A stretch of 52,517 nt of DNA from a virus. The translations under genes and the position numbers were made by a program. Location of the stretch: positions 1 to 52,517 of the IMG/VR virus record IMGVR_UViG_3300025000_000135, one strand, 5' to 3'. The notes under the pieces were generated by a model. The model was not told where the DNA came from. It searched no databases and worked only from the letters and a program-made list of their open reading frames with translations. This document shows, piece after piece, positions 1-52,517 of the stretch (positions are counted from its first letter, which is position 1; every line of letters starts with the position of its first letter).

Positions 1-38
1 ATAAGGAGTCATTAAGATTAAAGATTAGTGGAGGCAGA

Positions 39-527
39 ATGGCCTACAAAACCAGAATAATAAACAATCAAGGAAAATTAATTAATGAGAAGAATGAGGA
101 ATTATCTAAATTAGAGAATGCAATTGCGATATTAAATCCTTCTTTATCAGAGTATATGGTTTTAGACACCCATCCTCTTTCTGAGAATTATATGTACGAG
201 ACAGTCGTAAGTGATTATACAGGCAAAAATATTATGGTAAAAACTAATACATATAATAATTGGATTAGAAACTTCCCTTCACATCAATTATTAAATAAAG
301 AAGATTTGAATATTGATTGGAATATTCCAATTGTTGTATTTCTTAAATATGATTGTTTAGATAGATTTGACCTACAGAATTTTACGAAGAGTATTTTGGA
401 TCAAGTAATAACTAGAGATTATTTAGAGGATGATAAAATAGTTGATAAAGTGATACTTGAAAGAAATAAGACAGTTAAATCGTATGGAGATGGAAAGATA
501 TATATTTGTATTAGGAATGTGGATTAA
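39..527 (+). CDS. RusA-like Holliday junction resolvase
   Basis: Probably an endonuclease that resolves four-way DNA junctions made in replication or recombination. The C-terminal half carries the RusA pattern: an Asp-rich segment with an Asn and Lys (DRFDLQNFTKSILDQV, about residues 107-122), then two adjacent Asp (LEDDKIVDKV, about 129-138) and a late Lys. RusA uses such acidic residues for metal binding. At 162 aa it is slightly longer than typical RusA (about 120 aa). GGAGG lies 5 nt before the ATG, but the frame stays open upstream to the window edge, so a longer protein is possible. It fits with the replisome genes elsewhere in the window. Confidence 0.7.
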   Translation: MAYKTRIINNQGKLINEKNEELSKLENAIAILNPSLSEYMVLDTHPLSENYMYETVVSDYTGKNIMVKTNTYNNWIRNFPSHQLLNKEDLNIDWNIPIVVFLKYDCLDRFDLQNFTKSILDQVITRDYLEDDKIVDKVILERNKTVKSYGDGKIYICIRNVD

Positions 528-558
528 TAATACAAAAATAATATTATCATATTTGGTT

Positions 559-594
559 AGGAGTTGTCCAATTAATTTTGGATTACTCCTTTTT
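559..594 (+). terminator. Rho-independent terminator after the resolvase gene
   Basis: The arms AGGAGT (559-564) and ACTCCT (585-590) enclose a second pairing TCCAA/TTGGA, and a T-run follows. It sits 30 nt after the resolvase stop codon and would end that transcript. Confidence 0.75.
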
Positions 595-655
595 GGTGAT
601 TTCAGCACCTATCCTATAGAGGAAAATAAATAAATAAACAAAAAGGAATGATTTT

Positions 656-862
656 ATGACAAATCAAACATTAGAAAGTAATAAATCAGAACTCAAAACC
701 TTCTATGTCAAAAGTATGAAATTGGCTGGATACCTTATGATGAAGGGGTTTGTCTTACACAATGTAAAACCAGAAGAAAATTCAAAAAGAAATATATTCT
801 TATTCACAAATAGTCCTCAATTATTAAAAGCAATTGAGCAATATAAACAAATCAAGAAGTAA
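656..862 (+). CDS. DUF5659-like small protein
   Basis: A 68-aa protein matching my memory of the DUF5659 pattern: LAGYLMMKGF followed by a strand with a basic residue and the FLFTNSPQLLKAIEQY segment. The family is small, of unknown function, and common on phages and mobile elements. A GGAATG-type ribosome site lies just before the ATG. Its stop codon touches the repeat cluster that precedes the putative initiator gene. Confidence 0.55.
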   Translation: MTNQTLESNKSELKTFYVKSMKLAGYLMMKGFVLHNVKPEENSKRNIFLFTNSPQLLKAIEQYKQIKK

Positions 863-1025
863 AAGTATTGAACTACATAAATAGTGTAGTTAAAACTTAG
901 TTACTTATCCATATTGACAGTAAAAATATTTGACTACCTGTTTTATGTAGTTCAATACTTACAATTTACTGTATTTGACTACATAAAACAGGTAGTCAAA
1001 TGAGGTGTAATAAGAGTAACTAAGT
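863..1025. repeat. Nested inverted repeats / iterons upstream of initiator gene
   Basis: Three perfect inverted repeats interlock here. They are a 19-bp pair (863-881 with 942-960), a 24-bp pair (928-951 with 978-1001) and an 11-bp pair (ACTTAGTTACT near 895-905 with AGTAACTAAGT at 1015-1025). The 19- and 24-bp pairs overlap, so their hairpins exclude each other. Viewed as iterons, a TTGRACTAC-type core occurs about six times in both directions. A near-DnaA box TTATCCATA lies at 905-913. This is the usual look of a replication origin or of a Rep autoregulatory region. Confidence 0.7.
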
Positions 1026-1131
1026 ATTAATAAGAGAGAATAATATACTCATGTCTCGCGAAACGCGATTCATAAATTATTTTCTTTTCTAATGATTATC
1101 ATAAACAAATTAAAGAAAGAGGTTTTAACAA

Positions 1132-2688
1132 ATGACAGAAAAACAAACATTAAATAATAAAGGTATATTTTGCAAATTACCAAATGAATTATTCTATTTT
1201 TCTGAAAAGAATCAAGACGCAGATCCTAAGAAAAGGAAGTTTAGTATCTTGGAAAATACAAAATCAGATAAAGGTAAATTTAATTATAAATCATTGTATA
1301 TTTTAGACTTCATTTATATGAATAAGAATATGAGGAATATTACAAATTTCTATCTTAAAGATATGATTACTGATTGTGGGTATAAATATAATACTAGAAC
1401 TGGTGAATCTGTTGACCAATTCAAACAAATACTTACCAAATTGCAAGAGTTAAAATTAATAAGTTGTGATATCAATTTTGCAGATGTAAAAGTTAATGAA
1501 AGAATATCATGTACATTAGATATTGATTTGGATAATCAATTCTTTATGCTTTATGATTGTGATAAGAACAAAATACTTAATCAAACTATAGATAAAATAG
1601 ACAATATGAATCTCCTTGTTTATTTTTGTTACTTGACTTGTAAAATGTATAAGCGTCCTAAAGGCGATGAAGTTGAAAAATCAGGTGGTAGGACAGAGGT
1701 ATGTTGGCCTCCATATAAGACAATTAATAAGGAGTTAGGTTTTGTCGATGATTCTATTAATAAATATAATAAGATATTGATCGAGTTAGATTTAATCAGG
1801 ATTGGAAATGCAGGATTATGGTATTACAAAGATGATATTAATAAAGCACTAAAAGAGAGTTGTAATATTTATACTTTATTCACCAATGAAGATGAATCTA
1901 CTCATAATCTTAAAGAAGGCATTAAATACTGGAAGAAATTAGATACAAATCAAAATAGAGTATTCAAAGGCACTAGGGAATATGAGAATAATAATCGTAA
2001 ACTTAATGGTGAATTAGGTTCTATTATTAAGAAAGAAAATTTAGGAACTGTAACAGCAGAAGATATTGTTAGGAAGAGCGAGATATTAGCATCGACAAAA
2101 CCTGATGAAGAGAAATATAAAATCATGTCAATATTAGATGCTAATGAAGGAGAATTACTATCCAATATATTTGAGAGTAAAAATATTGAGATTTCTGAGA
2201 AGTATTATGATTTAGAGGATTCATTAGGTTTAATGGATGGAGAAAATTTAGCAAAAGGTATTAAATATGAAGATTATAAATGGGTAATGATTAATTATAA
2301 AGAAAATGAGCATCAAAAGTTTGTAGATTATGTTGTTAAGAAAAAGACAGATGTATTTGATATTATTGATAATCGTACACCATCAGAGATTAAGGGTAGA
2401 GGGTTGCAGAATATTAAGAGGAAATTGATTATAGAAGATACTGTTGTTGATAAAGTTATTTCTGTAGATATTGAATCTAAACCAGATATCTTTGAAGATT
2501 GGTTTGAATATGAAGAAGATGATACATATGAATATGAAATGTCTGAGGATGATATTCAGGCAATGCATGAGATTGAGGAATTAAATCGTGCTATGATACC
2601 AGATGAAGTATTGAGAATTATTGAGCAACAAGATAGTGAAGAAGATTATGATTTTGAAGATGATGATTTTACTAAGTTATTTGGTTAA
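1132..2688 (+). CDS. Putative replication initiator, tandem winged helix
   Basis: A 518-aa protein I do not recognise by family. Residues about 50-125 and 150-230 each read as a helix-turn-helix or winged-helix unit (for example YLKDMITDCGYKYN and YKTINKELGFVDDSINKYNKILIELDLIRI), a common arrangement in plasmid and phage initiators. The C-terminal quarter is very acidic and ends in a DFEDDDFTKLF tail. AGAGG precedes the ATG. The iteron cluster directly upstream supports an origin-binding role. A transcriptional regulator or phage replication-O relative remains possible. Confidence 0.5.
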   Translation: MTEKQTLNNKGIFCKLPNELFYFSEKNQDADPKKRKFSILENTKSDKGKFNYKSLYILDFIYMNKNMRNITNFYLKDMITDCGYKYNTRTGESVDQFKQILTKLQELKLISCDINFADVKVNERISCTLDIDLDNQFFMLYDCDKNKILNQTIDKIDNMNLLVYFCYLTCKMYKRPKGDEVEKSGGRTEVCWPPYKTINKELGFVDDSINKYNKILIELDLIRIGNAGLWYYKDDINKALKESCNIYTLFTNEDESTHNLKEGIKYWKKLDTNQNRVFKGTREYENNNRKLNGELGSIIKKENLGTVTAEDIVRKSEILASTKPDEEKYKIMSILDANEGELLSNIFESKNIEISEKYYDLEDSLGLMDGENLAKGIKYEDYKWVMINYKENEHQKFVDYVVKKKTDVFDIIDNRTPSEIKGRGLQNIKRKLIIEDTVVDKVISVDIESKPDIFEDWFEYEEDDTYEYEMSEDDIQAMHEIEELNRAMIPDEVLRIIEQQDSEEDYDFEDDDFTKLFG

Positions 2689-2767
2689 GTTATAAACCAA
2701 TAAATAAAATATTCCTTTACTTATTTTGCCTCACGATGTATAATTATTATGAAGTGAGGTGATAAGA

Positions 2768-2965
2768 GTGGATGGAATAGAGAATAATGAAATTTATATT
2801 GTTCAATATAATGAAACTTCTGTGAGTAAAGAAGGATATTATACATTAGAAAAAGCTATAAAGTTTATTAATGGCAGAAGTTATAATCCTAGTAAAGTAA
2901 GAGAATTGGTTTATGTTGATACAGAGGGTAATGAGTATAAGATTTTGATTATTAATTTGAAATAG
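2768..2965 (+). CDS. Small hypothetical protein
   Basis: A 65-aa protein of unknown function beginning MDGIENNEIYIVQYN. A frame start exists at 2759, but GAGGTGAT lies 8 nt before the GTG at 2768, which is therefore preferred. The inverted repeat CCTCAC/GTGAGG flanks the ribosome site and could mask it. It lies 80 bp after the initiator gene, with a TATAAT-like box between them. Confidence 0.5.
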   Translation: MDGIENNEIYIVQYNETSVSKEGYYTLEKAIKFINGRSYNPSKVRELVYVDTEGNEYKILIINLK

Positions 2966-3068
2966 GGATTGGGTTTTTGATACATATAATATAAGGGATA
3001 ATTCTGTTTTTGTTGAAGTAATAAATAATGTTATTTTGATAATTTAATATGGAGGAGGAAACATAATT

Positions 3069-3656
3069 TTGAGTAAAATACAAACCTCAAATCTAGCAGG
3101 GAATACGTCTATTAGGGGTAGAGAAGAAAACGATTACTATGCGACACCGCCTAAAACAACAAAGGCAATATTGGATGTTTTAAAATTAACAGGTAGTATA
3201 TATGAACCAGCATGTGGGGAAGGACATATAGTTAAAGTTTTGAAAGAATATTATCCAGATAATAAAATATATTCCTCGGATTTAATTGATAGAGGTTATA
3301 ATAAAGGAGGAATTAATTTTTTAACTCATGATTACAAAGATAAAAAATTTTGCAATATTATAACTAATCCTCCTTTCAAGTTTGCAGAAGAATTTATAAG
3401 AAAATCTTTAGATATTACAACGGATAAAGTTCTTATATTGTGTAAAATACAATTGCTTGAGAGTAAACAAAGAAGTAAAATGTTCAATGAAACACCATTA
3501 AAGTACATATATGTTTTTACCAATAGACAAGCAACTTGGATGAACGGACAAGAAGTAGATGAAAAAGGTAAACCTTGGAGCACAACTATGTGTTTAGCAT
3601 GGTATATTTGGGAACACGGATATAAAGGAGAACCAATTATGAGGTGGTTACAATAA
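3069..3656 (+). CDS. DNA N6-adenine methyltransferase-like protein
   Basis: A class I S-adenosylmethionine-dependent methyltransferase. Visible motifs are YEPACGEGHI (motif I, SAM binding, about residue 45) and ITNPPFKFAEEF (catalytic NPPF motif IV, about residues 99-110). These are typical of enzymes that methylate adenine N6 in DNA. At 195 aa it has no obvious separate target-recognition domain. The start is TTG with GGAGGAGGAAA upstream. No restriction nuclease lies beside it, so it is likely an orphan modification enzyme that may protect the element's DNA. Confidence 0.75.
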   Translation: MSKIQTSNLAGNTSIRGREENDYYATPPKTTKAILDVLKLTGSIYEPACGEGHIVKVLKEYYPDNKIYSSDLIDRGYNKGGINFLTHDYKDKKFCNIITNPPFKFAEEFIRKSLDITTDKVLILCKIQLLESKQRSKMFNETPLKYIYVFTNRQATWMNGQEVDEKGKPWSTTMCLAWYIWEHGYKGEPIMRWLQ

Positions 3657-3784
3657 TCGTCAATACATAAGTTATGAATTAGATAATATATATTATAATT
3701 TAGCATGTGAAAGAGTTAATAAATGTTTGGATGAGATAAATGGTGTTTTGGTTTAGATTATAAAGTAATAAATAAAATAGTTTC

Positions 3785-3817
3785 ACTCCTAACTGCTTTT
3801 AATTAGTAGTTAGGAGT
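3785..3817. repeat. Inverted repeat before the TnpB-like gene
   Basis: ACTCCTAACT (3785-3794) and AGTTAGGAGT (3808-3817) form a perfect 10-bp stem with a 13-nt loop, 28 bp before the TnpB-like start. It may be the subterminal hairpin of an IS200/IS605-type left end or the terminator of the upstream gene. No poly-T follows directly. Confidence 0.5.
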
Positions 3818-3845
3818 ATTAATATCAATTTAAGGAGGTGAGCAA

Positions 3846-5054
3846 GTGTTAGTAAATAGAGTTGAACAACATCAAATTAAAAAGACACATCCAATGTTTA
3901 AAACAGTAGATGAATTGTGCTTTAAATCGAAAAACTTATACAATTATGCAAATTATATTGTCCGTCAAGAGTTTATTATTAATCATAATTATATCAATTA
4001 TTATGATATGAAAAAAGAACTAAAAACTCACGAACCATTTAAAGATTTAGGATCACAGGCTTCTCAACAAGTTTTAGAAAAGTTAGATAAAAATTGGAAA
4101 TCTTTCTTTGTTGCCATAAAAGATTGGTCTAAATACCCTGATAAATATCTAGGCAAACCCAGAATACCAAAATATAAAAATAAAAACGGTAGGAATATTG
4201 TAATATTATCTAATATACAATTTAAGATTGAAAATACATTACTTAAATTTTCATGGAAACCATTTAGGAAATTTAAAATACCTACTAGGGTTCAAGGTAA
4301 ATTAATGCAGATTAGATTTGTACCTAAAGCAAGTCATTATATTATGGAAATAGTTTATCAAATTGATGTGCCAGAAGTTAATATTGAGTCTAAAAATATT
4401 ATAGGTATTGATATTGGAGTTGATAACTTTGCAACTATATCAAATAATATTGGAGTTAAACCAATTATTATTAATGGTAGAGGAATTAAATCTATTAATC
4501 AATATTACAATAAGAAAAAGGCAAAGTTACAGGCAGATGTGAAAGTAAGACATAATCAAGATTGGAGTAATAAACTTCAGAGATTGACAGATAAAAGAAA
4601 CAATAAAATTGATTATTTTTTACATAATGCAAGCAGAAAAATTATTGATTGGTGTATATTTTATAAGATTGATACAATTATCATAGGTAAAAATGATAAT
4701 TGGAAACAAAGAAGCAAAATGAGTAAAAAAGTTAATCAGAGTTTTATACAAATACCTCATGCGATGTTTATTGAAAAACTAAAATATAAAGCAGAGAATA
4801 AGGGTATTAAAGTTATTTGTACTGAGGAAAGTTATACTAGTGGAACAAGTTTTCTTGATGGAGAATTACCTATCAAAGCAAATTATGATAAGTCTAGGAG
4901 AATAAAAAGAGGATTATTTGAATCCAATGATGGAGAATTGATTAATGCCGATTTAAATGGAGCATATCAAATAATTAGAAAAGTATTTCCGAATACATTT
5001 GTGGACGGAATAGAGGGTGTACATTTACATCCAATTAGATTAAATGTAGTTTAG
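3846..5054 (+). mobile_element. tnpB: TnpB-like protein of IS200/IS605 type
   Basis: A 402-aa RuvC-fold protein of the TnpB (OrfB) family, RNA-guided nucleases of IS605 elements. RuvC-I Asp is in GIDIGVDNFATI (about residue 190) and RuvC-III Asp is in INADLNGAYQI (near residue 364). At the usual RuvC-II position the sequence is IIIGKNDNWKQ, with Gly instead of Glu; a Glu pair follows in CTEESYTSG. The expected CxxC zinc ribbon is missing. Start GTG follows AAGGAGGTGA. No TnpA transposase is adjacent, so it is a solitary element or a domesticated copy. Confidence 0.85.
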
Positions 5055-5062
5055 TCTAATAA

Positions 5063-5082
5063 ATGGGATTTAATAATCCCAT
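5063..5082 (+). other. Hairpin after the TnpB-like gene (element right end or guide-RNA hairpin)
   Basis: ATGGGATT and AATCCCAT form a perfect 8-bp stem with a TAAT loop, 9 bp after the TnpB stop codon. TnpB genes usually overlap or precede a right-end omega RNA, so this hairpin is the natural candidate for it. The exact element boundary cannot be seen from one copy. Confidence 0.4.
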
Positions 5083-5132
5083 AAATGTATGTTTTCCTAG
5101 TATAGTTGATTTTATGATAGGAGGAAATTATT

Positions 5133-5309
5133 ATGTCTGGATTAACACCTAAAAAGAAAGAAGAATTAAAACAGATGATGGGTAAGTATTCAGGGAAAGT
5201 AAGTCTGAGTTTACTGTCGATGGAAGAATCTTTAGAAGATATTATTCCTATTAATTGGTCTGAGGATGTTTTGAGTGGCAAGAAGAAGGTTTTGATTTGT
5301 GAGGGATAG
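5133..5309 (+). CDS. Small hypothetical protein (58 aa)
   Basis: The frame starts ATG with TAGGAGGAAA upstream and encodes a charged, soluble 58-aa protein beginning MSGLTPKKKEELKQMMGKYS. A strong ribosome site and a downstream terminator argue that it is real. Function unknown. It lies just beyond the likely right end of the TnpB element and may have been separated from its old neighbour by that insertion. Confidence 0.55.
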   Translation: MSGLTPKKKEELKQMMGKYSGKVSLSLLSMEESLEDIIPINWSEDVLSGKKKVLICEG

Positions 5310-5378
5310 GGTTAGGGTTGATTAGGATTGTTAGTTTATAGAAATTAGTTTATAGAATTTTATATTGATTTAGTTTTA

Positions 5379-5404
5379 AGAGAGCTGTTGAGGCTCTTTT
5401 TTTG
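5379..5404 (+). terminator. Rho-independent terminator
   Basis: AGAGC and GCTCT flank a short loop and are followed by seven T. It lies 70 nt after the 58-aa gene. Confidence 0.7.
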
Positions 5405-5473
5405 TTTTAGTTAGGGATTAGTTGAATAGTTTCATGGTTTCTTATTGATGTTCGAAAATTAATAAGTGTAATT

Positions 5474-5508
5474 AATAGACTTTATATTTTGCCGATATAA
5501 GGTCTATT
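5474..5508 (+). promoter_or_regulatory. Hairpin in leader of the endonuclease gene
   Basis: AATAGACTTTATAT (5474-5487) pairs with ATATAAGGTCTATT (5495-5508), giving a 14-bp stem with one G-T pair and a 7-nt loop, 45 bp before the endonuclease start. No clear poly-T follows. It could be a weak terminator or a translation-limiting leader. Confidence 0.4.
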
Positions 5509-5553
5509 CCCATTTGTTTCTTGTGGCAAAAAGAAAGGAATGATGTATTTATT

Positions 5554-6846
5554 ATGTTAATTAGTAAAACAGTTAAAACAAAATGGAATGGATCTACTAA
5601 AAAATATTATATTGGGAAAGGTTATATTTACACTAAAATGGGTGATGCATTCGAAGTTAAAATTGAGGATCTATTACCAAATAGCGAAGTTATAATAGAT
5701 GTTATCTGTGATTATTGTTTAGACGAAGGATTAGAAACTCACATGTTTCCATTATATAAAGATTATAATATTCGTAAAAATAAAAGTGTAATTAAAAAGG
5801 ATTGTTGTAAATTATGCATTTCCAAAAAGAGCAAAGAAAGTAATTTAATAAATTTTGGTGTTGAAAGCACTAATTCTTTACAATCAACTCAGGATAAAAA
5901 AGTTAAAACTAATATGGAAAGATATGGTGTAGATTGCTACTCAAAAACAGATGAATTTAAAGAGCGAGTGATTATAACAAATACTGAAAAATATGGCGTT
6001 CCCTATATAATGCAATCAGAGGAAATACAAAATAAAACCAAACAATCGAATATGGAAAAATATGGTGTAGAGTGGCATATACAGTCAGAAGAGATACGCA
6101 GAAAAATTGCAGAAACTAATTTAGATAAATATGGTTCTGAAAATATCTTTGGATCAGACGAATTTAAAATAAAAAATAAGCAACATATAATTGATACATA
6201 TGGTGTAGAATATTATATGCAAGTACCAGAAATTAAAGACAAAGCTAAACAGAAAATGTTGAAAAACCATGGTGTTGAATATGCTTTTCAATCTCCAGAA
6301 ATTAGAGAACTTTCTAGGCAAACTAATTTAGATAAATATGGCGTAGAATTTCCAATGCAAAATGAAGAAATAAGAAATAAACAAAGAGAATCGGTATATA
6401 AAAGTGGTAATGTAACAAGTTCTAAACAACAAAGATATATAAATAAATTATATAAAGGGGAATTAAATTATTATGCAAATAGAAAATGTTTTGTTGATGT
6501 GGGTTTGTTAGAGGAGGATATTTATATAGAATGGGACGGTAGTGGTCATAGATTAGGGGTTATTCATGGTCAAATTAGCGAACATGATTTTGAAGAAAGA
6601 GAAAAGAGAAGGTCTTATGGATTAATTAAGAGTGGTTTGAAAGAAATAAGAATTATATCACTCAAAGATAATTTGCCTTCTGATGAAGTATTATTAGAGA
6701 TGTTAGAATATGCAAAAATATTATTTAACGATTATGACTTTCATAGAGTTGTTTTTGATATTGACAATAATAATGTTTATACAAGTAAATGGAAAACAGA
6801 TTATGAATTTGGAGATTTAAGATCACTAAGAAATATGGATATATAA
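5554..6846 (+). CDS. Putative homing endonuclease, repeat-rich with Vsr-like C-terminus
   Basis: A 430-aa protein in three parts. An N-terminal module (residues 1-60, KKYYIGKGYIYTKMGD) ends in zinc-type Cys pairs. About seven repeats follow of the form NxxKYGVExxxQSEEIxxK, a DUF7487-like DNA-binding repeat seen in phage endonucleases. The C-terminus has VDVGLLEEDIYIEWDGSGH, resembling Vsr or PD-(D/E)XK nucleases. A longer frame begins at 5521, but the start at 5554 matches the N-terminus of the related gene at 25450. It probably spreads by cutting DNA at a fixed site. Confidence 0.7.
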   Translation: MLISKTVKTKWNGSTKKYYIGKGYIYTKMGDAFEVKIEDLLPNSEVIIDVICDYCLDEGLETHMFPLYKDYNIRKNKSVIKKDCCKLCISKKSKESNLINFGVESTNSLQSTQDKKVKTNMERYGVDCYSKTDEFKERVIITNTEKYGVPYIMQSEEIQNKTKQSNMEKYGVEWHIQSEEIRRKIAETNLDKYGSENIFGSDEFKIKNKQHIIDTYGVEYYMQVPEIKDKAKQKMLKNHGVEYAFQSPEIRELSRQTNLDKYGVEFPMQNEEIRNKQRESVYKSGNVTSSKQQRYINKLYKGELNYYANRKCFVDVGLLEEDIYIEWDGSGHRLGVIHGQISEHDFEEREKRRSYGLIKSGLKEIRIISLKDNLPSDEVLLEMLEYAKILFNDYDFHRVVFDIDNNNVYTSKWKTDYEFGDLRSLRNMDI

Positions 6847-6855
6847 ATGATATTA

Positions 6856-6893
6856 TAGGCGTATCTACAATTAAGTAGATACGCCTATTTTTT
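6856..6893. terminator. Bidirectional terminator between convergent genes
   Basis: TAGGCGTATCTAC (6856-6868) and GTAGATACGCCTA (6875-6887) form a perfect 13-bp stem with a 6-nt loop and seven T on the + strand. It separates the convergent endonuclease (+) and DGQHR (-) genes and probably ends both transcripts. Confidence 0.85.
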
Positions 6894-8509
6894 TACTTAT
6901 TTAACTTTTCTAATTTCTTTTGATCATCTTCCTTAATATTTCTAATCGCATGATCAATTCCAAACTCAATATAATCTGCCATTACCTTGCTAACATAAGA
7001 TACCGTATAACTTCCACTAATTATCTTCTTTACATCTCCACCTGTAAAAATTCTTTCCCAAATTGGACAATCAGATTGAAGAATAGTCCCTCTCCATTGA
7101 CCAATTTGAATTATACTTTTAATTTTAGATAATTTAGACTCCCAGTCTTCTTTTCCATATAATCTAGAACTTATCGCAACGTATCCATGGAACATTAATA
7201 ATTCAAGAGTGAGATCCCTTATTCTCATTAAATCTCTATCTTCTTTTGAGACGTTGCCAAAATATTCTGGGAAAATACTTATTAATTTACTGAAGAATTT
7301 GGTTAAATAATCACCAACTAATTCAACATCGTCCTCAGTAATAAGTTTATAATTCTTTTTGATTGCGTCACTTAATGTTCCAAATGTTACAATCTTGTTT
7401 GTACCTTTTGTTCTTGTGTTGTCTGTCTCAATTTTATCTCTAAGAACCGAGGTCATAATTCTTCTAACAATCATATTGGCATAATCGTATATATCAAGAA
7501 ATTTAACTTTAGATGCTTGAATTTTAAGTTGGTGAAATCCGTATTCTTTAAAGATAAGTCCTCCACCGATTTCTTCTTTGTGTTCAATTGCGGTGATAAA
7601 TTCATAATCCCAAGGACTGTCCATTTGTTTTTGATTCTTTTTAATGTTCCATTTTTTAAGCCATAAACGACTTGCGGAAATGCGGTGCCACCCATCCACG
7701 GCATCAAGAACACCCGACCCTGTAAGTGTTTTGCTATCTTCATCAAAAATCAAAGGATTTAATATGTTTCCTTCTTCGTCCTTAATTATTCGAGCGTTAA
7801 GGGTTATAAGCATTCCATTAAGTTCTCCAGAAATTAACTGCTCGTATATCTTTTTTACTTTAGATGCCATTAAAAACGGGGTTGTCTTGCCATTTTTCTT
7901 CTTTTTTCTTGAGCGTTGTGTATTTTCATTATAAAAAATTACACCGTCATTTGCCATGGTAGCAAGCATTCCAGCGGATATATTTACGGAATATTTTCCG
8001 ACTTTCTTTTTAATTATTACAGGTGAAGCGTCCTCTAGTTCCCACTCAGGAAATTCTTCTGCTTTTTTAATCTTATTGCTTAATGTTGGCATATCATTCA
8101 TGTTTAATACATTGCCCATATTTCTTTCCCTCATTTTCTGTTTCAATTCCTCATCAGACATTACAGATTTATCATTCTCATCATCACCTACACTATCCCC
8201 AACAACCCCATCTCTGCTCCCTCTATCCCAAATTTTATCACTCTCAGATTCCATTTCTTTAACCAATTCTGTTTCATGTTGTTGAACCATATCTTCATTA
8301 TCCTCATCCCCAATAATTTCATCCAGACTTTCAAATCCTGCAGCACCTTCGCTCATTCCGTTTAATACCTCTTCCTTCACCTGATTAACCACATTCATAT
8401 CCATTTGATTAAACTTATCCTTATCCTTACCCTTCCTTGCCATATCCTGTATATCTCCTTCCGTTTCTATGTTTTCCATATTTCCACTTTTATCAAATTT
8501 AAAAATCAT
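6893..8509 (-). CDS. DGQHR / DndB-like domain protein
   Basis: A 538-aa protein. The first 130 residues are acidic and low-complexity. The rest resembles the DndB/DGQHR family: an IFYNENTQRSRKKKK segment (about residue 195), then GVLDAVDGWHRISA (about 270), a variant of the DGQHR motif. DndB regulates phosphorothioate DNA modification genes, but no dnd partners are visible here and such proteins are common on plasmids and phages. A WRGTIL segment occurs late. AGAAGG precedes the ATG. It follows the transfer-like genes but is separated from them by a terminator. Exact function unknown. Confidence 0.55.
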   Translation of the reverse strand: MIFKFDKSGNMENIETEGDIQDMARKGKDKDKFNQMDMNVVNQVKEEVLNGMSEGAAGFESLDEIIGDEDNEDMVQQHETELVKEMESESDKIWDRGSRDGVVGDSVGDDENDKSVMSDEELKQKMRERNMGNVLNMNDMPTLSNKIKKAEEFPEWELEDASPVIIKKKVGKYSVNISAGMLATMANDGVIFYNENTQRSRKKKKNGKTTPFLMASKVKKIYEQLISGELNGMLITLNARIIKDEEGNILNPLIFDEDSKTLTGSGVLDAVDGWHRISASRLWLKKWNIKKNQKQMDSPWDYEFITAIEHKEEIGGGLIFKEYGFHQLKIQASKVKFLDIYDYANMIVRRIMTSVLRDKIETDNTRTKGTNKIVTFGTLSDAIKKNYKLITEDDVELVGDYLTKFFSKLISIFPEYFGNVSKEDRDLMRIRDLTLELLMFHGYVAISSRLYGKEDWESKLSKIKSIIQIGQWRGTILQSDCPIWERIFTGGDVKKIISGSYTVSYVSKVMADYIEFGIDHAIRNIKEDDQKKLEKLNK

Positions 8510-8591
8510 CTCAAATCAACCTTCTTTCATCATTATATAGATAATTTATGATTTTGCAAATATTTTAGCACTATTTTATTAAGATTTTATT

Positions 8592-8624
8592 AAAAAAGAT
8601 GAGCATGTCCAACTACTCATCTTT
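8592..8624 (-). terminator. Terminator overlapping the M23 peptidase stop codon
   Basis: Read on the - strand, AAAGATGAG and CTCATCTTT form a 9-bp stem followed by T residues. The peptidase stop codon lies at the stem-loop junction, an economical arrangement. It ends the 12152-to-8613 gene cluster before the DGQHR gene. Confidence 0.75.
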
Positions 8625-9179
8625 AAAATCATTAATATTTTGTGGTAAATATTTATTAGCATCAAAATTTGGCACATTGTTTTCCTTATCACTCTTACTA
8701 ATATCTTTATTACTATTTACAAAATCCAATGGATTATAACAAATACCATTTTTTCTATATTCCCAGTGACAATGTATCCCAAAACTCCTTCCAGAATTTC
8801 CGCTAATTGCAATAACATCTCCTTGCTTAACTTTATCCCCAACCTTGACTAAATTCTCACTATTATGCCCATATAATGTCTCTACATCATTACCATGAGA
8901 TATCATAATACAATTTCCATATACACCTTTCCATCCAGAGAATAAAACTATCCCATTATTAGACGCATGAATAGGAGTTGTCCCACAACCAATATCAATT
9001 CCATGATGCTCCTTTCCAATCCCATCTACATTAAATTCCTGAGTAATTACTCCCTCAACAGGCATAATCCAAGTATCATCCTCACTATATAAATGCTTCC
9101 TACTACACAAATAAATTAATAAAACCATTATAATAATAAAATATCTATTATTCCTTAAAATATTCATAAAAATATCCAT
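8613..9179 (-). CDS. Membrane-anchored M23 peptidase
   Basis: A LytM-type zinc metallopeptidase that would cut peptidoglycan cross-bridges. Residues about 11-25 are a hydrophobic membrane anchor (YFIIIMVLLIYLCS). The catalytic set is visible: HHGIDIG (HxxxD), ETLYGH, and GIHCHWEYRKNG (HxH). It lies 3 bp after the large ATPase gene, so it probably serves to open the cell wall for a DNA-transfer apparatus, as VirB1-like hydrolases do in Gram-positive conjugation. A phage-tail or lysis role is less likely without tail genes nearby. Confidence 0.85.
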   Translation of the reverse strand: MDIFMNILRNNRYFIIIMVLLIYLCSRKHLYSEDDTWIMPVEGVITQEFNVDGIGKEHHGIDIGCGTTPIHASNNGIVLFSGWKGVYGNCIMISHGNDVETLYGHNSENLVKVGDKVKQGDVIAISGNSGRSFGIHCHWEYRKNGICYNPLDFVNSNKDISKSDKENNVPNFDANKYLPQNINDFKDE

Positions 9180-9182
9180 AAA

Positions 9183-11555
9183 TCACACTCCCTTTATAGG
9201 AGCAGGTAATTTAGTAATAAACTTAGCATATCCTTCTTTACATTTGATCAAATTTAAAGAATTGTATCTAGGCAACTTCAATAAATCCTCCATCTCATAT
9301 GGTTGCAATTCATCTTTTAATTCATTATAATTCTGCTTATCACAGCCAGATAATAACATATAGCTTGCATTTGCACTTCTCAATTCATCTCTAATGCCCT
9401 TGATCTGGTTTAGATAATGGCAACTAATAATAGGTTTTAGCCGAAACTTAGCTAATCTCGATAATTTCTCAGTTAAAAATAACTCAGTATGATTAACTTG
9501 ATATAATTCATCAATAAACAAATTTACCTTAATTCTATCTCCTTTATCTCTAAATTTTTCTGCTCTTAATTGAAGTGATAACCACAACTTAGTCATCCAA
9601 TAAGTGCAATAAACATCTCTTTCTGCATCTGTTGAAAACATAGATTCAGGCATCCTTAAACATATTAATTGTGGTTTTTGAAGTTCATCAATTAAATTAA
9701 TATTATCTTCTGTGCCTTTCTTCAACATCAATTCCATATAGGTATTTGATTTTAGTTTTTGTAGACGATCTAAAATTCCTGTAATATAAGAGTGTTTAGT
9801 GCCAATTACATATCCTTCCTTATTTACCTCATCCAATTCTTCTAGAGCAGAAAGATATTCTGATAAATTATCCTTTTGACTAGAAGGGGTATTGTGAATA
9901 AAATTACTTCTTACTGAATGATCTACTAAAATATCAAAAACATCCTTAATATTTCCACCTTGAATAAACGCAATTATTGAAGATGCCGTAAGATACCTTT
10001 CCATTCTTGGAGCAAGAGTTTTTTCATCTGCATTGACAGAATTAATAAGGGTTAACAATTGAGTAGTTTGTTTTTTAGCATTGTCATATTGAATAAATAC
10101 ATCAGAATCTATTCCTACTTCATTATACCCAAGACCTTGAAGTTTACTTATGTCACCACATTCGATAATCTTAACTCTATCATCAGGAAATACACTAGCA
10201 ATTTCCATTGATAATTCACAGTTTTCTATGAAATCAAAAATTAAACAGCATTCATTATGTTGCATCGCATTTTTTGCGAGGTTCTGAATTAATATACTCT
10301 TACCACTTCTAGTAGGCCCGCAAAGCACAAGAGTTAACTGCTGATATTCTTTATCTGTACTAAGAAATGCTTCTTGTTTAATACCTCTATATGTGTTTGT
10401 TCCTACACACATAATACCTGTTCTTAAATCTTCAGGAACTTGTGTTTCTTGAGTATTAACTTTATCAATAAAATTAAATCTATCAAGAATTTTTCTACCT
10501 GCTAAAGCAATAAAATTTTGACACTCTCCAGATGAAATCTTATTAATTTCAGCTCCTTTTATAGAATAATCAGTAGGATTAAATTTCTGACTGTAATATT
10601 TTGCTTTAACAGAATTACCTCCATCCTCTTCATTTATTACTTCAAAACTCTGAGATAAACTTTTAGCATGATTAATCTCTCTTATCTTATCTAAACTCTC
10701 TGATAATATAATAATTTGAGTATTTAATATAACGTCTGTTGCTTTAGAATAAGTTGATTTACTAACTGCTGATTTATTCATCCTTTCAATAACTTTTTCC
10801 ATTTGTACTAAACTATCCGTTGATAATCCTTTCTTTTTAGATGGTTTACCCGAAGTAACTTCTCCTAGTAAATCACTTATTCCAATCACAATAGTAATGA
10901 GGATTTTGCCTAAATACCATATATTTAATTTTTGTCTATCGGTTGGCAAACCATCTCTTACTTTTTGAATTGTGTTTTTATACTCAGATTTCCATGAAAA
11001 TTGATTAGTAGGAATAAAATTATAAAATATTCCTACTTTATCACCTTTTTCTAATACGTCTATAATATTAAGATTTGAATTAAGGAGTTCGCTACTACGC
11101 TTATCAATAGATAAACTAAGTGCATCTTCTTTAGAATAAACTAATTGATACTTAGTGGATTTTTCACAAAATATAGGAATTGCATCAACTTCTTTAATAG
11201 TAACATTTGCCCATGAATCCTTAATCTTCTCTTTCAATAAAGATAAGTAATTTTTTGGGATAATAAAATAGAATTGTACGTTTTCTTTTTCAATAAAAAT
11301 GAAATATGACACTTTTTCTGGCATTTGATAACTGTATTTAGTTCCAACCATAAATTGTCTCTTAAATGGATATAGTTTAATTAATTTTCCTTCCTCTACT
11401 TTGATATGGCGAGATACACCTTGAAAGATTGTAGAAATTGATTTAGCAATTCGATCTGTACTTTTGTTTTCAATGGAATTATTTGGAGTTAATTTTAGAT
11501 AGATATACTCAGGGTGAATAATTTCAAAATAGTTACTTAATTTAATTCCCTTCAT
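9183..11555 (-). CDS. TraG/VirB4-type transfer ATPase
   Basis: A 790-aa P-loop ATPase. Walker A is CGPTRSGKS (about residues 411-419) and Walker B is NLFIDELYQ (near 683), followed by a C-terminal ISCHYLNQI segment like the sensor region of VirD4/VirB4/HerA ATPases. The N-terminal 200 residues are unfamiliar and could make a membrane-associated domain, with a hydrophobic stretch at about 210-225. It starts ATG after a GGAGG site, and two small membrane protein genes precede it. Most likely it powers DNA or protein export. Coupling protein versus VirB4-type motor cannot be settled from sequence alone. Confidence 0.7.
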   Translation of the reverse strand: MKGIKLSNYFEIIHPEYIYLKLTPNNSIENKSTDRIAKSISTIFQGVSRHIKVEEGKLIKLYPFKRQFMVGTKYSYQMPEKVSYFIFIEKENVQFYFIIPKNYLSLLKEKIKDSWANVTIKEVDAIPIFCEKSTKYQLVYSKEDALSLSIDKRSSELLNSNLNIIDVLEKGDKVGIFYNFIPTNQFSWKSEYKNTIQKVRDGLPTDRQKLNIWYLGKILITIVIGISDLLGEVTSGKPSKKKGLSTDSLVQMEKVIERMNKSAVSKSTYSKATDVILNTQIIILSESLDKIREINHAKSLSQSFEVINEEDGGNSVKAKYYSQKFNPTDYSIKGAEINKISSGECQNFIALAGRKILDRFNFIDKVNTQETQVPEDLRTGIMCVGTNTYRGIKQEAFLSTDKEYQQLTLVLCGPTRSGKSILIQNLAKNAMQHNECCLIFDFIENCELSMEIASVFPDDRVKIIECGDISKLQGLGYNEVGIDSDVFIQYDNAKKQTTQLLTLINSVNADEKTLAPRMERYLTASSIIAFIQGGNIKDVFDILVDHSVRSNFIHNTPSSQKDNLSEYLSALEELDEVNKEGYVIGTKHSYITGILDRLQKLKSNTYMELMLKKGTEDNINLIDELQKPQLICLRMPESMFSTDAERDVYCTYWMTKLWLSLQLRAEKFRDKGDRIKVNLFIDELYQVNHTELFLTEKLSRLAKFRLKPIISCHYLNQIKGIRDELRSANASYMLLSGCDKQNYNELKDELQPYEMEDLLKLPRYNSLNLIKCKEGYAKFITKLPAPIKGV

Positions 11556-11567
11556 TTGATAACCTCC

Positions 11568-11810
11568 TCATCCCAACAAATATTTAATCATAGTGTTAGT
11601 AACAATTAATATACCAACCTTTTGCAATCCTGACTTATAACCTCCAATGTAAAGGATTATAAGCACCCCACAACCAATTAAAGTAACTGCGTGAGACATA
11701 TATACAATATTTGAAATAATTCCTGTCATAACCCAATTAAAACTTTCACTGACACTTTCTTTTAATGCAGTTTTTATGGATGTAGTAAACCAATCTGCAT
11801 AATTTACCAT
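11568..11810 (-). CDS. Small membrane protein (transfer cluster)
   Basis: An 80-aa protein with an amphipathic N-terminus and two hydrophobic segments (about residues 28-56 and 64-78, rich in Val, Ile and Gly). It overlaps or abuts the gene upstream and ends 12 bp before the ATPase gene. Size, hydrophobicity and position suggest a T4SS-type channel or pilin-like subunit, but there is no family signature. Confidence 0.5.
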   Translation of the reverse strand: MVNYADWFTTSIKTALKESVSESFNWVMTGIISNIVYMSHAVTLIGCGVLIILYIGGYKSGLQKVGILIVTNTMIKYLLG

Positions 11811-12152
11811 TCACTTCAAACCTCCTATCATGGCATCGATTTGATCTAAGCCGTAAGGAAGCAATAATAAAAGAGCGTACATACCTAAGTAACTCAGAAT
11901 TGTTTTCTTGGTAGCTTGAAAATCACCAGCAAGTGCATGTTGAACTATTTCTAATCCTCCTTTAATTAGAATTACTGCTCTACCAAGACCTAATACTTTC
12001 CTGTAAAATTGATCTGATGTTTGCTCAATTGTTGCTACTCCAAGGGCAACAGAAGGATCAATTAGAATAATATAACCAACTATTAATCCTCCTTGCAAAT
12101 ATTTAATTCCATGTTTTTTTAAGTGAGTTTTAACAGTATTTTTCTTTAACAT
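11811..12152 (-). CDS. Small membrane protein, possible VirB2/pilin-like
   Basis: A 113-aa protein with a basic N-terminus, a first hydrophobic segment (about residues 16-38), a middle Gly/Leu-rich segment (about 53-70) and a last one (about 85-100, YLGMYALLLLLPYG). It is the first gene of the ATPase cluster, and the next gene starts right at its stop codon. The layout resembles pilin or VirB6-like small components of conjugation systems; that reading is inferred from context. Confidence 0.45.
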   Translation of the reverse strand: MLKKNTVKTHLKKHGIKYLQGGLIVGYIILIDPSVALGVATIEQTSDQFYRKVLGLGRAVILIKGGLEIVQHALAGDFQATKKTILSYLGMYALLLLLPYGLDQIDAMIGGLK

Positions 12153-12353
12153 AAATTACCACTCCTTAATTTAAGGAAATATGTGATAAAAGAGTTCTAA
12201 ATTGAATGACCTGTAGCATATTGTTAGGTATAACTAGTTATGCCGAACAAATTTAGCATAAGTCTATCTAACTTTATAATCCCATCTCTTTTGTATATTT
12301 ATTATGATTGTTGGTGATAATACAGTCATAATTAATCTTAAGGAGATGATATT

Positions 12354-12440
12354 ATGCCATTAGTTGCAGGATTTTATGTTGCTCTAGGAGGCGGAATGAT
12401 TTACTCAGGAATTTTAACATTAGCAAGTTTATTGAATTAG
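12354..12440 (+). CDS. Hydrophobic 28-aa peptide
   Basis: The + strand frame reads MPLVAGFYVALGGGMIYSGI and then a short Leu/Ala tail. A very good ribosome site (TTAAGGAGATGAT) sits 7 nt before the ATG, and a strong terminator follows 20 nt after the stop. The peptide is almost entirely hydrophobic with a GGG turn, so it probably inserts into the membrane. It lies divergently from the transfer cluster. It could be a type I toxin, a pore-forming or signalling peptide, or a tiny transfer component. Confidence 0.6.
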   Translation: MPLVAGFYVALGGGMIYSGILTLASLLN

Positions 12441-12458
12441 GATTATACCTTTTCACCA

Positions 12459-12487
12459 AATCCCCTTTTTGGGGATATTTTTTTGCA
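12459..12487 (+). terminator. Terminator of the 28-aa peptide transcript
   Basis: ATCCCC and GGGGAT pair around a T5 loop and are followed by a run of seven T. Its strength for such a short transcript supports the peptide gene. Confidence 0.85.
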
Positions 12488-12522
12488 TTTTTTAATAAAA
12501 TGCCTTAAACACCAAGAAATTA

Positions 12523-12723
12523 TCACTCAATAACTCCTTTCAATCTAAGAAAAATAAATTCAGCTTCCAATACTCTTGCCACAGTTTTCTTATCAATATC
12601 AGTTAATTTAACAGTAAAATCAATTAATTCTTCTTCATTGATAAATGGTGGTCTAACAATTGCCCTACCCACAAAAATACTATGAATTTGCTTTTGAAAA
12701 TCGGATATAAGTTGTTTAATCAT
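12523..12723 (-). CDS. Small hypothetical protein (66 aa)
   Basis: Unknown 66-aa soluble protein, predicted mostly helical, with a central FINEEELIDFTVKLTDIDKK segment. It starts ATG after a GAGGATTTGAATT-like site, 15 bp after the zinc-ribbon gene, and is probably co-transcribed with it. Confidence 0.5.
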   Translation of the reverse strand: MIKQLISDFQKQIHSIFVGRAIVRPPFINEEELIDFTVKLTDIDKKTVARVLEAEFIFLRLKGVIE

Positions 12724-12738
12724 AATTCAAATCCTCCT

Positions 12739-13215
12739 CTACTCCCAATCCCACTCACAATTAAAACATCTATACCTCAAATTATCTTTATCACAAACCT
12801 CAAAATCATCACCTAATTCATCAACATTCATAGTTTCAAGATTAATATAAGCCATTCCCATAACCATTCCTCTACCGATAATGTTCGAGGATCTACATTT
12901 AGGATTAGGACATTGAGTTGGAATAATTTTCTCATAATTATTGGTTGATCCTGGTTTTACCTTTAATCCAATTTCAGGTTTTCTCATTGATAATTTCAAC
13001 CCTTTTTTAGTAATGTAAAAAGTTCCTGAATTTAATTCCTTAAATCCAGAGTCCAATAACCCAAGAAGTTTCAAGTGATTTACGTAGTTCCTTGTTCTAA
13101 AATAATTAATCTCAATCCCTTTGCTAATATTTCTGATAGTTCGACTATTAATTTCATTGATTAATTTGTTTTCTAACATATGTTGCAATATTTCTACTTC
13201 AACTTTATTAAGCAT
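12739..13215 (-). CDS. Winged-helix plus zinc-ribbon protein
   Basis: A 158-aa protein. Residues 1-75 look like a winged helix (ILQHMLENKLINEIN, TIRNISKGIEINYFRTRNYV, LKLLGLLDSG). The C-terminal half has four Cys in ribbon spacing: CPNPKC (about residue 102) and, after a gap, CFNCEWDWE. It is probably a DNA-binding regulator. It lies between the ParR terminator and the transfer genes, so it may control one or the other. Confidence 0.6.
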   Translation of the reverse strand: MLNKVEVEILQHMLENKLINEINSRTIRNISKGIEINYFRTRNYVNHLKLLGLLDSGFKELNSGTFYITKKGLKLSMRKPEIGLKVKPGSTNNYEKIIPTQCPNPKCRSSNIIGRGMVMGMAYINLETMNVDELGDDFEVCDKDNLRYRCFNCEWDWE

Positions 13216-13310
13216 TTAGATAATCACCCTCAATCTTTTTCAATGTCTGAAAATGTTTCATGATTAATCTTACTGAGGATTGCTTGATTATTATGTATAA
13301 CAATTTATTC

Positions 13311-13340
13311 CAAAAGAAAAAGCCCTGACTTCTCAGGACT
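13311..13340 (-). terminator. Terminator after the ParM/ParR-like operon
   Basis: Read on the - strand, AGTCCTGA, GAAG and TCAGGGCT form an 8-bp hairpin with a tetraloop and a T5 tail. It lies 17 bp after the small ParR-like gene. Confidence 0.8.
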
Positions 13341-13356
13341 AAAAAATTGATATAAA

Positions 13357-13611
13357 TTAATCATCAAACATATTAAAATTGATTTCTTTTACTGGTTTTG
13401 CTTCTAACTTATCCTCCGTTCCAATTTCATTCATTTTAGTAAATCCATTTATATAACTTTCCTCTTCATCCTCTAACATTACCTTATTTTCGCCTTCAAA
13501 AAAGTAATTATACAATGCTCTTCTAATTACTTTGCTTCTTTTATTTTTTGGAATTGCATCTAATAAAGGTTTTAAGATGGCATCGTCTCTAAAGTTTCTG
13601 ATTTCCCCCAT
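13357..13611 (-). CDS. ParR-like DNA-binding adaptor
   Basis: An 84-aa protein with an N-terminal ribbon-helix-helix pattern (DDAILKPLLDAIPKNKRSKV followed by IRRALYNYFF) and an acidic C-terminal tail ending FNMFDD. In ParMRC-type systems, a small RHH protein binds the centromere and its tail caps the actin filament. It overlaps the end of the ParM-like gene by 40 bp, as in AlfA/AlfB and ParM/ParR operons. The assignment rests on position, size and fold pattern. Confidence 0.65.
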   Translation of the reverse strand: MGEIRNFRDDAILKPLLDAIPKNKRSKVIRRALYNYFFEGENKVMLEDEEESYINGFTKMNEIGTEDKLEAKPVKEINFNMFDD

Positions 13612-14462
13612 GATAGATTTTTCACCAACTTTTCTGCCCCTCTAACATTTGAGAATTGACCTTTATGCAAAATCTTGTTTGTGTAAGGTAAAAAATGATA
13701 TATAGCAGTACCTCCTCCACCAGTAATGATTATTTTATCTATTTTCTTTAAGTCATAAAAAGTAGATATATCTGCTTTAATTAACGTTGCTACATCTTGG
13801 TATAAATGTGCTAATGAATTATACCCGTCATACAAATCTACTTCATATATTTTCCTTCCGGCACGTTTATAAATTTGCCACATGCCATTACTTGTAGTTT
13901 TACAAAGTTCTCTAACTATTTCACCTCTAAGTAGATAAATTAAATTAACTGTTCCCATACCTACATCAACTATCAAAGTAACATTAGGAATTTCTTCTTT
14001 TGTCTTACCTTCATCGTCTAAAAAATAGTCCATAGACGAACAATATCCTTGAGGTAATGCTTTAATTAATAGTGGTTTAAAAATATGAGTATATTCAATA
14101 TCTCCAATCTTATAATTAATATCCATGTCATGTGAAAACATATCAACAATTTGCTTTTTCTCAGTAAAATAAGATTCAAATGGAAAAAGAAAAACTACTT
14201 TATCCTCATTTTTATAATTACATAAAGTATATTTGGTAAGAACCTTGAATGTAGATTGCTCCGTTTTAATTCCTTCAAGAGAATAGTCTTGAGCATAACC
14301 ATGAAGTATTGCATCTTCGCCAATATAATGATCGTCAATTACCCACATCTTTTTTTCAGTAAATGAATCTTGATATTTACCTATGACGGATAAAATTTTT
14401 AATTCCTTTCCTTTTGAATTTAGTGCTTTTACATAGCTATTGCCACAGTCTAAGAATAACAT
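13572..14462 (-). CDS. ParM/AlfA-like plasmid segregation actin
   Basis: A 296-aa actin-fold ATPase. Phosphate-1 motif is LFLDCGNSYVKAL at the N-terminus, phosphate-2 is TLIVDVGMGTVNLIYL (about residue 170), and the adenosine-binding loop is IIITGGGGTAIYHF (about 247). This spacing matches ParM, AlfA and the Alp7A type rather than MreB. It would form filaments that push plasmid copies apart. GGGGGAG precedes the ATG. Four helically spaced repeats directly upstream are the likely centromere and promoter region. Confidence 0.8.
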   Translation of the reverse strand: MLFLDCGNSYVKALNSKGKELKILSVIGKYQDSFTEKKMWVIDDHYIGEDAILHGYAQDYSLEGIKTEQSTFKVLTKYTLCNYKNEDKVVFLFPFESYFTEKKQIVDMFSHDMDINYKIGDIEYTHIFKPLLIKALPQGYCSSMDYFLDDEGKTKEEIPNVTLIVDVGMGTVNLIYLLRGEIVRELCKTTSNGMWQIYKRAGRKIYEVDLYDGYNSLAHLYQDVATLIKADISTFYDLKKIDKIIITGGGGTAIYHFLPYTNKILHKGQFSNVRGAEKLVKNLSWGKSETLETMPS

Positions 14463-14479
14463 TTTTACTCCCCCTATCC

Positions 14480-14522
14480 TTGTAATACATTTGTGTTACA
14501 CTGTCTTACGATTGTATTACAA
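14480..14522. repeat. Centromere-like repeats (parC candidate)
   Basis: Four imperfect copies of a TNTTACAN motif (TAATACAT, TGTTACAC, TCTTACGA, TATTACAA) start at 14483, 14494, 14504 and 14515, so they are 10-11 bp apart and lie on one face of the helix. The outer copies also form the inverted repeat TTGTAATACA/TGTATTACAA. ParR proteins bind such phased repeats upstream of parM, and binding usually also represses the operon. Confidence 0.65.
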
Positions 14523-14558
14523 ATTATATGAAGATGCAAGGTTGGATTATGATTTAAT

Positions 14559-14846
14559 TTTCAATGTGTCATACATAGTTTTTAGCTTGTTTATGTAACA
14601 TTTAAAATTGAAGTAAGATGATCTATTAATAAAATAAGCCCTACAACCCTTGATATAACTGAATTTGTAGTTATTTGATGAATGTGACATAACTTTTTTA
14701 TTATGTAACATTAAATTATTAATCTATTCTAAATTTATAATTTAATAAAATTGTAGTATATAAATAGTAAGTAGGTATACTTAGGTATACCAATAAACCT
14801 GTTGAGTACAAAATTAAATCTGTGATTATAAATTATTTGTATTTAA
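14559..14846. repeat. Repeat-rich intergenic region between the two par operons
   Basis: This AT-rich stretch has no gene. TGTAACATT occurs near 14593 and 14703, TGTGACATA near 14683, and GTGTCATACATAG near 14567. TAGGTATAC is repeated back to back at 14772-14781 and 14782-14791 with a 10-bp step. These could be sites for either partition protein. The function of the central part is not visible. Confidence 0.45.
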
Positions 14847-14851
14847 GTATT

Positions 14852-14910
14852 TTGCTTTGTTCGTAACTATGATATACTTAGTGACATACATAGTACACTA
14901 CTCTATGTAT
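14852..14910 (+). promoter_or_regulatory. Promoter and operator of the parA operon
   Basis: TATACT at 14873-14878 has a weak TTGCTT at 14852-14857 upstream. Just after it, ATACATAG (14886-14893) and CTATGTAT (14903-14910) form an 8-bp inverted repeat around the expected transcription start, enclosing the sequence TAGTACACT. This suggests autoregulation by the ParA or RHH protein. Confidence 0.5.
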
Positions 14911-14965
14911 TGGAAAAGTAATTATTAATTGTACTATGATTAATAGTTAAAAGGTGGTTATTATT

Positions 14966-15754
14966 GTGAGTAAATTAAATACTAAGATTATCGCAATATC
15001 TCTTCAGAAAGGTGGAGTGGGTAAAACAACTACTACGGTTTGTTTAGGTATGTCATTAGCTAAAAAAGGCAAGAAAATTCTTCTAATTGATTTTGATCCT
15101 CAAGGCCAAATTGCTCTTAGTTTTGGAATGAGACCCGAATCAATTGAAAAAACAATTTATGATGTATTTGTAGATAAGCACACTATTAAAGATGTAATTA
15201 TTAAAACTGACTATAAAAATGTTCATCTCATTCCTTCTAATTTATCTTTGGCAAATTTTGATATGCTCGTAGAACATAATAGGGAGGATTTTGTTCCGGC
15301 CTTATGGTTAAAAAACGCCATCGTAGACATTTTAGAAAATTATGATTTTGTGATTATTGATTGCCCTCCAAGTTTGGGATGGTTAACAGTAAATTGTCTT
15401 TCTTGTGCTAATGGTGTAATTATTCCTACTCCCCCAGAACAATTTGCGTTAAGTGGCCTCAACGATCTCAGCAAAACTGTAAAAATGGTTAAAGAAAATT
15501 ATAATTCCGATTTACAAATTTACGGAGTTTTAATGACTATTTTTACAGCACGAACAAATCTTTCTACAAATGTATCTCAAGAGATTCAAAAGTTTTGCGA
15601 ACAACATAATATCAGAGTATTTAATACGGCTATTAGAAGGTCTGTAAGAATTGGAGAAGCACAGTTTGTTGGCCAACCTCCTTTAGTTTATTCTCCTACT
15701 AATGATGCTGTAAAAGACTATGATGGATTTGGAAATGAGGTGTTGAAACTATGA
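14966..15754 (+). CDS. parA: ParA-type partition ATPase
   Basis: A 262-aa Soj/ParA protein with a deviant Walker A (QKGGVGKTTT, signature Lys in KGGVGK) at the N-terminus, Walker A' LLIDFDPQGQ and Walker B FVIIDCPPSLG. It lacks an N-terminal HTH, as in small chromosomal-type ParA. A GTG exists at 14954, but AAAAGGTGG lies 8 nt before the GTG at 14966, so that start is preferred. It overlaps the next gene by 4 bp (ATGA), implying coupled translation. Confidence 0.9.
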   Translation: MSKLNTKIIAISLQKGGVGKTTTTVCLGMSLAKKGKKILLIDFDPQGQIALSFGMRPESIEKTIYDVFVDKHTIKDVIIKTDYKNVHLIPSNLSLANFDMLVEHNREDFVPALWLKNAIVDILENYDFVIIDCPPSLGWLTVNCLSCANGVIIPTPPEQFALSGLNDLSKTVKMVKENYNSDLQIYGVLMTIFTARTNLSTNVSQEIQKFCEQHNIRVFNTAIRRSVRIGEAQFVGQPPLVYSPTNDAVKDYDGFGNEVLKL

Positions 15755-16629
15755 GTGCAAAGAAGAAACTCATTCCAGCAGTAGGATTTGCTAAAAGTAA
15801 GGATATTGAACAGATTACCGTAGTAGATACTGAAGTAGAAGCTATCAAGGATGTTGTACGTGAAACTATTCAAGATGCTGATGAGGTAAATGCATTGGAA
15901 TTGGTACAAGATACTAATGATAATACCAATCATGAAAGTGTTCAGGTTAATATTATGGACTCTAATAATGGTAGTATATTGAGTGATGAAGATAGTAGTA
16001 CACTGTCTATGTCACTGTGTACAATACTAGATCCTGAATTTGATAATAAATTAAGTAGCGAGGATACTGCTGACAATATTTCTATACAGGGAAATATTCA
16101 AAGTAGCGATAGTAAGGAAATTGACCAAAATATTGCTCATGAAGGTCTGAAAGGGGTTAAAAGTAGTATAAATGAACCTATCAAGACAACTACTCAGGAA
16201 ACTATTATTGAATCTTCTCAAGATAGTAGGAATAATAATGAACAGGTTGATGAAGTGTTGCCAATATTAGATAATTCACTAGATGTGGTAGATGTTACTA
16301 CTCATATCAGTAAATTTACTGAGGAATTAGATATGATACAGAGTAGTACACTGTCTAGTACACTAGAAAATAGCGAGGTATCTATTCAAGAGAATAATAA
16401 GGATATTGTAAAGGATAATGTTGTAAGTAATAAACAGTCTATTAGTAAGTTAACTTACCAGATACCAAGTAAGTCTGAGCCATTTTCAAAGCGTTTAGTG
16501 GCTAATGTTACCCCATCGCAGAAGTTATTTGTGCAAGAAATGAGCAAGAAGTTTGAAAATGAGAGTGCTTTTGTTCGTTTCATGATTTCACGGTTCATGG
16601 AAGACATTCAATTCAAGGAAAACGAATGA
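15751..16629 (+). CDS. ParB-role protein with C-terminal ribbon-helix-helix
   Basis: A 292-aa protein that is not a canonical HTH ParB. The first 230 residues are Ser/Asp/Glu-rich and probably disordered. The last 60 residues (RLVANVTPSQKLFVQEMSKK, then SAFVRFMISRFMEDI) look like a ribbon-helix-helix DNA-binding unit. RHH partners such as ParG and omega work with ParA, so position and fold suggest the centromere-binding partner. The SSTLS peptide occurs twice, encoded by the identical 15-mer AGTAGTACACTGTCT, as noted at 15996-16366. Confidence 0.6.
   Translation: MSAKKKLIPAVGFAKSKDIEQITVVDTEVEAIKDVVRETIQDADEVNALELVQDTNDNTNHESVQVNIMDSNNGSILSDEDSSTLSMSLCTILDPEFDNKLSSEDTADNISIQGNIQSSDSKEIDQNIAHEGLKGVKSSINEPIKTTTQETIIESSQDSRNNNEQVDEVLPILDNSLDVVDVTTHISKFTEELDMIQSSTLSSTLENSEVSIQENNKDIVKDNVVSNKQSISKLTYQIPSKSEPFSKRLVANVTPSQKLFVQEMSKKFENESAFVRFMISRFMEDIQFKENE
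15996..16366. repeat. TAGTACACT sites inside the partition gene
   Basis: TAGTACACT occurs at 15996-16004, 16344-16352 and 16356-16364 within the RHH gene, and also at 14891-14899 in the parA operator. The copy at 15996 continues as TGTCTATGT, close to CTCTATGT in the operator. These may be binding sites (parS-like or operator-like) placed inside the coding region. Confidence 0.45.
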
Positions 16630-16647
16630 TATTTTATGAAAATACAA

Positions 16648-16695
16648 AGGCCCATCCAGTTCATACAATTAGTATGTTCTTGGATGGGCTTATTT
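16648..16695 (+). terminator. Terminator of the parA operon
   Basis: GCCCATCCA (16650-16658) and TGGATGGGC (16681-16689) pair, with an inner GTTCATAC/GTATG-TTC pairing and a TTATTTT tail. It begins about 20 nt after the RHH gene. Confidence 0.75.
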
Positions 16696-16727
16696 TACGA
16701 TTAAATCTTCTGGCCTAGTTATTAACA

Positions 16728-16766
16728 TGTGGATAATATTTTGGGAAACTATATTCATGTGGACAA
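16728..16766. promoter_or_regulatory. Pair of DnaA boxes
   Basis: TGTGGATAA (16728-16736) is the exact complement of the DnaA box TTATCCACA. TGTGGACAA (16758-16766) differs by one base. They are 30 bp apart, about three helical turns, and point the same way. With the boxes at 17690 and 17824 they mark this kilobase as a probable origin. Confidence 0.65.
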
Positions 16767-16780
16767 ATTTCATGTATAAT

Positions 16781-17037
16781 CAGAAGGAGATTTGTATCAA
16801 GGTGTCGAATATCTCTAATTAACCTAAACAACCTAATAAAATAAGCAAAGCCCATCAGTCTTGCAAGGACTTGACAGGCTTTTGATCCAAGCAATGTTCC
16901 ATCAAACAGTTGCTTTGACGCTTCTGATAAGATTTTACCTGAATGTAGAAAGAAAATCAAGTCTATATTTGGATAATAATTTAGTAAGTATTGTCAAAAG
17001 TTAGTAGTTTGTAGGAATACAGGCTACTAACTTTTTT
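16781..17037 (+). ncRNA. Candidate untranslated RNA with its own terminator
   Basis: No convincing coding frame runs on the + strand here, yet the stretch ends in a strong terminator (AAAAGTTAGTAG at 16996-17007, CTACTAACTTTTTT at 17024-17037). TATAAT at 16775-16780, overlapping the DnaA-box area, could be its -10. Inside are a hairpin around AGTC-TTGCAAG-GACT and another around AAGCAA/TTGCTT. It could be a copy-control RNA for the initiator gene downstream, or a leader with attenuation. Only the terminator is firm. Confidence 0.4.
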
Positions 17038-17093
17038 ATTGGAGGAAATTTAAATCAAATCATCTTAACAACTTAAAAAAGAACATGCAAAAA

Positions 17094-17140
17094 CCTCTTA
17101 TGAAATGCCAGAGCGACCAACTTCAACATTTCATAAGAGG
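17094..17140. repeat. 14-bp perfect inverted repeat upstream of the replication gene
   Basis: CCTCTTATGAAATG (17094-17107) and CATTTCATAAGAGG (17127-17140) match perfectly with a 19-nt loop. There is no T-run, so it is more likely a protein-binding or origin structure, or a leader RNA hairpin for the gene at 17257. Confidence 0.6.
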
Positions 17141-17256
17141 CCCAGAGAAGACGTTATGAATTTCTTTATCATTTTATCATGATTTTAAAAATTTGTAAAC
17201 CTCTTCTTAGCATCGCTATTGTCTTTTTTGACAAAATGCTGAAAGAAGGTTTTATT

Positions 17257-17649
17257 ATGTTTAGATTACCCAAACCACAGAAAAATTTTATGGAAGTTCC
17301 TAATATTGTTTTTGATGAACTAATACCTAGAATCAGTAATTTCTCAGCCTTAAAAGTTTATCTTTTAATGATTAGAAAAACATGGGGTTTTGCTAAAACA
17401 GGAGATTGGATTAGTATTTCTCAATTAATTAAACTTACAGGATTATCTCGCCAATCTTGTATCAATGGTTTAAATTGGTTAGAAGAGAACGGTTATGTGT
17501 GGACTGCAAGTGCAGGAGTAAATGGCAACATTAAAAAGATGATTTTTCTATGTAGTGAGGAAACAGAAATTATTGAACAATCATTTAAAGAGGGAATAAT
17601 TAGTGCAGATAAATTATATGAAAAAATGATGGAAGAAAGGGATAGTTAA
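17257..17649 (+). CDS. Phage replication protein O-like winged-helix protein
   Basis: A 130-aa protein matching the N-terminal domain of phage replication protein O: VPNIVFDELIPRISNFSALK, then MIRKTWGFAKTGDWIS, then LTGLSRQSCINGLNWLEENG. The family binds origin iterons and recruits the helicase. AGAAGG lies 7 nt before the ATG at 17257; a longer frame from 17179 has no such site. The C-terminal helicase-recruiting part of lambda O is absent. Iterons and DnaA boxes follow directly, supporting an initiator or copy-control role. Confidence 0.65.
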   Translation: MFRLPKPQKNFMEVPNIVFDELIPRISNFSALKVYLLMIRKTWGFAKTGDWISISQLIKLTGLSRQSCINGLNWLEENGYVWTASAGVNGNIKKMIFLCSEETEIIEQSFKEGIISADKLYEKMMEERDS

Positions 17650-17660
17650 AATGTCAACCT

Positions 17661-17832
17661 ATCTAAATTCTATACTGGTTTGATGATACTTATCCACAGA
17701 AAATACCTGTCTAAATTCTAGACCAGTCTAAGTTTTATACCCGACCAGTCTAAATTTTAGACCCACAAAAGAAACTAATACAAGGTGTATATATCTTACT
17801 ATTATTACTAGAAATTCCAAAAGTTATCCACA
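17661..17832. other. Candidate replication origin: iterons between DnaA boxes
   Basis: Two perfect DnaA boxes TTATCCACA lie at 17690-17698 and 17824-17832. Between and around them are four 15-bp near-palindromes: ATCTAAATTCTATAC (17661), GTCTAAATTCTAGAC (17709), GTCTAAGTTTTATAC (17726) and GTCTAAATTTTAGAC (17748), several followed by CC. The combination of iterons, DnaA boxes and AT-rich DNA beside a replication-O-like gene is the classic iteron-origin layout. Confidence 0.65.
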
Positions 17833-17860
17833 GGCATCAAGGATTAACAAAAGAAAGTTC

Positions 17861-18664
17861 GTGCATCGTATGTATGACACAAATGATACTGAATCAGAAA
17901 TCGAGCGTATGCTCAAAGACGATATTCGAGAGCAAAAGAGAACCGGAAATGGAATTCATGGCCGAGCATTAAGATTGAGAAAACACGAAACAGTTAGAAC
18001 CCCTTCAGAATCACTTCAAGGAATAGAAAGATTGAAAATTTATGCACCTTCTGTAATTCACTCAATAACGATTGGAGAAATGAAAATGAATGAACTTTTA
18101 GAAAAAATTAATTTGGGAGAAATCCCACCTAAGCAAGAATTTGAAGCATTGGATTTTGATAATTGTCAGAAATCTTTAGCTGAATTAAGAAGATTACATA
18201 CTAATCATGAAATTATGAAGAGTTGGAAATGTTCGTCTACATCTCTTAGTAGCTTCTTCGCAGAAATGCAAGTTGCAAAAATTAAAGGTGGAGAAATATT
18301 GATTGGAAAGTCTGCTGTTGATTTTTTAAACAAAGGAAGAATTACAAGAGGATTGCCTAAAATTGGTGAAGATAATAATAAGGAGAAAATTAAACGACCA
18401 TATAATAGACATGTTTCTGTAGATAATTCTAAAGAAATTCTGAGTGAAAATATTATTCCCACTCAGAATGTAGATTCAATTTCTATTCAACAAACTCAAC
18501 AAAAAGAAATTGTAATTGATAATAATTATTTAATTAATGTTAAGAGAAAATTTAATACTAGGAATTTGGCTTCTTTTTTGGAAAGGTTAACTCTATTTCT
18601 TAGCGAAGATGACCAAGAGTTTTTAGTTGAGATTAAGGTTACTGAAGTTGAGAGTAAGAAGTAA
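17861..18664 (+). CDS. Hypothetical protein next to the origin
   Basis: A 267-aa protein I do not recognise. The N-terminal 60 residues are highly charged (ERMLKDDIREQKRTGNGIHG, then RALRLRKHETVRTPSE), suggesting nucleic-acid binding. A middle segment (about 85-160) could contain a helix-turn-helix, and the C-terminal 45 residues are again structured. The start is uncertain: GTG at 17861 or ATG at 17870, both with weak ribosome sites. Its place right after the origin suggests replication or regulation. Confidence 0.5.
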   Translation: MHRMYDTNDTESEIERMLKDDIREQKRTGNGIHGRALRLRKHETVRTPSESLQGIERLKIYAPSVIHSITIGEMKMNELLEKINLGEIPPKQEFEALDFDNCQKSLAELRRLHTNHEIMKSWKCSSTSLSSFFAEMQVAKIKGGEILIGKSAVDFLNKGRITRGLPKIGEDNNKEKIKRPYNRHVSVDNSKEILSENIIPTQNVDSISIQQTQQKEIVIDNNYLINVKRKFNTRNLASFLERLTLFLSEDDQEFLVEIKVTEVESKK

Positions 18665-18678
18665 TTAATTAATTAAAA

Positions 18679-18954
18679 TTAAACAACATCCATAACAATC
18701 TTCACAGCATTAAACTCTATACCTTTATCTCTAAAAATATCAGCATATAACTTCCCTATGCCACCAGAGGTATCCAATCTAATTTTACACCACTGAACTT
18801 TTTCACTTAATCCACTCTCTTTATCCAAAACATGTTTAATTACATATTTAACAATTCTATCGACACATTCTTTAGGTGTTCCATTTATAGTTTGCATTTT
18901 GCTTTTATTTATAAACCATATTGTGCAACTATTTCGTCCAGGATCAATAATCAT
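18679..18954 (-). CDS. Small hypothetical protein, possible RNase H-like fold
   Basis: A 91-aa protein beginning MIIDPGRNSCTIWFI, with a C-terminal RLDTSGGIGKLYADIFRDKG segment. The pattern of an N-terminal Asp strand and a later Asp-x-x-Gly-Gly-x-Gly helix faintly recalls the nuclease half of phage terminases, but it is too short for that enzyme. AAAGGAG precedes the ATG. It is the last gene of the long - strand cluster. Confidence 0.45.
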   Translation of the reverse strand: MIIDPGRNSCTIWFINKSKMQTINGTPKECVDRIVKYVIKHVLDKESGLSEKVQWCKIRLDTSGGIGKLYADIFRDKGIEFNAVKIVMDVV

Positions 18955-18979
18955 TGGTTAGTTCTCCTTTACACATAAA

Positions 18980-19369
18980 TTATACACATCTATTTGGGCA
19001 ACTAGAATATTCTCCAATAACTACATTTTTAGCTCCCCATACTTCCCCTCTATCTTGAACAAGTTTTAACTCACTATGACAAATTTCACACAAACTATTT
19101 TCTTTTGCATATTCTCTATTTTCTTCACTCATATATTCAAGTAATAGTTTGAAGTTTATAGCATCGCTTGGAGTTCGAAGGCCATTTACTATTTGTAAGT
19201 ATTCTGGATCTGAGACATCATATTCCAAAATAGAATTTATGTCTTCACAACCAAACGAAAGTGTTGTCCTATCGTATGTATCGTTCTCTGAAACCCTTGC
19301 TATAGGTTGATTGTACTTTTCATTACAAAGTGAATTTTCTTGATTTTGAATTTTTCTTTCATTAATCAT
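18980..19369 (-). CDS. Hypothetical protein with Cys-rich C-terminus
   Basis: A 129-aa acidic protein of unknown function. CEICHSEL (about residue 95) and a final CPNRC give a four-Cys zinc-ribbon-like set. AAAGGAG lies 8 nt before the ATG. Expressed with the neighbouring endonuclease and nucleotide genes, judging by spacing. Confidence 0.5.
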   Translation of the reverse strand: MINERKIQNQENSLCNEKYNQPIARVSENDTYDRTTLSFGCEDINSILEYDVSDPEYLQIVNGLRTPSDAINFKLLLEYMSEENREYAKENSLCEICHSELKLVQDRGEVWGAKNVVIGEYSSCPNRCV

Positions 19370-19387
19370 ATTATTTAAATTCTCCTT

Positions 19388-20749
19388 TTATAAAATATTA
19401 TCTAATAATATTTTCTCAATATTATTAGAATCCCAATACCAAATTTCTAAAAAATTATAACCATTTTGTTCTGCGTACTCTTTCTTGCGCCTATCATGCT
19501 CCTGTTGTTTCTCGAAGTCTTCAATAGATTCATAGAACCATTCAACAAAATGTTCATGTTGTTCACCTTGAAATTCAACAAGAAGATTATATTTAGGCAG
19601 ATAAAAATCATAAGATAATAAACCATTACCTAATCCGACTAAGCCATTAAAAGATTTCTGCGGGATATGATAAATATTGTATTGTTTTAAAAATTTAGTA
19701 ATTCTTTTCTCTCCTTTAGATTCCGCACATCTTGGGCAACCATTTCCTCTTCCATTTCTACTACAAATTTGAGTTTCCCATTCATTTCCGCAGTCTTTAC
19801 ATATCCACCAAGCATACTGCCCACTGTTTGGAGTATAGTTTTCTGGTTTTGTGTTATTTTTATCATAATTCCATTCTTCACAAAGTTCAGAATTATTCAC
19901 TAATAAATTATATTCATTAGTTGCAACATAAACTTTACATTCAGGGCATCCAGTCTTACCTCTATTAACTCTGTCACTAATAATTTGCTCCCATTTATTT
20001 CCACATTTTCTACATATCCAAAAAGCATACTGATTGGCATTTGGCAAATATTCTTCTGGTCTTCTATCATTCTTGTCGTAATCCCATTCTTCACAGGCTA
20101 TTGGATGTATTATTAATAAATTATAATCTTCTGTAGGTAATCGTCTTGAACAATAAGGGCAACTATTATTATTAATTCTAGAAGTATTTATCCTAGTATT
20201 AATAGCTACATTCCATTCGTGACCCCTATTACATTGCCACCAAATCTCTTTATCACAACCACAAGTTACATCATAAGGAGTCAAATCACCATTTTTTGTT
20301 GGATGCCATTCATTTGCAATCTTAGGAAATTTTGTAGCAAGACAATTAGATAATCCTACTTGAAACCCTGCACAAAAAGGACAACCACGATTACTATATA
20401 TATCATGCCAATTCTTTTCAAACATCTCTCCACAATCTTCTTTTAAACATTTCCAATTAAGATTATCTTTAGCATTAATATAAACTTCACTTATTAATTC
20501 ATATGGTTTATTGTTTATCTTACACCACAATTTTATATTTTTTATTGTATATATATTATGTATTGTAAATTTACTAGGACTATGACCTTCTTTAATAAGT
20601 TGATTGAATCCACTAAATGTTGTTACATATAAATATCCTTCTAAATCTTTTAATACTATTGGTTTTCTAGCTCCTGGATATTTATTGTCTATTAATTCAT
20701 ATCCTAAATCATTTAATATCTTAACTACATCTTCATGAGAATATTTCAA
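19388..20749 (-). CDS. Putative homing endonuclease: zinc-ribbon repeats plus Vsr-like nuclease
   Basis: A 453-aa protein. Residues about 90-345 carry four treble-clef zinc-ribbon units of DUF4379 type, each with a CxxC, a WWICKDCGNEWE or WWQCNRGHEW core and a closing CPxC. The C-terminal 100 residues look like a very-short-patch-repair nuclease: LLSYDFYLPKYNLLVEFQGE then QHEHFVEW and a late EIWYWD. Such free-standing enzymes are typically phage homing endonucleases. Start is TTG with AAAGGA upstream. It sits beside the nucleotide metabolism genes. Confidence 0.75.
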   Translation of the reverse strand: MKYSHEDVVKILNDLGYELIDNKYPGARKPIVLKDLEGYLYVTTFSGFNQLIKEGHSPSKFTIHNIYTIKNIKLWCKINNKPYELISEVYINAKDNLNWKCLKEDCGEMFEKNWHDIYSNRGCPFCAGFQVGLSNCLATKFPKIANEWHPTKNGDLTPYDVTCGCDKEIWWQCNRGHEWNVAINTRINTSRINNNSCPYCSRRLPTEDYNLLIIHPIACEEWDYDKNDRRPEEYLPNANQYAFWICRKCGNKWEQIISDRVNRGKTGCPECKVYVATNEYNLLVNNSELCEEWNYDKNNTKPENYTPNSGQYAWWICKDCGNEWETQICSRNGRGNGCPRCAESKGEKRITKFLKQYNIYHIPQKSFNGLVGLGNGLLSYDFYLPKYNLLVEFQGEQHEHFVEWFYESIEDFEKQQEHDRRKKEYAEQNGYNFLEIWYWDSNNIEKILLDNIL

Positions 20750-20780
20750 AATTAAATTCCTTTCTTTTTATGTTTTATTT

Positions 20781-21200
20781 TTATAAATTGCCCTGATCAA
20801 ACATATTTTCAATTAACTCTATAACGTCATCAAGTGCCTCACAATGATTTGAAACACAGCTATTGATATGTGGACTCCAATGTTTAGTTCCAAAGGCAAT
20901 GACAGGCTTTCTCATGTCTTTGAATCGAACTAGTTCATATATGCTCCCTGGCGAGAAATCTATGTCATCAAGATTGACAATCATAATGTCACATCTGCTT
21001 AGATAATATTCGTTTTGGTCAACACAGGCTCTTGAGTCGTATGTATGATTTATTTCTTTTAAAAATGTTTTAGCAGGATTATACGTTTCTACATTATTAT
21101 TATTTGCCCATTTGTCTAACTTATTTCTCCATTCAATTGCTTTATTCATTTCATTATTTCGATAATAGTGGGTTAGACACCCTGCTTCATATATGTACAT
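20781..21200 (-). CDS. Nucleoside 2-deoxyribosyltransferase-like protein
   Basis: A 139-aa protein matching the deoxyribosyltransferase pattern: N-terminal IYEAGCLTHYYR, a central SRCDIMIVNLDDIDFSPGSI followed by YELVRFKD, and RKPVIAFGT. In the family the Glu after SPGS-type motifs is catalytic and the Asp residues bind the sugar. It would move deoxyribose between bases or hydrolyse deoxynucleotides. It directly follows the dNMP kinase gene with no gap, so the two are translationally coupled. Confidence 0.65.
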   Translation of the reverse strand: MYIYEAGCLTHYYRNNEMNKAIEWRNKLDKWANNNNVETYNPAKTFLKEINHTYDSRACVDQNEYYLSRCDIMIVNLDDIDFSPGSIYELVRFKDMRKPVIAFGTKHWSPHINSCVSNHCEALDDVIELIENMFDQGNL

Positions 21201-21740
21201 TTATTCACCAAATCTTTCCTTCAAATATTCTATAAACTTAATTACTTCTTTTTCTTTTTCTTCTTTAGTCTCACATTTTATGTAATAATCAAAATCATAA
21301 TTATCTAATGCAATTTCAGAGGAGTGCAATCTTTGTTCTGGCGTAAGTTTGTTCTCATAATTTAATCTTTCTATACGTAATGATATAAATTCATAATCAT
21401 TATCCCATCTCTCAATTTCATTAGCGAATCTTGTATCCGGTATGAGAACATAGTCATAATCATCTTCAAAGACTTTTACCAATTCAATTACATTATCTAC
21501 CCAATAATTATTATTTTTTGATCTAACTTTTTCAGTACCAATTTTCTGCAATAACTCTCTACCGTTAACATCTTTTTCACCATTCCAACCAAAATATTTT
21601 TGGCAAAGAAATTTAAGTTGATCACCATAATTTATAATTAATGCTCTTTCACCTTGTTTTTGTAATTCTATTTTTAATAGAGTGGCAGTCAGGTCTTTGC
21701 CTGATTCTGCCTTCCCTGAAATTAGTATAATAATTGGCAT
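21201..21740 (-). CDS. Deoxynucleoside monophosphate kinase
   Basis: A 179-aa P-loop kinase. Walker A is SGKAESGKD at residues 8-16, and an LIPDTRFANEIERW segment (about residue 98) supplies the acidic and arginine residues seen in T4 gp1-type dNMP kinases. It would phosphorylate dNMPs made by ThyX and the dUTPase. It is 1 bp from the ThyX gene and abuts the deoxyribosyltransferase, forming a nucleotide cassette. Confidence 0.75.
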   Translation of the reverse strand: MPIIILISGKAESGKDLTATLLKIELQKQGERALIINYGDQLKFLCQKYFGWNGEKDVNGRELLQKIGTEKVRSKNNNYWVDNVIELVKVFEDDYDYVLIPDTRFANEIERWDNDYEFISLRIERLNYENKLTPEQRLHSSEIALDNYDFDYYIKCETKEEKEKEVIKFIEYLKERFGE

Positions 21741-21741
21741 A

Positions 21742-22491
21742 TTATTTAACCATCCCTTTCAACAACATTTCTTTAGTAGGCATTTTCCCACAACACCTAT
21801 TCTTCTCTGGACACCATAAAAGGTACTCGCATTGGGAAACTAATCTATCTTTTAATTGAGGCAATATTTCCAATACAGCATCTTTCATAAGATTTGCCAT
21901 TTGTCTATGAAAATATTGAGTTCTAGTACACAATCTTTTATGTAAATAATGAATAAAAGCTTCTAATGTAAATGCAATACAGAGCGAAGTATTTGTTGCT
22001 CTTGGTAAAAGATAATTTGCGTCTTCCACTGCTTGTTTTTCATTTACACCATGTCTAACTAGTAAATCTAAAATATGTTTTCTAGAATTATTGATTTCAG
22101 TCATTATTAAATTATAGGCCCCTAAAGCATATTCATTATCTTTAATTGTTTTGGGAATTGTGTAATCAAAGTTTTCCATATCAACATATCTGAATGATTT
22201 AAGATTTTTAATTATCCCAGAAGGATTTTCATCATAAGTATCTTCATCAATGAAGTTATATCTTACACCAATTTCATGACGCATCGCCTGTTCACTGATC
22301 CCTCTATCAATTCCTTCAATTTTAAACTTTATATATTCGGTTCTACTTCCACTATAATGTTCGTCTTCATAACATGAATTACCAACTTTTTCAGCAAATT
22401 CAGAAGAAGTTCCATAGCACGTTGCAGCAAATGTCCCCCATTCTTTAAATATGTTTTTCACTTGTTCAGGATTTAATAATGTTACTTGCAT
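21742..22491 (-). CDS. thyX: Flavin-dependent thymidylate synthase ThyX, divergent motif
   Basis: A 249-aa protein that would make dTMP from dUMP using FAD and methylene-tetrahydrofolate. The usual RHRxxSxNExSxR motif appears as MRHEIGVRYNFIDEDTY (about residues 81-97): the first Arg-His is kept, but the following Arg is Glu. The C-terminal part is typical (LPRATNTSLCIAFTLEAF, then HKRLCTRTQYFHRQMANLM). An extra four-Cys tail (CEYLLWCPEKNRCCG) is unusual for ThyX and may bind zinc. GAGAGGAAG precedes the ATG. Confidence 0.8.
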   Translation of the reverse strand: MQVTLLNPEQVKNIFKEWGTFAATCYGTSSEFAEKVGNSCYEDEHYSGSRTEYIKFKIEGIDRGISEQAMRHEIGVRYNFIDEDTYDENPSGIIKNLKSFRYVDMENFDYTIPKTIKDNEYALGAYNLIMTEINNSRKHILDLLVRHGVNEKQAVEDANYLLPRATNTSLCIAFTLEAFIHYLHKRLCTRTQYFHRQMANLMKDAVLEILPQLKDRLVSQCEYLLWCPEKNRCCGKMPTKEMLLKGMVK

Positions 22492-22505
22492 AGTATCTTC
22501 CTCTC

Positions 22506-23003
22506 TTAATTAAACTTTACCTTGTCATACTTGTACTTTTTAATGTAGATACATCTGTCTTCGTATCCACACTCATGACACCTATGCTCAAACAGTGCAA
22601 CCTGTAGATAACATGACAACCTATTCTTAAAGGGGGTCAGACCCTTTTCAAGAATTTGTTTCTCAACATCAGACATACCCTCTTGATTATCATCATCGTT
22701 TTCTTTTTCTTGATCTGACAACCACAATTCATATTCTTCAAGAGTTTTTAAAAATCCCATTGGTGTATCCGTCTCAACTTTATCTTCAAACTTTACACGA
22801 TAGTATTCATTTATGTTTCTTCTTGACCTCTTGATGATTATACATTCATTGCCTTTATATTCCTCTAACAATCCTAGATAAATTACTGTATCTTTTAAAT
22901 TGAACTTATATTCCTTTTTGATGTCAGAGGTTTCTGAATATTTATCTTGCTTCTTCTTAGGTTTATCTCTAGGGGTTAAGTTGATACTTTTTCCTTTTGC
23001 CAT
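22506..23003 (-). CDS. Hypothetical protein with zinc-type C-terminus
   Basis: A 165-aa protein, basic at the N-terminus, with a beta-rich centre (about 30-75) and an acidic linker. It ends in a CHECGYEDRC cluster that could bind zinc or iron-sulfur. It is the first gene after the promoter at 23057-23085 and lies 14 bp before ThyX. The start is set at ATG 23003 rather than a TTG one codon earlier. Function unknown. Confidence 0.5.
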   Translation of the reverse strand: MAKGKSINLTPRDKPKKKQDKYSETSDIKKEYKFNLKDTVIYLGLLEEYKGNECIIIKRSRRNINEYYRVKFEDKVETDTPMGFLKTLEEYELWLSDQEKENDDDNQEGMSDVEKQILEKGLTPFKNRLSCYLQVALFEHRCHECGYEDRCIYIKKYKYDKVKFN

Positions 23004-23056
23004 CAATTCACATCCTTTTACAGTATATTTTCATATGTAATATATATTGTTAAATA

Positions 23057-23085
23057 AATTATATCTTAATTACAAAATATAGTCA
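23057..23085 (-). promoter_or_regulatory. Consensus sigma-A promoter for the thyX/dNMP kinase operon
   Basis: On the - strand, TTGACT (23085-23080) and TATAAT (23062-23057) are exactly 17 bp apart. Transcription would start near 23050 and run through the ThyX, dNMP kinase and deoxyribosyltransferase genes. Confidence 0.75.
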
Positions 23086-23106
23086 ATATAAATATTATTT
23101 ATATAA

Positions 23107-23439
23107 TTAATATTGTATAAATCCAATAGTTTCTGATCCATTTAACTCCCAACTGTCGCCTTCAGGTAAATAAATATTAACCAATACTTCTCCTTTGTAA
23201 TATAAAAGTAAAGCGTTTTTAGCGTTCTCTAATTCACAAATCTCAAAATCTTCAAAGTATAATTTTACACTTCCATCATTAATTGAAAGTATATTCCAAT
23301 AGCTTTCTTCTTTAAATTCAACATCATTAATGACTGTATTAACTATGGATAATAAATCTCCATCTGAATTTAGAAATTCAATTGTGATTGGTTTTGCATT
23401 GGTTTTATTAATAAACCATTGTAAATCGAAGTTATTCAT
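23107..23439 (-). CDS. Hypothetical protein (110 aa)
   Basis: Unknown soluble, beta-rich acidic protein beginning MNNFDLQWFINKTNAKPITI. A good ribosome site (GGAGGAATTGTAAA) precedes the ATG. It has no close partner, being cut off from the thyX operon by that operon's promoter. Confidence 0.5.
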   Translation of the reverse strand: MNNFDLQWFINKTNAKPITIEFLNSDGDLLSIVNTVINDVEFKEESYWNILSINDGSVKLYFEDFEICELENAKNALLLYYKGEVLVNIYLPEGDSWELNGSETIGFIQY

Positions 23440-23542
23440 TTTACAATTCCTCCAAATAATTTATTTTATGATTATTGAAGATTTTTATATTGTAGGCAAT
23501 CAAGATTATTAAATTTTATGCCTTGACTAAACCAATAAACAT

Positions 23543-23746
23543 TTAAATAATCATATTCTGGTTCTTGGGTACAAACATTGGCCTATCTTCAAACTTCTTT
23601 CCCTTTTCAGGATTAATACAAGAACAAGATCCGCAGGGGCATTTGAAGCATAATGATGTATTGCATCCAAAATAATTTTCGTATCTCTTTTGTAGTGAAT
23701 TACCATGAACACAATTTACACAATATACTAAAATATCTTTATTCAT
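23543..23746 (-). CDS. Cys-rich small protein (67 aa)
   Basis: It has ten Cys: LVYCVNCVHGN, YFGCNTSLCFKCPCGSCSC and others. The first half resembles the 35-aa peptide at 25466-25573 (VYC-x2-C ... YFGC-x4-C). It probably folds around zinc. AAGGAGTGAAATT precedes the ATG. Function unknown. Confidence 0.5.
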   Translation of the reverse strand: MNKDILVYCVNCVHGNSLQKRYENYFGCNTSLCFKCPCGSCSCINPEKGKKFEDRPMFVPKNQNMII

Positions 23747-23757
23747 AATTTCACTCC

Positions 23758-25450
23758 TTAATGTTTTATTTTTAATAAATAATCTTTATAATACATCCAT
23801 CTTAATTCACCTCCTGTTTCTGGATGTTTTCCAGAATATTTTTTGTCATTTAGATTTGATAAAGTATTGATTCTTTTTAAATTGTATTTTATCCTTGCTT
23901 CAATTATTGAATTAAATATTTCTCCAGTTGTTAAGCATATTATTTTGTAACAATTAATAATATTATTTACATAATCATCCTTCCATCCTAAAATTTGATT
24001 TTCGATTATATATTCATCATAATACATCCATATAAGTTTTTCTCCAGTAATTGGATGGATTCCTGAAGACTTATATATTTTATTACAACATGAAGCAATA
24101 CTTGTTTTTGAAACGCTATATTTTTTCGAGGCATCTTTGGAAAAATTAAATATTTCATTAGTAGTTAAGCATATTATTTGTTTACGAATCTTTTTAGCGT
24201 TTCTTATAAACTCCTTTTGACCATCATAATCACACCACCCTAATTTTACACCTTGTTTTAAATATCTTCTGATTGTTTTTCTTGTTAATTTTAGTTCCTT
24301 TGCAATTGTTTTTGTATTGTGAATACCACTATCCCATAATTCACAAGCTTTTTTAACCATACTAGAGAATCCTGCTTCGTTACATTTCTGCCAGTCTATA
24401 TCTTTTTCTTCAAAACCTAATAATTTAGGAAGCCTACTCTTCATTATGCTATTTTTAATCCATTCCATTTCAGAATATCTACAGTCAATAATTATGTAAT
24501 TATTAATACCATTTATTCTAGCTAACCATTCTTTATCAAAATCATTCTCTTGAGTTTTTTGTAATGAATTCCAATTATTATTAATTTCTTCATAATGTTG
24601 AAGTCCATGAGTTTCAATAATGCAATTAAAATTATCTAGATAGTTGTCATATCTATAGTTTTTGCACCATTTGAAAGTTGTTTTGCTTAATTGTGGATTA
24701 AAATTAAACATTAATTGTTCTAAAACACTAGACATAAATTTTTCTGGATATGGTCTTCCATCTGAACAACGAGGGCAACCAACCCCCCATCCTCATTAAA
24801 TCAAATAACATCATTTCTTTTTCATGACCGCAATTAGGACATTTAATAAGAAATTTACTTCTTACACCAACAGAATATTTATATGCATCTTCTTTATTCA
24901 CTAAAAATTTTACTAAATACGGATGAGTTAATGCAATTATATTACATTGGTCACAATCAAGATTACCATATTTATAATTTGTAAAACCACTAATGCTTTT
25001 CTGTTCAGGTTGATGTTCTGGATGATCCAGACATTTAAACCAATAACCTTTTTGATTAAACCCATGAGAACTATAAGTAACATCCTTTTGACTACATCCA
25101 TTTAATTCATAATGCCAACGAGATAATATTTTATCTGCAATTTTTATTGGTAAATTTATATAACACCATTCAAAGAAACTAACCCATTTTTTATAACCAT
25201 TTTTAGCACATCTGACACAATAATATCCATTATTTTTCTTCATACTTTTCTTATAAAAATACCACTTTAGATTTTTTATCTCTAAACCACAACCATCACA
25301 TTCGGTATCAATTAATATATTAGATCCATCTGGTAAGTCTTCAGTTCTTACTTCGAATTCGTCTCCCATTTTAGTATAAATATAGCTTTTATTTTCATAA
25401 TATTTTTTAATTCGCCTATCCCATTTTATTGTAACTATTTCTGTTACCAA
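23758..25450 (-). pseudogene. Frameshifted homing endonuclease (zinc ribbon, Vsr-like, NUMOD1)
   Basis: Two frames, 25450-24728 and 24735-23758, join perfectly if one C is removed from the CCCCCC run at 24783-24788. The repaired reading continues GCPRCSDGRPYPEKFMSSVL, the standard zinc-knuckle and SDGxxYPEKF motif. The whole protein, about 560 aa, has an N-terminal module shared with the gene at 5554, zinc knuckles, a nuclease core (CIIETHGLQHYEE), a helix-turn-helix (AKELKLTRKTIRRYLKQG) and two NUMOD1-like repeats (ICLTTNEIF and ICLTTGEIF). Start TTG. Either a true pseudogene or a base-calling error. Confidence 0.8.
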
Positions 25451-25465
25451 TTAATTTCTCCTTTT

Positions 25466-25573
25466 TTATTTTATTAATTCACAATCAGTGCAACAGCCAA
25501 AGTATTCTAAGTATTTCTTTGCAAAATCCCAATTTACACAATCTGAACAATAAACAAGATCGTTACTTTCCAT
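25466..25573 (-). CDS. Cys-rich 35-aa peptide
   Basis: Reads MESNDLVYCSDCVNWDFAKK and continues to a YFGCCTDCELIK end. It mirrors the first half of the 67-aa protein at 23543-23746. A moderate ribosome site (AAGGAGTGAAAATAATT) precedes the ATG. The paired CxxC and CCxxC suggest a zinc knuckle. Confidence 0.5.
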   Translation of the reverse strand: MESNDLVYCSDCVNWDFAKKYLEYFGCCTDCELIK

Positions 25574-25590
25574 AATTATTTTCACTCCTT

Positions 25591-25797
25591 TTACTTTATT
25601 ACTTTTAATTCTAAGGAAACATACTCAGGCATACCCATTACTCTGTATTTGTTGATGTCAACAACTTTATAGTTTTTATGACTTCCTTTAATGGTAATTT
25701 CTTCGCCATTTTTGTAATTAGGATTATTCGATGTGTATGCGGTTACTACTTCATCTCTTTTGTTGTAGAGTAGAATGTCAATATTGTTTGTACTCAA
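25591..25797 (-). CDS. Small hypothetical protein (68 aa)
   Basis: Unknown beta-rich 68-aa protein, possibly SH3- or KOW-like (EEITIKGSHKNYKVVDINKY). Start TTG with AAAGGAG 8 nt upstream. In series with other small - strand genes. Confidence 0.5.
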   Translation of the reverse strand: MSTNNIDILLYNKRDEVVTAYTSNNPNYKNGEEITIKGSHKNYKVVDINKYRVMGMPEYVSLELKVIK

Positions 25798-25837
25798 TTT
25801 ATAATCTCCTTTCGATTCAAACAGTTGTTTCGAATGA

Positions 25838-26005
25838 TTAATTATCTCCTGTTTCTTTTATAATGTTTTGCAGTTCCTTTACTATCCAATCATTAACAAT
25901 TACTGTTTCATTTTCTTTGATATATAATCTAATCGCCTCATGTAGTGCTAAATATTCATTATCTGTAAGAATTAATGTATGTATTAATTCTGAAGAATAT
26001 CTCAT
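25838..26005 (-). CDS. Small hypothetical protein (55 aa)
   Basis: A helical 55-aa protein with a HTLILTDNEYLALHEAIRLY segment. The start at 26005 is chosen because GAAAGGAG lies 8 nt upstream; a start at 26023 would put that site inside the gene. Confidence 0.5.
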   Translation of the reverse strand: MRYSSELIHTLILTDNEYLALHEAIRLYIKENETVIVNDWIVKELQNIIKETGDN

Positions 26006-26036
26006 AATTTTTCTCCTTTCCATTAAAATTTATCAT

Positions 26037-26240
26037 TTAAAGTTTTTCATCTGCAATTCTACATTGTTCCATTCCATCATCATAATAATTATGTTGACAA
26101 TAATCACAAATTGAATCAATCAATCCTTCTACTGTAGGCATAAACTCACAAATACTATTTACAATATTTATATCAGGATAAACACTTTTAATCTTTTGTA
26201 ATATTTTCACATCTTCTCGACTTTCTATAACTATATACAA
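26037..26240 (-). CDS. Small hypothetical protein (67 aa)
   Basis: Unknown. Begins MYIVIESREDVKILQKIK and ends with an acidic Cys-containing tail (SICDYCQHNYYDDGMEQC). TTG at 26240 has AAAGGAG 8 nt upstream; a TTG at 26249 overlaps that site and is less likely. Confidence 0.45.
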   Translation of the reverse strand: MYIVIESREDVKILQKIKSVYPDINIVNSICEFMPTVEGLIDSICDYCQHNYYDDGMEQCRIADEKL

Positions 26241-26291
26241 ATTAATCAACTCCTTTCAATATCCCATAAAGTAGGTTTTTGATTCTATTTT

Positions 26292-26534
26292 TTATCTTCG
26301 CATTTTAGGGGAAGAGACACGATGATTATCATCATAAGATTTATCATCTTTACTCTCTATTTCATAATAACTAATTTTATTAAATTCTTCTCTTGCATTA
26401 TCCTTTTCTTTATATTTTGCTAAAACATCTACCGTTTCATTTATTTTCCCAATTATTTGATATTCATTATTATCAGTAATTAGCTCTATGGAATTATATT
26501 GAATTAATTTATTTTCATTTACTTTTATAAACAT
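26292..26534 (-). CDS. Small hypothetical protein (80 aa)
   Basis: Unknown 80-aa charged protein beginning MFIKVNENKLIQYNSIELIT. AAAGGAGTGTATTATTA precedes the ATG. The C-terminus is hydrophilic and probably disordered. Confidence 0.45.
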   Translation of the reverse strand: MFIKVNENKLIQYNSIELITDNNEYQIIGKINETVDVLAKYKEKDNAREEFNKISYYEIESKDDKSYDDNHRVSSPKMRR

Positions 26535-26558
26535 TAATAATACACTCCTTTAAATTCA

Positions 26559-26726
26559 TTATTTTATAATAATGTTCAAATCATATGTTTTAGTCGTACA
26601 ATCAACACAGTTTTCATCATCTCCTTTAGGACAGTAACCATTTCTTTCAATAAAATATTGTTCTGGACACTTTAATCTGCATATGTCTGATTCTATTTCT
26701 GATTTTGTACCTATAATAATAATCAT
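26559..26726 (-). CDS. Cys-rich small protein (55 aa)
   Basis: Six Cys in CRLKC and CPKGDDENCVDC spacing suggest a zinc-binding or disulfide peptide. The ATG overlaps the stop codon of the 239-aa-frame gene upstream (ATGA), so it is translationally coupled. Confidence 0.5.
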   Translation of the reverse strand: MIIIIGTKSEIESDICRLKCPEQYFIERNGYCPKGDDENCVDCTTKTYDLNIIIK

Positions 26727-27415
26727 AGCAATATTCCAACCTTAAAATCAGCATAATAAGTAGTAGTTCCTTGCTTATTATCTTCACACCACTTGTCTAA
26801 CAACACTTGAAGTTCTTTTTGATCATCATCAGATATATTGTCCATAGCATCCTCATGTAGATCACTACAAGCATTTTCAAGAATATCAGAAGCATCCATA
26901 GATAAATCAATTATCTGTGTTCCATAAATTCTTAATTCTTCTCGGCATATTGATTGATCTGCTTCGCTTTCTTTGTCTTCTATCCATTCTTCTAATTCTT
27001 CAACCATGAGATATTTATCATAATTATCAATATAGATCATAATAAAATCATTTGTTGCTTGTTCATAAGTAATCTTCTTTGCTTTATTCCATGTTTCTAC
27101 ATCTTTTTCATATTGTTCTTGAAGACGTTCTAAATTTGACTGTTTACAGTTACATCTAGAAGTTCCTCTAGATAATATTTTATCACAATGTAAACATTTA
27201 CTTTGAACTCCATTATAACAATGTCTGCATCCAACAATAGTTTGTTGCTTATATGGGAAATGAATTTTGCTATTTTCTTCTTTAAGACCAAAAGGATTAT
27301 CATCAACTTGAAGTCCTGTACCTCCACAGTGAGAACAGATAACTTCATGTTCTTGGATGTCTTTTTGAAGTTTTAAGTTAAATGATACATCAATTTGTTC
27401 AGTTCTTATTGGCAT
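26723..27415 (-). CDS. Zinc-finger protein with DnaJ-type CxxCxGxG motif
   Basis: A 230-aa protein. CSHCGGTGLQ (about residue 27), CRHCYNG, CLHC and CNC make a multi-Cys zinc region like the DnaJ central domain. The second half is acidic and helical. The start at 27415 follows AAAGGAGAATAAATAAA; the longer frame from 27442 includes that site. It overlaps its downstream neighbour by 4 bp. Function unknown, probably nucleic-acid or protein binding. Confidence 0.55.
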   Translation of the reverse strand: MPIRTEQIDVSFNLKLQKDIQEHEVICSHCGGTGLQVDDNPFGLKEENSKIHFPYKQQTIVGCRHCYNGVQSKCLHCDKILSRGTSRCNCKQSNLERLQEQYEKDVETWNKAKKITYEQATNDFIMIYIDNYDKYLMVEELEEWIEDKESEADQSICREELRIYGTQIIDLSMDASDILENACSDLHEDAMDNISDDDQKELQVLLDKWCEDNKQGTTTYYADFKVGILL

Positions 27416-27416
27416 T

Positions 27417-27575
27417 TTATTTATTCTCCTTTTTGCTCTCAATCTTATTAATAATTTCTAAAATTTCTATACATGCTTTTTTATAGCCCTTAGACCAAAT
27501 ATAAGTACTTTCATTATAATGATCTTTAGAAAAATTATTAATATGATTAATTAGCCATTGTTTAAGTTCTTTCAT
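27417..27575 (-). CDS. Small hypothetical protein (52 aa)
   Basis: Reads MKELKQWLINHINNFSKDHY and continues with a Lys/Glu-rich tail; helical and soluble. AAAGGAGAAAACTATAA precedes the ATG, and its stop lies 1 bp from the next start. Unknown function. Confidence 0.5.
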   Translation of the reverse strand: MKELKQWLINHINNFSKDHYNESTYIWSKGYKKACIEILEIINKIESKKENK

Positions 27576-27652
27576 TTATAGTTTTCTCCTTTCTTTTAAT
27601 TTCACCTCCTTTCTGTTGATTTATTATGATGGTTTATTGGTGATTTTGTGGT

Positions 27653-27928
27653 TTAGAGTTCATCTCGGATGAATGATATATAATCAGAGATATTGCATTC
27701 ATCACATAAATCAACATAAATTTCTTGAACTTTTTCGCATTCAATTATTTCTTCACACTCATTGCATTCTACAATGCCAGAACACTCATAATCAATGACT
27801 TTTCCTTTGTTTGGACAGTAGAAATTACAGAATTGTTCTTTAAGAGATAATAATTTATCTTCCATACTTATCTTTCTAATATTCACAGGAGGTTTATCCC
27901 ATTTTGGCTCTGGTATATTATGTATCAT
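27653..27928 (-). CDS. Cys-rich hypothetical protein (91 aa)
   Basis: Unknown 91-aa acidic protein with seven Cys (EQFCNFYCPNKGK, CNECEEIIEC, LCDEC), likely zinc-binding. AAGGAGG lies 6 nt before the ATG at 27928, which comes just after the stop codon of the upstream gene; that favours this start over 27952. Confidence 0.55.
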   Translation of the reverse strand: MIHNIPEPKWDKPPVNIRKISMEDKLLSLKEQFCNFYCPNKGKVIDYECSGIVECNECEEIIECEKVQEIYVDLCDECNISDYISFIRDEL

Positions 27929-27929
27929 A

Positions 27930-28241
27930 TCAATCCTCCTTAATAAATTCAATAATATCCATTAATGCGTATGTTCTTGAAGCGTCTTTTTCTACATCCC
28001 AAACTTCTAACAACCATTGATTTTCTGGATGAAATTGTGTGTTCCCATAATAGATATTTTGAGGAATAATATTTCTGATTGAAGTAATTCCTTTATAGTT
28101 TTTATATTTGACTTTAATTGAAGTAGTTGGAATATAATGAGGACATGAATCTTTATGATTTAATAAGCATCCTTCACCAAAAGGTTCTTTCCAATCAGGT
28201 GAATAACAAACTCCACTGTCGAAATGTATACATGGTTTCAT
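27930..28241 (-). CDS. Hypothetical protein with Cys cluster (103 aa)
   Basis: Begins MKPCIHFDSGVCYSPDWKEP; four Cys in a CxxxxxxxC...CxxxxxxxC layout resemble small zinc or iron-sulfur modules. A frame start at 28286 lies inside the upstream gene; AAAGGAGATGA about 12 nt before 28241 favours this start. Unknown function. Confidence 0.5.
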   Translation of the reverse strand: MKPCIHFDSGVCYSPDWKEPFGEGCLLNHKDSCPHYIPTTSIKVKYKNYKGITSIRNIIPQNIYYGNTQFHPENQWLLEVWDVEKDASRTYALMDIIEFIKED

Positions 28242-28260
28242 TTTTGATGTCATCTCCTTT

Positions 28261-28527
28261 CTAAAATCCTTCTTCAATTCTTCCACAAAAAATCATTTCA
28301 ACTACTTTTATGCCTAGCTTCAATCCTTCAATATAACCTAATTCATTGGCAGATAGCTCTTCATCTTTTCTTTCTTGCTGAATAAGGTCAATTGACTGAT
28401 TTACAAAAGATTTATATTCCTCTATATCTGATTTATAAAACTCAAGTGCTTCATCAAATGTAAATAAGTTAACATCAAATTCTTCTTCAATTGGTTCCAA
28501 TGCTTTGATTAATTCTTTATCCATCAT
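28261..28527 (-). CDS. Hypothetical protein, helical (89 aa)
   Basis: An acidic helical protein. The start MMDKELIK at 28527 follows GAAAGGAGATAAATATT; a start at 28560 has no ribosome site. It is followed at once by the Cys-cluster gene. Unknown function. Confidence 0.5.
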   Translation of the reverse strand: MMDKELIKALEPIEEEFDVNLFTFDEALEFYKSDIEEYKSFVNQSIDLIQQERKDEELSANELGYIEGLKLGIKVVEMIFCGRIEEGF

Positions 28528-28585
28528 AATATTTATCTCCTTTCGCCAATTAAAATTCAAGTTTTAATGGAAATATTTGTTTTAG

Positions 28586-28645
28586 AACCCTTATGTGAGT
28601 AGGGTTTCAGGGTTGGGATAAAATGTAATTTAGCACTTTATCCCA
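28586..28645. repeat. Two hairpins downstream of the dUTPase gene
   Basis: AACCCT (28586-28591) pairs with AGGGTT (28601-28606), then TGGGATAAA (28614-28622) pairs with TTTATCCCA (28637-28645). A T-run follows only on the + strand, so they are weak as terminators for the - strand dUTPase transcript. They may act in RNA processing. Confidence 0.45.
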
Positions 28646-28659
28646 TATTTTTGTAAACT

Positions 28660-29115
28660 TTAAGTGTTTGTACTTCCTATTCCACCAATTCTTTCATTAT
28701 CTGTATTACCATTATCTGCTTCAAGAAATGGTAAGAAAATTCCTTGAGCAATACGCTCTCCTGCTTTCAAAGTAACAGTTGTGTCTGAATAGTTATATAA
28801 ACAAATACCAATGTTTCCATCATTGTCTGAATTAGAATAGTAATCTTGATCCACAACTCCGATAACGTTTCCTAACATTAATTTTTTCTTAATACCAATA
28901 GAACTTCTAACATCAAGAATTAAAACTTCTCCAAATTGCATATAACTTTTTACATCAGTCCAAACTAATACAGTTTCTTTAGGATAAATAGTTAAATCAA
29001 TAGGTGTAGAAAAATCATATCCTGCTGATGTTTTTGTACCTCTTTGTGGGAGAATAGTAGGAACAGTTTGTTTTTTGAAGTTATCTGATACTGATTCAAA
29101 ACCTCTAATTTTCAT
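28660..29115 (-). CDS. dut: dUTPase (trimeric type)
   Basis: A 151-aa dUTP pyrophosphatase giving dUMP for ThyX and keeping uracil out of DNA. Motifs: GYDFSTPIDL (1), VRSSIGIKKK (2), GVVDQDYYSNSDNDGNIG (3, catalytic Asp region), GERIAQGIF (4) and a C-terminal RIGGIGSTNT (5). Length fits the family. It starts directly after the stop codon of the HNH gene, so the two share a transcript. Confidence 0.9.
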   Translation of the reverse strand: MKIRGFESVSDNFKKQTVPTILPQRGTKTSAGYDFSTPIDLTIYPKETVLVWTDVKSYMQFGEVLILDVRSSIGIKKKLMLGNVIGVVDQDYYSNSDNDGNIGICLYNYSDTTVTLKAGERIAQGIFLPFLEADNGNTDNERIGGIGSTNT

Positions 29116-29919
29116 TTATATTACCTCACTTTTCATATTTGATTTCGTATGTACCGTATATATGTCATTTTTTCTTTCTATAATTTTACCAAAATATTTT
29201 ATTTCACCTAATACCCTTGCGTCCACAGCATCTTCAAAGTTTTGATAATATCCTAAATGAATTTGTTTTCTATCAATTTTTATATATACTCTATATTTAT
29301 TTCTCTTTTTATTCCAACTTACACCAACGTAACCAGATGTATTATTGGATTGAATACCTTTATTTATTGAATTCTCCTGTCGAGTAACAATATGCAAATT
29401 ATTTTTTCTGCAATCTAACCTATTTCTTGTTTTGTGGTCTGCAACTTCTATTAAGTGATTAGTAGAATCAACACCTAAAACAAAATTATGCAAAAATCCA
29501 TATTTACTATAAACATAATTATAATATGATAAACCCCAATAAATATTTTGCACTTTTTCTACATCTTCTATATCAATTAAGGCTCTTGCAATTTCCTCAC
29601 AATCCTCATTTCTCAATATTATCTCAGCATAATCTCGATATGTCACTATATCGTTTTTATCTAAATAAGTTCTAGAAATTTTACCATTTAATCTTAATTG
29701 CATATAATGCCTACCACAGTATGGAACACCATTTTGACTGTTCATGTTTTTATTTTCTCCACATATTACGCATGGTTGTTTTTTCAAGGATACTTTGTCA
29801 GGTTGAATTTCGCCATGCACACATAATTGTAAATAATGTCTATTGCATATCATTTTATTGTATTTTTTGCTATAGAATACATATTTATTACTACCACAAA
29901 TTTCACAGATATTTTCTAT
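29116..29919 (-). CDS. HNH/AP2 homing endonuclease, apparent ATA start
   Basis: A 267-aa protein. Two zinc knuckles (CEIC ... CNRH and CVIC ... CGRH) lead to an HNH region (EVADHKTRNRLDCRKNNLHI) and a C-terminal AP2 DNA-binding domain (SGYVGVSWNKKRNKYRVYIK). The first ATG, at 29853, would cut away the CEIC half of knuckle 1. The frame opens upstream to an ATA at 29919, with GGAG about 10 nt before it. So the gene either starts at ATA or has lost its ATG. It lies between dUTPase and ribonucleotide reductase genes. Confidence 0.75.
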   Translation of the reverse strand: MENICEICGSNKYVFYSKKYNKMICNRHYLQLCVHGEIQPDKVSLKKQPCVICGENKNMNSQNGVPYCGRHYMQLRLNGKISRTYLDKNDIVTYRDYAEIILRNEDCEEIARALIDIEDVEKVQNIYWGLSYYNYVYSKYGFLHNFVLGVDSTNHLIEVADHKTRNRLDCRKNNLHIVTRQENSINKGIQSNNTSGYVGVSWNKKRNKYRVYIKIDRKQIHLGYYQNFEDAVDARVLGEIKYFGKIIERKNDIYTVHTKSNMKSEVI

Positions 29920-29952
29920 ACTTTATCACTCTCCATAACTTATATATTATTT

Positions 29953-32661
29953 TTATCTTACAGGACATACCCCTGAACTACATCCATCATTACCAATATC
30001 AAATTCAGTTTCAACTAACTCATATTTACTAATTAACGAAGGAATAAATGGTTTCATTTCAGAAACTCTTTTATTATATTCCTCTTCTGTAATAGCTTCG
30101 TATGGCATTAATTGATAAAATGAATCAGATAAAGATAGAAAACTTACAGCTACAACGTCATCCCAATTACTATACATCCATTCCTCTACTGCTCCCCATT
30201 CATCGTCACGAACCGTAACTGTAATTGAAGCATTATGATCAACATAGCAATCCATAAACATTTTATAATTTTCAAGTTGCTCAATTGCAGATACATCATA
30301 TTTAGTTCTTCCAATAGGAGATTTTACAGGAAATTCAATAACTTTTGTTGTACATGTTTCCATTTCCTGACCTACTTCTGGAAATATAGGATAATTTAAT
30401 TCTTCACAAACTTTAACTAAAGGATCATGGGCATTAATTCTCACTCTTCTAATAAACCAATCAGATTCAGAATAATGAACTCCTGATGAAACTCCAGGAA
30501 TTTGACTCAATGTGCCTTCTGGCTTTACGGTGGTTATTAATAATGATACTGGGAAACCCAATTCTTCTGCATAAATTTTAATTGTATCATGAGCAACTTC
30601 ACGTAATTTTATTAATAATTCAGATTCTTGATCTTTTGACATGCCTGTAGCATTAACCATATCTTGCCAACCAGTCAAAGAACATCCGGTAAGTCTATCT
30701 CTTTTTTGTACTATGTTCCATTTTGGAAGTTCTAATTCTACGCAAGTCATACGATAACCAGCTTTTGCAGATAATTGTTGTGCTTCCAATAGAGAAACTA
30801 AATCTAATACACTATCAGAAACAAAAGCATATACATTAACTGTCGTTAAATTACACAATCCATTTGCATCCAATAAAATTTCAGCACAATTATGTGCGAC
30901 TACATTTTCTACAATTCCCCAATTAGTAGATGGTTCTGAAAAATCATAAACATTTTGTTTGCCTAATGTTTTAATGGATATTACAGTTGGATTTTTTCCA
31001 TAATATGCTGATAAATTTTTATTTAATGAGTCCATGGCCTTACATTCTTGGCAGTTTTCTAACATTAATACGTGATCAGGAGTACATTTAATAACTTTAT
31101 TGTTGCTTAGTTGTACTTCAACAATATCTTTTTCTCCATTACACCAAACTTTACCATTTGATACATCCCCATTTAAATTAACAATCTGAACTTCTTTATC
31201 ATTTAATTCTTCGAATGTTTTATATCCATCTGAAGTTAATAAATTCATATCACCAGTAAAACAAGGATTAACTCCATTAAAATTTGGTCTGCGTTTATTA
31301 CCTGCAATCTCATTAACGAAAGCGGGTTCCCCTGAATATCGCATTTGTTCAATTTGCCAATGAATTTGATCTCTAGAAGGTTTTTCTTTATAATAGATAG
31401 AATTATTACTCATTTGCCTATGAGATAGTTCTGAATCTATTTCCCATTTTCCACTAGATGATTGTTTATATAAGTTGCTTTTTGCTTTTATACATTCATC
31501 ATCATCTGAATCAATTAAAGCAATCAAACTAGTCCTTCTTACTCCTCCAATCACAACGTTTTCACCAATACTCGCCAACATATCTAAACAATTAATTGGT
31601 CTAAGTTTAATTTTATCTAATCCTTGAATAAGTCCTTCTTTGTTGATAATTTTATTTACTTTAGAAAACATTGATTTTAAACTTTCATACCCAGAAGCCG
31701 TTCCACCAAATGTCTTTAATCTTTCTCCTTTTGGTCGGACGTAATTATAATCAAATACAACAGTTTTAATGTCTGTAAAATCTTTATCCCATAATATTTT
31801 AAAATAATAATCTAATGCTTGACTCCAACCACCCTTGCTATCACCTACAATTATTTTTATCATATTGTTGTTTATAAAAATAATAGATGTGTTGTCCTCG
31901 CGTTTATTTTTATAAACAGGTGTATAATCTTTATGGATTACTTCTATATTTGTTTTTACCTTTGGTAGTTTAGCAACGTCATCTTTAAGAATGCGAAATC
32001 CAAAACCGGAACCAATCATCAGTAAGTAAAAAGCATCTTTAAAAGATTCAAAATTATCAATAACAGAAAAACTACAATTAAAATTGGAAGTAGGGTATTT
32101 TTCTGAAACTAATGTTCCACCTATGTATAATGTTCTACCTGATAAGAATTGCCTAAGATTATAAATATTGTCGTATAATTTTTCTGCTTCTTCTTTACTT
32201 GTTGGTACTAAACTACAATTATATTCTACTGCTCTTTTTACAGTTTCCCACCAATATTCCCTACGTTGTTCTTCTGGCAAATATCTACTATATGTACGAT
32301 AATAAACAAAACTTCCTAATTGCTTCATTGGAGAAGGTAAATGTTTATATTTGCTCATGAATTCTTCACTAAGAAGTCCTTTTACTTTATTTTTACGAAC
32401 TTTGTCTCTTTGATTACGATAAATAATATATCTTTTTGCCACATCCTTTCTATTGCTTTCCATAAGAATATTTTCTACAAAATCTTGAATATCTTCAACT
32501 GAAAAAATATTTAATCCCATAGACTCAATTTTATTAGCAATATCATGACTTAGTTTTAAATCGACACCATCTTTTGTTTCAAGCATTGCCTTTTCTACTG
32601 CTCGAATAATGCTATTTTTATCAAAATCAACCAATGTGCTATTTCTTTTTTGTACTTTCAA
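29953..32661 (-). CDS. nrdJ: B12-dependent ribonucleotide reductase with mini-intein
   Basis: A class II, adenosylcobalamin-type ribonucleoside triphosphate reductase that makes dNTPs without oxygen or metal-radical subunits. Residues 1-90 are an ATP-cone; then GSFVYYRTYSRYLPEEQRRE, FNCSF (redox Cys), VIGGVRRTSL, the catalytic NPC, GLCNLTT (second redox Cys) and a C-terminal CSSGVC pair for thioredoxin. The NPC Cys is split by an intein at residues 467-591; the mature protein would be about 777 aa. Start TTG after GGAGGATACATAA. A structured 120-bp leader precedes it. Confidence 0.9.
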   Translation of the reverse strand: MKVQKRNSTLVDFDKNSIIRAVEKAMLETKDGVDLKLSHDIANKIESMGLNIFSVEDIQDFVENILMESNRKDVAKRYIIYRNQRDKVRKNKVKGLLSEEFMSKYKHLPSPMKQLGSFVYYRTYSRYLPEEQRREYWWETVKRAVEYNCSLVPTSKEEAEKLYDNIYNLRQFLSGRTLYIGGTLVSEKYPTSNFNCSFSVIDNFESFKDAFYLLMIGSGFGFRILKDDVAKLPKVKTNIEVIHKDYTPVYKNKREDNTSIIFINNNMIKIIVGDSKGGWSQALDYYFKILWDKDFTDIKTVVFDYNYVRPKGERLKTFGGTASGYESLKSMFSKVNKIINKEGLIQGLDKIKLRPINCLDMLASIGENVVIGGVRRTSLIALIDSDDDECIKAKSNLYKQSSSGKWEIDSELSHRQMSNNSIYYKEKPSRDQIHWQIEQMRYSGEPAFVNEIAGNKRRPNFNGVNPCFTGDMNLLTSDGYKTFEELNDKEVQIVNLNGDVSNGKVWCNGEKDIVEVQLSNNKVIKCTPDHVLMLENCQECKAMDSLNKNLSAYYGKNPTVISIKTLGKQNVYDFSEPSTNWGIVENVVAHNCAEILLDANGLCNLTTVNVYAFVSDSVLDLVSLLEAQQLSAKAGYRMTCVELELPKWNIVQKRDRLTGCSLTGWQDMVNATGMSKDQESELLIKLREVAHDTIKIYAEELGFPVSLLITTVKPEGTLSQIPGVSSGVHYSESDWFIRRVRINAHDPLVKVCEELNYPIFPEVGQEMETCTTKVIEFPVKSPIGRTKYDVSAIEQLENYKMFMDCYVDHNASITVTVRDDEWGAVEEWMYSNWDDVVAVSFLSLSDSFYQLMPYEAITEEEYNKRVSEMKPFIPSLISKYELVETEFDIGNDGCSSGVCPVR
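30889..31263 (-). other. Mini-intein in ribonucleotide reductase
   Basis: 125 residues from Cys (CFTGDMNLLT) to His-Asn (ENVVAHN), followed by extein Cys. Block A is the N-terminal Cys, block B lies in CTPDHVLML, block F in NVYDFSEPSTNWGIVEN, and block G is VVAHN|C. There is no homing endonuclease domain between B and F. The +1 Cys becomes the catalytic thiyl-radical cysteine of the NPCAE motif. Confidence 0.9.
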
Positions 32662-32714
32662 TTATGTATCCTCCAATATTTTTATTTTAGTATTTATAGG
32701 TTAAATAGATTATT

Positions 32715-32750
32715 CTATAGGAATTACCGAACCATGTAAACCGCCTATAG
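32715..32750. promoter_or_regulatory. Hairpin in the nrdJ leader
   Basis: CTATAGG (32715-32721) and CCTATAG (32744-32750) form a 7-bp stem with a 22-nt loop in the 120-bp gap before nrdJ. It may be a cis-regulatory RNA. It lacks the size and core expected of a cobalamin riboswitch. Confidence 0.35.
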
Positions 32751-32780
32751 CTTGATTTTTGATTCCATAAAAATATTAAT

Positions 32781-32990
32781 TTACGCCAAAACATAACTAT
32801 AATAACCACAGTTTTCACATTTAACATTTCTTTGAGGTGGATCTGAGCATAGTATAATCCACATGTCCATCAACAATTCTTTTCCACATTTATCGCAAGC
32901 AATATTGCAATTTCTCCATTGTGGATTTTCTATTTGAAATTGTTTTTGTTTTTCTTGATTATATTCATCAATTGTTTTTATTTTTATCAC
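32781..32990 (-). CDS. Zinc-binding small protein (about 69 aa)
   Basis: Four Cys in CDKCGKE and CENCGYYSYV form a zinc ribbon. The GTG at 32990 overlaps the ribosome site ACAGGAGGTG, an awkward arrangement. An ATA at 32981 (reading MKTIDEYNQE if used) sits 8 nt after AGGAGG and is better placed, so the true start is uncertain. It overlaps the previous gene, pointing to coupled translation. Unknown function. Confidence 0.5.
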   Translation of the reverse strand: MIKIKTIDEYNQEKQKQFQIENPQWRNCNIACDKCGKELLMDMWIILCSDPPQRNVKCENCGYYSYVLA

Positions 32991-33204
32991 CTCCTGTTTC
33001 TTTTATTTCCTCTGTGATTGTGGGAATTAATTCTAACTGAACCATCTTACTCCTATCTCCATAAAACCATTGCCAATTGTCATCTTTTGAACAAATGTTT
33101 TTGAATTTAATATAAACAGGATTAGAGGAGTTTTTATATAAGAATCTACTACATACCATTGATTGTATGCAATCGGAGTATTCACATAAGCAAAAGTCGA
33201 ACAC
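32968..33204 (-). CDS. Cys-rich hypothetical protein (78 aa)
   Basis: Begins FDFCLCEYSDCIQSMVCSRF after a GTG start, with five Cys early and an ICSKDD later; it could bind zinc or an iron-sulfur cluster. It starts 4 bp after the stop codon of its upstream neighbour and has only a weak ribosome site, so coupling is likely. Confidence 0.45.
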   Translation of the reverse strand: MFDFCLCEYSDCIQSMVCSRFLYKNSSNPVYIKFKNICSKDDNWQWFYGDRSKMVQLELIPTITEEIKETGGDKNKNN

Positions 33205-33207
33205 TGA

Positions 33208-33417
33208 TTAATCTTCAATCCTCTCATTTTTAATTTCTGATTCAAACCACTCTCTGCCTAATGCAATAAATGATTCTCTTTTATAATAACCAATTTCGCC
33301 TGTATCTTGTTCAAAACTATACATGAAGTTAATTTTGTCAGTATAATTTAGTTCATATTCTTCTTTAGATATTTCTAACCACTTTGATTTATCCATTGCA
33401 TCTGTTAGAATTTTCAT
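33208..33417 (-). CDS. Small hypothetical protein (69 aa)
   Basis: A charged 69-aa protein beginning MKILTDAMDKSKWLEISKEE. AAAAGAGGTGAATACATA precedes the ATG. Unknown function. Confidence 0.5.
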   Translation of the reverse strand: MKILTDAMDKSKWLEISKEEYELNYTDKINFMYSFEQDTGEIGYYKRESFIALGREWFESEIKNERIED

Positions 33418-33538
33418 TATGTATTCACCTCTTTTGATTTAGCAAGAATTTGATTAGTGGTTTTAATAAGATATGTGATCAAATTCTTGCTAATATTATG
33501 ATAATTATTTTATGATTTGTGTTTAGGAATTATGATTA

Positions 33539-33685
33539 TTAACCAATCTTTTTATAATATGTAGTTGTATTGGTTAAATCACTTTTGCTGAACATGAAAT
33601 TTGCTTTGTCTTGGGAATTGTATTCTTGAGAAGTGCAGGTAGTCCATACTCCGTCTATGCGATTAATTATTTTTGTGGGATTCAT
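33539..33685 (-). CDS. Small hypothetical protein (48 aa)
   Basis: Reads MNPTKIINRIDGVWTTCTSQ and onwards. It has a near-perfect ribosome site (GAAAGGAGGTGAAAAAA) and lies just after a consensus promoter at 33712-33740, so it is very likely expressed. Unknown function. Confidence 0.6.
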   Translation of the reverse strand: MNPTKIINRIDGVWTTCTSQEYNSQDKANFMFSKSDLTNTTTYYKKIG

Positions 33686-33711
33686 TTTTTTCACCTCCTT
33701 TCTATGTTTGT

Positions 33712-33740
33712 ATTATAGCATTTCTGGGTATGGAAGTCAA
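33712..33740 (-). promoter_or_regulatory. Consensus sigma-A promoter
   Basis: On the - strand, TTGACT (33740-33735) and TATAAT (33717-33712) are 17 bp apart. It fires into the 48-aa gene and the small genes leading to nrdJ. It lies just past the end of the RecD-like gene. Confidence 0.8.
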
Positions 33741-33758
33741 GGAATTTTATTTATTGAT

Positions 33759-36008
33759 TTAAGATAGTAATAATTCTTTAAGATGTGTTTTTCTATCAAA
33801 GTCTGCTTTTTTCTTAATTGCTCTATTAACAGTTTCTATTTCACTAAAATGAAATACTTTTTGTCTTGCTCTTGTTTGAGATACATACAAAAGATTACTA
33901 TTTAGCATGAATGTGTGTGCTTTAGGAGTTATCATTATAACTATTTTGGCTTGCCCTCCTTGGCTCTTCATTATGCTGATGCTATAAGCTAATTTTACAT
34001 TCAATAAATCATTTTTAGTATAAACAACCAATTCATCAAACATTATAATTGCTTTGCCATATTCTATCTTAACAATTTTACCAACTTCTCCATTTGCCAC
34101 AAAAGTTTTATCATCTTCATCTATATAATTCTCATTATATCTTATTGCTTTGTAATTATTTGTAGATTGAATAACTATATCATCTTCATAAAATTTAGTA
34201 TCTCCAATTTGAATATATATGTTTCCTGATAATACATTAGGATTTGCTATGGGTTGTAAGTGTTTATTTATAGCAACCGTTCCATAATCACCTACATTAT
34301 AAGATGATAAAATCATAATATCTTCTTTAGAATTTCCAGATGATAATAGTTTTTTATATAATCCAACTACATTTTTCATTATTTTTTCTTGTAACATAGG
34401 AATAAACATATATCCCTTGTCTTCTCCAAATATTTGCGGACTAAGAGAATCAGTTAAGAATTTCTTACTATTTCTAGTATTAGTTGCTACAGTAAGTACG
34501 CCTCCTTCTCCATATCTAAAAATTTCAGTAAGAGAAACTATAGGAATTAAATTTGAATTGATTAAATCATGGAATACATTACCTGCCCCAACAGAAGGAA
34601 TTTGGTTCGAATCTCCAATCATTAATAATTTAGTTTTAGTGAAGTCAGTTGCCTCTAATAAATGTTTCATTAAGAAAACATCACACATCCCGAATTCATC
34701 CACGATCACTACGTTGTATGGTAATTTTGATTCTTCATTATATCCCCATATGGGAGGTTTATATAATAATCCTCTATGTATTGTAGATGCTGGTTCTTTA
34801 GTAAATTCTGAGATAATTTTACTCGCTCGCCCAGTAGGAGAGAATATAACAAATGATTTATTAGTATCTTTTAACATATCAATTACTGATTTAGTTGTAG
34901 CACTCTTCCCACTCCCGCTAAACCCATTGAGAATACACACATTAGAATTACATACCATGGGTAAAACTTTATGTTGTTGCTCTGTGAGAGTAATATTCCC
35001 ATTATTCTTATATTTTTCAGTATCAATTTCCCACTTATTTTCTACCTTTAAACCTTCTAAAATCCTATTAGCAATATATATTTCAGTTTGGTATGTTTCC
35101 TCCAATGCAACTGTATTTGTTGCTTTACCAAAATGAATATCTTTATCATTCTTAATAATATCAACAAAATGTTCAATACATTTCTTTGCTAAAGACTCAG
35201 ATTGTTTTCTTAGGACTTTAATATCAATTTTTGTATTACCATCGTTCTCATTTTCTTCTAGTAAAAACATGATTGCGGATTTTTGTCTTTGACTAGAAGT
35301 TTGTAAATCAAATGTGAAATCAATAGGTGGGTTTTCTCCTTTTGCTTTTGTTGTAATACAGTCCTTATTAAATTCAAGAAGTATTTTATCGGCAGTTTTG
35401 AAGGCTATCCGTGACAATCCGCATAAACACATGTACGGATTGTCTTGTAGTTTTTCTTTAATCTTATCCACTGAACCATATTTATCATATAATGCTTTTA
35501 ATATTTTGAATTCAATAAATCCTTTAAATTCTGTAACTAACTCTCCTAATACAAAATTCTCAATAATTTTTCTTTTAATAACGTCAAATCTAACTTCGCC
35601 AATATTATATAATTTCTTTAAATCAATATCATCTAAACGATTATTGATAACTCTATCAATAATGTCTGGATATTCACGCATCACTTCATCAACCTGACTA
35701 TTACTATCTAATATGCTTTGTAAAAACAATCTAGTGGATGTCTCTGTTTTAGGCATATCCCTTCCGATATTAATTACTTTATAGGATATTCCATTTTTTC
35801 CCTCCTTTTCTTCTGATTTTATAGAGTATTCTATGCCCGTTTCAAGATCAGGTAAATTGCCTAGAATACTGACATTGCCATATGTGTTTTGTGATATGTG
35901 TGGATATTTAATATTATCCACTTCTAAGGCGTATATTTTATAATCATCTGTATTATAGGGGTTCGCTACTACGACTCCTTTGAATTCATAAATTATTTTA
36001 TTTTTCAA
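33759..36008 (-). CDS. RecD2-like superfamily 1B helicase
   Basis: A 749-aa 5'-to-3' DNA helicase. Motif I is NGFSGSGKSATTKS (about residues 361-374), motif Ia FVIFSPTGRAS, motif II VVIVDEFGM, motif III LLMIGDSNQIPSVGAGN, and late motifs SIMKSQGGQAK and LYVSQTRARQ. A non-ATPase N-terminal half (about 330 residues) is as in RecD2. It starts TTG, 17 bp after the polymerase gene, and probably works in repair or restart of replication forks. Confidence 0.85.
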   Translation of the reverse strand: MKNKIIYEFKGVVVANPYNTDDYKIYALEVDNIKYPHISQNTYGNVSILGNLPDLETGIEYSIKSEEKEGKNGISYKVINIGRDMPKTETSTRLFLQSILDSNSQVDEVMREYPDIIDRVINNRLDDIDLKKLYNIGEVRFDVIKRKIIENFVLGELVTEFKGFIEFKILKALYDKYGSVDKIKEKLQDNPYMCLCGLSRIAFKTADKILLEFNKDCITTKAKGENPPIDFTFDLQTSSQRQKSAIMFLLEENENDGNTKIDIKVLRKQSESLAKKCIEHFVDIIKNDKDIHFGKATNTVALEETYQTEIYIANRILEGLKVENKWEIDTEKYKNNGNITLTEQQHKVLPMVCNSNVCILNGFSGSGKSATTKSVIDMLKDTNKSFVIFSPTGRASKIISEFTKEPASTIHRGLLYKPPIWGYNEESKLPYNVVIVDEFGMCDVFLMKHLLEATDFTKTKLLMIGDSNQIPSVGAGNVFHDLINSNLIPIVSLTEIFRYGEGGVLTVATNTRNSKKFLTDSLSPQIFGEDKGYMFIPMLQEKIMKNVVGLYKKLLSSGNSKEDIMILSSYNVGDYGTVAINKHLQPIANPNVLSGNIYIQIGDTKFYEDDIVIQSTNNYKAIRYNENYIDEDDKTFVANGEVGKIVKIEYGKAIIMFDELVVYTKNDLLNVKLAYSISIMKSQGGQAKIVIMITPKAHTFMLNSNLLYVSQTRARQKVFHFSEIETVNRAIKKKADFDRKTHLKELLLS

Positions 36009-36024
36009 TTATTTACCCTGCTTT

Positions 36025-39000
36025 CTAATATACATCATAGTTGATAAGTATCTCTTCGTCCTCATCTGACTTCATCCACTTGCCGCCAACGTTCTTTGTC
36101 TTCTTTTGAGTTTTGAATTCATTGACTTTTAAGACATCATACAACTTAAATATATTCTCATTAAATATCTTTCCATCTTTAATTTTTGTTTTCATTTCTT
36201 TTCCATTATTTATTTGCCTTAAAGTTACGTAAGGTTTTGATTTATCCTTATAGGTTTCATACTTGATAACTATATAAAATTTATCTCCTGCATTCTCGTT
36301 CACATATTCTGTATATTCAAGGAATTCCATTTCGAATTTTACCTGTTCTTTAATTGATAATGGTTTGTCTTCAATGTCTTTAATTACCTCTTTAATATAT
36401 CCAATCATATCTAATTCTTTATATAAAGTTTTGGTAGTTTTTTTACTATGTTTTTTTAAAATTTCTTCATTAATTTTAAGTTTTTCTATATCTTTAAAAT
36501 TAATTTGTTTGGAATAAGCAAACTTATCATATAGTTCTATAATTTGAAGAAGTTTTTTATTTTTTCCAAAACATCTAAAGAAATTTAATCCAGTTAATAT
36601 TTTAAGTTGACGAGAATTTACTGATGCATTCTTTATATCACTTAATAACTCAATAAAATCTGTATAATTTTTTTGTTGTGATAAAGCATATAATTCATTT
36701 GGAACTTGTTCGTTAAGAAATTTAATTGAAGAAATACCTTTATAGATACTATTTTCTTTTTTATCAAATGTGTATTTTGCGATTGATTTACCAAATGAAA
36801 TAGGATTAATTTTTGCATTCAATTGATTAGCTAACGATACGCCTCTATTTGTATCTTCCTTGTTTTCTGATCTGTCTAGATAAGCAGTAGCAAATTCTAA
36901 TGGGTAATAAGTCCTTAATCTAGTCTCTGCGTATCCATTCATACTGTAGCCAGTGGAATGATTATATCCAAATTGATACTCAGAAGAATCGTCGATGATT
37001 TGAAGAAATTGTTTTGCCTCCTCTTCAGCAATATCTCTAAATTGATCAGATTTGTCGCAGTATCCTTCTAGAATTTTTGGTAACTGTTCATTTAAACCTA
37101 CTACATCTTTTTTGCCTATGCAATTATGCACAACCAACCCATTTGCAATATAATTATGATTATCTTTCACTTCAATATCATATACATTACTTTCTCCTAC
37201 ATATTCTATACTCTTAACTCTTAAAGGTATATATTCTGTTGATAACAACCAGTAAGTGTAAGGTATATACAATTCTTTGGATACTTCTTTTGCCTTTATA
37301 TCAGAAATACCAAATTCTGTAGAATGTACATTAAAATTATTTCCTTTGTAACCCAAAGCACGACCAATATCATTGAAAGATTTATTAAATATCAACATAT
37401 TGTTTCTTACTTCTTCTTTACATTTATTAGGTAGTAAATAGTTAAATTTCCCTGTATTTGATATAACATTATCTATAATATTATTAAATCTATTTAATTT
37501 ACTACCAACTATATATTTTAAAATATATTTTGAAAAGTTATTTAAAGATTCTGTTTGGGTAATATATACTCTATAAGAGTTATAATTATAATCAGATATC
37601 CACTTTTTTAGAATGTAACTATATATACCAAATTTTAATAATAAATATTGTATTTGTTGTGCTAGTATTTCTGAATTTGTTGAATAATCAATATATCCTC
37701 CATAACATCCACCGTCTGTGCTAAATAAACCTCCAAGTAAGTTTTGCAACTTATCTCCAATGGGGTAACTCATAAACTCATCAGGTAATATTTTATCTGC
37801 TGCATGATGCCTTAGATTAAATTTGTTTAATAAGTTCACTAATGCGTTATTTGAAGTTTTTGTTTGAACCCGTATGTTATATATTTTGTCTACATCAACT
37901 CCTTTTTGTGAGGAAATTGTAAATTCACAATTGATTTGTTTATCTTTGTTTGGTGTAATTCTACTAATAATACAATCTTTAAATTTATCAATTAATGCCA
38001 TTTCTGAATTAGTAAATGATGGATTTGAATTGTGACCACCACTTCTAGAAAATGAGTAAATTGTTCCATCACCAATTAACATCCCAATTAAAAACATTTC
38101 CTGACAAGATAATCTTTCACTAGGTTTTAAATTATCTTTATCTGAATTTATTTTCTTAAGAGACATAATTGAATCATCGGTATTTAAATCCCTAATATAT
38201 TTATATCCATCTTGTGTAAAAACTTTATGATCATCTGTTGCAATTAATTCCTTTCCATGAATAGTTGTAACTTTATATGTATTCTTGACACCATTATTAA
38301 AAACATTCATAACATCTTTTGTTTCTGAAACACCGTATTCGTTTACAGACATTACCTTTTCACCAATTATAATATCTTTAATCTTTTTGATATTACCGTT
38401 ACCCATCATCACCAATGTATTTTCGTCAACACATCTTCTAGTGGTATCCGCTAAAGATCCGCTAAATCCACAAATGTCTGTTAGAAATTTAATGGTATCT
38501 TCCTGATATACTAAATATCCATAATTATCTTGTAGTAAATTATCCAATTGTTTCGAGGGATTTACATTAACTTCTTTCTTAATTAATCTATCTCTATATG
38601 ATTTACCGGATGGACGTAAAGCAGCATTTACCAAAGACATATCATTAATAAATCTAGGTTTAAAGTCTTTAAGTAGTGAGAAGGCGTAGTCTCCCTCAAA
38701 TTGAAAAACTCCCACATTTGAAGTAATCATATTATCCCAAACCTTATTATCATTCCAATCAATTTCATGAGCTTTAAGATAATGAGAGCCTATTGATTTA
38801 TACACATCTTTCATTATTCCAACAGTTTTTAATCCTAATATATCGAACTTTACAAAATTTACAGAGTCAACTGCTTTCATAGAACATATTGATATTGGGT
38901 GAGATTCATCCCCATCTTTATAATAGACACCTAGATTATCAGCAAGTGTAATTGGAGAACCTATAATACCTGCCGGATGAGTACCTTTTGCTATAATAGT

Positions 39001-40635
39001 CCCTTTTAAACCATCAAAATAATAAAATAAATCTTTATTATTGTCTTTAAGATTTTGAAATTCTTTCTTTAAATTATTTGCTCTGGTTAGTGCTTTATTA
39101 TTTCTAATTCTATTACAATAAACTTCATGATAGTCAAAATCAACAGATTTAGCATCCACCTCATCTAATTCCTCTAGATTAACTTCTTCTTGGATTATTT
39201 TAAAATATTCATCAAATAATTTATCAAATTCATTTTTAATATTCATTACCACATCTAAATTTTCATATTTTAAACCTTTTGCTAATACATCAATAGTTCC
39301 TCTATCTCTTAAAGTTGAAAATGCTGATATATATGCGGTTTTCTCTGGTGTAAACCTTTTGATAATATATTCATAAACTTTTACACGATCCTCTGGAGCG
39401 AAATCTATATCAATATCTGCAAGAGAAACTCTATCAGCATTACAAAATCTTGAAAAAACAGTATTCCATCTGATAGGATCTACATCAGTAATATCTGTAA
39501 TAAAAGCAACTTCACTACCACCAACAGAACCACGACAAAACCCATATGGTATTTCATTCTCATTACAGTAATCAACTAATTCAGACATAAACATCATAAA
39601 GCTTTCCATATTTTGCTTTTTCATTGCTTCAAATTCTTCATTTATTTTTTTCTTATACTCATCTAATTTAGTTAAATCAAGAATATTATTATCCTTTTTT
39701 TCTTTAAACTTTTTTGCAATAGTTTTTTTCCAAATATCTACTGCATTATTCCCATAAAGATTAGGATACTTAAATGACTTATCTAATTTAAATTCTTCAA
39801 CCATATCAGCAAATTTATTTGTGTTAGATATAGCTTCCATCCATACCTCTTCGGGCAACGCATTTTGGATTCTAAAACACTCAACCAATTCATCAAAACT
39901 TTTCCAAGTAAGATCAAATTCATCCTCTTCTCCGTAGAAACTATCTTTTGATATTTGGAGAATTTTTCTACATTCTGCTTTATATTTTGAAGATGAATGT
40001 GTATCTGTACCGGCTATTAGAGGTATATTATATTGTTTACTCCATCCCCACAGTAATTTATTGTATTCTATTTGATGTTCGTGTGTGTGGTACTGGATCT
40101 CTAAAAAACACCTATGACTATTTTTAGACATCCACTCTAAAAATCTCTGTACGTAGTCATCTTCATCATCTTTTTTTCTCCATAACATCGAAGCTAAACA
40201 AGCAGTTGTAATTATAATATTTTCACTTGTATTCATTAACTCTTCAAATGATATTCTAGGATTATAATACATGTGCCTATCTGTTTTGTCATCTAATTTT
40301 CCTTTGGAAGTAGATTTAGAATTTAAAGTGTTTAATTCTAATACTCCATTATAATTCTTAGCATATAATCCAATGTGATATCCTCTTTCATCTGCTTCAT
40401 ATTTAGTACACATATATGATTCAATGCCATGTATGTATTTAATTCCTGCTTTATCGCAATCCTGTTTCTTTTTTATCCAATCGTACATTCCTCCGTGGTT
40501 AGAAAACGCTAATGCTTTACATTTTTCTTTTTTAGCAAGTTTAATATATTCTTTATAACTAGTACACGAATCAGAATAACCATTACAATTACTTGTATCG
40601 TCATGAACGTGGTATCTTACATAATTCTCTATCAA
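36025..40635 (-). CDS. dnaE: DNA polymerase III alpha subunit (DnaE type) with LAGLIDADG intein
   Basis: A 1536-aa replicative polymerase. It has an N-terminal PHP domain (RYHVHDDTSNCNG), GFCRGSVGGS, the catalytic LADIDIDF (Asp at about 407 and 409) and a third Asp in KFDILGLKT (about 598). No DEDD exonuclease is inserted, so it is DnaE rather than PolC. An intein occupies residues 735-1171; removal leaves about 1099 aa, normal for DnaE, joined as TTRRCIGKK. Start TTG after AGGAGGATTATAAT. Between the RecB-like nuclease and RecD-like helicase genes. Confidence 0.9.
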   Translation of the reverse strand: MIENYVRYHVHDDTSNCNGYSDSCTSYKEYIKLAKKEKCKALAFSNHGGMYDWIKKKQDCDKAGIKYIHGIESYMCTKYEADERGYHIGLYAKNYNGVLELNTLNSKSTSKGKLDDKTDRHMYYNPRISFEELMNTSENIIITTACLASMLWRKKDDEDDYVQRFLEWMSKNSHRCFLEIQYHTHEHQIEYNKLLWGWSKQYNIPLIAGTDTHSSSKYKAECRKILQISKDSFYGEEDEFDLTWKSFDELVECFRIQNALPEEVWMEAISNTNKFADMVEEFKLDKSFKYPNLYGNNAVDIWKKTIAKKFKEKKDNNILDLTKLDEYKKKINEEFEAMKKQNMESFMMFMSELVDYCNENEIPYGFCRGSVGGSEVAFITDITDVDPIRWNTVFSRFCNADRVSLADIDIDFAPEDRVKVYEYIIKRFTPEKTAYISAFSTLRDRGTIDVLAKGLKYENLDVVMNIKNEFDKLFDEYFKIIQEEVNLEELDEVDAKSVDFDYHEVYCNRIRNNKALTRANNLKKEFQNLKDNNKDLFYYFDGLKGTIIAKGTHPAGIIGSPITLADNLGVYYKDGDESHPISICSMKAVDSVNFVKFDILGLKTVGIMKDVYKSIGSHYLKAHEIDWNDNKVWDNMITSNVGVFQFEGDYAFSLLKDFKPRFINDMSLVNAALRPSGKSYRDRLIKKEVNVNPSKQLDNLLQDNYGYLVYQEDTIKFLTDICGFSGSLADTTRRCVDENTLVMMGNGNIKKIKDIIIGEKVMSVNEYGVSETKDVMNVFNNGVKNTYKVTTIHGKELIATDDHKVFTQDGYKYIRDLNTDDSIMSLKKINSDKDNLKPSERLSCQEMFLIGMLIGDGTIYSFSRSGGHNSNPSFTNSEMALIDKFKDCIISRITPNKDKQINCEFTISSQKGVDVDKIYNIRVQTKTSNNALVNLLNKFNLRHHAADKILPDEFMSYPIGDKLQNLLGGLFSTDGGCYGGYIDYSTNSEILAQQIQYLLLKFGIYSYILKKWISDYNYNSYRVYITQTESLNNFSKYILKYIVGSKLNRFNNIIDNVISNTGKFNYLLPNKCKEEVRNNMLIFNKSFNDIGRALGYKGNNFNVHSTEFGISDIKAKEVSKELYIPYTYWLLSTEYIPLRVKSIEYVGESNVYDIEVKDNHNYIANGLVVHNCIGKKDVVGLNEQLPKILEGYCDKSDQFRDIAEEEAKQFLQIIDDSSEYQFGYNHSTGYSMNGYAETRLRTYYPLEFATAYLDRSENKEDTNRGVSLANQLNAKINPISFGKSIAKYTFDKKENSIYKGISSIKFLNEQVPNELYALSQQKNYTDFIELLSDIKNASVNSRQLKILTGLNFFRCFGKNKKLLQIIELYDKFAYSKQINFKDIEKLKINEEILKKHSKKTTKTLYKELDMIGYIKEVIKDIEDKPLSIKEQVKFEMEFLEYTEYVNENAGDKFYIVIKYETYKDKSKPYVTLRQINNGKEMKTKIKDGKIFNENIFKLYDVLKVNEFKTQKKTKNVGGKWMKSDEDEEILINYDVY
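37123..38433 (-). other. Intein with LAGLIDADG endonuclease in DnaE
   Basis: 437 residues starting Cys (CVDENTLVMM) and ending GLVVHN before extein Cys. Block B is TDDHKVF. The endonuclease helices FLIGMLIGDGT (about residue 848) and LLGGLFSTDGG (about 966) keep their acidic ends, so it may be active. Blocks F and G are NVYDIEVKDNHNYIANG and VVHN|C. It sits at the conserved TRRxIGKK site, where the residue is normally Ala. Confidence 0.9.
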
Positions 40636-40653
40636 ATTATAATCCTCCTAATC

Positions 40654-41787
40654 TCATAGGTTATCCATCCAACTTAAATCGTCTTCATCCTTTTTATTAT
40701 CTGCCGAACTAAAATATTTTCTCTTTTCTAAATAAACAGCATATGGTTTATGCAAGTTTGCACTATATCCACTCAGATTTGCAAAGAAGTATGATTCAGA
40801 ATCAGTTACTTCTTCCCACCATACATTTTCATCTTTAGTTTTCATATATTCACATTCTTTTTTGCCAATATCTACAATAGCATCTACAATATCTGCCTTG
40901 AGTTTCTTAATTTCTTCTTGTGAGAATGGTATATAAACATAACAGTCACTGAGTTTGTATTTTATTTTTATGTCTTCTGGCAAACTATTTATATCATTTG
41001 TCATAACTAATAACTCTAAATATGATTCAATTTCTTCGTCTGAGTAACATTTCGCTTTTTTGAGCCACATCTTAGCGTTTGATTTTAAACTAGACCCAAT
41101 CTCGTTCCTCGCAATATTCCTCTCAACTATTTTTTCATTCGCCTGTTGCACTTCTACAATTACATATTTTAGGAAATCCCATCTTATTTTTATCTTTTCT
41201 AAAGGTACTCCAAGCTGTATTAAAGCTTCGGCATATAAAACCAACTGTCCTTTTTCTTTGTCTATTTTTTTACCTGTATATATGCTTGAAGTTTTCCAAT
41301 CCGTGATAATAAAATAACCATCTTCTTTGTGGATAAAGTCAATATAGCCTTGAAATATAAAATTATTAACTTTTACAATAATAAATTTTTCTATTTCTAC
41401 TTTTTTGTTATTAATAACTTTATGATTTTGGAAGAAATGTCTTAGACATGATTCATACTTATTAGCAATATTATTATTTTTTTCTTCATTAGTCCTATCA
41501 TATTTTAACTCTCCTGCATTGAATGTAAATAATACGTTTTCATATTCTTGTAGCATATCTTCATATTCGATTTCCTTAGAGTAGAATTTCTCTAGAATTC
41601 CATGACACGCATTACCACTTACCCCATAAATACCATCATCTCTGTCTTCTTTTACTTTTGCTATGTATTTAAGATAGAATTCGTATACTGAATTTTTATA
41701 ACAATTATATCTACTCCAACTCCAGAGTTGGTGAACATTATATTTCTTTTTTAGTTTTTCTAATTCTTCGCCTGTTTTTCGAGCCAC
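40654..41787 (-). CDS. RecB/AddB-like PD-(D/E)XK nuclease
   Basis: A 377-aa nuclease of the Cas4/RecB family. The core reads FQGYIDFI (motif Asp), FIITDWKTSS (DxK) and KGQLVLYAEAL (motif with Gln and Tyr); GNACHGILEKFY supplies the N-terminal His. There are no four Cys for an iron-sulfur cluster. The C-terminus DEDDLSWMDNL matches that of the ssDNA-binding protein. Start GTG overlaps the stop of the AP2 gene. Probably processes DNA ends during replication-linked recombination. Confidence 0.75.
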   Translation of the reverse strand: MARKTGEELEKLKKKYNVHQLWSWSRYNCYKNSVYEFYLKYIAKVKEDRDDGIYGVSGNACHGILEKFYSKEIEYEDMLQEYENVLFTFNAGELKYDRTNEEKNNNIANKYESCLRHFFQNHKVINNKKVEIEKFIIVKVNNFIFQGYIDFIHKEDGYFIITDWKTSSIYTGKKIDKEKGQLVLYAEALIQLGVPLEKIKIRWDFLKYVIVEVQQANEKIVERNIARNEIGSSLKSNAKMWLKKAKCYSDEEIESYLELLVMTNDINSLPEDIKIKYKLSDCYVYIPFSQEEIKKLKADIVDAIVDIGKKECEYMKTKDENVWWEEVTDSESYFFANLSGYSANLHKPYAVYLEKRKYFSSADNKKDEDDLSWMDNL

Positions 41788-42623
41788 TATATAACCACCT
41801 TTATATTATTATTTATTGTTTGGGTATACTGTCTTTCTAATTTGTTTAAACAAGCATTTTTAATTTTACTGTCTATCCAATAAAAATCTTTCAAATATAA
41901 TAAAAGTATCTCTTTCTTTTTGATATGATATTTTTCATATGCTTCTCTTACATCTAAAAATCTACCAAGACTTATTTTCTTACCTTTATATTTTACAGCA
42001 GAAATATACACAAGATCATCTTCTAAATAATAAGTACCCTCATACCCTGCAGTATTTGTAATTTGCTTATTAATAAAAATATTATTTATTTGTTCTGGAA
42101 TAAAACAGCAATTATTTAAACTATAAGTTTTCGTATCTGTAATTATATCTTTGTCTAAGCAAAATTTTATATTAGGATATTCAATAATTTTATCAACGCC
42201 TAGTATTTTGCTATAATCTTCATTAAAATTTTTAAAACAATGCCAACGTTCATTTATAAAAGCATCAATATAAGTAGGATTTTTAACTAACTCGTCTTTA
42301 CTGTATACTCTTTTTAGCATATTTACCCATGTTACATAGGACTTCAACTCCCTTACATTATTATAAAAGTTTCCTATATATCCATGATTATAAATACTTG
42401 GCAATAATAAATCTTTTGCATTTCCTTTATTAATATTTCCAGCAGTAACTATTGATTGGTATTTTGTTTTTACAAATTCACATACGTAAGTTTTCGTGCC
42501 AGTTCTGTCTTTTCCGTATACGCCTTTAACTGAAAATTCACCATAATGTTTTGATTCGAATATTTTTCCGATATATTTTTCTCTATCAATTCTGCTCTCT
42601 AATTCTAGATTAATATTATACAC
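41787..42623 (-). CDS. AP2-like putative homing endonuclease
   Basis: A 278-aa phage-type protein. TAGYEGTYYLEDDLVYISAV then KYKGKKISLGRFLDVREAYEKYH looks like an AP2 domain. The N-terminal half (GEFSVKGVYGKDRTGTKTYV, then WVNMLKRVY and WHCFKNF) recalls phage proteins related to HNH enzymes, but I see no HNH signature. It starts GTG 9 bp after the primase stop. It is wedged between primase and nuclease genes, a typical homing position. Confidence 0.55.
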   Translation of the reverse strand: MYNINLELESRIDREKYIGKIFESKHYGEFSVKGVYGKDRTGTKTYVCEFVKTKYQSIVTAGNINKGNAKDLLLPSIYNHGYIGNFYNNVRELKSYVTWVNMLKRVYSKDELVKNPTYIDAFINERWHCFKNFNEDYSKILGVDKIIEYPNIKFCLDKDIITDTKTYSLNNCCFIPEQINNIFINKQITNTAGYEGTYYLEDDLVYISAVKYKGKKISLGRFLDVREAYEKYHIKKKEILLLYLKDFYWIDSKIKNACLNKLERQYTQTINNNIKVVI

Positions 42624-42632
42624 TTAAATTGA

Positions 42633-43700
42633 TTACCTACTTTCTAAATATTTCATATGTGTTTTATGTTCCGTTTCGTCATAAAGAGTTTTGTATTTAA
42701 ACAAATAGTTGTAAAAACGATTAGTTGTATCCGCAGGACTCATCTTATCCTCAAGCAAACCATATTTATCATATATGTAATATACAGTCCTAATACCATA
42801 AAAACGATCACAGGCACTTCTTATATGTTCTATTGAAATTCCCTTATCAAAAGCAATAACTACATCAACATTTAACCCAATCAATATCTTTACTTGTTCA
42901 TCTGAGATATCATGACAACAAACAGCAACACCAGTGCCATCATTTCTACTATGACGCTTTAAAACACTCTTCTCGGCCTCGTATACAACAACATATCCTG
43001 TTTCTTGTATGGTTTGATAATTCTCTTGTAGTCCATAGATATTCATGCTCTTAGGGAAGTTTTTTAATGGGAAATATTTTGGTATATCTAACATCTCCCA
43101 TTCTTTAATTACTGTTCTACCTATAACACCTACATAATCATTTTTTTCTCCACTCCAATACCGATGAGGAATAACTATTCTCTTTTTATTTACACTATAT
43201 CCAATATTAAATACTTTTGATGTCCAAGGCATAATACCATCTTCTCTAACCCATTCTATATGGATGTATGGTATATACTCGCTCAAACAGTCTTCGTTTA
43301 TTACATCTAAATTATTTATATCTGTATACTTTTTCTTTTTTACCTTCTTGAAAATTTCTAATGGGTCTTTAAAATCAGTATCGTTCTTTTTATTGAATTT
43401 GAATTTATATTCAAGGCCAAATAGATTGTGTATATATCTATTAGCTTCTGAAAACGAATAATTTTTGATAGTTTGACATAGTGTAAATATATTGCCTCTA
43501 ATAATATTACTATTAGATTGAAATACTTTAGTTTTAAGCGTTTCTTTTTTAATCGAAATAGCATCCTTGCTTGAATGAGTAGGTAATCCACACCTATATT
43601 CCTTGCCGTATTCCTTAAGATGATGACAACCTAAGTCTTCAAGTATATTTAAAATTTTGTCATTATCAATAATGTACTGGATAAGTTCATTTGCTGTCAT
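42633..43700 (-). CDS. dnaG: DnaG-type DNA primase
   Basis: A 355-aa primase. A zinc-binding CHC2-type head lies at residues 25-42 (CHHLKEYGKEYRCGLPTH). The TOPRIM domain has YVVVYEAEKSVLK (Glu, about residue 240) and VVIAFDKGIS (Asp, near 283) followed by DKMSPADTT. The usual DxD reads DKG, so one metal-binding Asp is missing or shifted. It is short (DnaG is about 600 aa) and lacks a helicase-binding C-terminus. It lies directly after the helicase gene, so the two likely work together. Confidence 0.8.
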   Translation of the reverse strand: MTANELIQYIIDNDKILNILEDLGCHHLKEYGKEYRCGLPTHSSKDAISIKKETLKTKVFQSNSNIIRGNIFTLCQTIKNYSFSEANRYIHNLFGLEYKFKFNKKNDTDFKDPLEIFKKVKKKKYTDINNLDVINEDCLSEYIPYIHIEWVREDGIMPWTSKVFNIGYSVNKKRIVIPHRYWSGEKNDYVGVIGRTVIKEWEMLDIPKYFPLKNFPKSMNIYGLQENYQTIQETGYVVVYEAEKSVLKRHSRNDGTGVAVCCHDISDEQVKILIGLNVDVVIAFDKGISIEHIRSACDRFYGIRTVYYIYDKYGLLEDKMSPADTTNRFYNYLFKYKTLYDETEHKTHMKYLESR

Positions 43701-43715
43701 ATCACCATCCCCTTT

Positions 43716-45236
43716 TTAGAAATCTACTGGAACTACTGTATAACCAACCTCTTTGTATGTGTTTCTTGAAAGGTCGTGCTCCACAACGATCTGATAATCA
43801 TTTGTACTACCTTCGCGATTCTTAACAATAAATATAATCTGATAGTTTTTACCTTTCTTTAATTTTACAGGAATTTGTGATTCGGTATTACCTTGTCTTT
43901 TTTCTTTCCTGTAAACATCTAACTCGCGCTTACCTCCCTCTATTTCATCTTCAAATACCTTTCTAATCATCAAACAAGTTGATGCAACGTCAACAATATT
44001 CTTTGCCATACCTATATTGTCTTGATCATAGTATCTTTGTTTTGAACTACCTTTACTTAATTGAAATGTAATCCAAATATGTACATTCTTCGCTTCTGAT
44101 TTAATCACATCATTAATTTCAACCATATTTTGTTGCATACTGAACCAAAATGACTCACTGCTTGATGCCTTAGAATCTGCTTTATATGTATCTAACATGA
44201 AGTATTTTACACCCATACTAGCATACTTTTTTATTGTTTTAATAGCCTTCGCTGTAGTATATTGAGTGAATGGTTTTAGTATAATTGTGTTTTTATATTG
44301 CTTAACCCATTCAGAACATTTCTTAAGTAGTGCTTTTACTTCTGGTTTATATCTACCATCTCGGACGATATATTTTTGTAAATCTTCTTTGAAGATATTA
44401 TTAGCTACCCAAACCAAAAATTCACGTTGCCATTTCTTTTTACCTTCTTCGTTTATCATTATGACTATTTTTTCTTTATGTTCTAATATACTTGGAAGAA
44501 TTAGAATCCTGCTAAGTGCGGTTTTACCAACACCACTAAGTCCACCGACAAGAGTAATATTTCCTTCAAGATTACCGCCAACTTCTTTATTTAGCGTTGG
44601 TGTATTATGCAAAGGTAAACCTACCGCCATTCCTTGATCTAGTTCTTCGATTAATTCATCTAAACCATCAGAAATATCATGGGTAATATCATCACCTTCA
44701 ACGTTAACAAAAACATGATTCAATACTGCTTCGAACTCGTCATATATTTGTTCAGATGTCATATCTACAAAATCACTAATTCTATCGAAAATAGGAAATT
44801 TTCTTTTTAATAAATCTAATACAGCATTCCATTTATGAAGTTCATTAATATATCCATCCATATTTTCGGTCTTCACATATGCTTTTGCATTTTCAATTGT
44901 TTCATAACCTTTATATTTTTCATATTGTTCTTTTAACTTCAAGTGCTTTTCTAGGTATAGTCCTACAGTTATGTCGTCAAGCACTTGCTTTTTTTCTTTG
45001 ATTACTATGTCGTAACCTATCTGCCAATAAACCTTCCAAACATTTTCTGTAAAATTTGCAAGTTTTAAATTATCGTATGTATAATACAGATCATGGTTTT
45101 TCCAAAGGATACTCACTATGTTTGCTTCACATGCTTTTTTGTATTCTCTTATTTTCTTACTTGATTTTAATAATTCCTCTTCAAATGGAGTTAACTTTGT
45201 ATCTTTTGTCTTGTTAGTTTGAGTAATAGTTGTCAC
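43716..45236 (-). CDS. dnaB: DnaB-like replicative helicase
   Basis: A 506-aa hexameric helicase. The N-terminal 190 residues are helical, like the DnaB collar. The RecA core has GGLSGVGKTALSRI (Walker A, about residue 232), IVIMINEEGKKKWQREFL (motif 1a with the catalytic Glu), VKYFMLDTY (Walker B) and VHIWITFQLSK (motif H3), ending in arginine-finger-like RKEKRQGNT. Start GTG with AAAAAGGTAG upstream. Part of the primase-helicase unit. Confidence 0.85.
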   Translation of the reverse strand: MTTITQTNKTKDTKLTPFEEELLKSSKKIREYKKACEANIVSILWKNHDLYYTYDNLKLANFTENVWKVYWQIGYDIVIKEKKQVLDDITVGLYLEKHLKLKEQYEKYKGYETIENAKAYVKTENMDGYINELHKWNAVLDLLKRKFPIFDRISDFVDMTSEQIYDEFEAVLNHVFVNVEGDDITHDISDGLDELIEELDQGMAVGLPLHNTPTLNKEVGGNLEGNITLVGGLSGVGKTALSRILILPSILEHKEKIVIMINEEGKKKWQREFLVWVANNIFKEDLQKYIVRDGRYKPEVKALLKKCSEWVKQYKNTIILKPFTQYTTAKAIKTIKKYASMGVKYFMLDTYKADSKASSSESFWFSMQQNMVEINDVIKSEAKNVHIWITFQLSKGSSKQRYYDQDNIGMAKNIVDVASTCLMIRKVFEDEIEGGKRELDVYRKEKRQGNTESQIPVKLKKGKNYQIIFIVKNREGSTNDYQIVVEHDLSRNTYKEVGYTVVPVDF

Positions 45237-45244
45237 CTACCTTT

Positions 45245-45700
45245 TTACCATAAATCTTCTAATGTGTAACTTAGTTTTTTAGTCTTAGGTTGATATTCTG
45301 CTCCCTCATGATAAATATTTTCCATATCTATATTCTCAGCTTTTGTTTTTGCATTTTCAGCATTTCTTAATCTTATTACCATATCATTAATATTTCCTTC
45401 GATAATAACCATTGCATAATTGAATTTGTGCTTTTCATCTGTAAACTTGGTATTATTGGTTCTAAAACCGACTAATATATTTGGTCTACATAACTTAAAA
45501 GTATATAAAATAGTTTTAAATTCATAACTACACATAGGAGTTTGCTTCTTGTTTGCTAGGAATTGCCCTGTAGCAAGACCTTTTAATCTTAATATTATAT
45601 ACTTTGGTAATTTTATATCAGGAGTATATTCCATAATTTCTTTTTTAACATACTCATAAAGATCAATCCAATCTTGGTCTTTTCTAGGTTTAACAGTCAT
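45245..45700 (-). CDS. Hypothetical protein between helicase and Sak4-like genes
   Basis: A 151-aa basic protein I do not recognise. KLPKYIILRLKGLATGQF is a strong amphipathic block, and the tail ends KLSYTLEDLW. The position, 8 bp before the helicase gene, suggests a helicase loader or accessory factor, but nothing in the sequence proves it. GAGGTGAGAGAGT precedes the ATG. Confidence 0.5.
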   Translation of the reverse strand: MTVKPRKDQDWIDLYEYVKKEIMEYTPDIKLPKYIILRLKGLATGQFLANKKQTPMCSYEFKTILYTFKLCRPNILVGFRTNNTKFTDEKHKFNYAMVIIEGNINDMVIRLRNAENAKTKAENIDMENIYHEGAEYQPKTKKLSYTLEDLW

Positions 45701-45727
45701 ACTCTCTCACCTCTAATTGTAAGTTTA

Positions 45728-45750
45728 GGGAGGAAAATTAATTCCCTCCC
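45728..45750. other. Intercistronic hairpin after the Sak4-like gene
   Basis: GGGAGG and CCTCCC pair around an AT-rich loop with a near-perfect extension, 10 bp after the Sak4-like stop. With a similar hairpin at 46938-46965, it may define transcript ends or stability. Confidence 0.4.
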
Positions 45751-45759
45751 ATTTATTAT

Positions 45760-46899
45760 TTATTTACCATCTATCAAATCAAATAATATATTTGCATGTT
45801 CTAAATTATCAACTTTTGTAGGGTTTACATATCCTAACTCTTTACTTTTTAGGAGCAATGGTTTTAAAATTTCAGAATTTGATTTGTTTATTTTTACAAA
45901 ACTAGTAATCATTGCTACAAGTTTTTCTACTTCTAAACCTGCAAGTTCTTCTTTCTTTTCAGAGACATTTTTTTCTACAACCTTATCTTTTTCTACTGCT
46001 TGTTCTACTTTTGTTTCTTCAATTGACTTATTTCCAGATTGTTTATCGTGTTCAATTTTAATGGCATCCTCAACAGCTTTGATAAAATCTGATGAATTAA
46101 ACTCAATTGAATCTATGATTTCAGAAAATCTTGATTTTGAATCTACATTAAAATTGTCATCTCTGAAAGTAATTTTCCTACTTTCATTTTTTACATGACC
46201 TTTAATTTTGTCTTTCCCTGCTAAATCTTTCTTGCCAGTCTTTTCCATAACAATTTCTCTATCAATGCTTGCTACACCAAGAATATGTAATTTTGTTTTT
46301 AGTGCAGTAAAATAATTAAGTTGCATATTCGTTGTAATAATATTGTACTCAGTACCTGATACTGCATCTGTCATTGTTCTTTCTTTTGTATGACCAACTA
46401 AAAACATAGCCACTCCAACTCTTTTTAACTCCCATAGTACCCCCATAATCATGTCAATAGTATATATTTCACCTTTACCAAAACCACCCCAAGCTCCATT
46501 AATTGTCTTAACAATCTTAGGGTCTTTTTTTCCGTATTGATCTTTATTAGAAAGTCTAATAGCCTCTGGTTCTGCAATGCGAATTAATTCATCAATGGTA
46601 TCCCATACTATAACCTTTAAATCCTTATAATCTGTTAACTTATTTTCTATGATATCTGTTGTAAATTCCTCAAAAGTATCCCAATCTGGAATATCCTCAT
46701 ATATCGCACCAGCGATTGCATCAATTCCATCCTCTCTACCTACGTTGGCAATAATATAACCATCTTCTCCTACGAGTTCCTCACACACCTCTTTTGCGAG
46801 TGTGGTTTTACCAATACCACTTAGTCCAATTAAACCTAAGTTATATGCTAAAGGATCTACCTTAATAATGTTCTTCTTACCAAATTTTCTCTCTGCCAA
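45760..46899 (-). CDS. Sak4/RecA-like single-strand annealing ATPase
   Basis: A 379-aa AAA ATPase of the phage Sak4 type. Walker A is GLSGIGKTT at residues 25-33 and Walker B KVIVWDTID (about 102). A long INGAWGGFGKGEIYTIDMIM segment and VGHTKER fit the family, which anneals or pairs DNA strands together with a partner SSB. The C-terminal 130 residues are charged and helical, longer than usual. Start TTG with GAAAGAAGG upstream. It is followed by the ssDNA-binding gene in the same operon. Confidence 0.75.
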   Translation of the reverse strand: MAERKFGKKNIIKVDPLAYNLGLIGLSGIGKTTLAKEVCEELVGEDGYIIANVGREDGIDAIAGAIYEDIPDWDTFEEFTTDIIENKLTDYKDLKVIVWDTIDELIRIAEPEAIRLSNKDQYGKKDPKIVKTINGAWGGFGKGEIYTIDMIMGVLWELKRVGVAMFLVGHTKERTMTDAVSGTEYNIITTNMQLNYFTALKTKLHILGVASIDREIVMEKTGKKDLAGKDKIKGHVKNESRKITFRDDNFNVDSKSRFSEIIDSIEFNSSDFIKAVEDAIKIEHDKQSGNKSIEETKVEQAVEKDKVVEKNVSEKKEELAGLEVEKLVAMITSFVKINKSNSEILKPLLLKSKELGYVNPTKVDNLEHANILFDLIDGK

Positions 46900-46937
46900 A
46901 AAGTTTACCTTCTTTCAACTATTTTATTTTCATTGGT

Positions 46938-46965
46938 AAGGAGAGAGGTTTAACTCCCTCTCCTT
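46938..46965. other. Intercistronic hairpin between ssDNA-binding and Sak4-like genes
   Basis: AAGGAGAG and CTCTCCTT form an 8-bp stem around a 12-nt loop in the 85-bp gap between the two genes. There is no T-run on the - strand, so it may act in RNA processing or translation control. Confidence 0.45.
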
Positions 46966-46984
46966 TGTTTATTACTCTCGATTA

Positions 46985-48184
46985 TTACTCTTGATTTTCT
47001 CCGTTTTCTTCATCTAATGCATCCATCCAAGACAAATCTTCTTCGTCTTTTTCCTCTTCTTCATTGTTTTCTGCATCGCTTTCTTCTGACTCTTCTTTTT
47101 TAATCATGAAGTCAAAAAGTAAGTCCTCATCCTTATATTGACCTTCTGTTTTTAGAATTATAGGTTTTTTATTGTCATCTTCTCCAACCATTTTGATTGC
47201 AGGTCTACGAATCACCATTTTCTTTTCCTTACTTCCACCTACGGCTAGTTTATTAATAGCGTCTTCCATAGTATAAGCACCCATATCAATAAGTTCCATG
47301 ATGTCAGCAGGAATATCTGACTCAGTGATATTAACTAAAGATTGACCTTCAATAATATCTCCCTCAATAGTAACTTCTGTGATATCTTTCTTTACTTTTA
47401 AAACTTTATCAAGGAATTTCTTAGTATTTTCTGGTTTAACTTTATCCACTTCAAGTTCAAATATTTTATCAAATGCGATATTTTGTTTTACCAACTTGCC
47501 ATCATATTCTTTTACATAATCTACAACCTTAGCATAGATAGGGTAAATAGCTTTTTCTTTATCTAGTTTACCAACACTATCTTTATCAAGAAGAATGGTT
47601 TGGGTGAATACTGCTTTGTATTTTGATGGATCGTCAACCTTTGATAAAAATATACTCGTAATTTCTTTTACCGCCTGAGTTGAGTCTTGATATGTTTTGT
47701 ATACGTAGTCACCTTTAATATTAACAACCATTCCGTTTTTCAGATGTTCTTGTATATATTCAATGGCATCATATGGTGATAAGAAAGTTTTTGCAAATGT
47801 TTTTTCTTTAATATCCTTTTCTAGTCCAACTGTAATAAAACATTGATTGCCGATAGTTTCAAGAATTTCTTCGTCAAATCTATCTTCCCAAGCAATTGTA
47901 AACTGATTTTTATAATCGTCAACATCTTTATCTTTATCATTCTTTTTTACACCGTGCACATAGAGAATATTATCTCTTTCAGAACCATATCCACCCATTA
48001 AGTCAGCATAGACAACATTGCCACCACCACAATCCACCCCAAGATTTAGTTTATTCCAAACCCAATCAGATTTTGTAGTAGTCTCATCCATTTTAAATGT
48101 AAAGTCTGATAGTTTAGCTTCTCCGATTAATTGAAACGATGATTGCCCTTTTTTTAGTGGTTTTTTATCTTCTTTCTTTGCCAT
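46985..48184 (-). CDS. Large single-stranded DNA-binding protein
   Basis: A 399-aa protein with an acidic, Glu-rich C-terminal tail, typical of phage-type SSBs. The N-terminal 250 residues contain several beta-rich stretches like OB folds (GNVVYADLMGGYGSERDN, VNIKGDYVYKTYQDST). The tail has DEEDLSWMDAL, shared with the RecB-like nuclease. The start is set at 48184 (MAKKEDKKPL) because AGAAGGA lies about 9 nt upstream and would be inside a longer frame from 48205. It is the first gene of the Sak4/helicase/primase operon. Confidence 0.65.
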   Translation of the reverse strand: MAKKEDKKPLKKGQSSFQLIGEAKLSDFTFKMDETTTKSDWVWNKLNLGVDCGGGNVVYADLMGGYGSERDNILYVHGVKKNDKDKDVDDYKNQFTIAWEDRFDEEILETIGNQCFITVGLEKDIKEKTFAKTFLSPYDAIEYIQEHLKNGMVVNIKGDYVYKTYQDSTQAVKEITSIFLSKVDDPSKYKAVFTQTILLDKDSVGKLDKEKAIYPIYAKVVDYVKEYDGKLVKQNIAFDKIFELEVDKVKPENTKKFLDKVLKVKKDITEVTIEGDIIEGQSLVNITESDIPADIMELIDMGAYTMEDAINKLAVGGSKEKKMVIRRPAIKMVGEDDNKKPIILKTEGQYKDEDLLFDFMIKKEESEESDAENNEEEEKDEEDLSWMDALDEENGENQE

Positions 48185-48359
48185 ATTATGTATTCCTTCT
48201 TTCAATAATTTATTTTATTATTTAATGCACATGATCTTATAAAAATATATTGAAAGAAGGTGGAGATTTATTTTTCTTAACAGGTTTCCAACAGTTACCT
48301 TTGTTTTTCAACCAATCAATCCTTTCTCTAAAATATTATTTATTTTTAACCACTTAATA

Positions 48360-48388
48360 ATTATAACATAATCAAATCTCCATGTCAA
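48360..48388 (-). promoter_or_regulatory. Perfect consensus promoter for the replisome operon
   Basis: TTGACA (48388-48383) and TATAAT (48365-48360) on the - strand are separated by 17 bp, an exact sigma-A consensus. It would drive the SSB, Sak4, helicase and primase genes after a leader of about 170 nt. Confidence 0.85.
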
Positions 48389-48481
48389 CATATTTTATTT
48401 CTTACTTCTAATAAAAACCAAACCAAATAAAATTCCACTTTTAAAGGATAGCATATATAACATAATTATTTACGCCTATTT

Positions 48482-48560
48482 AATGACCACAAACCCTTAT
48501 GTAGCAACAGTTACAGGACTATTTTACTGATTTTATTGAAAATTTGAGTTTATGGTCATT
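48482..48560. repeat. Long-loop inverted repeat in a 390-bp gene-free gap
   Basis: AATGACCACAAAC (48482-48494) pairs with GTTTATGGTCATT (48548-48560) with one mismatch and a 53-nt loop. The gap 48206-48598 holds the replisome promoter, a leader and this structure. Nothing else is recognised; the leader frame from about 48330 to 48240 encodes no supported protein. Confidence 0.45.
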
Positions 48561-48598
48561 TTAAGCATAACCCCATAAAATGAAAATTTCTTGAGGGT

Positions 48599-49207
48599 CT
48601 AATAATTGCCTAAATTCTTCATTTTTGATGACAATTCTTTCACAAAATCATTAATATCTGTTTTTGAATCAATTGTAATATTAATTGTAATATTTTGAAT
48701 AACATTTTCAACTTCTGGCACTACTTTTTCGACTGGTTTAACCATTCGTTCTTGAGTATACACGATCTGACCAATATCTTTTGCTTTTAAAATCATGGTA
48801 TTGAATTGATCTTTATCTGTTGATGGTAGTTTTAATTCTGTATGTAATATTTCAAAATCCCTACCTGTCAATTCTACTCCATAGGAATGACGAAAATCTC
48901 CATTCTCAATTGTCAGAGAATAACTACCATCAACCACCCGAACTAGATCACCTTTATTATAATTGCTCATTTTAACACTCTCTCTTTCTTCTATGTATGG
49001 TTCAAAATCTTCTGGTAGGAAGAAATCGCCAAACTCATCATCAATGTCATCGTTTAGAATAATTTTATCACTTTGAATTCTAGAAACAAATAGATACGGT
49101 TGATTCTTATTTTTTGCACTTTGCCAAATAGAACTATTTTTTAAACCACCATAACTTTTTGAATGAGGTATTACTTTCATACCCACACCAATGAATTCTC
49201 TTTTCAC
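48599..49207 (-). CDS. Hypothetical protein (202 aa)
   Basis: Unknown. A beta-rich N-terminus is followed by a NKGDLVRVVDGSYSLTIENG segment that looks SH3- or KOW-like (about residues 85-104). The C-terminus is helical. Start GTG, with GGAG about 13 nt upstream, right after the 58-aa gene. Confidence 0.5.
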   Translation of the reverse strand: MKREFIGVGMKVIPHSKSYGGLKNSSIWQSAKNKNQPYLFVSRIQSDKIILNDDIDDEFGDFFLPEDFEPYIEERESVKMSNYNKGDLVRVVDGSYSLTIENGDFRHSYGVELTGRDFEILHTELKLPSTDKDQFNTMILKAKDIGQIVYTQERMVKPVEKVVPEVENVIQNITINITIDSKTDINDFVKELSSKMKNLGNY

Positions 49208-49216
49208 TTTTAATAT

Positions 49217-49393
49217 CTAACTCCTCTCTACTACTTGATAAATATCCTCACAATCTGACTTATGAATCCAATACAACTTATCACCATCTAAATTAACTTG
49301 AATGCGATAATGCAATGCAGTTTCTTCCATAATAACTCGATACGTATCTTTCTTAAATGAATTAAAGTCTTTGAGGAATCTTACTTTTCTCAA
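49217..49393 (-). CDS. Small hypothetical protein (58 aa)
   Basis: The TTG start overlaps the upstream stop (TTGA) and is preceded by AAGGAGGTGATAAA. Reads MRKVRFLKDFNSFKKDTYRV onwards, a basic protein of unknown function. Ribosome site and overlap make it credible. Confidence 0.55.
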   Translation of the reverse strand: MRKVRFLKDFNSFKKDTYRVIMEETALHYRIQVNLDGDKLYWIHKSDCEDIYQVVERS

Positions 49394-49773
49394 TTTATCA
49401 CCTCCTTAAAATAACTGCTTACTTTATTAAGTTTTATTTTATGCGTTTCACACTCAGTAATAATCTCATTCAATCTATCAATTCTCATTTGAACTAATCC
49501 ATTATAGACTTCAACACATTCCTCATATGTATTTGCATAGTGTCTAGAATACACATCCACTACCTTGCTTTTAATCATTTCACCTTTTTTATTAATTGGA
49601 GCGAATACCCAACTACTATATTTTGGTTTATCAATTTCTGCCTTATATTTATCCAGAATCATTCCTCGTATTGGTAATTGTTTTAAATGCGAATAATCAT
49701 AATTATTATCTTCATTATATGCACATGCCCAAACTATAGTTTCATGTTCTAAGGTTTTTATATTTAGTTCCAC
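49390..49773 (-). CDS. Hypothetical protein (127 aa)
   Basis: Unknown soluble protein beginning MELNIKTLEHETIVWACAYN. GTG start with AAAGGAGGTAAACT upstream. It belongs to the run of small genes before the replisome. Confidence 0.5.
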   Translation of the reverse strand: MELNIKTLEHETIVWACAYNEDNNYDYSHLKQLPIRGMILDKYKAEIDKPKYSSWVFAPINKKGEMIKSKVVDVYSRHYANTYEECVEVYNGLVQMRIDRLNEIITECETHKIKLNKVSSYFKEVIN

Positions 49774-49785
49774 AGTTTACCTCCT

Positions 49786-50052
49786 TTACAGCATTAATTC
49801 AAATTCAATATCTTCAAAATTATTACTATACGTAAAACCAACAATCTTAATTCCTGGAGCGTGTTTATGATTTAAATTCTCATCATAGGCATCGAGATAA
49901 TATTTGAATTTTTTATCAAAATTTAAAAGTGGATTAATAATTACCTCTGGCCTATCAAAACCTTCCATCTCAATAAGAACTGCCACATAATTCATACTTT
50001 TTGCCTTAGCCATTTCAAAACAATTAATTAAATTCTCGCTTGTTAAATTCAT
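49786..50052 (-). CDS. Hypothetical protein (88 aa)
   Basis: An 88-aa protein with a helix followed by strands (YVAVLIEMEGFDRPEVIINP), of unknown role. TAGGAGGAATCAAA precedes the ATG. Confidence 0.5.
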   Translation of the reverse strand: MNLTSENLINCFEMAKAKSMNYVAVLIEMEGFDRPEVIINPLLNFDKKFKYYLDAYDENLNHKHAPGIKIVGFTYSNNFEDIEFELML

Positions 50053-50109
50053 TTTGATTCCTCCTAATATTTTTATTTTTATGTCCTAGAAAACTAAACT
50101 TTGAACTGA

Positions 50110-50328
50110 TTAATATTCATCATCACTTTCTTCTGGTTCTTCTAATTCCATTCCAATAATATTTCCGATAGAATATAATGCCCATGCCTCTCCATTGCTA
50201 CAACCGTCACTAAATACATCATTTCCGTTTCCTTCTGATCTAAGTTCTGTGTAACCACAACAATATGCTTTATAATGTTTATTTATGTATTCTTTAATTT
50301 CTTCAAGTATTTCTAAACTATCATTCAT
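50110..50328 (-). CDS. Small acidic hypothetical protein (72 aa)
   Basis: Reads MNDSLEILEEIKEYINKHYK onwards with an acidic tail (EEPEESDDEY). A good ribosome site (GGAGGGATTAAATTA) precedes the ATG. Unknown. Confidence 0.5.
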   Translation of the reverse strand: MNDSLEILEEIKEYINKHYKAYCCGYTELRSEGNGNDVFSDGCSNGEAWALYSIGNIIGMELEEPEESDDEY

Positions 50329-50364
50329 TAATTTAATCCCTCCAATATATTTATTTTTATAATT

Positions 50365-50928
50365 CTATTTACTAAACTCTATATAATTCCTCCAAAACAA
50401 TAATTCACTACTACTTCTATAAGCAACTCTTTCTAAACACTTTTCACACCATTTTCTATATGCTTCTTCTGATTTAAACCTAGAATCAATTCGCTTCTTT
50501 GCCCTTCGAACTAATGCAACACCTTTCATATCAGAAATCTTCTGAGAATACTTCTTTAACTCAAAGTTATCAAGATCCACTTCAATCAATCCAATATCTT
50601 TTGGTATTAATTCAATTGGAATAACATTAACAGGACAAATTATGTAACTCATTGCAGGAGCACAGCAAAATCCATTCTTAAAGTCACTCAGACTTGCTTT
50701 TGCTTCTATACCCTTCATATCATAATGAAATTTCCTTGGTGCTATTCTAACCTTTTTAATTCCAACACAATCAATGATTTCTTTTCTCTTTTTGCCAATA
50801 TCTAAATTCCACATGCCACCTACCTCTGTAGCTAACATCTTATAACCCCAACCGAATAATATGTATTTAGATATTTCTTTTAATAGAAAATGTGTTTCTG
50901 TTTCGTTTTTAGGTCTGTTGAAACTCAA
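50365..50928 (-). CDS. MmcB/PD-(D/E)XK-like hypothetical nuclease
   Basis: A 187-aa protein. IIDCVGIKK and GIEAKASLSDFKNGF (about residues 73-81) give an Asp and an E-x-K pair, matching the fold of PD-(D/E)XK proteins such as MmcB. The rest is basic. Start TTG with GAGGTGATAAAAATTAA upstream. A DNA-repair nuclease is the best guess. Confidence 0.5.
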   Translation of the reverse strand: MSFNRPKNETETHFLLKEISKYILFGWGYKMLATEVGGMWNLDIGKKRKEIIDCVGIKKVRIAPRKFHYDMKGIEAKASLSDFKNGFCCAPAMSYIICPVNVIPIELIPKDIGLIEVDLDNFELKKYSQKISDMKGVALVRRAKKRIDSRFKSEEAYRKWCEKCLERVAYRSSSELLFWRNYIEFSK

Positions 50929-50959
50929 TTAATTTTTATCACCTCGATTTATTTTATAA

Positions 50960-51217
50960 TTAGAAATTATTATCAAATTCTGCTCTAATTGCAGAATCAT
51001 ATTGTGTGTTAAAATATACTTCACTCAATACTTCTTTAATTTCTGCATCATTTTTAGCGTCTTTGATCTTTTCTACCATTTTATTAATAAAATCCATATG
51101 TATCTCACCTTTCTTTTTAGGTTTAAATAATTGATTATCCTTAGTAAATTGCTTATACAATAAATTATTATTTGTATAAACGATTCCCTCCGATCTTCCG
51201 ACTACAAAATCCTTCAT
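50960..51217 (-). CDS. Small hypothetical protein (85 aa)
   Basis: Unknown, with a helical C-terminal half (MDFINKMVEKIKDAKNDAEI). AAAAGAGGTGAAAAA precedes the ATG at 51217. A second ribosome site (AAAGGTGAGATACAT) precedes an internal ATG (Met 41), so a shorter product may be made. Follows the promoter at 51263-51291. Confidence 0.5.
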   Translation of the reverse strand: MKDFVVGRSEGIVYTNNNLLYKQFTKDNQLFKPKKKGEIHMDFINKMVEKIKDAKNDAEIKEVLSEVYFNTQYDSAIRAEFDNNF

Positions 51218-51262
51218 TTTTTCACCTCTTTTCTATGTAATATGTAATTTCTCTACTTAATA

Positions 51263-51291
51263 AGTATAACATTTTCACAACTTTATGTCAA
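51263..51291 (-). promoter_or_regulatory. Consensus sigma-A promoter
   Basis: TTGACA (51291-51286) and TATACT (51268-51263) on the - strand are 17 bp apart, just before the 85-aa gene. Confidence 0.75.
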
Positions 51292-51315
51292 CATATTTTT
51301 ATTTTTATATTTAAC

Positions 51316-51495
51316 TTATTCACCATTCCCTTCTATTTTTGCATATGCCTTTAAACATCTTTTACAAGTAACGTTCTTATCTTGAATATTTTGTATATCT
51401 TCACCAACATATTGTAAACATAAACTCATGTTGGATTTTAGATATGCGATATGTATGACTCCACCTTTTGTTGCTAGGGCTTTCTTTAAATCCAT
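51316..51495 (-). CDS. Cys-containing small protein (59 aa)
   Basis: Reads MDLKKALATKGGVIHIAYLK and then SLCLQYVG and TCKRCLKAY, so four Cys could bind zinc. GAAAGGAGAGAATTAATA precedes the ATG. Unknown function. Confidence 0.6.
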   Translation of the reverse strand: MDLKKALATKGGVIHIAYLKSNMSLCLQYVGEDIQNIQDKNVTCKRCLKAYAKIEGNGE

Positions 51496-51530
51496 TATTA
51501 ATTCTCTCCTTTCTATGTAATTAATTATAT

Positions 51531-51722
51531 TTATTTAATTCCATATACTAATAATTTATCTTCCAAATCCTGAATTTTATTAAACATAACAAGAACTAAA
51601 TTATCTCCTGTTAATTCCCTCCATTTTTCACCATATCGTAAAGCATGGAAATTAAATTTACCATCTGTTTGGTCTAAAACAACTTCATATTTGCCACTGT
51701 CTAGAATTATTAATTCTTTCAT
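51531..51722 (-). CDS. Small hypothetical protein (63 aa)
   Basis: Beta-rich, begins MKELIILDSGKYEVVLDQTD. It overlaps the stop codon of the 220-aa gene by 1 bp, so it is translationally coupled. Unknown. Confidence 0.5.
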   Translation of the reverse strand: MKELIILDSGKYEVVLDQTDGKFNFHALRYGEKWRELTGDNLVLVMFNKIQDLEDKLLVYGIK

Positions 51723-52384
51723 TATTCGCCTTCCTTTTGTAATTCTTGTAAACCCCTATGATAATCAATCCATTCCTGACTTTCAAGTTTCTTTTTTACT
51801 ACAATGTCAAAATACTCTTTTCGCATATCTTGTAACGTAAATTTCTCCAACCCTTTCTTTTTTAAACTCTTATTTACTAATTTAATTATATCATTATTGT
51901 TCATAGGATAAAGTTTAGTCAACCTATCCTTTTCTGCTTTAGCATCTTCTTCTAATTTTACTCTTTCAACTTCAACTTGCTTTCTATTTTCTTCCTCTTG
52001 GTCAACAATGTTATTTAAATCAATTTTTAACTTATTCCACTTATCTTCCATATGTGCAGGGATAATGACCTCTGGAATCTCAACTGATGTAATTTCAAAC
52101 ATTTCATATTTATCTTTATCATAGTAATAATCTGAGAAATATGAACCACTTCTTGACACGGAACGTGTTACACCGAATGGAAATAATTCAATTTCAACAT
52201 ATCTTTTATCCATTTCCATTAATTGACCTTCTTCATATTTATACTGATATTTTCCTTGATCATCCCAACTATCATCACCAACCTCTTTAAACCCATAAAT
52301 TTTACCGTCTTTTGTGTATGAAAAATCATCTAAATCTGAATCACCTAACTTTTTTACTATTAAATAAAATAAATTTATATCCAT
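51722..52384 (-). CDS. Hypothetical coiled-coil protein (220 aa)
   Basis: The N-terminal 120 residues are beta-rich. Residues about 125-170 are highly charged and helical (EEENRKQVEVERVKLEEDAK), a likely coiled coil. GAAAGAAGGATTGTAAA precedes the ATG. Unknown function. Confidence 0.5.
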   Translation of the reverse strand: MDINLFYLIVKKLGDSDLDDFSYTKDGKIYGFKEVGDDSWDDQGKYQYKYEEGQLMEMDKRYVEIELFPFGVTRSVSRSGSYFSDYYYDKDKYEMFEITSVEIPEVIIPAHMEDKWNKLKIDLNNIVDQEEENRKQVEVERVKLEEDAKAEKDRLTKLYPMNNNDIIKLVNKSLKKKGLEKFTLQDMRKEYFDIVVKKKLESQEWIDYHRGLQELQKEGE

Positions 52385-52385
52385 T

Positions 52386-52517
52386 TTACAATCCTTCTTT
52401 CTTAATCAATATATCTAAGAAACCTTTCATTTCTATATCTTCTTTTGACTGTTTAACAATTGCATCAATATAATCCTTATCATCATTGCAAATATATTGA
52501 TATATGTGATTCTTAAA
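52386..52517 (-). CDS. Partial hypothetical gene at the right edge
   Basis: An open frame enters from the right edge and stops at 52386, 1 bp before the next start. The visible 43 residues (ending DILIKKEGL) are charged and helical. Its 5' part lies outside the window. Confidence 0.4.
   Translation of the reverse strand, partial: FKNHIYQYICNDDKDYIDAIVKQSKEDIEMKGFLDILIKKEGL

Follow-up and report, generated by a model that had tools for sequence, protein, structure and literature searches.

A shared C-terminal tail on the exonuclease and SSB-like protein of a viral genome: a putative two-carrier, lineage-specific docking code with Sak4 as a candidate receptor

Genes of the locus

The window, which is the whole 52,517-nt stretch of DNA that was analysed, encodes a nuclease and an SSB-like protein whose C-terminal tails contain the same short peptide. 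These genes, the tails and the neighbouring replication genes are as follows.

36025..40635, minus strand: DNA polymerase III alpha with an intein, an alternative receptor (Pfam DNA_pol3_alpha 1.4e-45, Intein_splicing 1.7e-19)
40654..41787, minus strand: PD-(D/E)XK exonuclease, 377 aa, first carrier (Pfam PDDEXK_1 4.3e-17; PHROG 1218 exonuclease 1.7e-41)
40657..40689, minus strand: shared tail DEDDLSWMDNL at the nuclease C-terminus, ending at the stop codon (from the sequence; kept in relatives down to 41% identity)
42633..43700, minus strand: DNA primase, an alternative receptor (PHROG 47, 4.2e-31)
43716..45236, minus strand: DnaB-like replicative helicase, an alternative receptor (PHROG 19, 8.8e-40)
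45245..45700, minus strand: 151-aa protein (p151) encoded immediately upstream of the helicase, bearing a separate conserved LxxLW at its C-terminus and lacking the shared tail (PHROG 25520)
45760..46899, minus strand: Sak4-like RecA-family annealing protein, 379 aa, the favoured candidate receptor (PHROG 124 Sak4-like, 5.4e-18; AlphaFold2 model of the L026 relative)
45763..45984, minus strand: C-terminal helical domain (CTD) of Sak4, the putative tail-binding domain (occurs on two diverged Sak4 cores)
46985..48205, minus strand: SSB-like protein containing two OB folds, listed length 406 aa, second carrier (PHROG 2367, unknown function, 2.3e-38; AlphaFold2 model of relative L026)
47015..47047, minus strand: shared tail DEEDLSWMDAL in the acidic disordered C-terminal region of the SSB-like protein (from the sequence; low pLDDT in relative L026)

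The match of the nuclease to PDDEXK_1 lies above the cut-off, and residues E133, D150, D163 and K165 are invariant in nuclease alignment A2. The SSB-like gene probably starts at an ATG at about position 48184. With the model of relative L026 as query, the top eight Foldseek matches were SSBs of D. radiodurans and Thermus (E 5e-6 to 3e-4, modest TM-scores), a likeness in OB fold that makes it a putative ssDNA-binding protein. In the AlphaFold2 model of the whole L026 protein the tail region is disordered (pLDDT 31-44).

The same peptide on two proteins

The tails DEDDLSWMDNL and DEEDLSWMDAL have one 6-mer in common, DLSWMD, and an earlier note on this DNA was right that the nuclease (40657-40689) and the SSB-like protein (47015-47047) bear the same peptide. 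The SSB copy is not terminal, as DEENGENQE follows DEEDLSWMDAL before the stop. The two copies are also written in different codons, as claimed (TTAAGTTGG versus TTGTCTTGG); identity between them is 5 of 11 aligned codons and 24 of 33 nucleotides. With so few identical codons, a copied DNA segment as the origin of the match is ruled out.

DLSWMD is absent from all other frames of the window, and it is the sole 6-mer shared among the C-terminal 30-mers of the 53 window ORFs. When these 30-mers were shuffled by residue, 120 of 2000 sets still had a 6-mer in common, owing to the acidic composition of the tails, and the significance of the shared 6-mer from the window by itself is weak. The window is therefore insufficient to exclude a chance match, which was rejected on the relatives; the significance of the motif rests on conservation and covariation across them.

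Conservation and spellings in relatives

Nuclease relatives at 41-100% identity keep the tail, and SSB relatives keep it too, which is contrary to the absence that the earlier note had named as grounds for abandoning its idea. Selection of the match at the protein level, as had been proposed, is supported. The pattern acidic-[SDA]-W-[LM]-x-x-[LI] occurs on both proteins in 44 of 88 distinct SSB/nuclease pairs. The other pairs mostly have different spellings that match within the genome, such as DLLAMLENM/DLLSFLDSL, NAFDELFA/DLFDNLFS and DLDDLFA/DFDDLFK. Tails of the W type have L at +4 in 45 of 45 SSBs and L or I in 53 of 53 nucleases.

Three Lactobacillus phage-plasmids encode the SSB at a distance from the nuclease; SSB synteny is broken while primase, nuclease and Pol still lie together. 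Both tails are acidic with a closing aromatic motif, and the SSB tails match in type. This outcome agrees with a prediction set beforehand, as far as acidity and the closing aromatic motif are concerned.

Tail spellings differ between clostridial elements and those of Bacillus or Lactobacillus, as would be expected if a host protein were the receptor and the spelling followed host taxonomy. We consider this improbable, because more than one spelling is found within Bacillus velezensis plasmids (FDELFA/FDNLFS in plaBV1 versus DWMKELGI/DELLKMLGL in pBvelV314_2) and because the host-like PF tip is separate from the private motif in five SSBs.

Distinctness from the bacterial SSB tip

SSB tails are a classic recruitment hub of DNA metabolism. 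Like the bacterial SSB-Ct (DDDIPF), an acidic disordered C-terminal peptide that recruits DNA-metabolism proteins, the window SSB has an acidic and probably disordered tail, as judged from its sequence and from the tail pLDDT of L026. The phage motif differs in its consensus and in not requiring the extreme C-terminus. It is also borne by a protein that is not an SSB, and an SSB may have it together with an intact DDLPF/EIPF tip. Neither carrier in the window ends in Pro-Phe (NGENQE in the SSB, WMDNL in the nuclease).

PF ends are found in 9 of 110 distinct SSB tails and in none of 107 nucleases. Five of these nine SSBs also have the private motif, separate from a host-like ...EIPF/DLPF end. 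As both motifs coexist in these five, the phage motif is not a degenerate bacterial SSB tip, and the proposal of a private code apart from that tip gains support.

Covariation of the two tails

Tails from the same genome resemble each other more than tails of shuffled partners, with z values of 7.5, 5.9 and 3.4 at nuclease identities below 70, 50 and 40%, respectively (88 distinct pairs), and with z 4.2 when W-type pairs are left out. Negative controls, in which the SSB or nuclease tail was compared with the C-termini of Sak4, DnaB, primase, Pol and p151, gave z from -1.5 to +2.3; there is essentially no covariation of the tails with the ends of these neighbours in the replication module. The LxxLW of p151 was rejected as the same code for lack of covariation (z -0.8 and -1.2). 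Co-occurrence of W and non-W types among representatives was 18/1/4/21 (Fisher 2e-7). On the DnaB tree there are 4-5 independent W/non-W co-switches and none opposed, a number too small for significance in an independent-contrast sign test. The distances between SSB tails remain correlated with those between nuclease tails after all protein bodies are accounted for (partial r 0.14, p 0.001).

Since the spellings change in step on both proteins across a large set of phages and phage-plasmids, the likeliest reading of the tag is that it serves as a private docking signal recognised by a single common partner. It is hardly credible that there is no common receptor and that these acidic low-complexity tails are alike by chance or composition: within the window the significance of the exact 6-mer is weak, but the spacing of W and L/I is conserved, residue order contributes to the similarity (mean z 2.2) and the covariation is specific to the SSB/nuclease pair. 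Judged from sequence comparison, the shared tail appears to be a two-carrier, lineage-specific docking code with a putative common receptor.

Search for further carriers

Other such tails, which the earlier note had recommended looking for, are absent from the window and from four contigs of 130-167 kb; a W-type scan of 205 loci gave no third carrier either. Across the window and the four contigs, the two carriers reached 51-77 against at most 31 for any other ORF; the G004 nuclease in this comparison was taken from L026. On these grounds we rejected a broader hub code carried by many proteins. The sole third carrier seen was in Vagococcus p35B2_c1, a 232-aa protein encoded upstream of dnaB and ending in DEDFDSLFD. 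No viral relatives were found with the Vagococcus helicase as query.

Candidate receptors

The reading we favour, though tentatively, is that both tails are a docking motif read by the Sak4 CTD, with a hand-off. Tail binding, receptor identity and hand-off are inferred, and Sak4 was chosen by analogy with Red-beta of phage lambda, whose CTD contacts both lambda exo and SSB (PMC8303780). A Red-beta-CTD-like domain has been reported in some Sak4 proteins, as a remote relation (PMC8093625). The Sak4 of HK620 requires the last six SSB residues for binding SSB-coated ssDNA (PMC5928155).

The AlphaFold2 model of Sak4 from the L026 relative has a RecA-like core, with 8rc5 (Sak4 SSAP) as top PDB match (E 6e-8). 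C-terminal helices are predicted at 363-407, 412-424 and 436-447 of the Sak4 read-through model (pLDDT about 83), in which the domain was compared only as part of the whole. The CTD has no family in Pfam and no credible match among PDB sequences, and hhalign against the single lambda Red-beta CTD sequence gave a probability of 0.3%, so that no similarity in sequence was detected. Co-folding, another check proposed in the earlier note, did not place the tail on Sak4: in the AlphaFold2 model of a natural in-frame read-through of SSB tail and Sak4 no docking was seen (tail pLDDT 33-39, linker 25-27).

Sak4 is encoded at each of the 151 loci that have both SSB and nuclease, so its presence cannot discriminate between receptor candidates. 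In L046 and L047, Sak4 has a C-terminal domain although the SSB has only a PF tip, so that the CTD alone does not predict the code. The combined tail partial correlation was 0.105 for the Sak4 CTD (p 0.001), -0.02 for the Sak4 core, 0.03 for DnaB and -0.09 for primase. Thus, among the partners suggested earlier, the Sak4-like protein shows weak tail-specific coevolution, confined to its CTD, whereas helicase and polymerase, like the primase, show essentially none by partial correlations of distances.

The strongest rival is the SSB core, which we regard as unlikely but worth weighing: the SSB tail would turn back onto the OB fold of the same protein, a behaviour proposed for the acidic tails of other SSBs, and the nuclease tail would dock on SSB-coated ssDNA. 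This requires only two carriers. Once nuclease, DnaB, primase and Sak4 are controlled for, the nuclease tail still follows the SSB body (partial 0.45, or 0.52 when Pol is included; p 0.001), more closely than it follows its own nuclease body (0.11) or the Sak4 CTD (0.06). This coevolution with the SSB body is stronger than that of the CTD but may have other causes, as the SSB body is perhaps merely a less noisy proxy of the SSB-tail lineage. Moreover, a generic acidic DNA-mimic tail need not retain W-[LM]-x-x-L, and the AlphaFold2 model of the SSB alone leaves the tail disordered (pLDDT 39-44) and not placed on the core.

A T7-like arrangement, with helicase, primase, Pol III alpha or the 151-aa protein as receptor, has a smaller chance of being correct. 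All these genes lie in one replication module, and charged C-terminal tails of the T7 helicase touch basic patches on T7 polymerase (PMC8472574). However, the tail-distance partial correlation is at most marginal with DnaB (up to 0.06), primase and Pol and nil with p151, and the Lactobacillus SSB tails match in type although the SSB is split from primase, nuclease and Pol.

Slightly less probable still is the nuclease body as receptor, with the SSB tail activating the nuclease and the nuclease's own tail acting as an autoinhibitory mimic. Several bacterial exonucleases bind SSB tails. ExoI is one such enzyme (PMC10143822). The SSB tail does track the nuclease body (partial 0.12, p 0.001), but this weak signal is lower with Pol included (0.11, p 0.037).

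Proposed mechanism and relation to known systems

In the favoured Sak4 model, the SSB and nuclease tails would be two copies of one linear docking motif, a disordered acidic stretch closing in a short amphipathic helix (W-[LM]-x-x-[LI], DLLxML, FDxLF or LDDLF), the helical state of the bound tail being presumed. Both would bind one surface of one phage partner, at different times or on different subunits, and this common surface would explain why the spellings change together. With Sak4 as the partner and its CTD reading the tag, Sak4 would reach the end under resection through the nuclease, and SSB-coated ssDNA through the SSB. This would load the annealing protein behind the nuclease and separate it from the host SSB interaction network.

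The set of exonuclease, annealing protein and SSB resembles the lambda Red-beta CTD system. There, one domain of the annealing protein contacts exonuclease and SSB, and by analogy the Sak4 CTD may do the same; Red-beta has a three-helix C-terminal domain, and C-terminal helices are predicted for Sak4. In contrast to lambda, the phage exonuclease and SSB described here carry an identical peptide type, the core is Sak4 (RecA-like), and no CTD sequence similarity was detected. HK620 shares the Sak4 family and the adjacent SSB, and there C-terminal SSB residues recruit Sak4; it differs in an SSB with a host-like NDYPPF tip and a small 25.6-kDa Sak4, and no tail-sharing nuclease is mentioned in the cited part of that account (PMC5928155). 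T7 replication proteins use acidic phage tails for docking on each other, but there the helicase carries the tail, whereas here the helicase is without it and the exonuclease is the second carrier. No earlier report of a tail shared by SSB and nuclease was found in the open-access literature.

Implications

The analysis supports an SSB annotation for PHROG 2367, currently of unknown function. It is conceivable, though we hold it with some reserve, that Bacillota phages and phage-plasmids have a widespread two-carrier code that is re-spelled per lineage in step with one receptor and insulates the annealing machinery from the host SSB network, with some SSBs keeping a host-type tip to use that network too. 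Pairs re-spelled together across lineages provide natural matched and mismatched sets for finding the receptor, and these also suit testing how a phage annealing protein loads at resected ends. The dependence of some phage annealing proteins on their own SSB, which is of practical importance for recombineering of Gram-positive bacteria, could be a consequence of such a shared tag.

The replication module

Genes of the replication module were identified with Pfam and PHROGs. The window is a complete 52.5-kb virus record, and the module runs in the order SSB-like protein, Sak4-like annealing protein, a 151-aa protein (p151), DnaB helicase, primase, a 278-aa protein without Pfam match, PD-(D/E)XK nuclease, Pol III alpha and RecD-like helicase. 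The same order is repeated in Bacillota phages and phage-plasmids, e.g., Thomasclavelia TR-TP1, Psychrobacillus Perkons, Lysinibacillus LC76P1 and B. velezensis plasmids. The SSB-like protein has no Pfam name and its family, PHROG 2367 (window 46985-48205), is listed with unknown function. The SSB of the related locus L026 has a predicted OB-fold structure, nearest to Deinococcus and Thermus SSB, and this model supports the assignment and points to an OB-fold SSB for the PHROG. The top structural match of the L026 Sak4, 8rc5 (a Sak4 SSAP), likewise supports the Sak4 assignment.

Pol III alpha (36025-40635, minus strand) contains an intein; in many relatives it is uninterrupted, at about 1100 aa. 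The B12-dependent ribonucleotide reductase (29953-32661, minus strand) also has one, with a Pfam Intein_splicing match below cut-off, and the Sak4 ORF of related locus L087 (963-3194) carries an intein-like insertion exactly inside the Walker A motif (GK/T). A plasmid-like or phage-plasmid lifestyle is suggested by actin-like (ALP_N) and ParA-like genes (13572-16629) and by a protein (9183-11555) that matches PHROG 5156 and, weakly, AAA.

The shared C-terminal tail

The nuclease and the SSB-like protein both carry, at or near the C-terminus, the acidic peptide that the earlier note described:

40654-41787, minus strand, nuclease; C-terminus KKDEDDLSWMDNL then stop, motif at 40657-40689
46985-48205, minus strand, SSB-like protein; C-terminus KDEEDLSWMDALDEENGENQE then stop, motif at 47015-47047

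The tails are indeed encoded mostly by different codons, with identical ones at 5 of 11 positions, and the motif is absent from every other frame of the window. Because 6% of shuffled sets of window C-termini also share some 6-mer, the match is weak evidence from the window alone. All ORF ends of the window and of four contigs of 130-167 kb were scored for further carriers, and no third was found there; the two carriers scored 51-77 and the next ORF at most 31 (the nuclease of contig G004 straddles the junction of two sequence pieces, and its tail was taken from L026). The only third carrier seen was in Vagococcus p35B2_c1, upstream of dnaB.

Other C-termini also stand out. p151 (45245-45700, minus strand; PHROG 25520, unknown), possibly a helicase loader, shares with its relatives a strongly conserved C-terminal LxxLW (LxxLF in some), a second docking-like peptide. 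The DnaB-like helicase (43716-45236, minus strand) and most near relatives have a conserved Asp-aromatic end (...VPVDF, ...ISQDW). An ORF at 1132-2688 (plus strand), which matches HTH_36 weakly and may encode a replication initiator, has the C-terminus EEDYDFEDDDFTKLFG, like F-type SSB and nuclease tails of other lineages.

The tail, proposed earlier as a private docking code, is present in IMG/VR relatives, kept in nucleases of 41-100% identity and likewise in the SSBs; this sample is uneven, partly from related metagenomes, and locus starts were set mechanically. The consensus is [DEN]-D-x-[SDA]-W-[LM]-[DKN]-x-L for the SSB and [DE]-D-[LM]-S-W-[LM]-[DNE]-x-[LI] for the nuclease. At +4 in W-type tails (W-[LM]-x-x-[LI]), L occurs in 45/45 SSBs and L or I in 53/53 nucleases.

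Five SSBs (L085, L092, L122, L192, L193) add a separate ...EIPF or ...DLPF end after the private motif, which reads in sequence as two docking codes in series, private then host-like. The PF ending occurs in no nuclease, and in elements with the PF tip only (L046, L047, L268, L269) the nuclease has no acidic tail to match. Judged by these sequences, the shared tail is distinct from the host SSB tip.

Covariation of the two tails

Distant relatives use other spellings, with SSB and nuclease matching inside one genome (EDDDLLAMLENM/EEDDLLSFLDSL; DDDLMSLLND/DDDLKDLLNLLD; DMDALLNELDED/DILALLQQLED; NAFDELFA/DLFDNLFS; GDDEFDALFN/SEDFFDELFS; DLDDLFA/DFDDLFK). Among 88 distinct SSB/nuclease pairs, 44 are W-type on both proteins, and in 20 both tails are of the [FL]DxLF kind. 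In six pairs an LxxLL tail on the SSB goes with a W-type tail on the nuclease, so the shared code need not be the same letter for letter. Shuffled partners were less similar than same-genome tails at all redundancy cuts, also when W-type pairs were left out. The same test against the C-termini of Sak4, helicase, primase, polymerase and p151 was flat except for nuclease-helicase, which was marginal (z 2.3). On the DnaB tree, the W trait changes 9 times in the SSB and 5 times in the nuclease; the two switch together in 4-5 independent cases and in opposite directions in none, a count too small for a sign test.

For three Lactobacillus phage-plasmids in which the SSB lies far from the nuclease, we had set beforehand the expectation that the SSB tail would be of the same type as that of the nuclease. 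This held as far as both tails are acidic and close with an aromatic motif, in spellings that are not identical:

pLM1, DDVFNDDELFG/VVEDMFS
p53608_1, EEDVFGGLFND/TTLEELFS
pMP1046B, LDELDLF/EIMNMLFG

In Lactobacillus phage-plasmids (L279-L283, L051, L052, L056), SSB-Sak4-DnaB is distant from primase-nuclease-Pol, and both tails often have a tandem double motif (e.g., DEFAEMFADDDDTVVEDMFS in a nuclease).

Neither SSB-tail hubs nor shared acidic tails are new as kinds. The open-access papers searched yielded no resection nuclease with the SSB's own private tag, one that co-evolves with the SSB over many lineages and is distinct from the host tip; this is not proof of priority, since most subscription papers lie outside that scope.

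Candidate receptor

Candidate receptors were compared over 87 genomes by partial Mantel tests in which the other proteins served as controls; tail distances are noisy (16-22 residues) and tests of this type remove phylogeny incompletely. Combined tail distance correlated with the SSB body (0.47), the nuclease body (0.16) and the C-terminal helical domain (CTD) of Sak4 (0.105, p 0.001); values were -0.02 for the Sak4 core, 0.03 for DnaB, -0.09 for primase and, in the 51 genomes with a Pol, 0.05 for that protein. Of the non-carriers the Sak4 CTD alone stands out, weakly, and mainly via the SSB tail (0.13), less via the nuclease tail (0.06).

Between nuclease tail and SSB body the correlation is strong (0.45), which either points to the SSB core as receptor or arises because the SSB body is a less noisy marker of SSB lineage. 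We regard the SSB core as the main rival to Sak4, and as an unlikely one.

The Sak4 CTD is present on both diverged Sak4 core types and, in the examined loci, on Sak4 only, whole or truncated. AlphaFold2 gave the tail a pLDDT of 33-39 in a natural in-frame read-through of the L026 SSB tail into Sak4 and of 39-44 in the L026 SSB alone; the output was confidence and secondary structure without coordinates, and the two models therefore say nothing on docking. In one study, binding of HK620 Sak4 to SSB-coated ssDNA needs the last six residues of SSB (PMC5928155). The Red-beta CTD binds both lambda exonuclease and SSB (PMC8303780), and Firmicutes Sak4 proteins are reported to have C-terminal domains remotely like that of Red-beta (PMC8093625). 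Based on the partial correlations, the CTD distribution and this literature, Sak4 would be the likeliest reader of the shared tail, as a tentative first choice.
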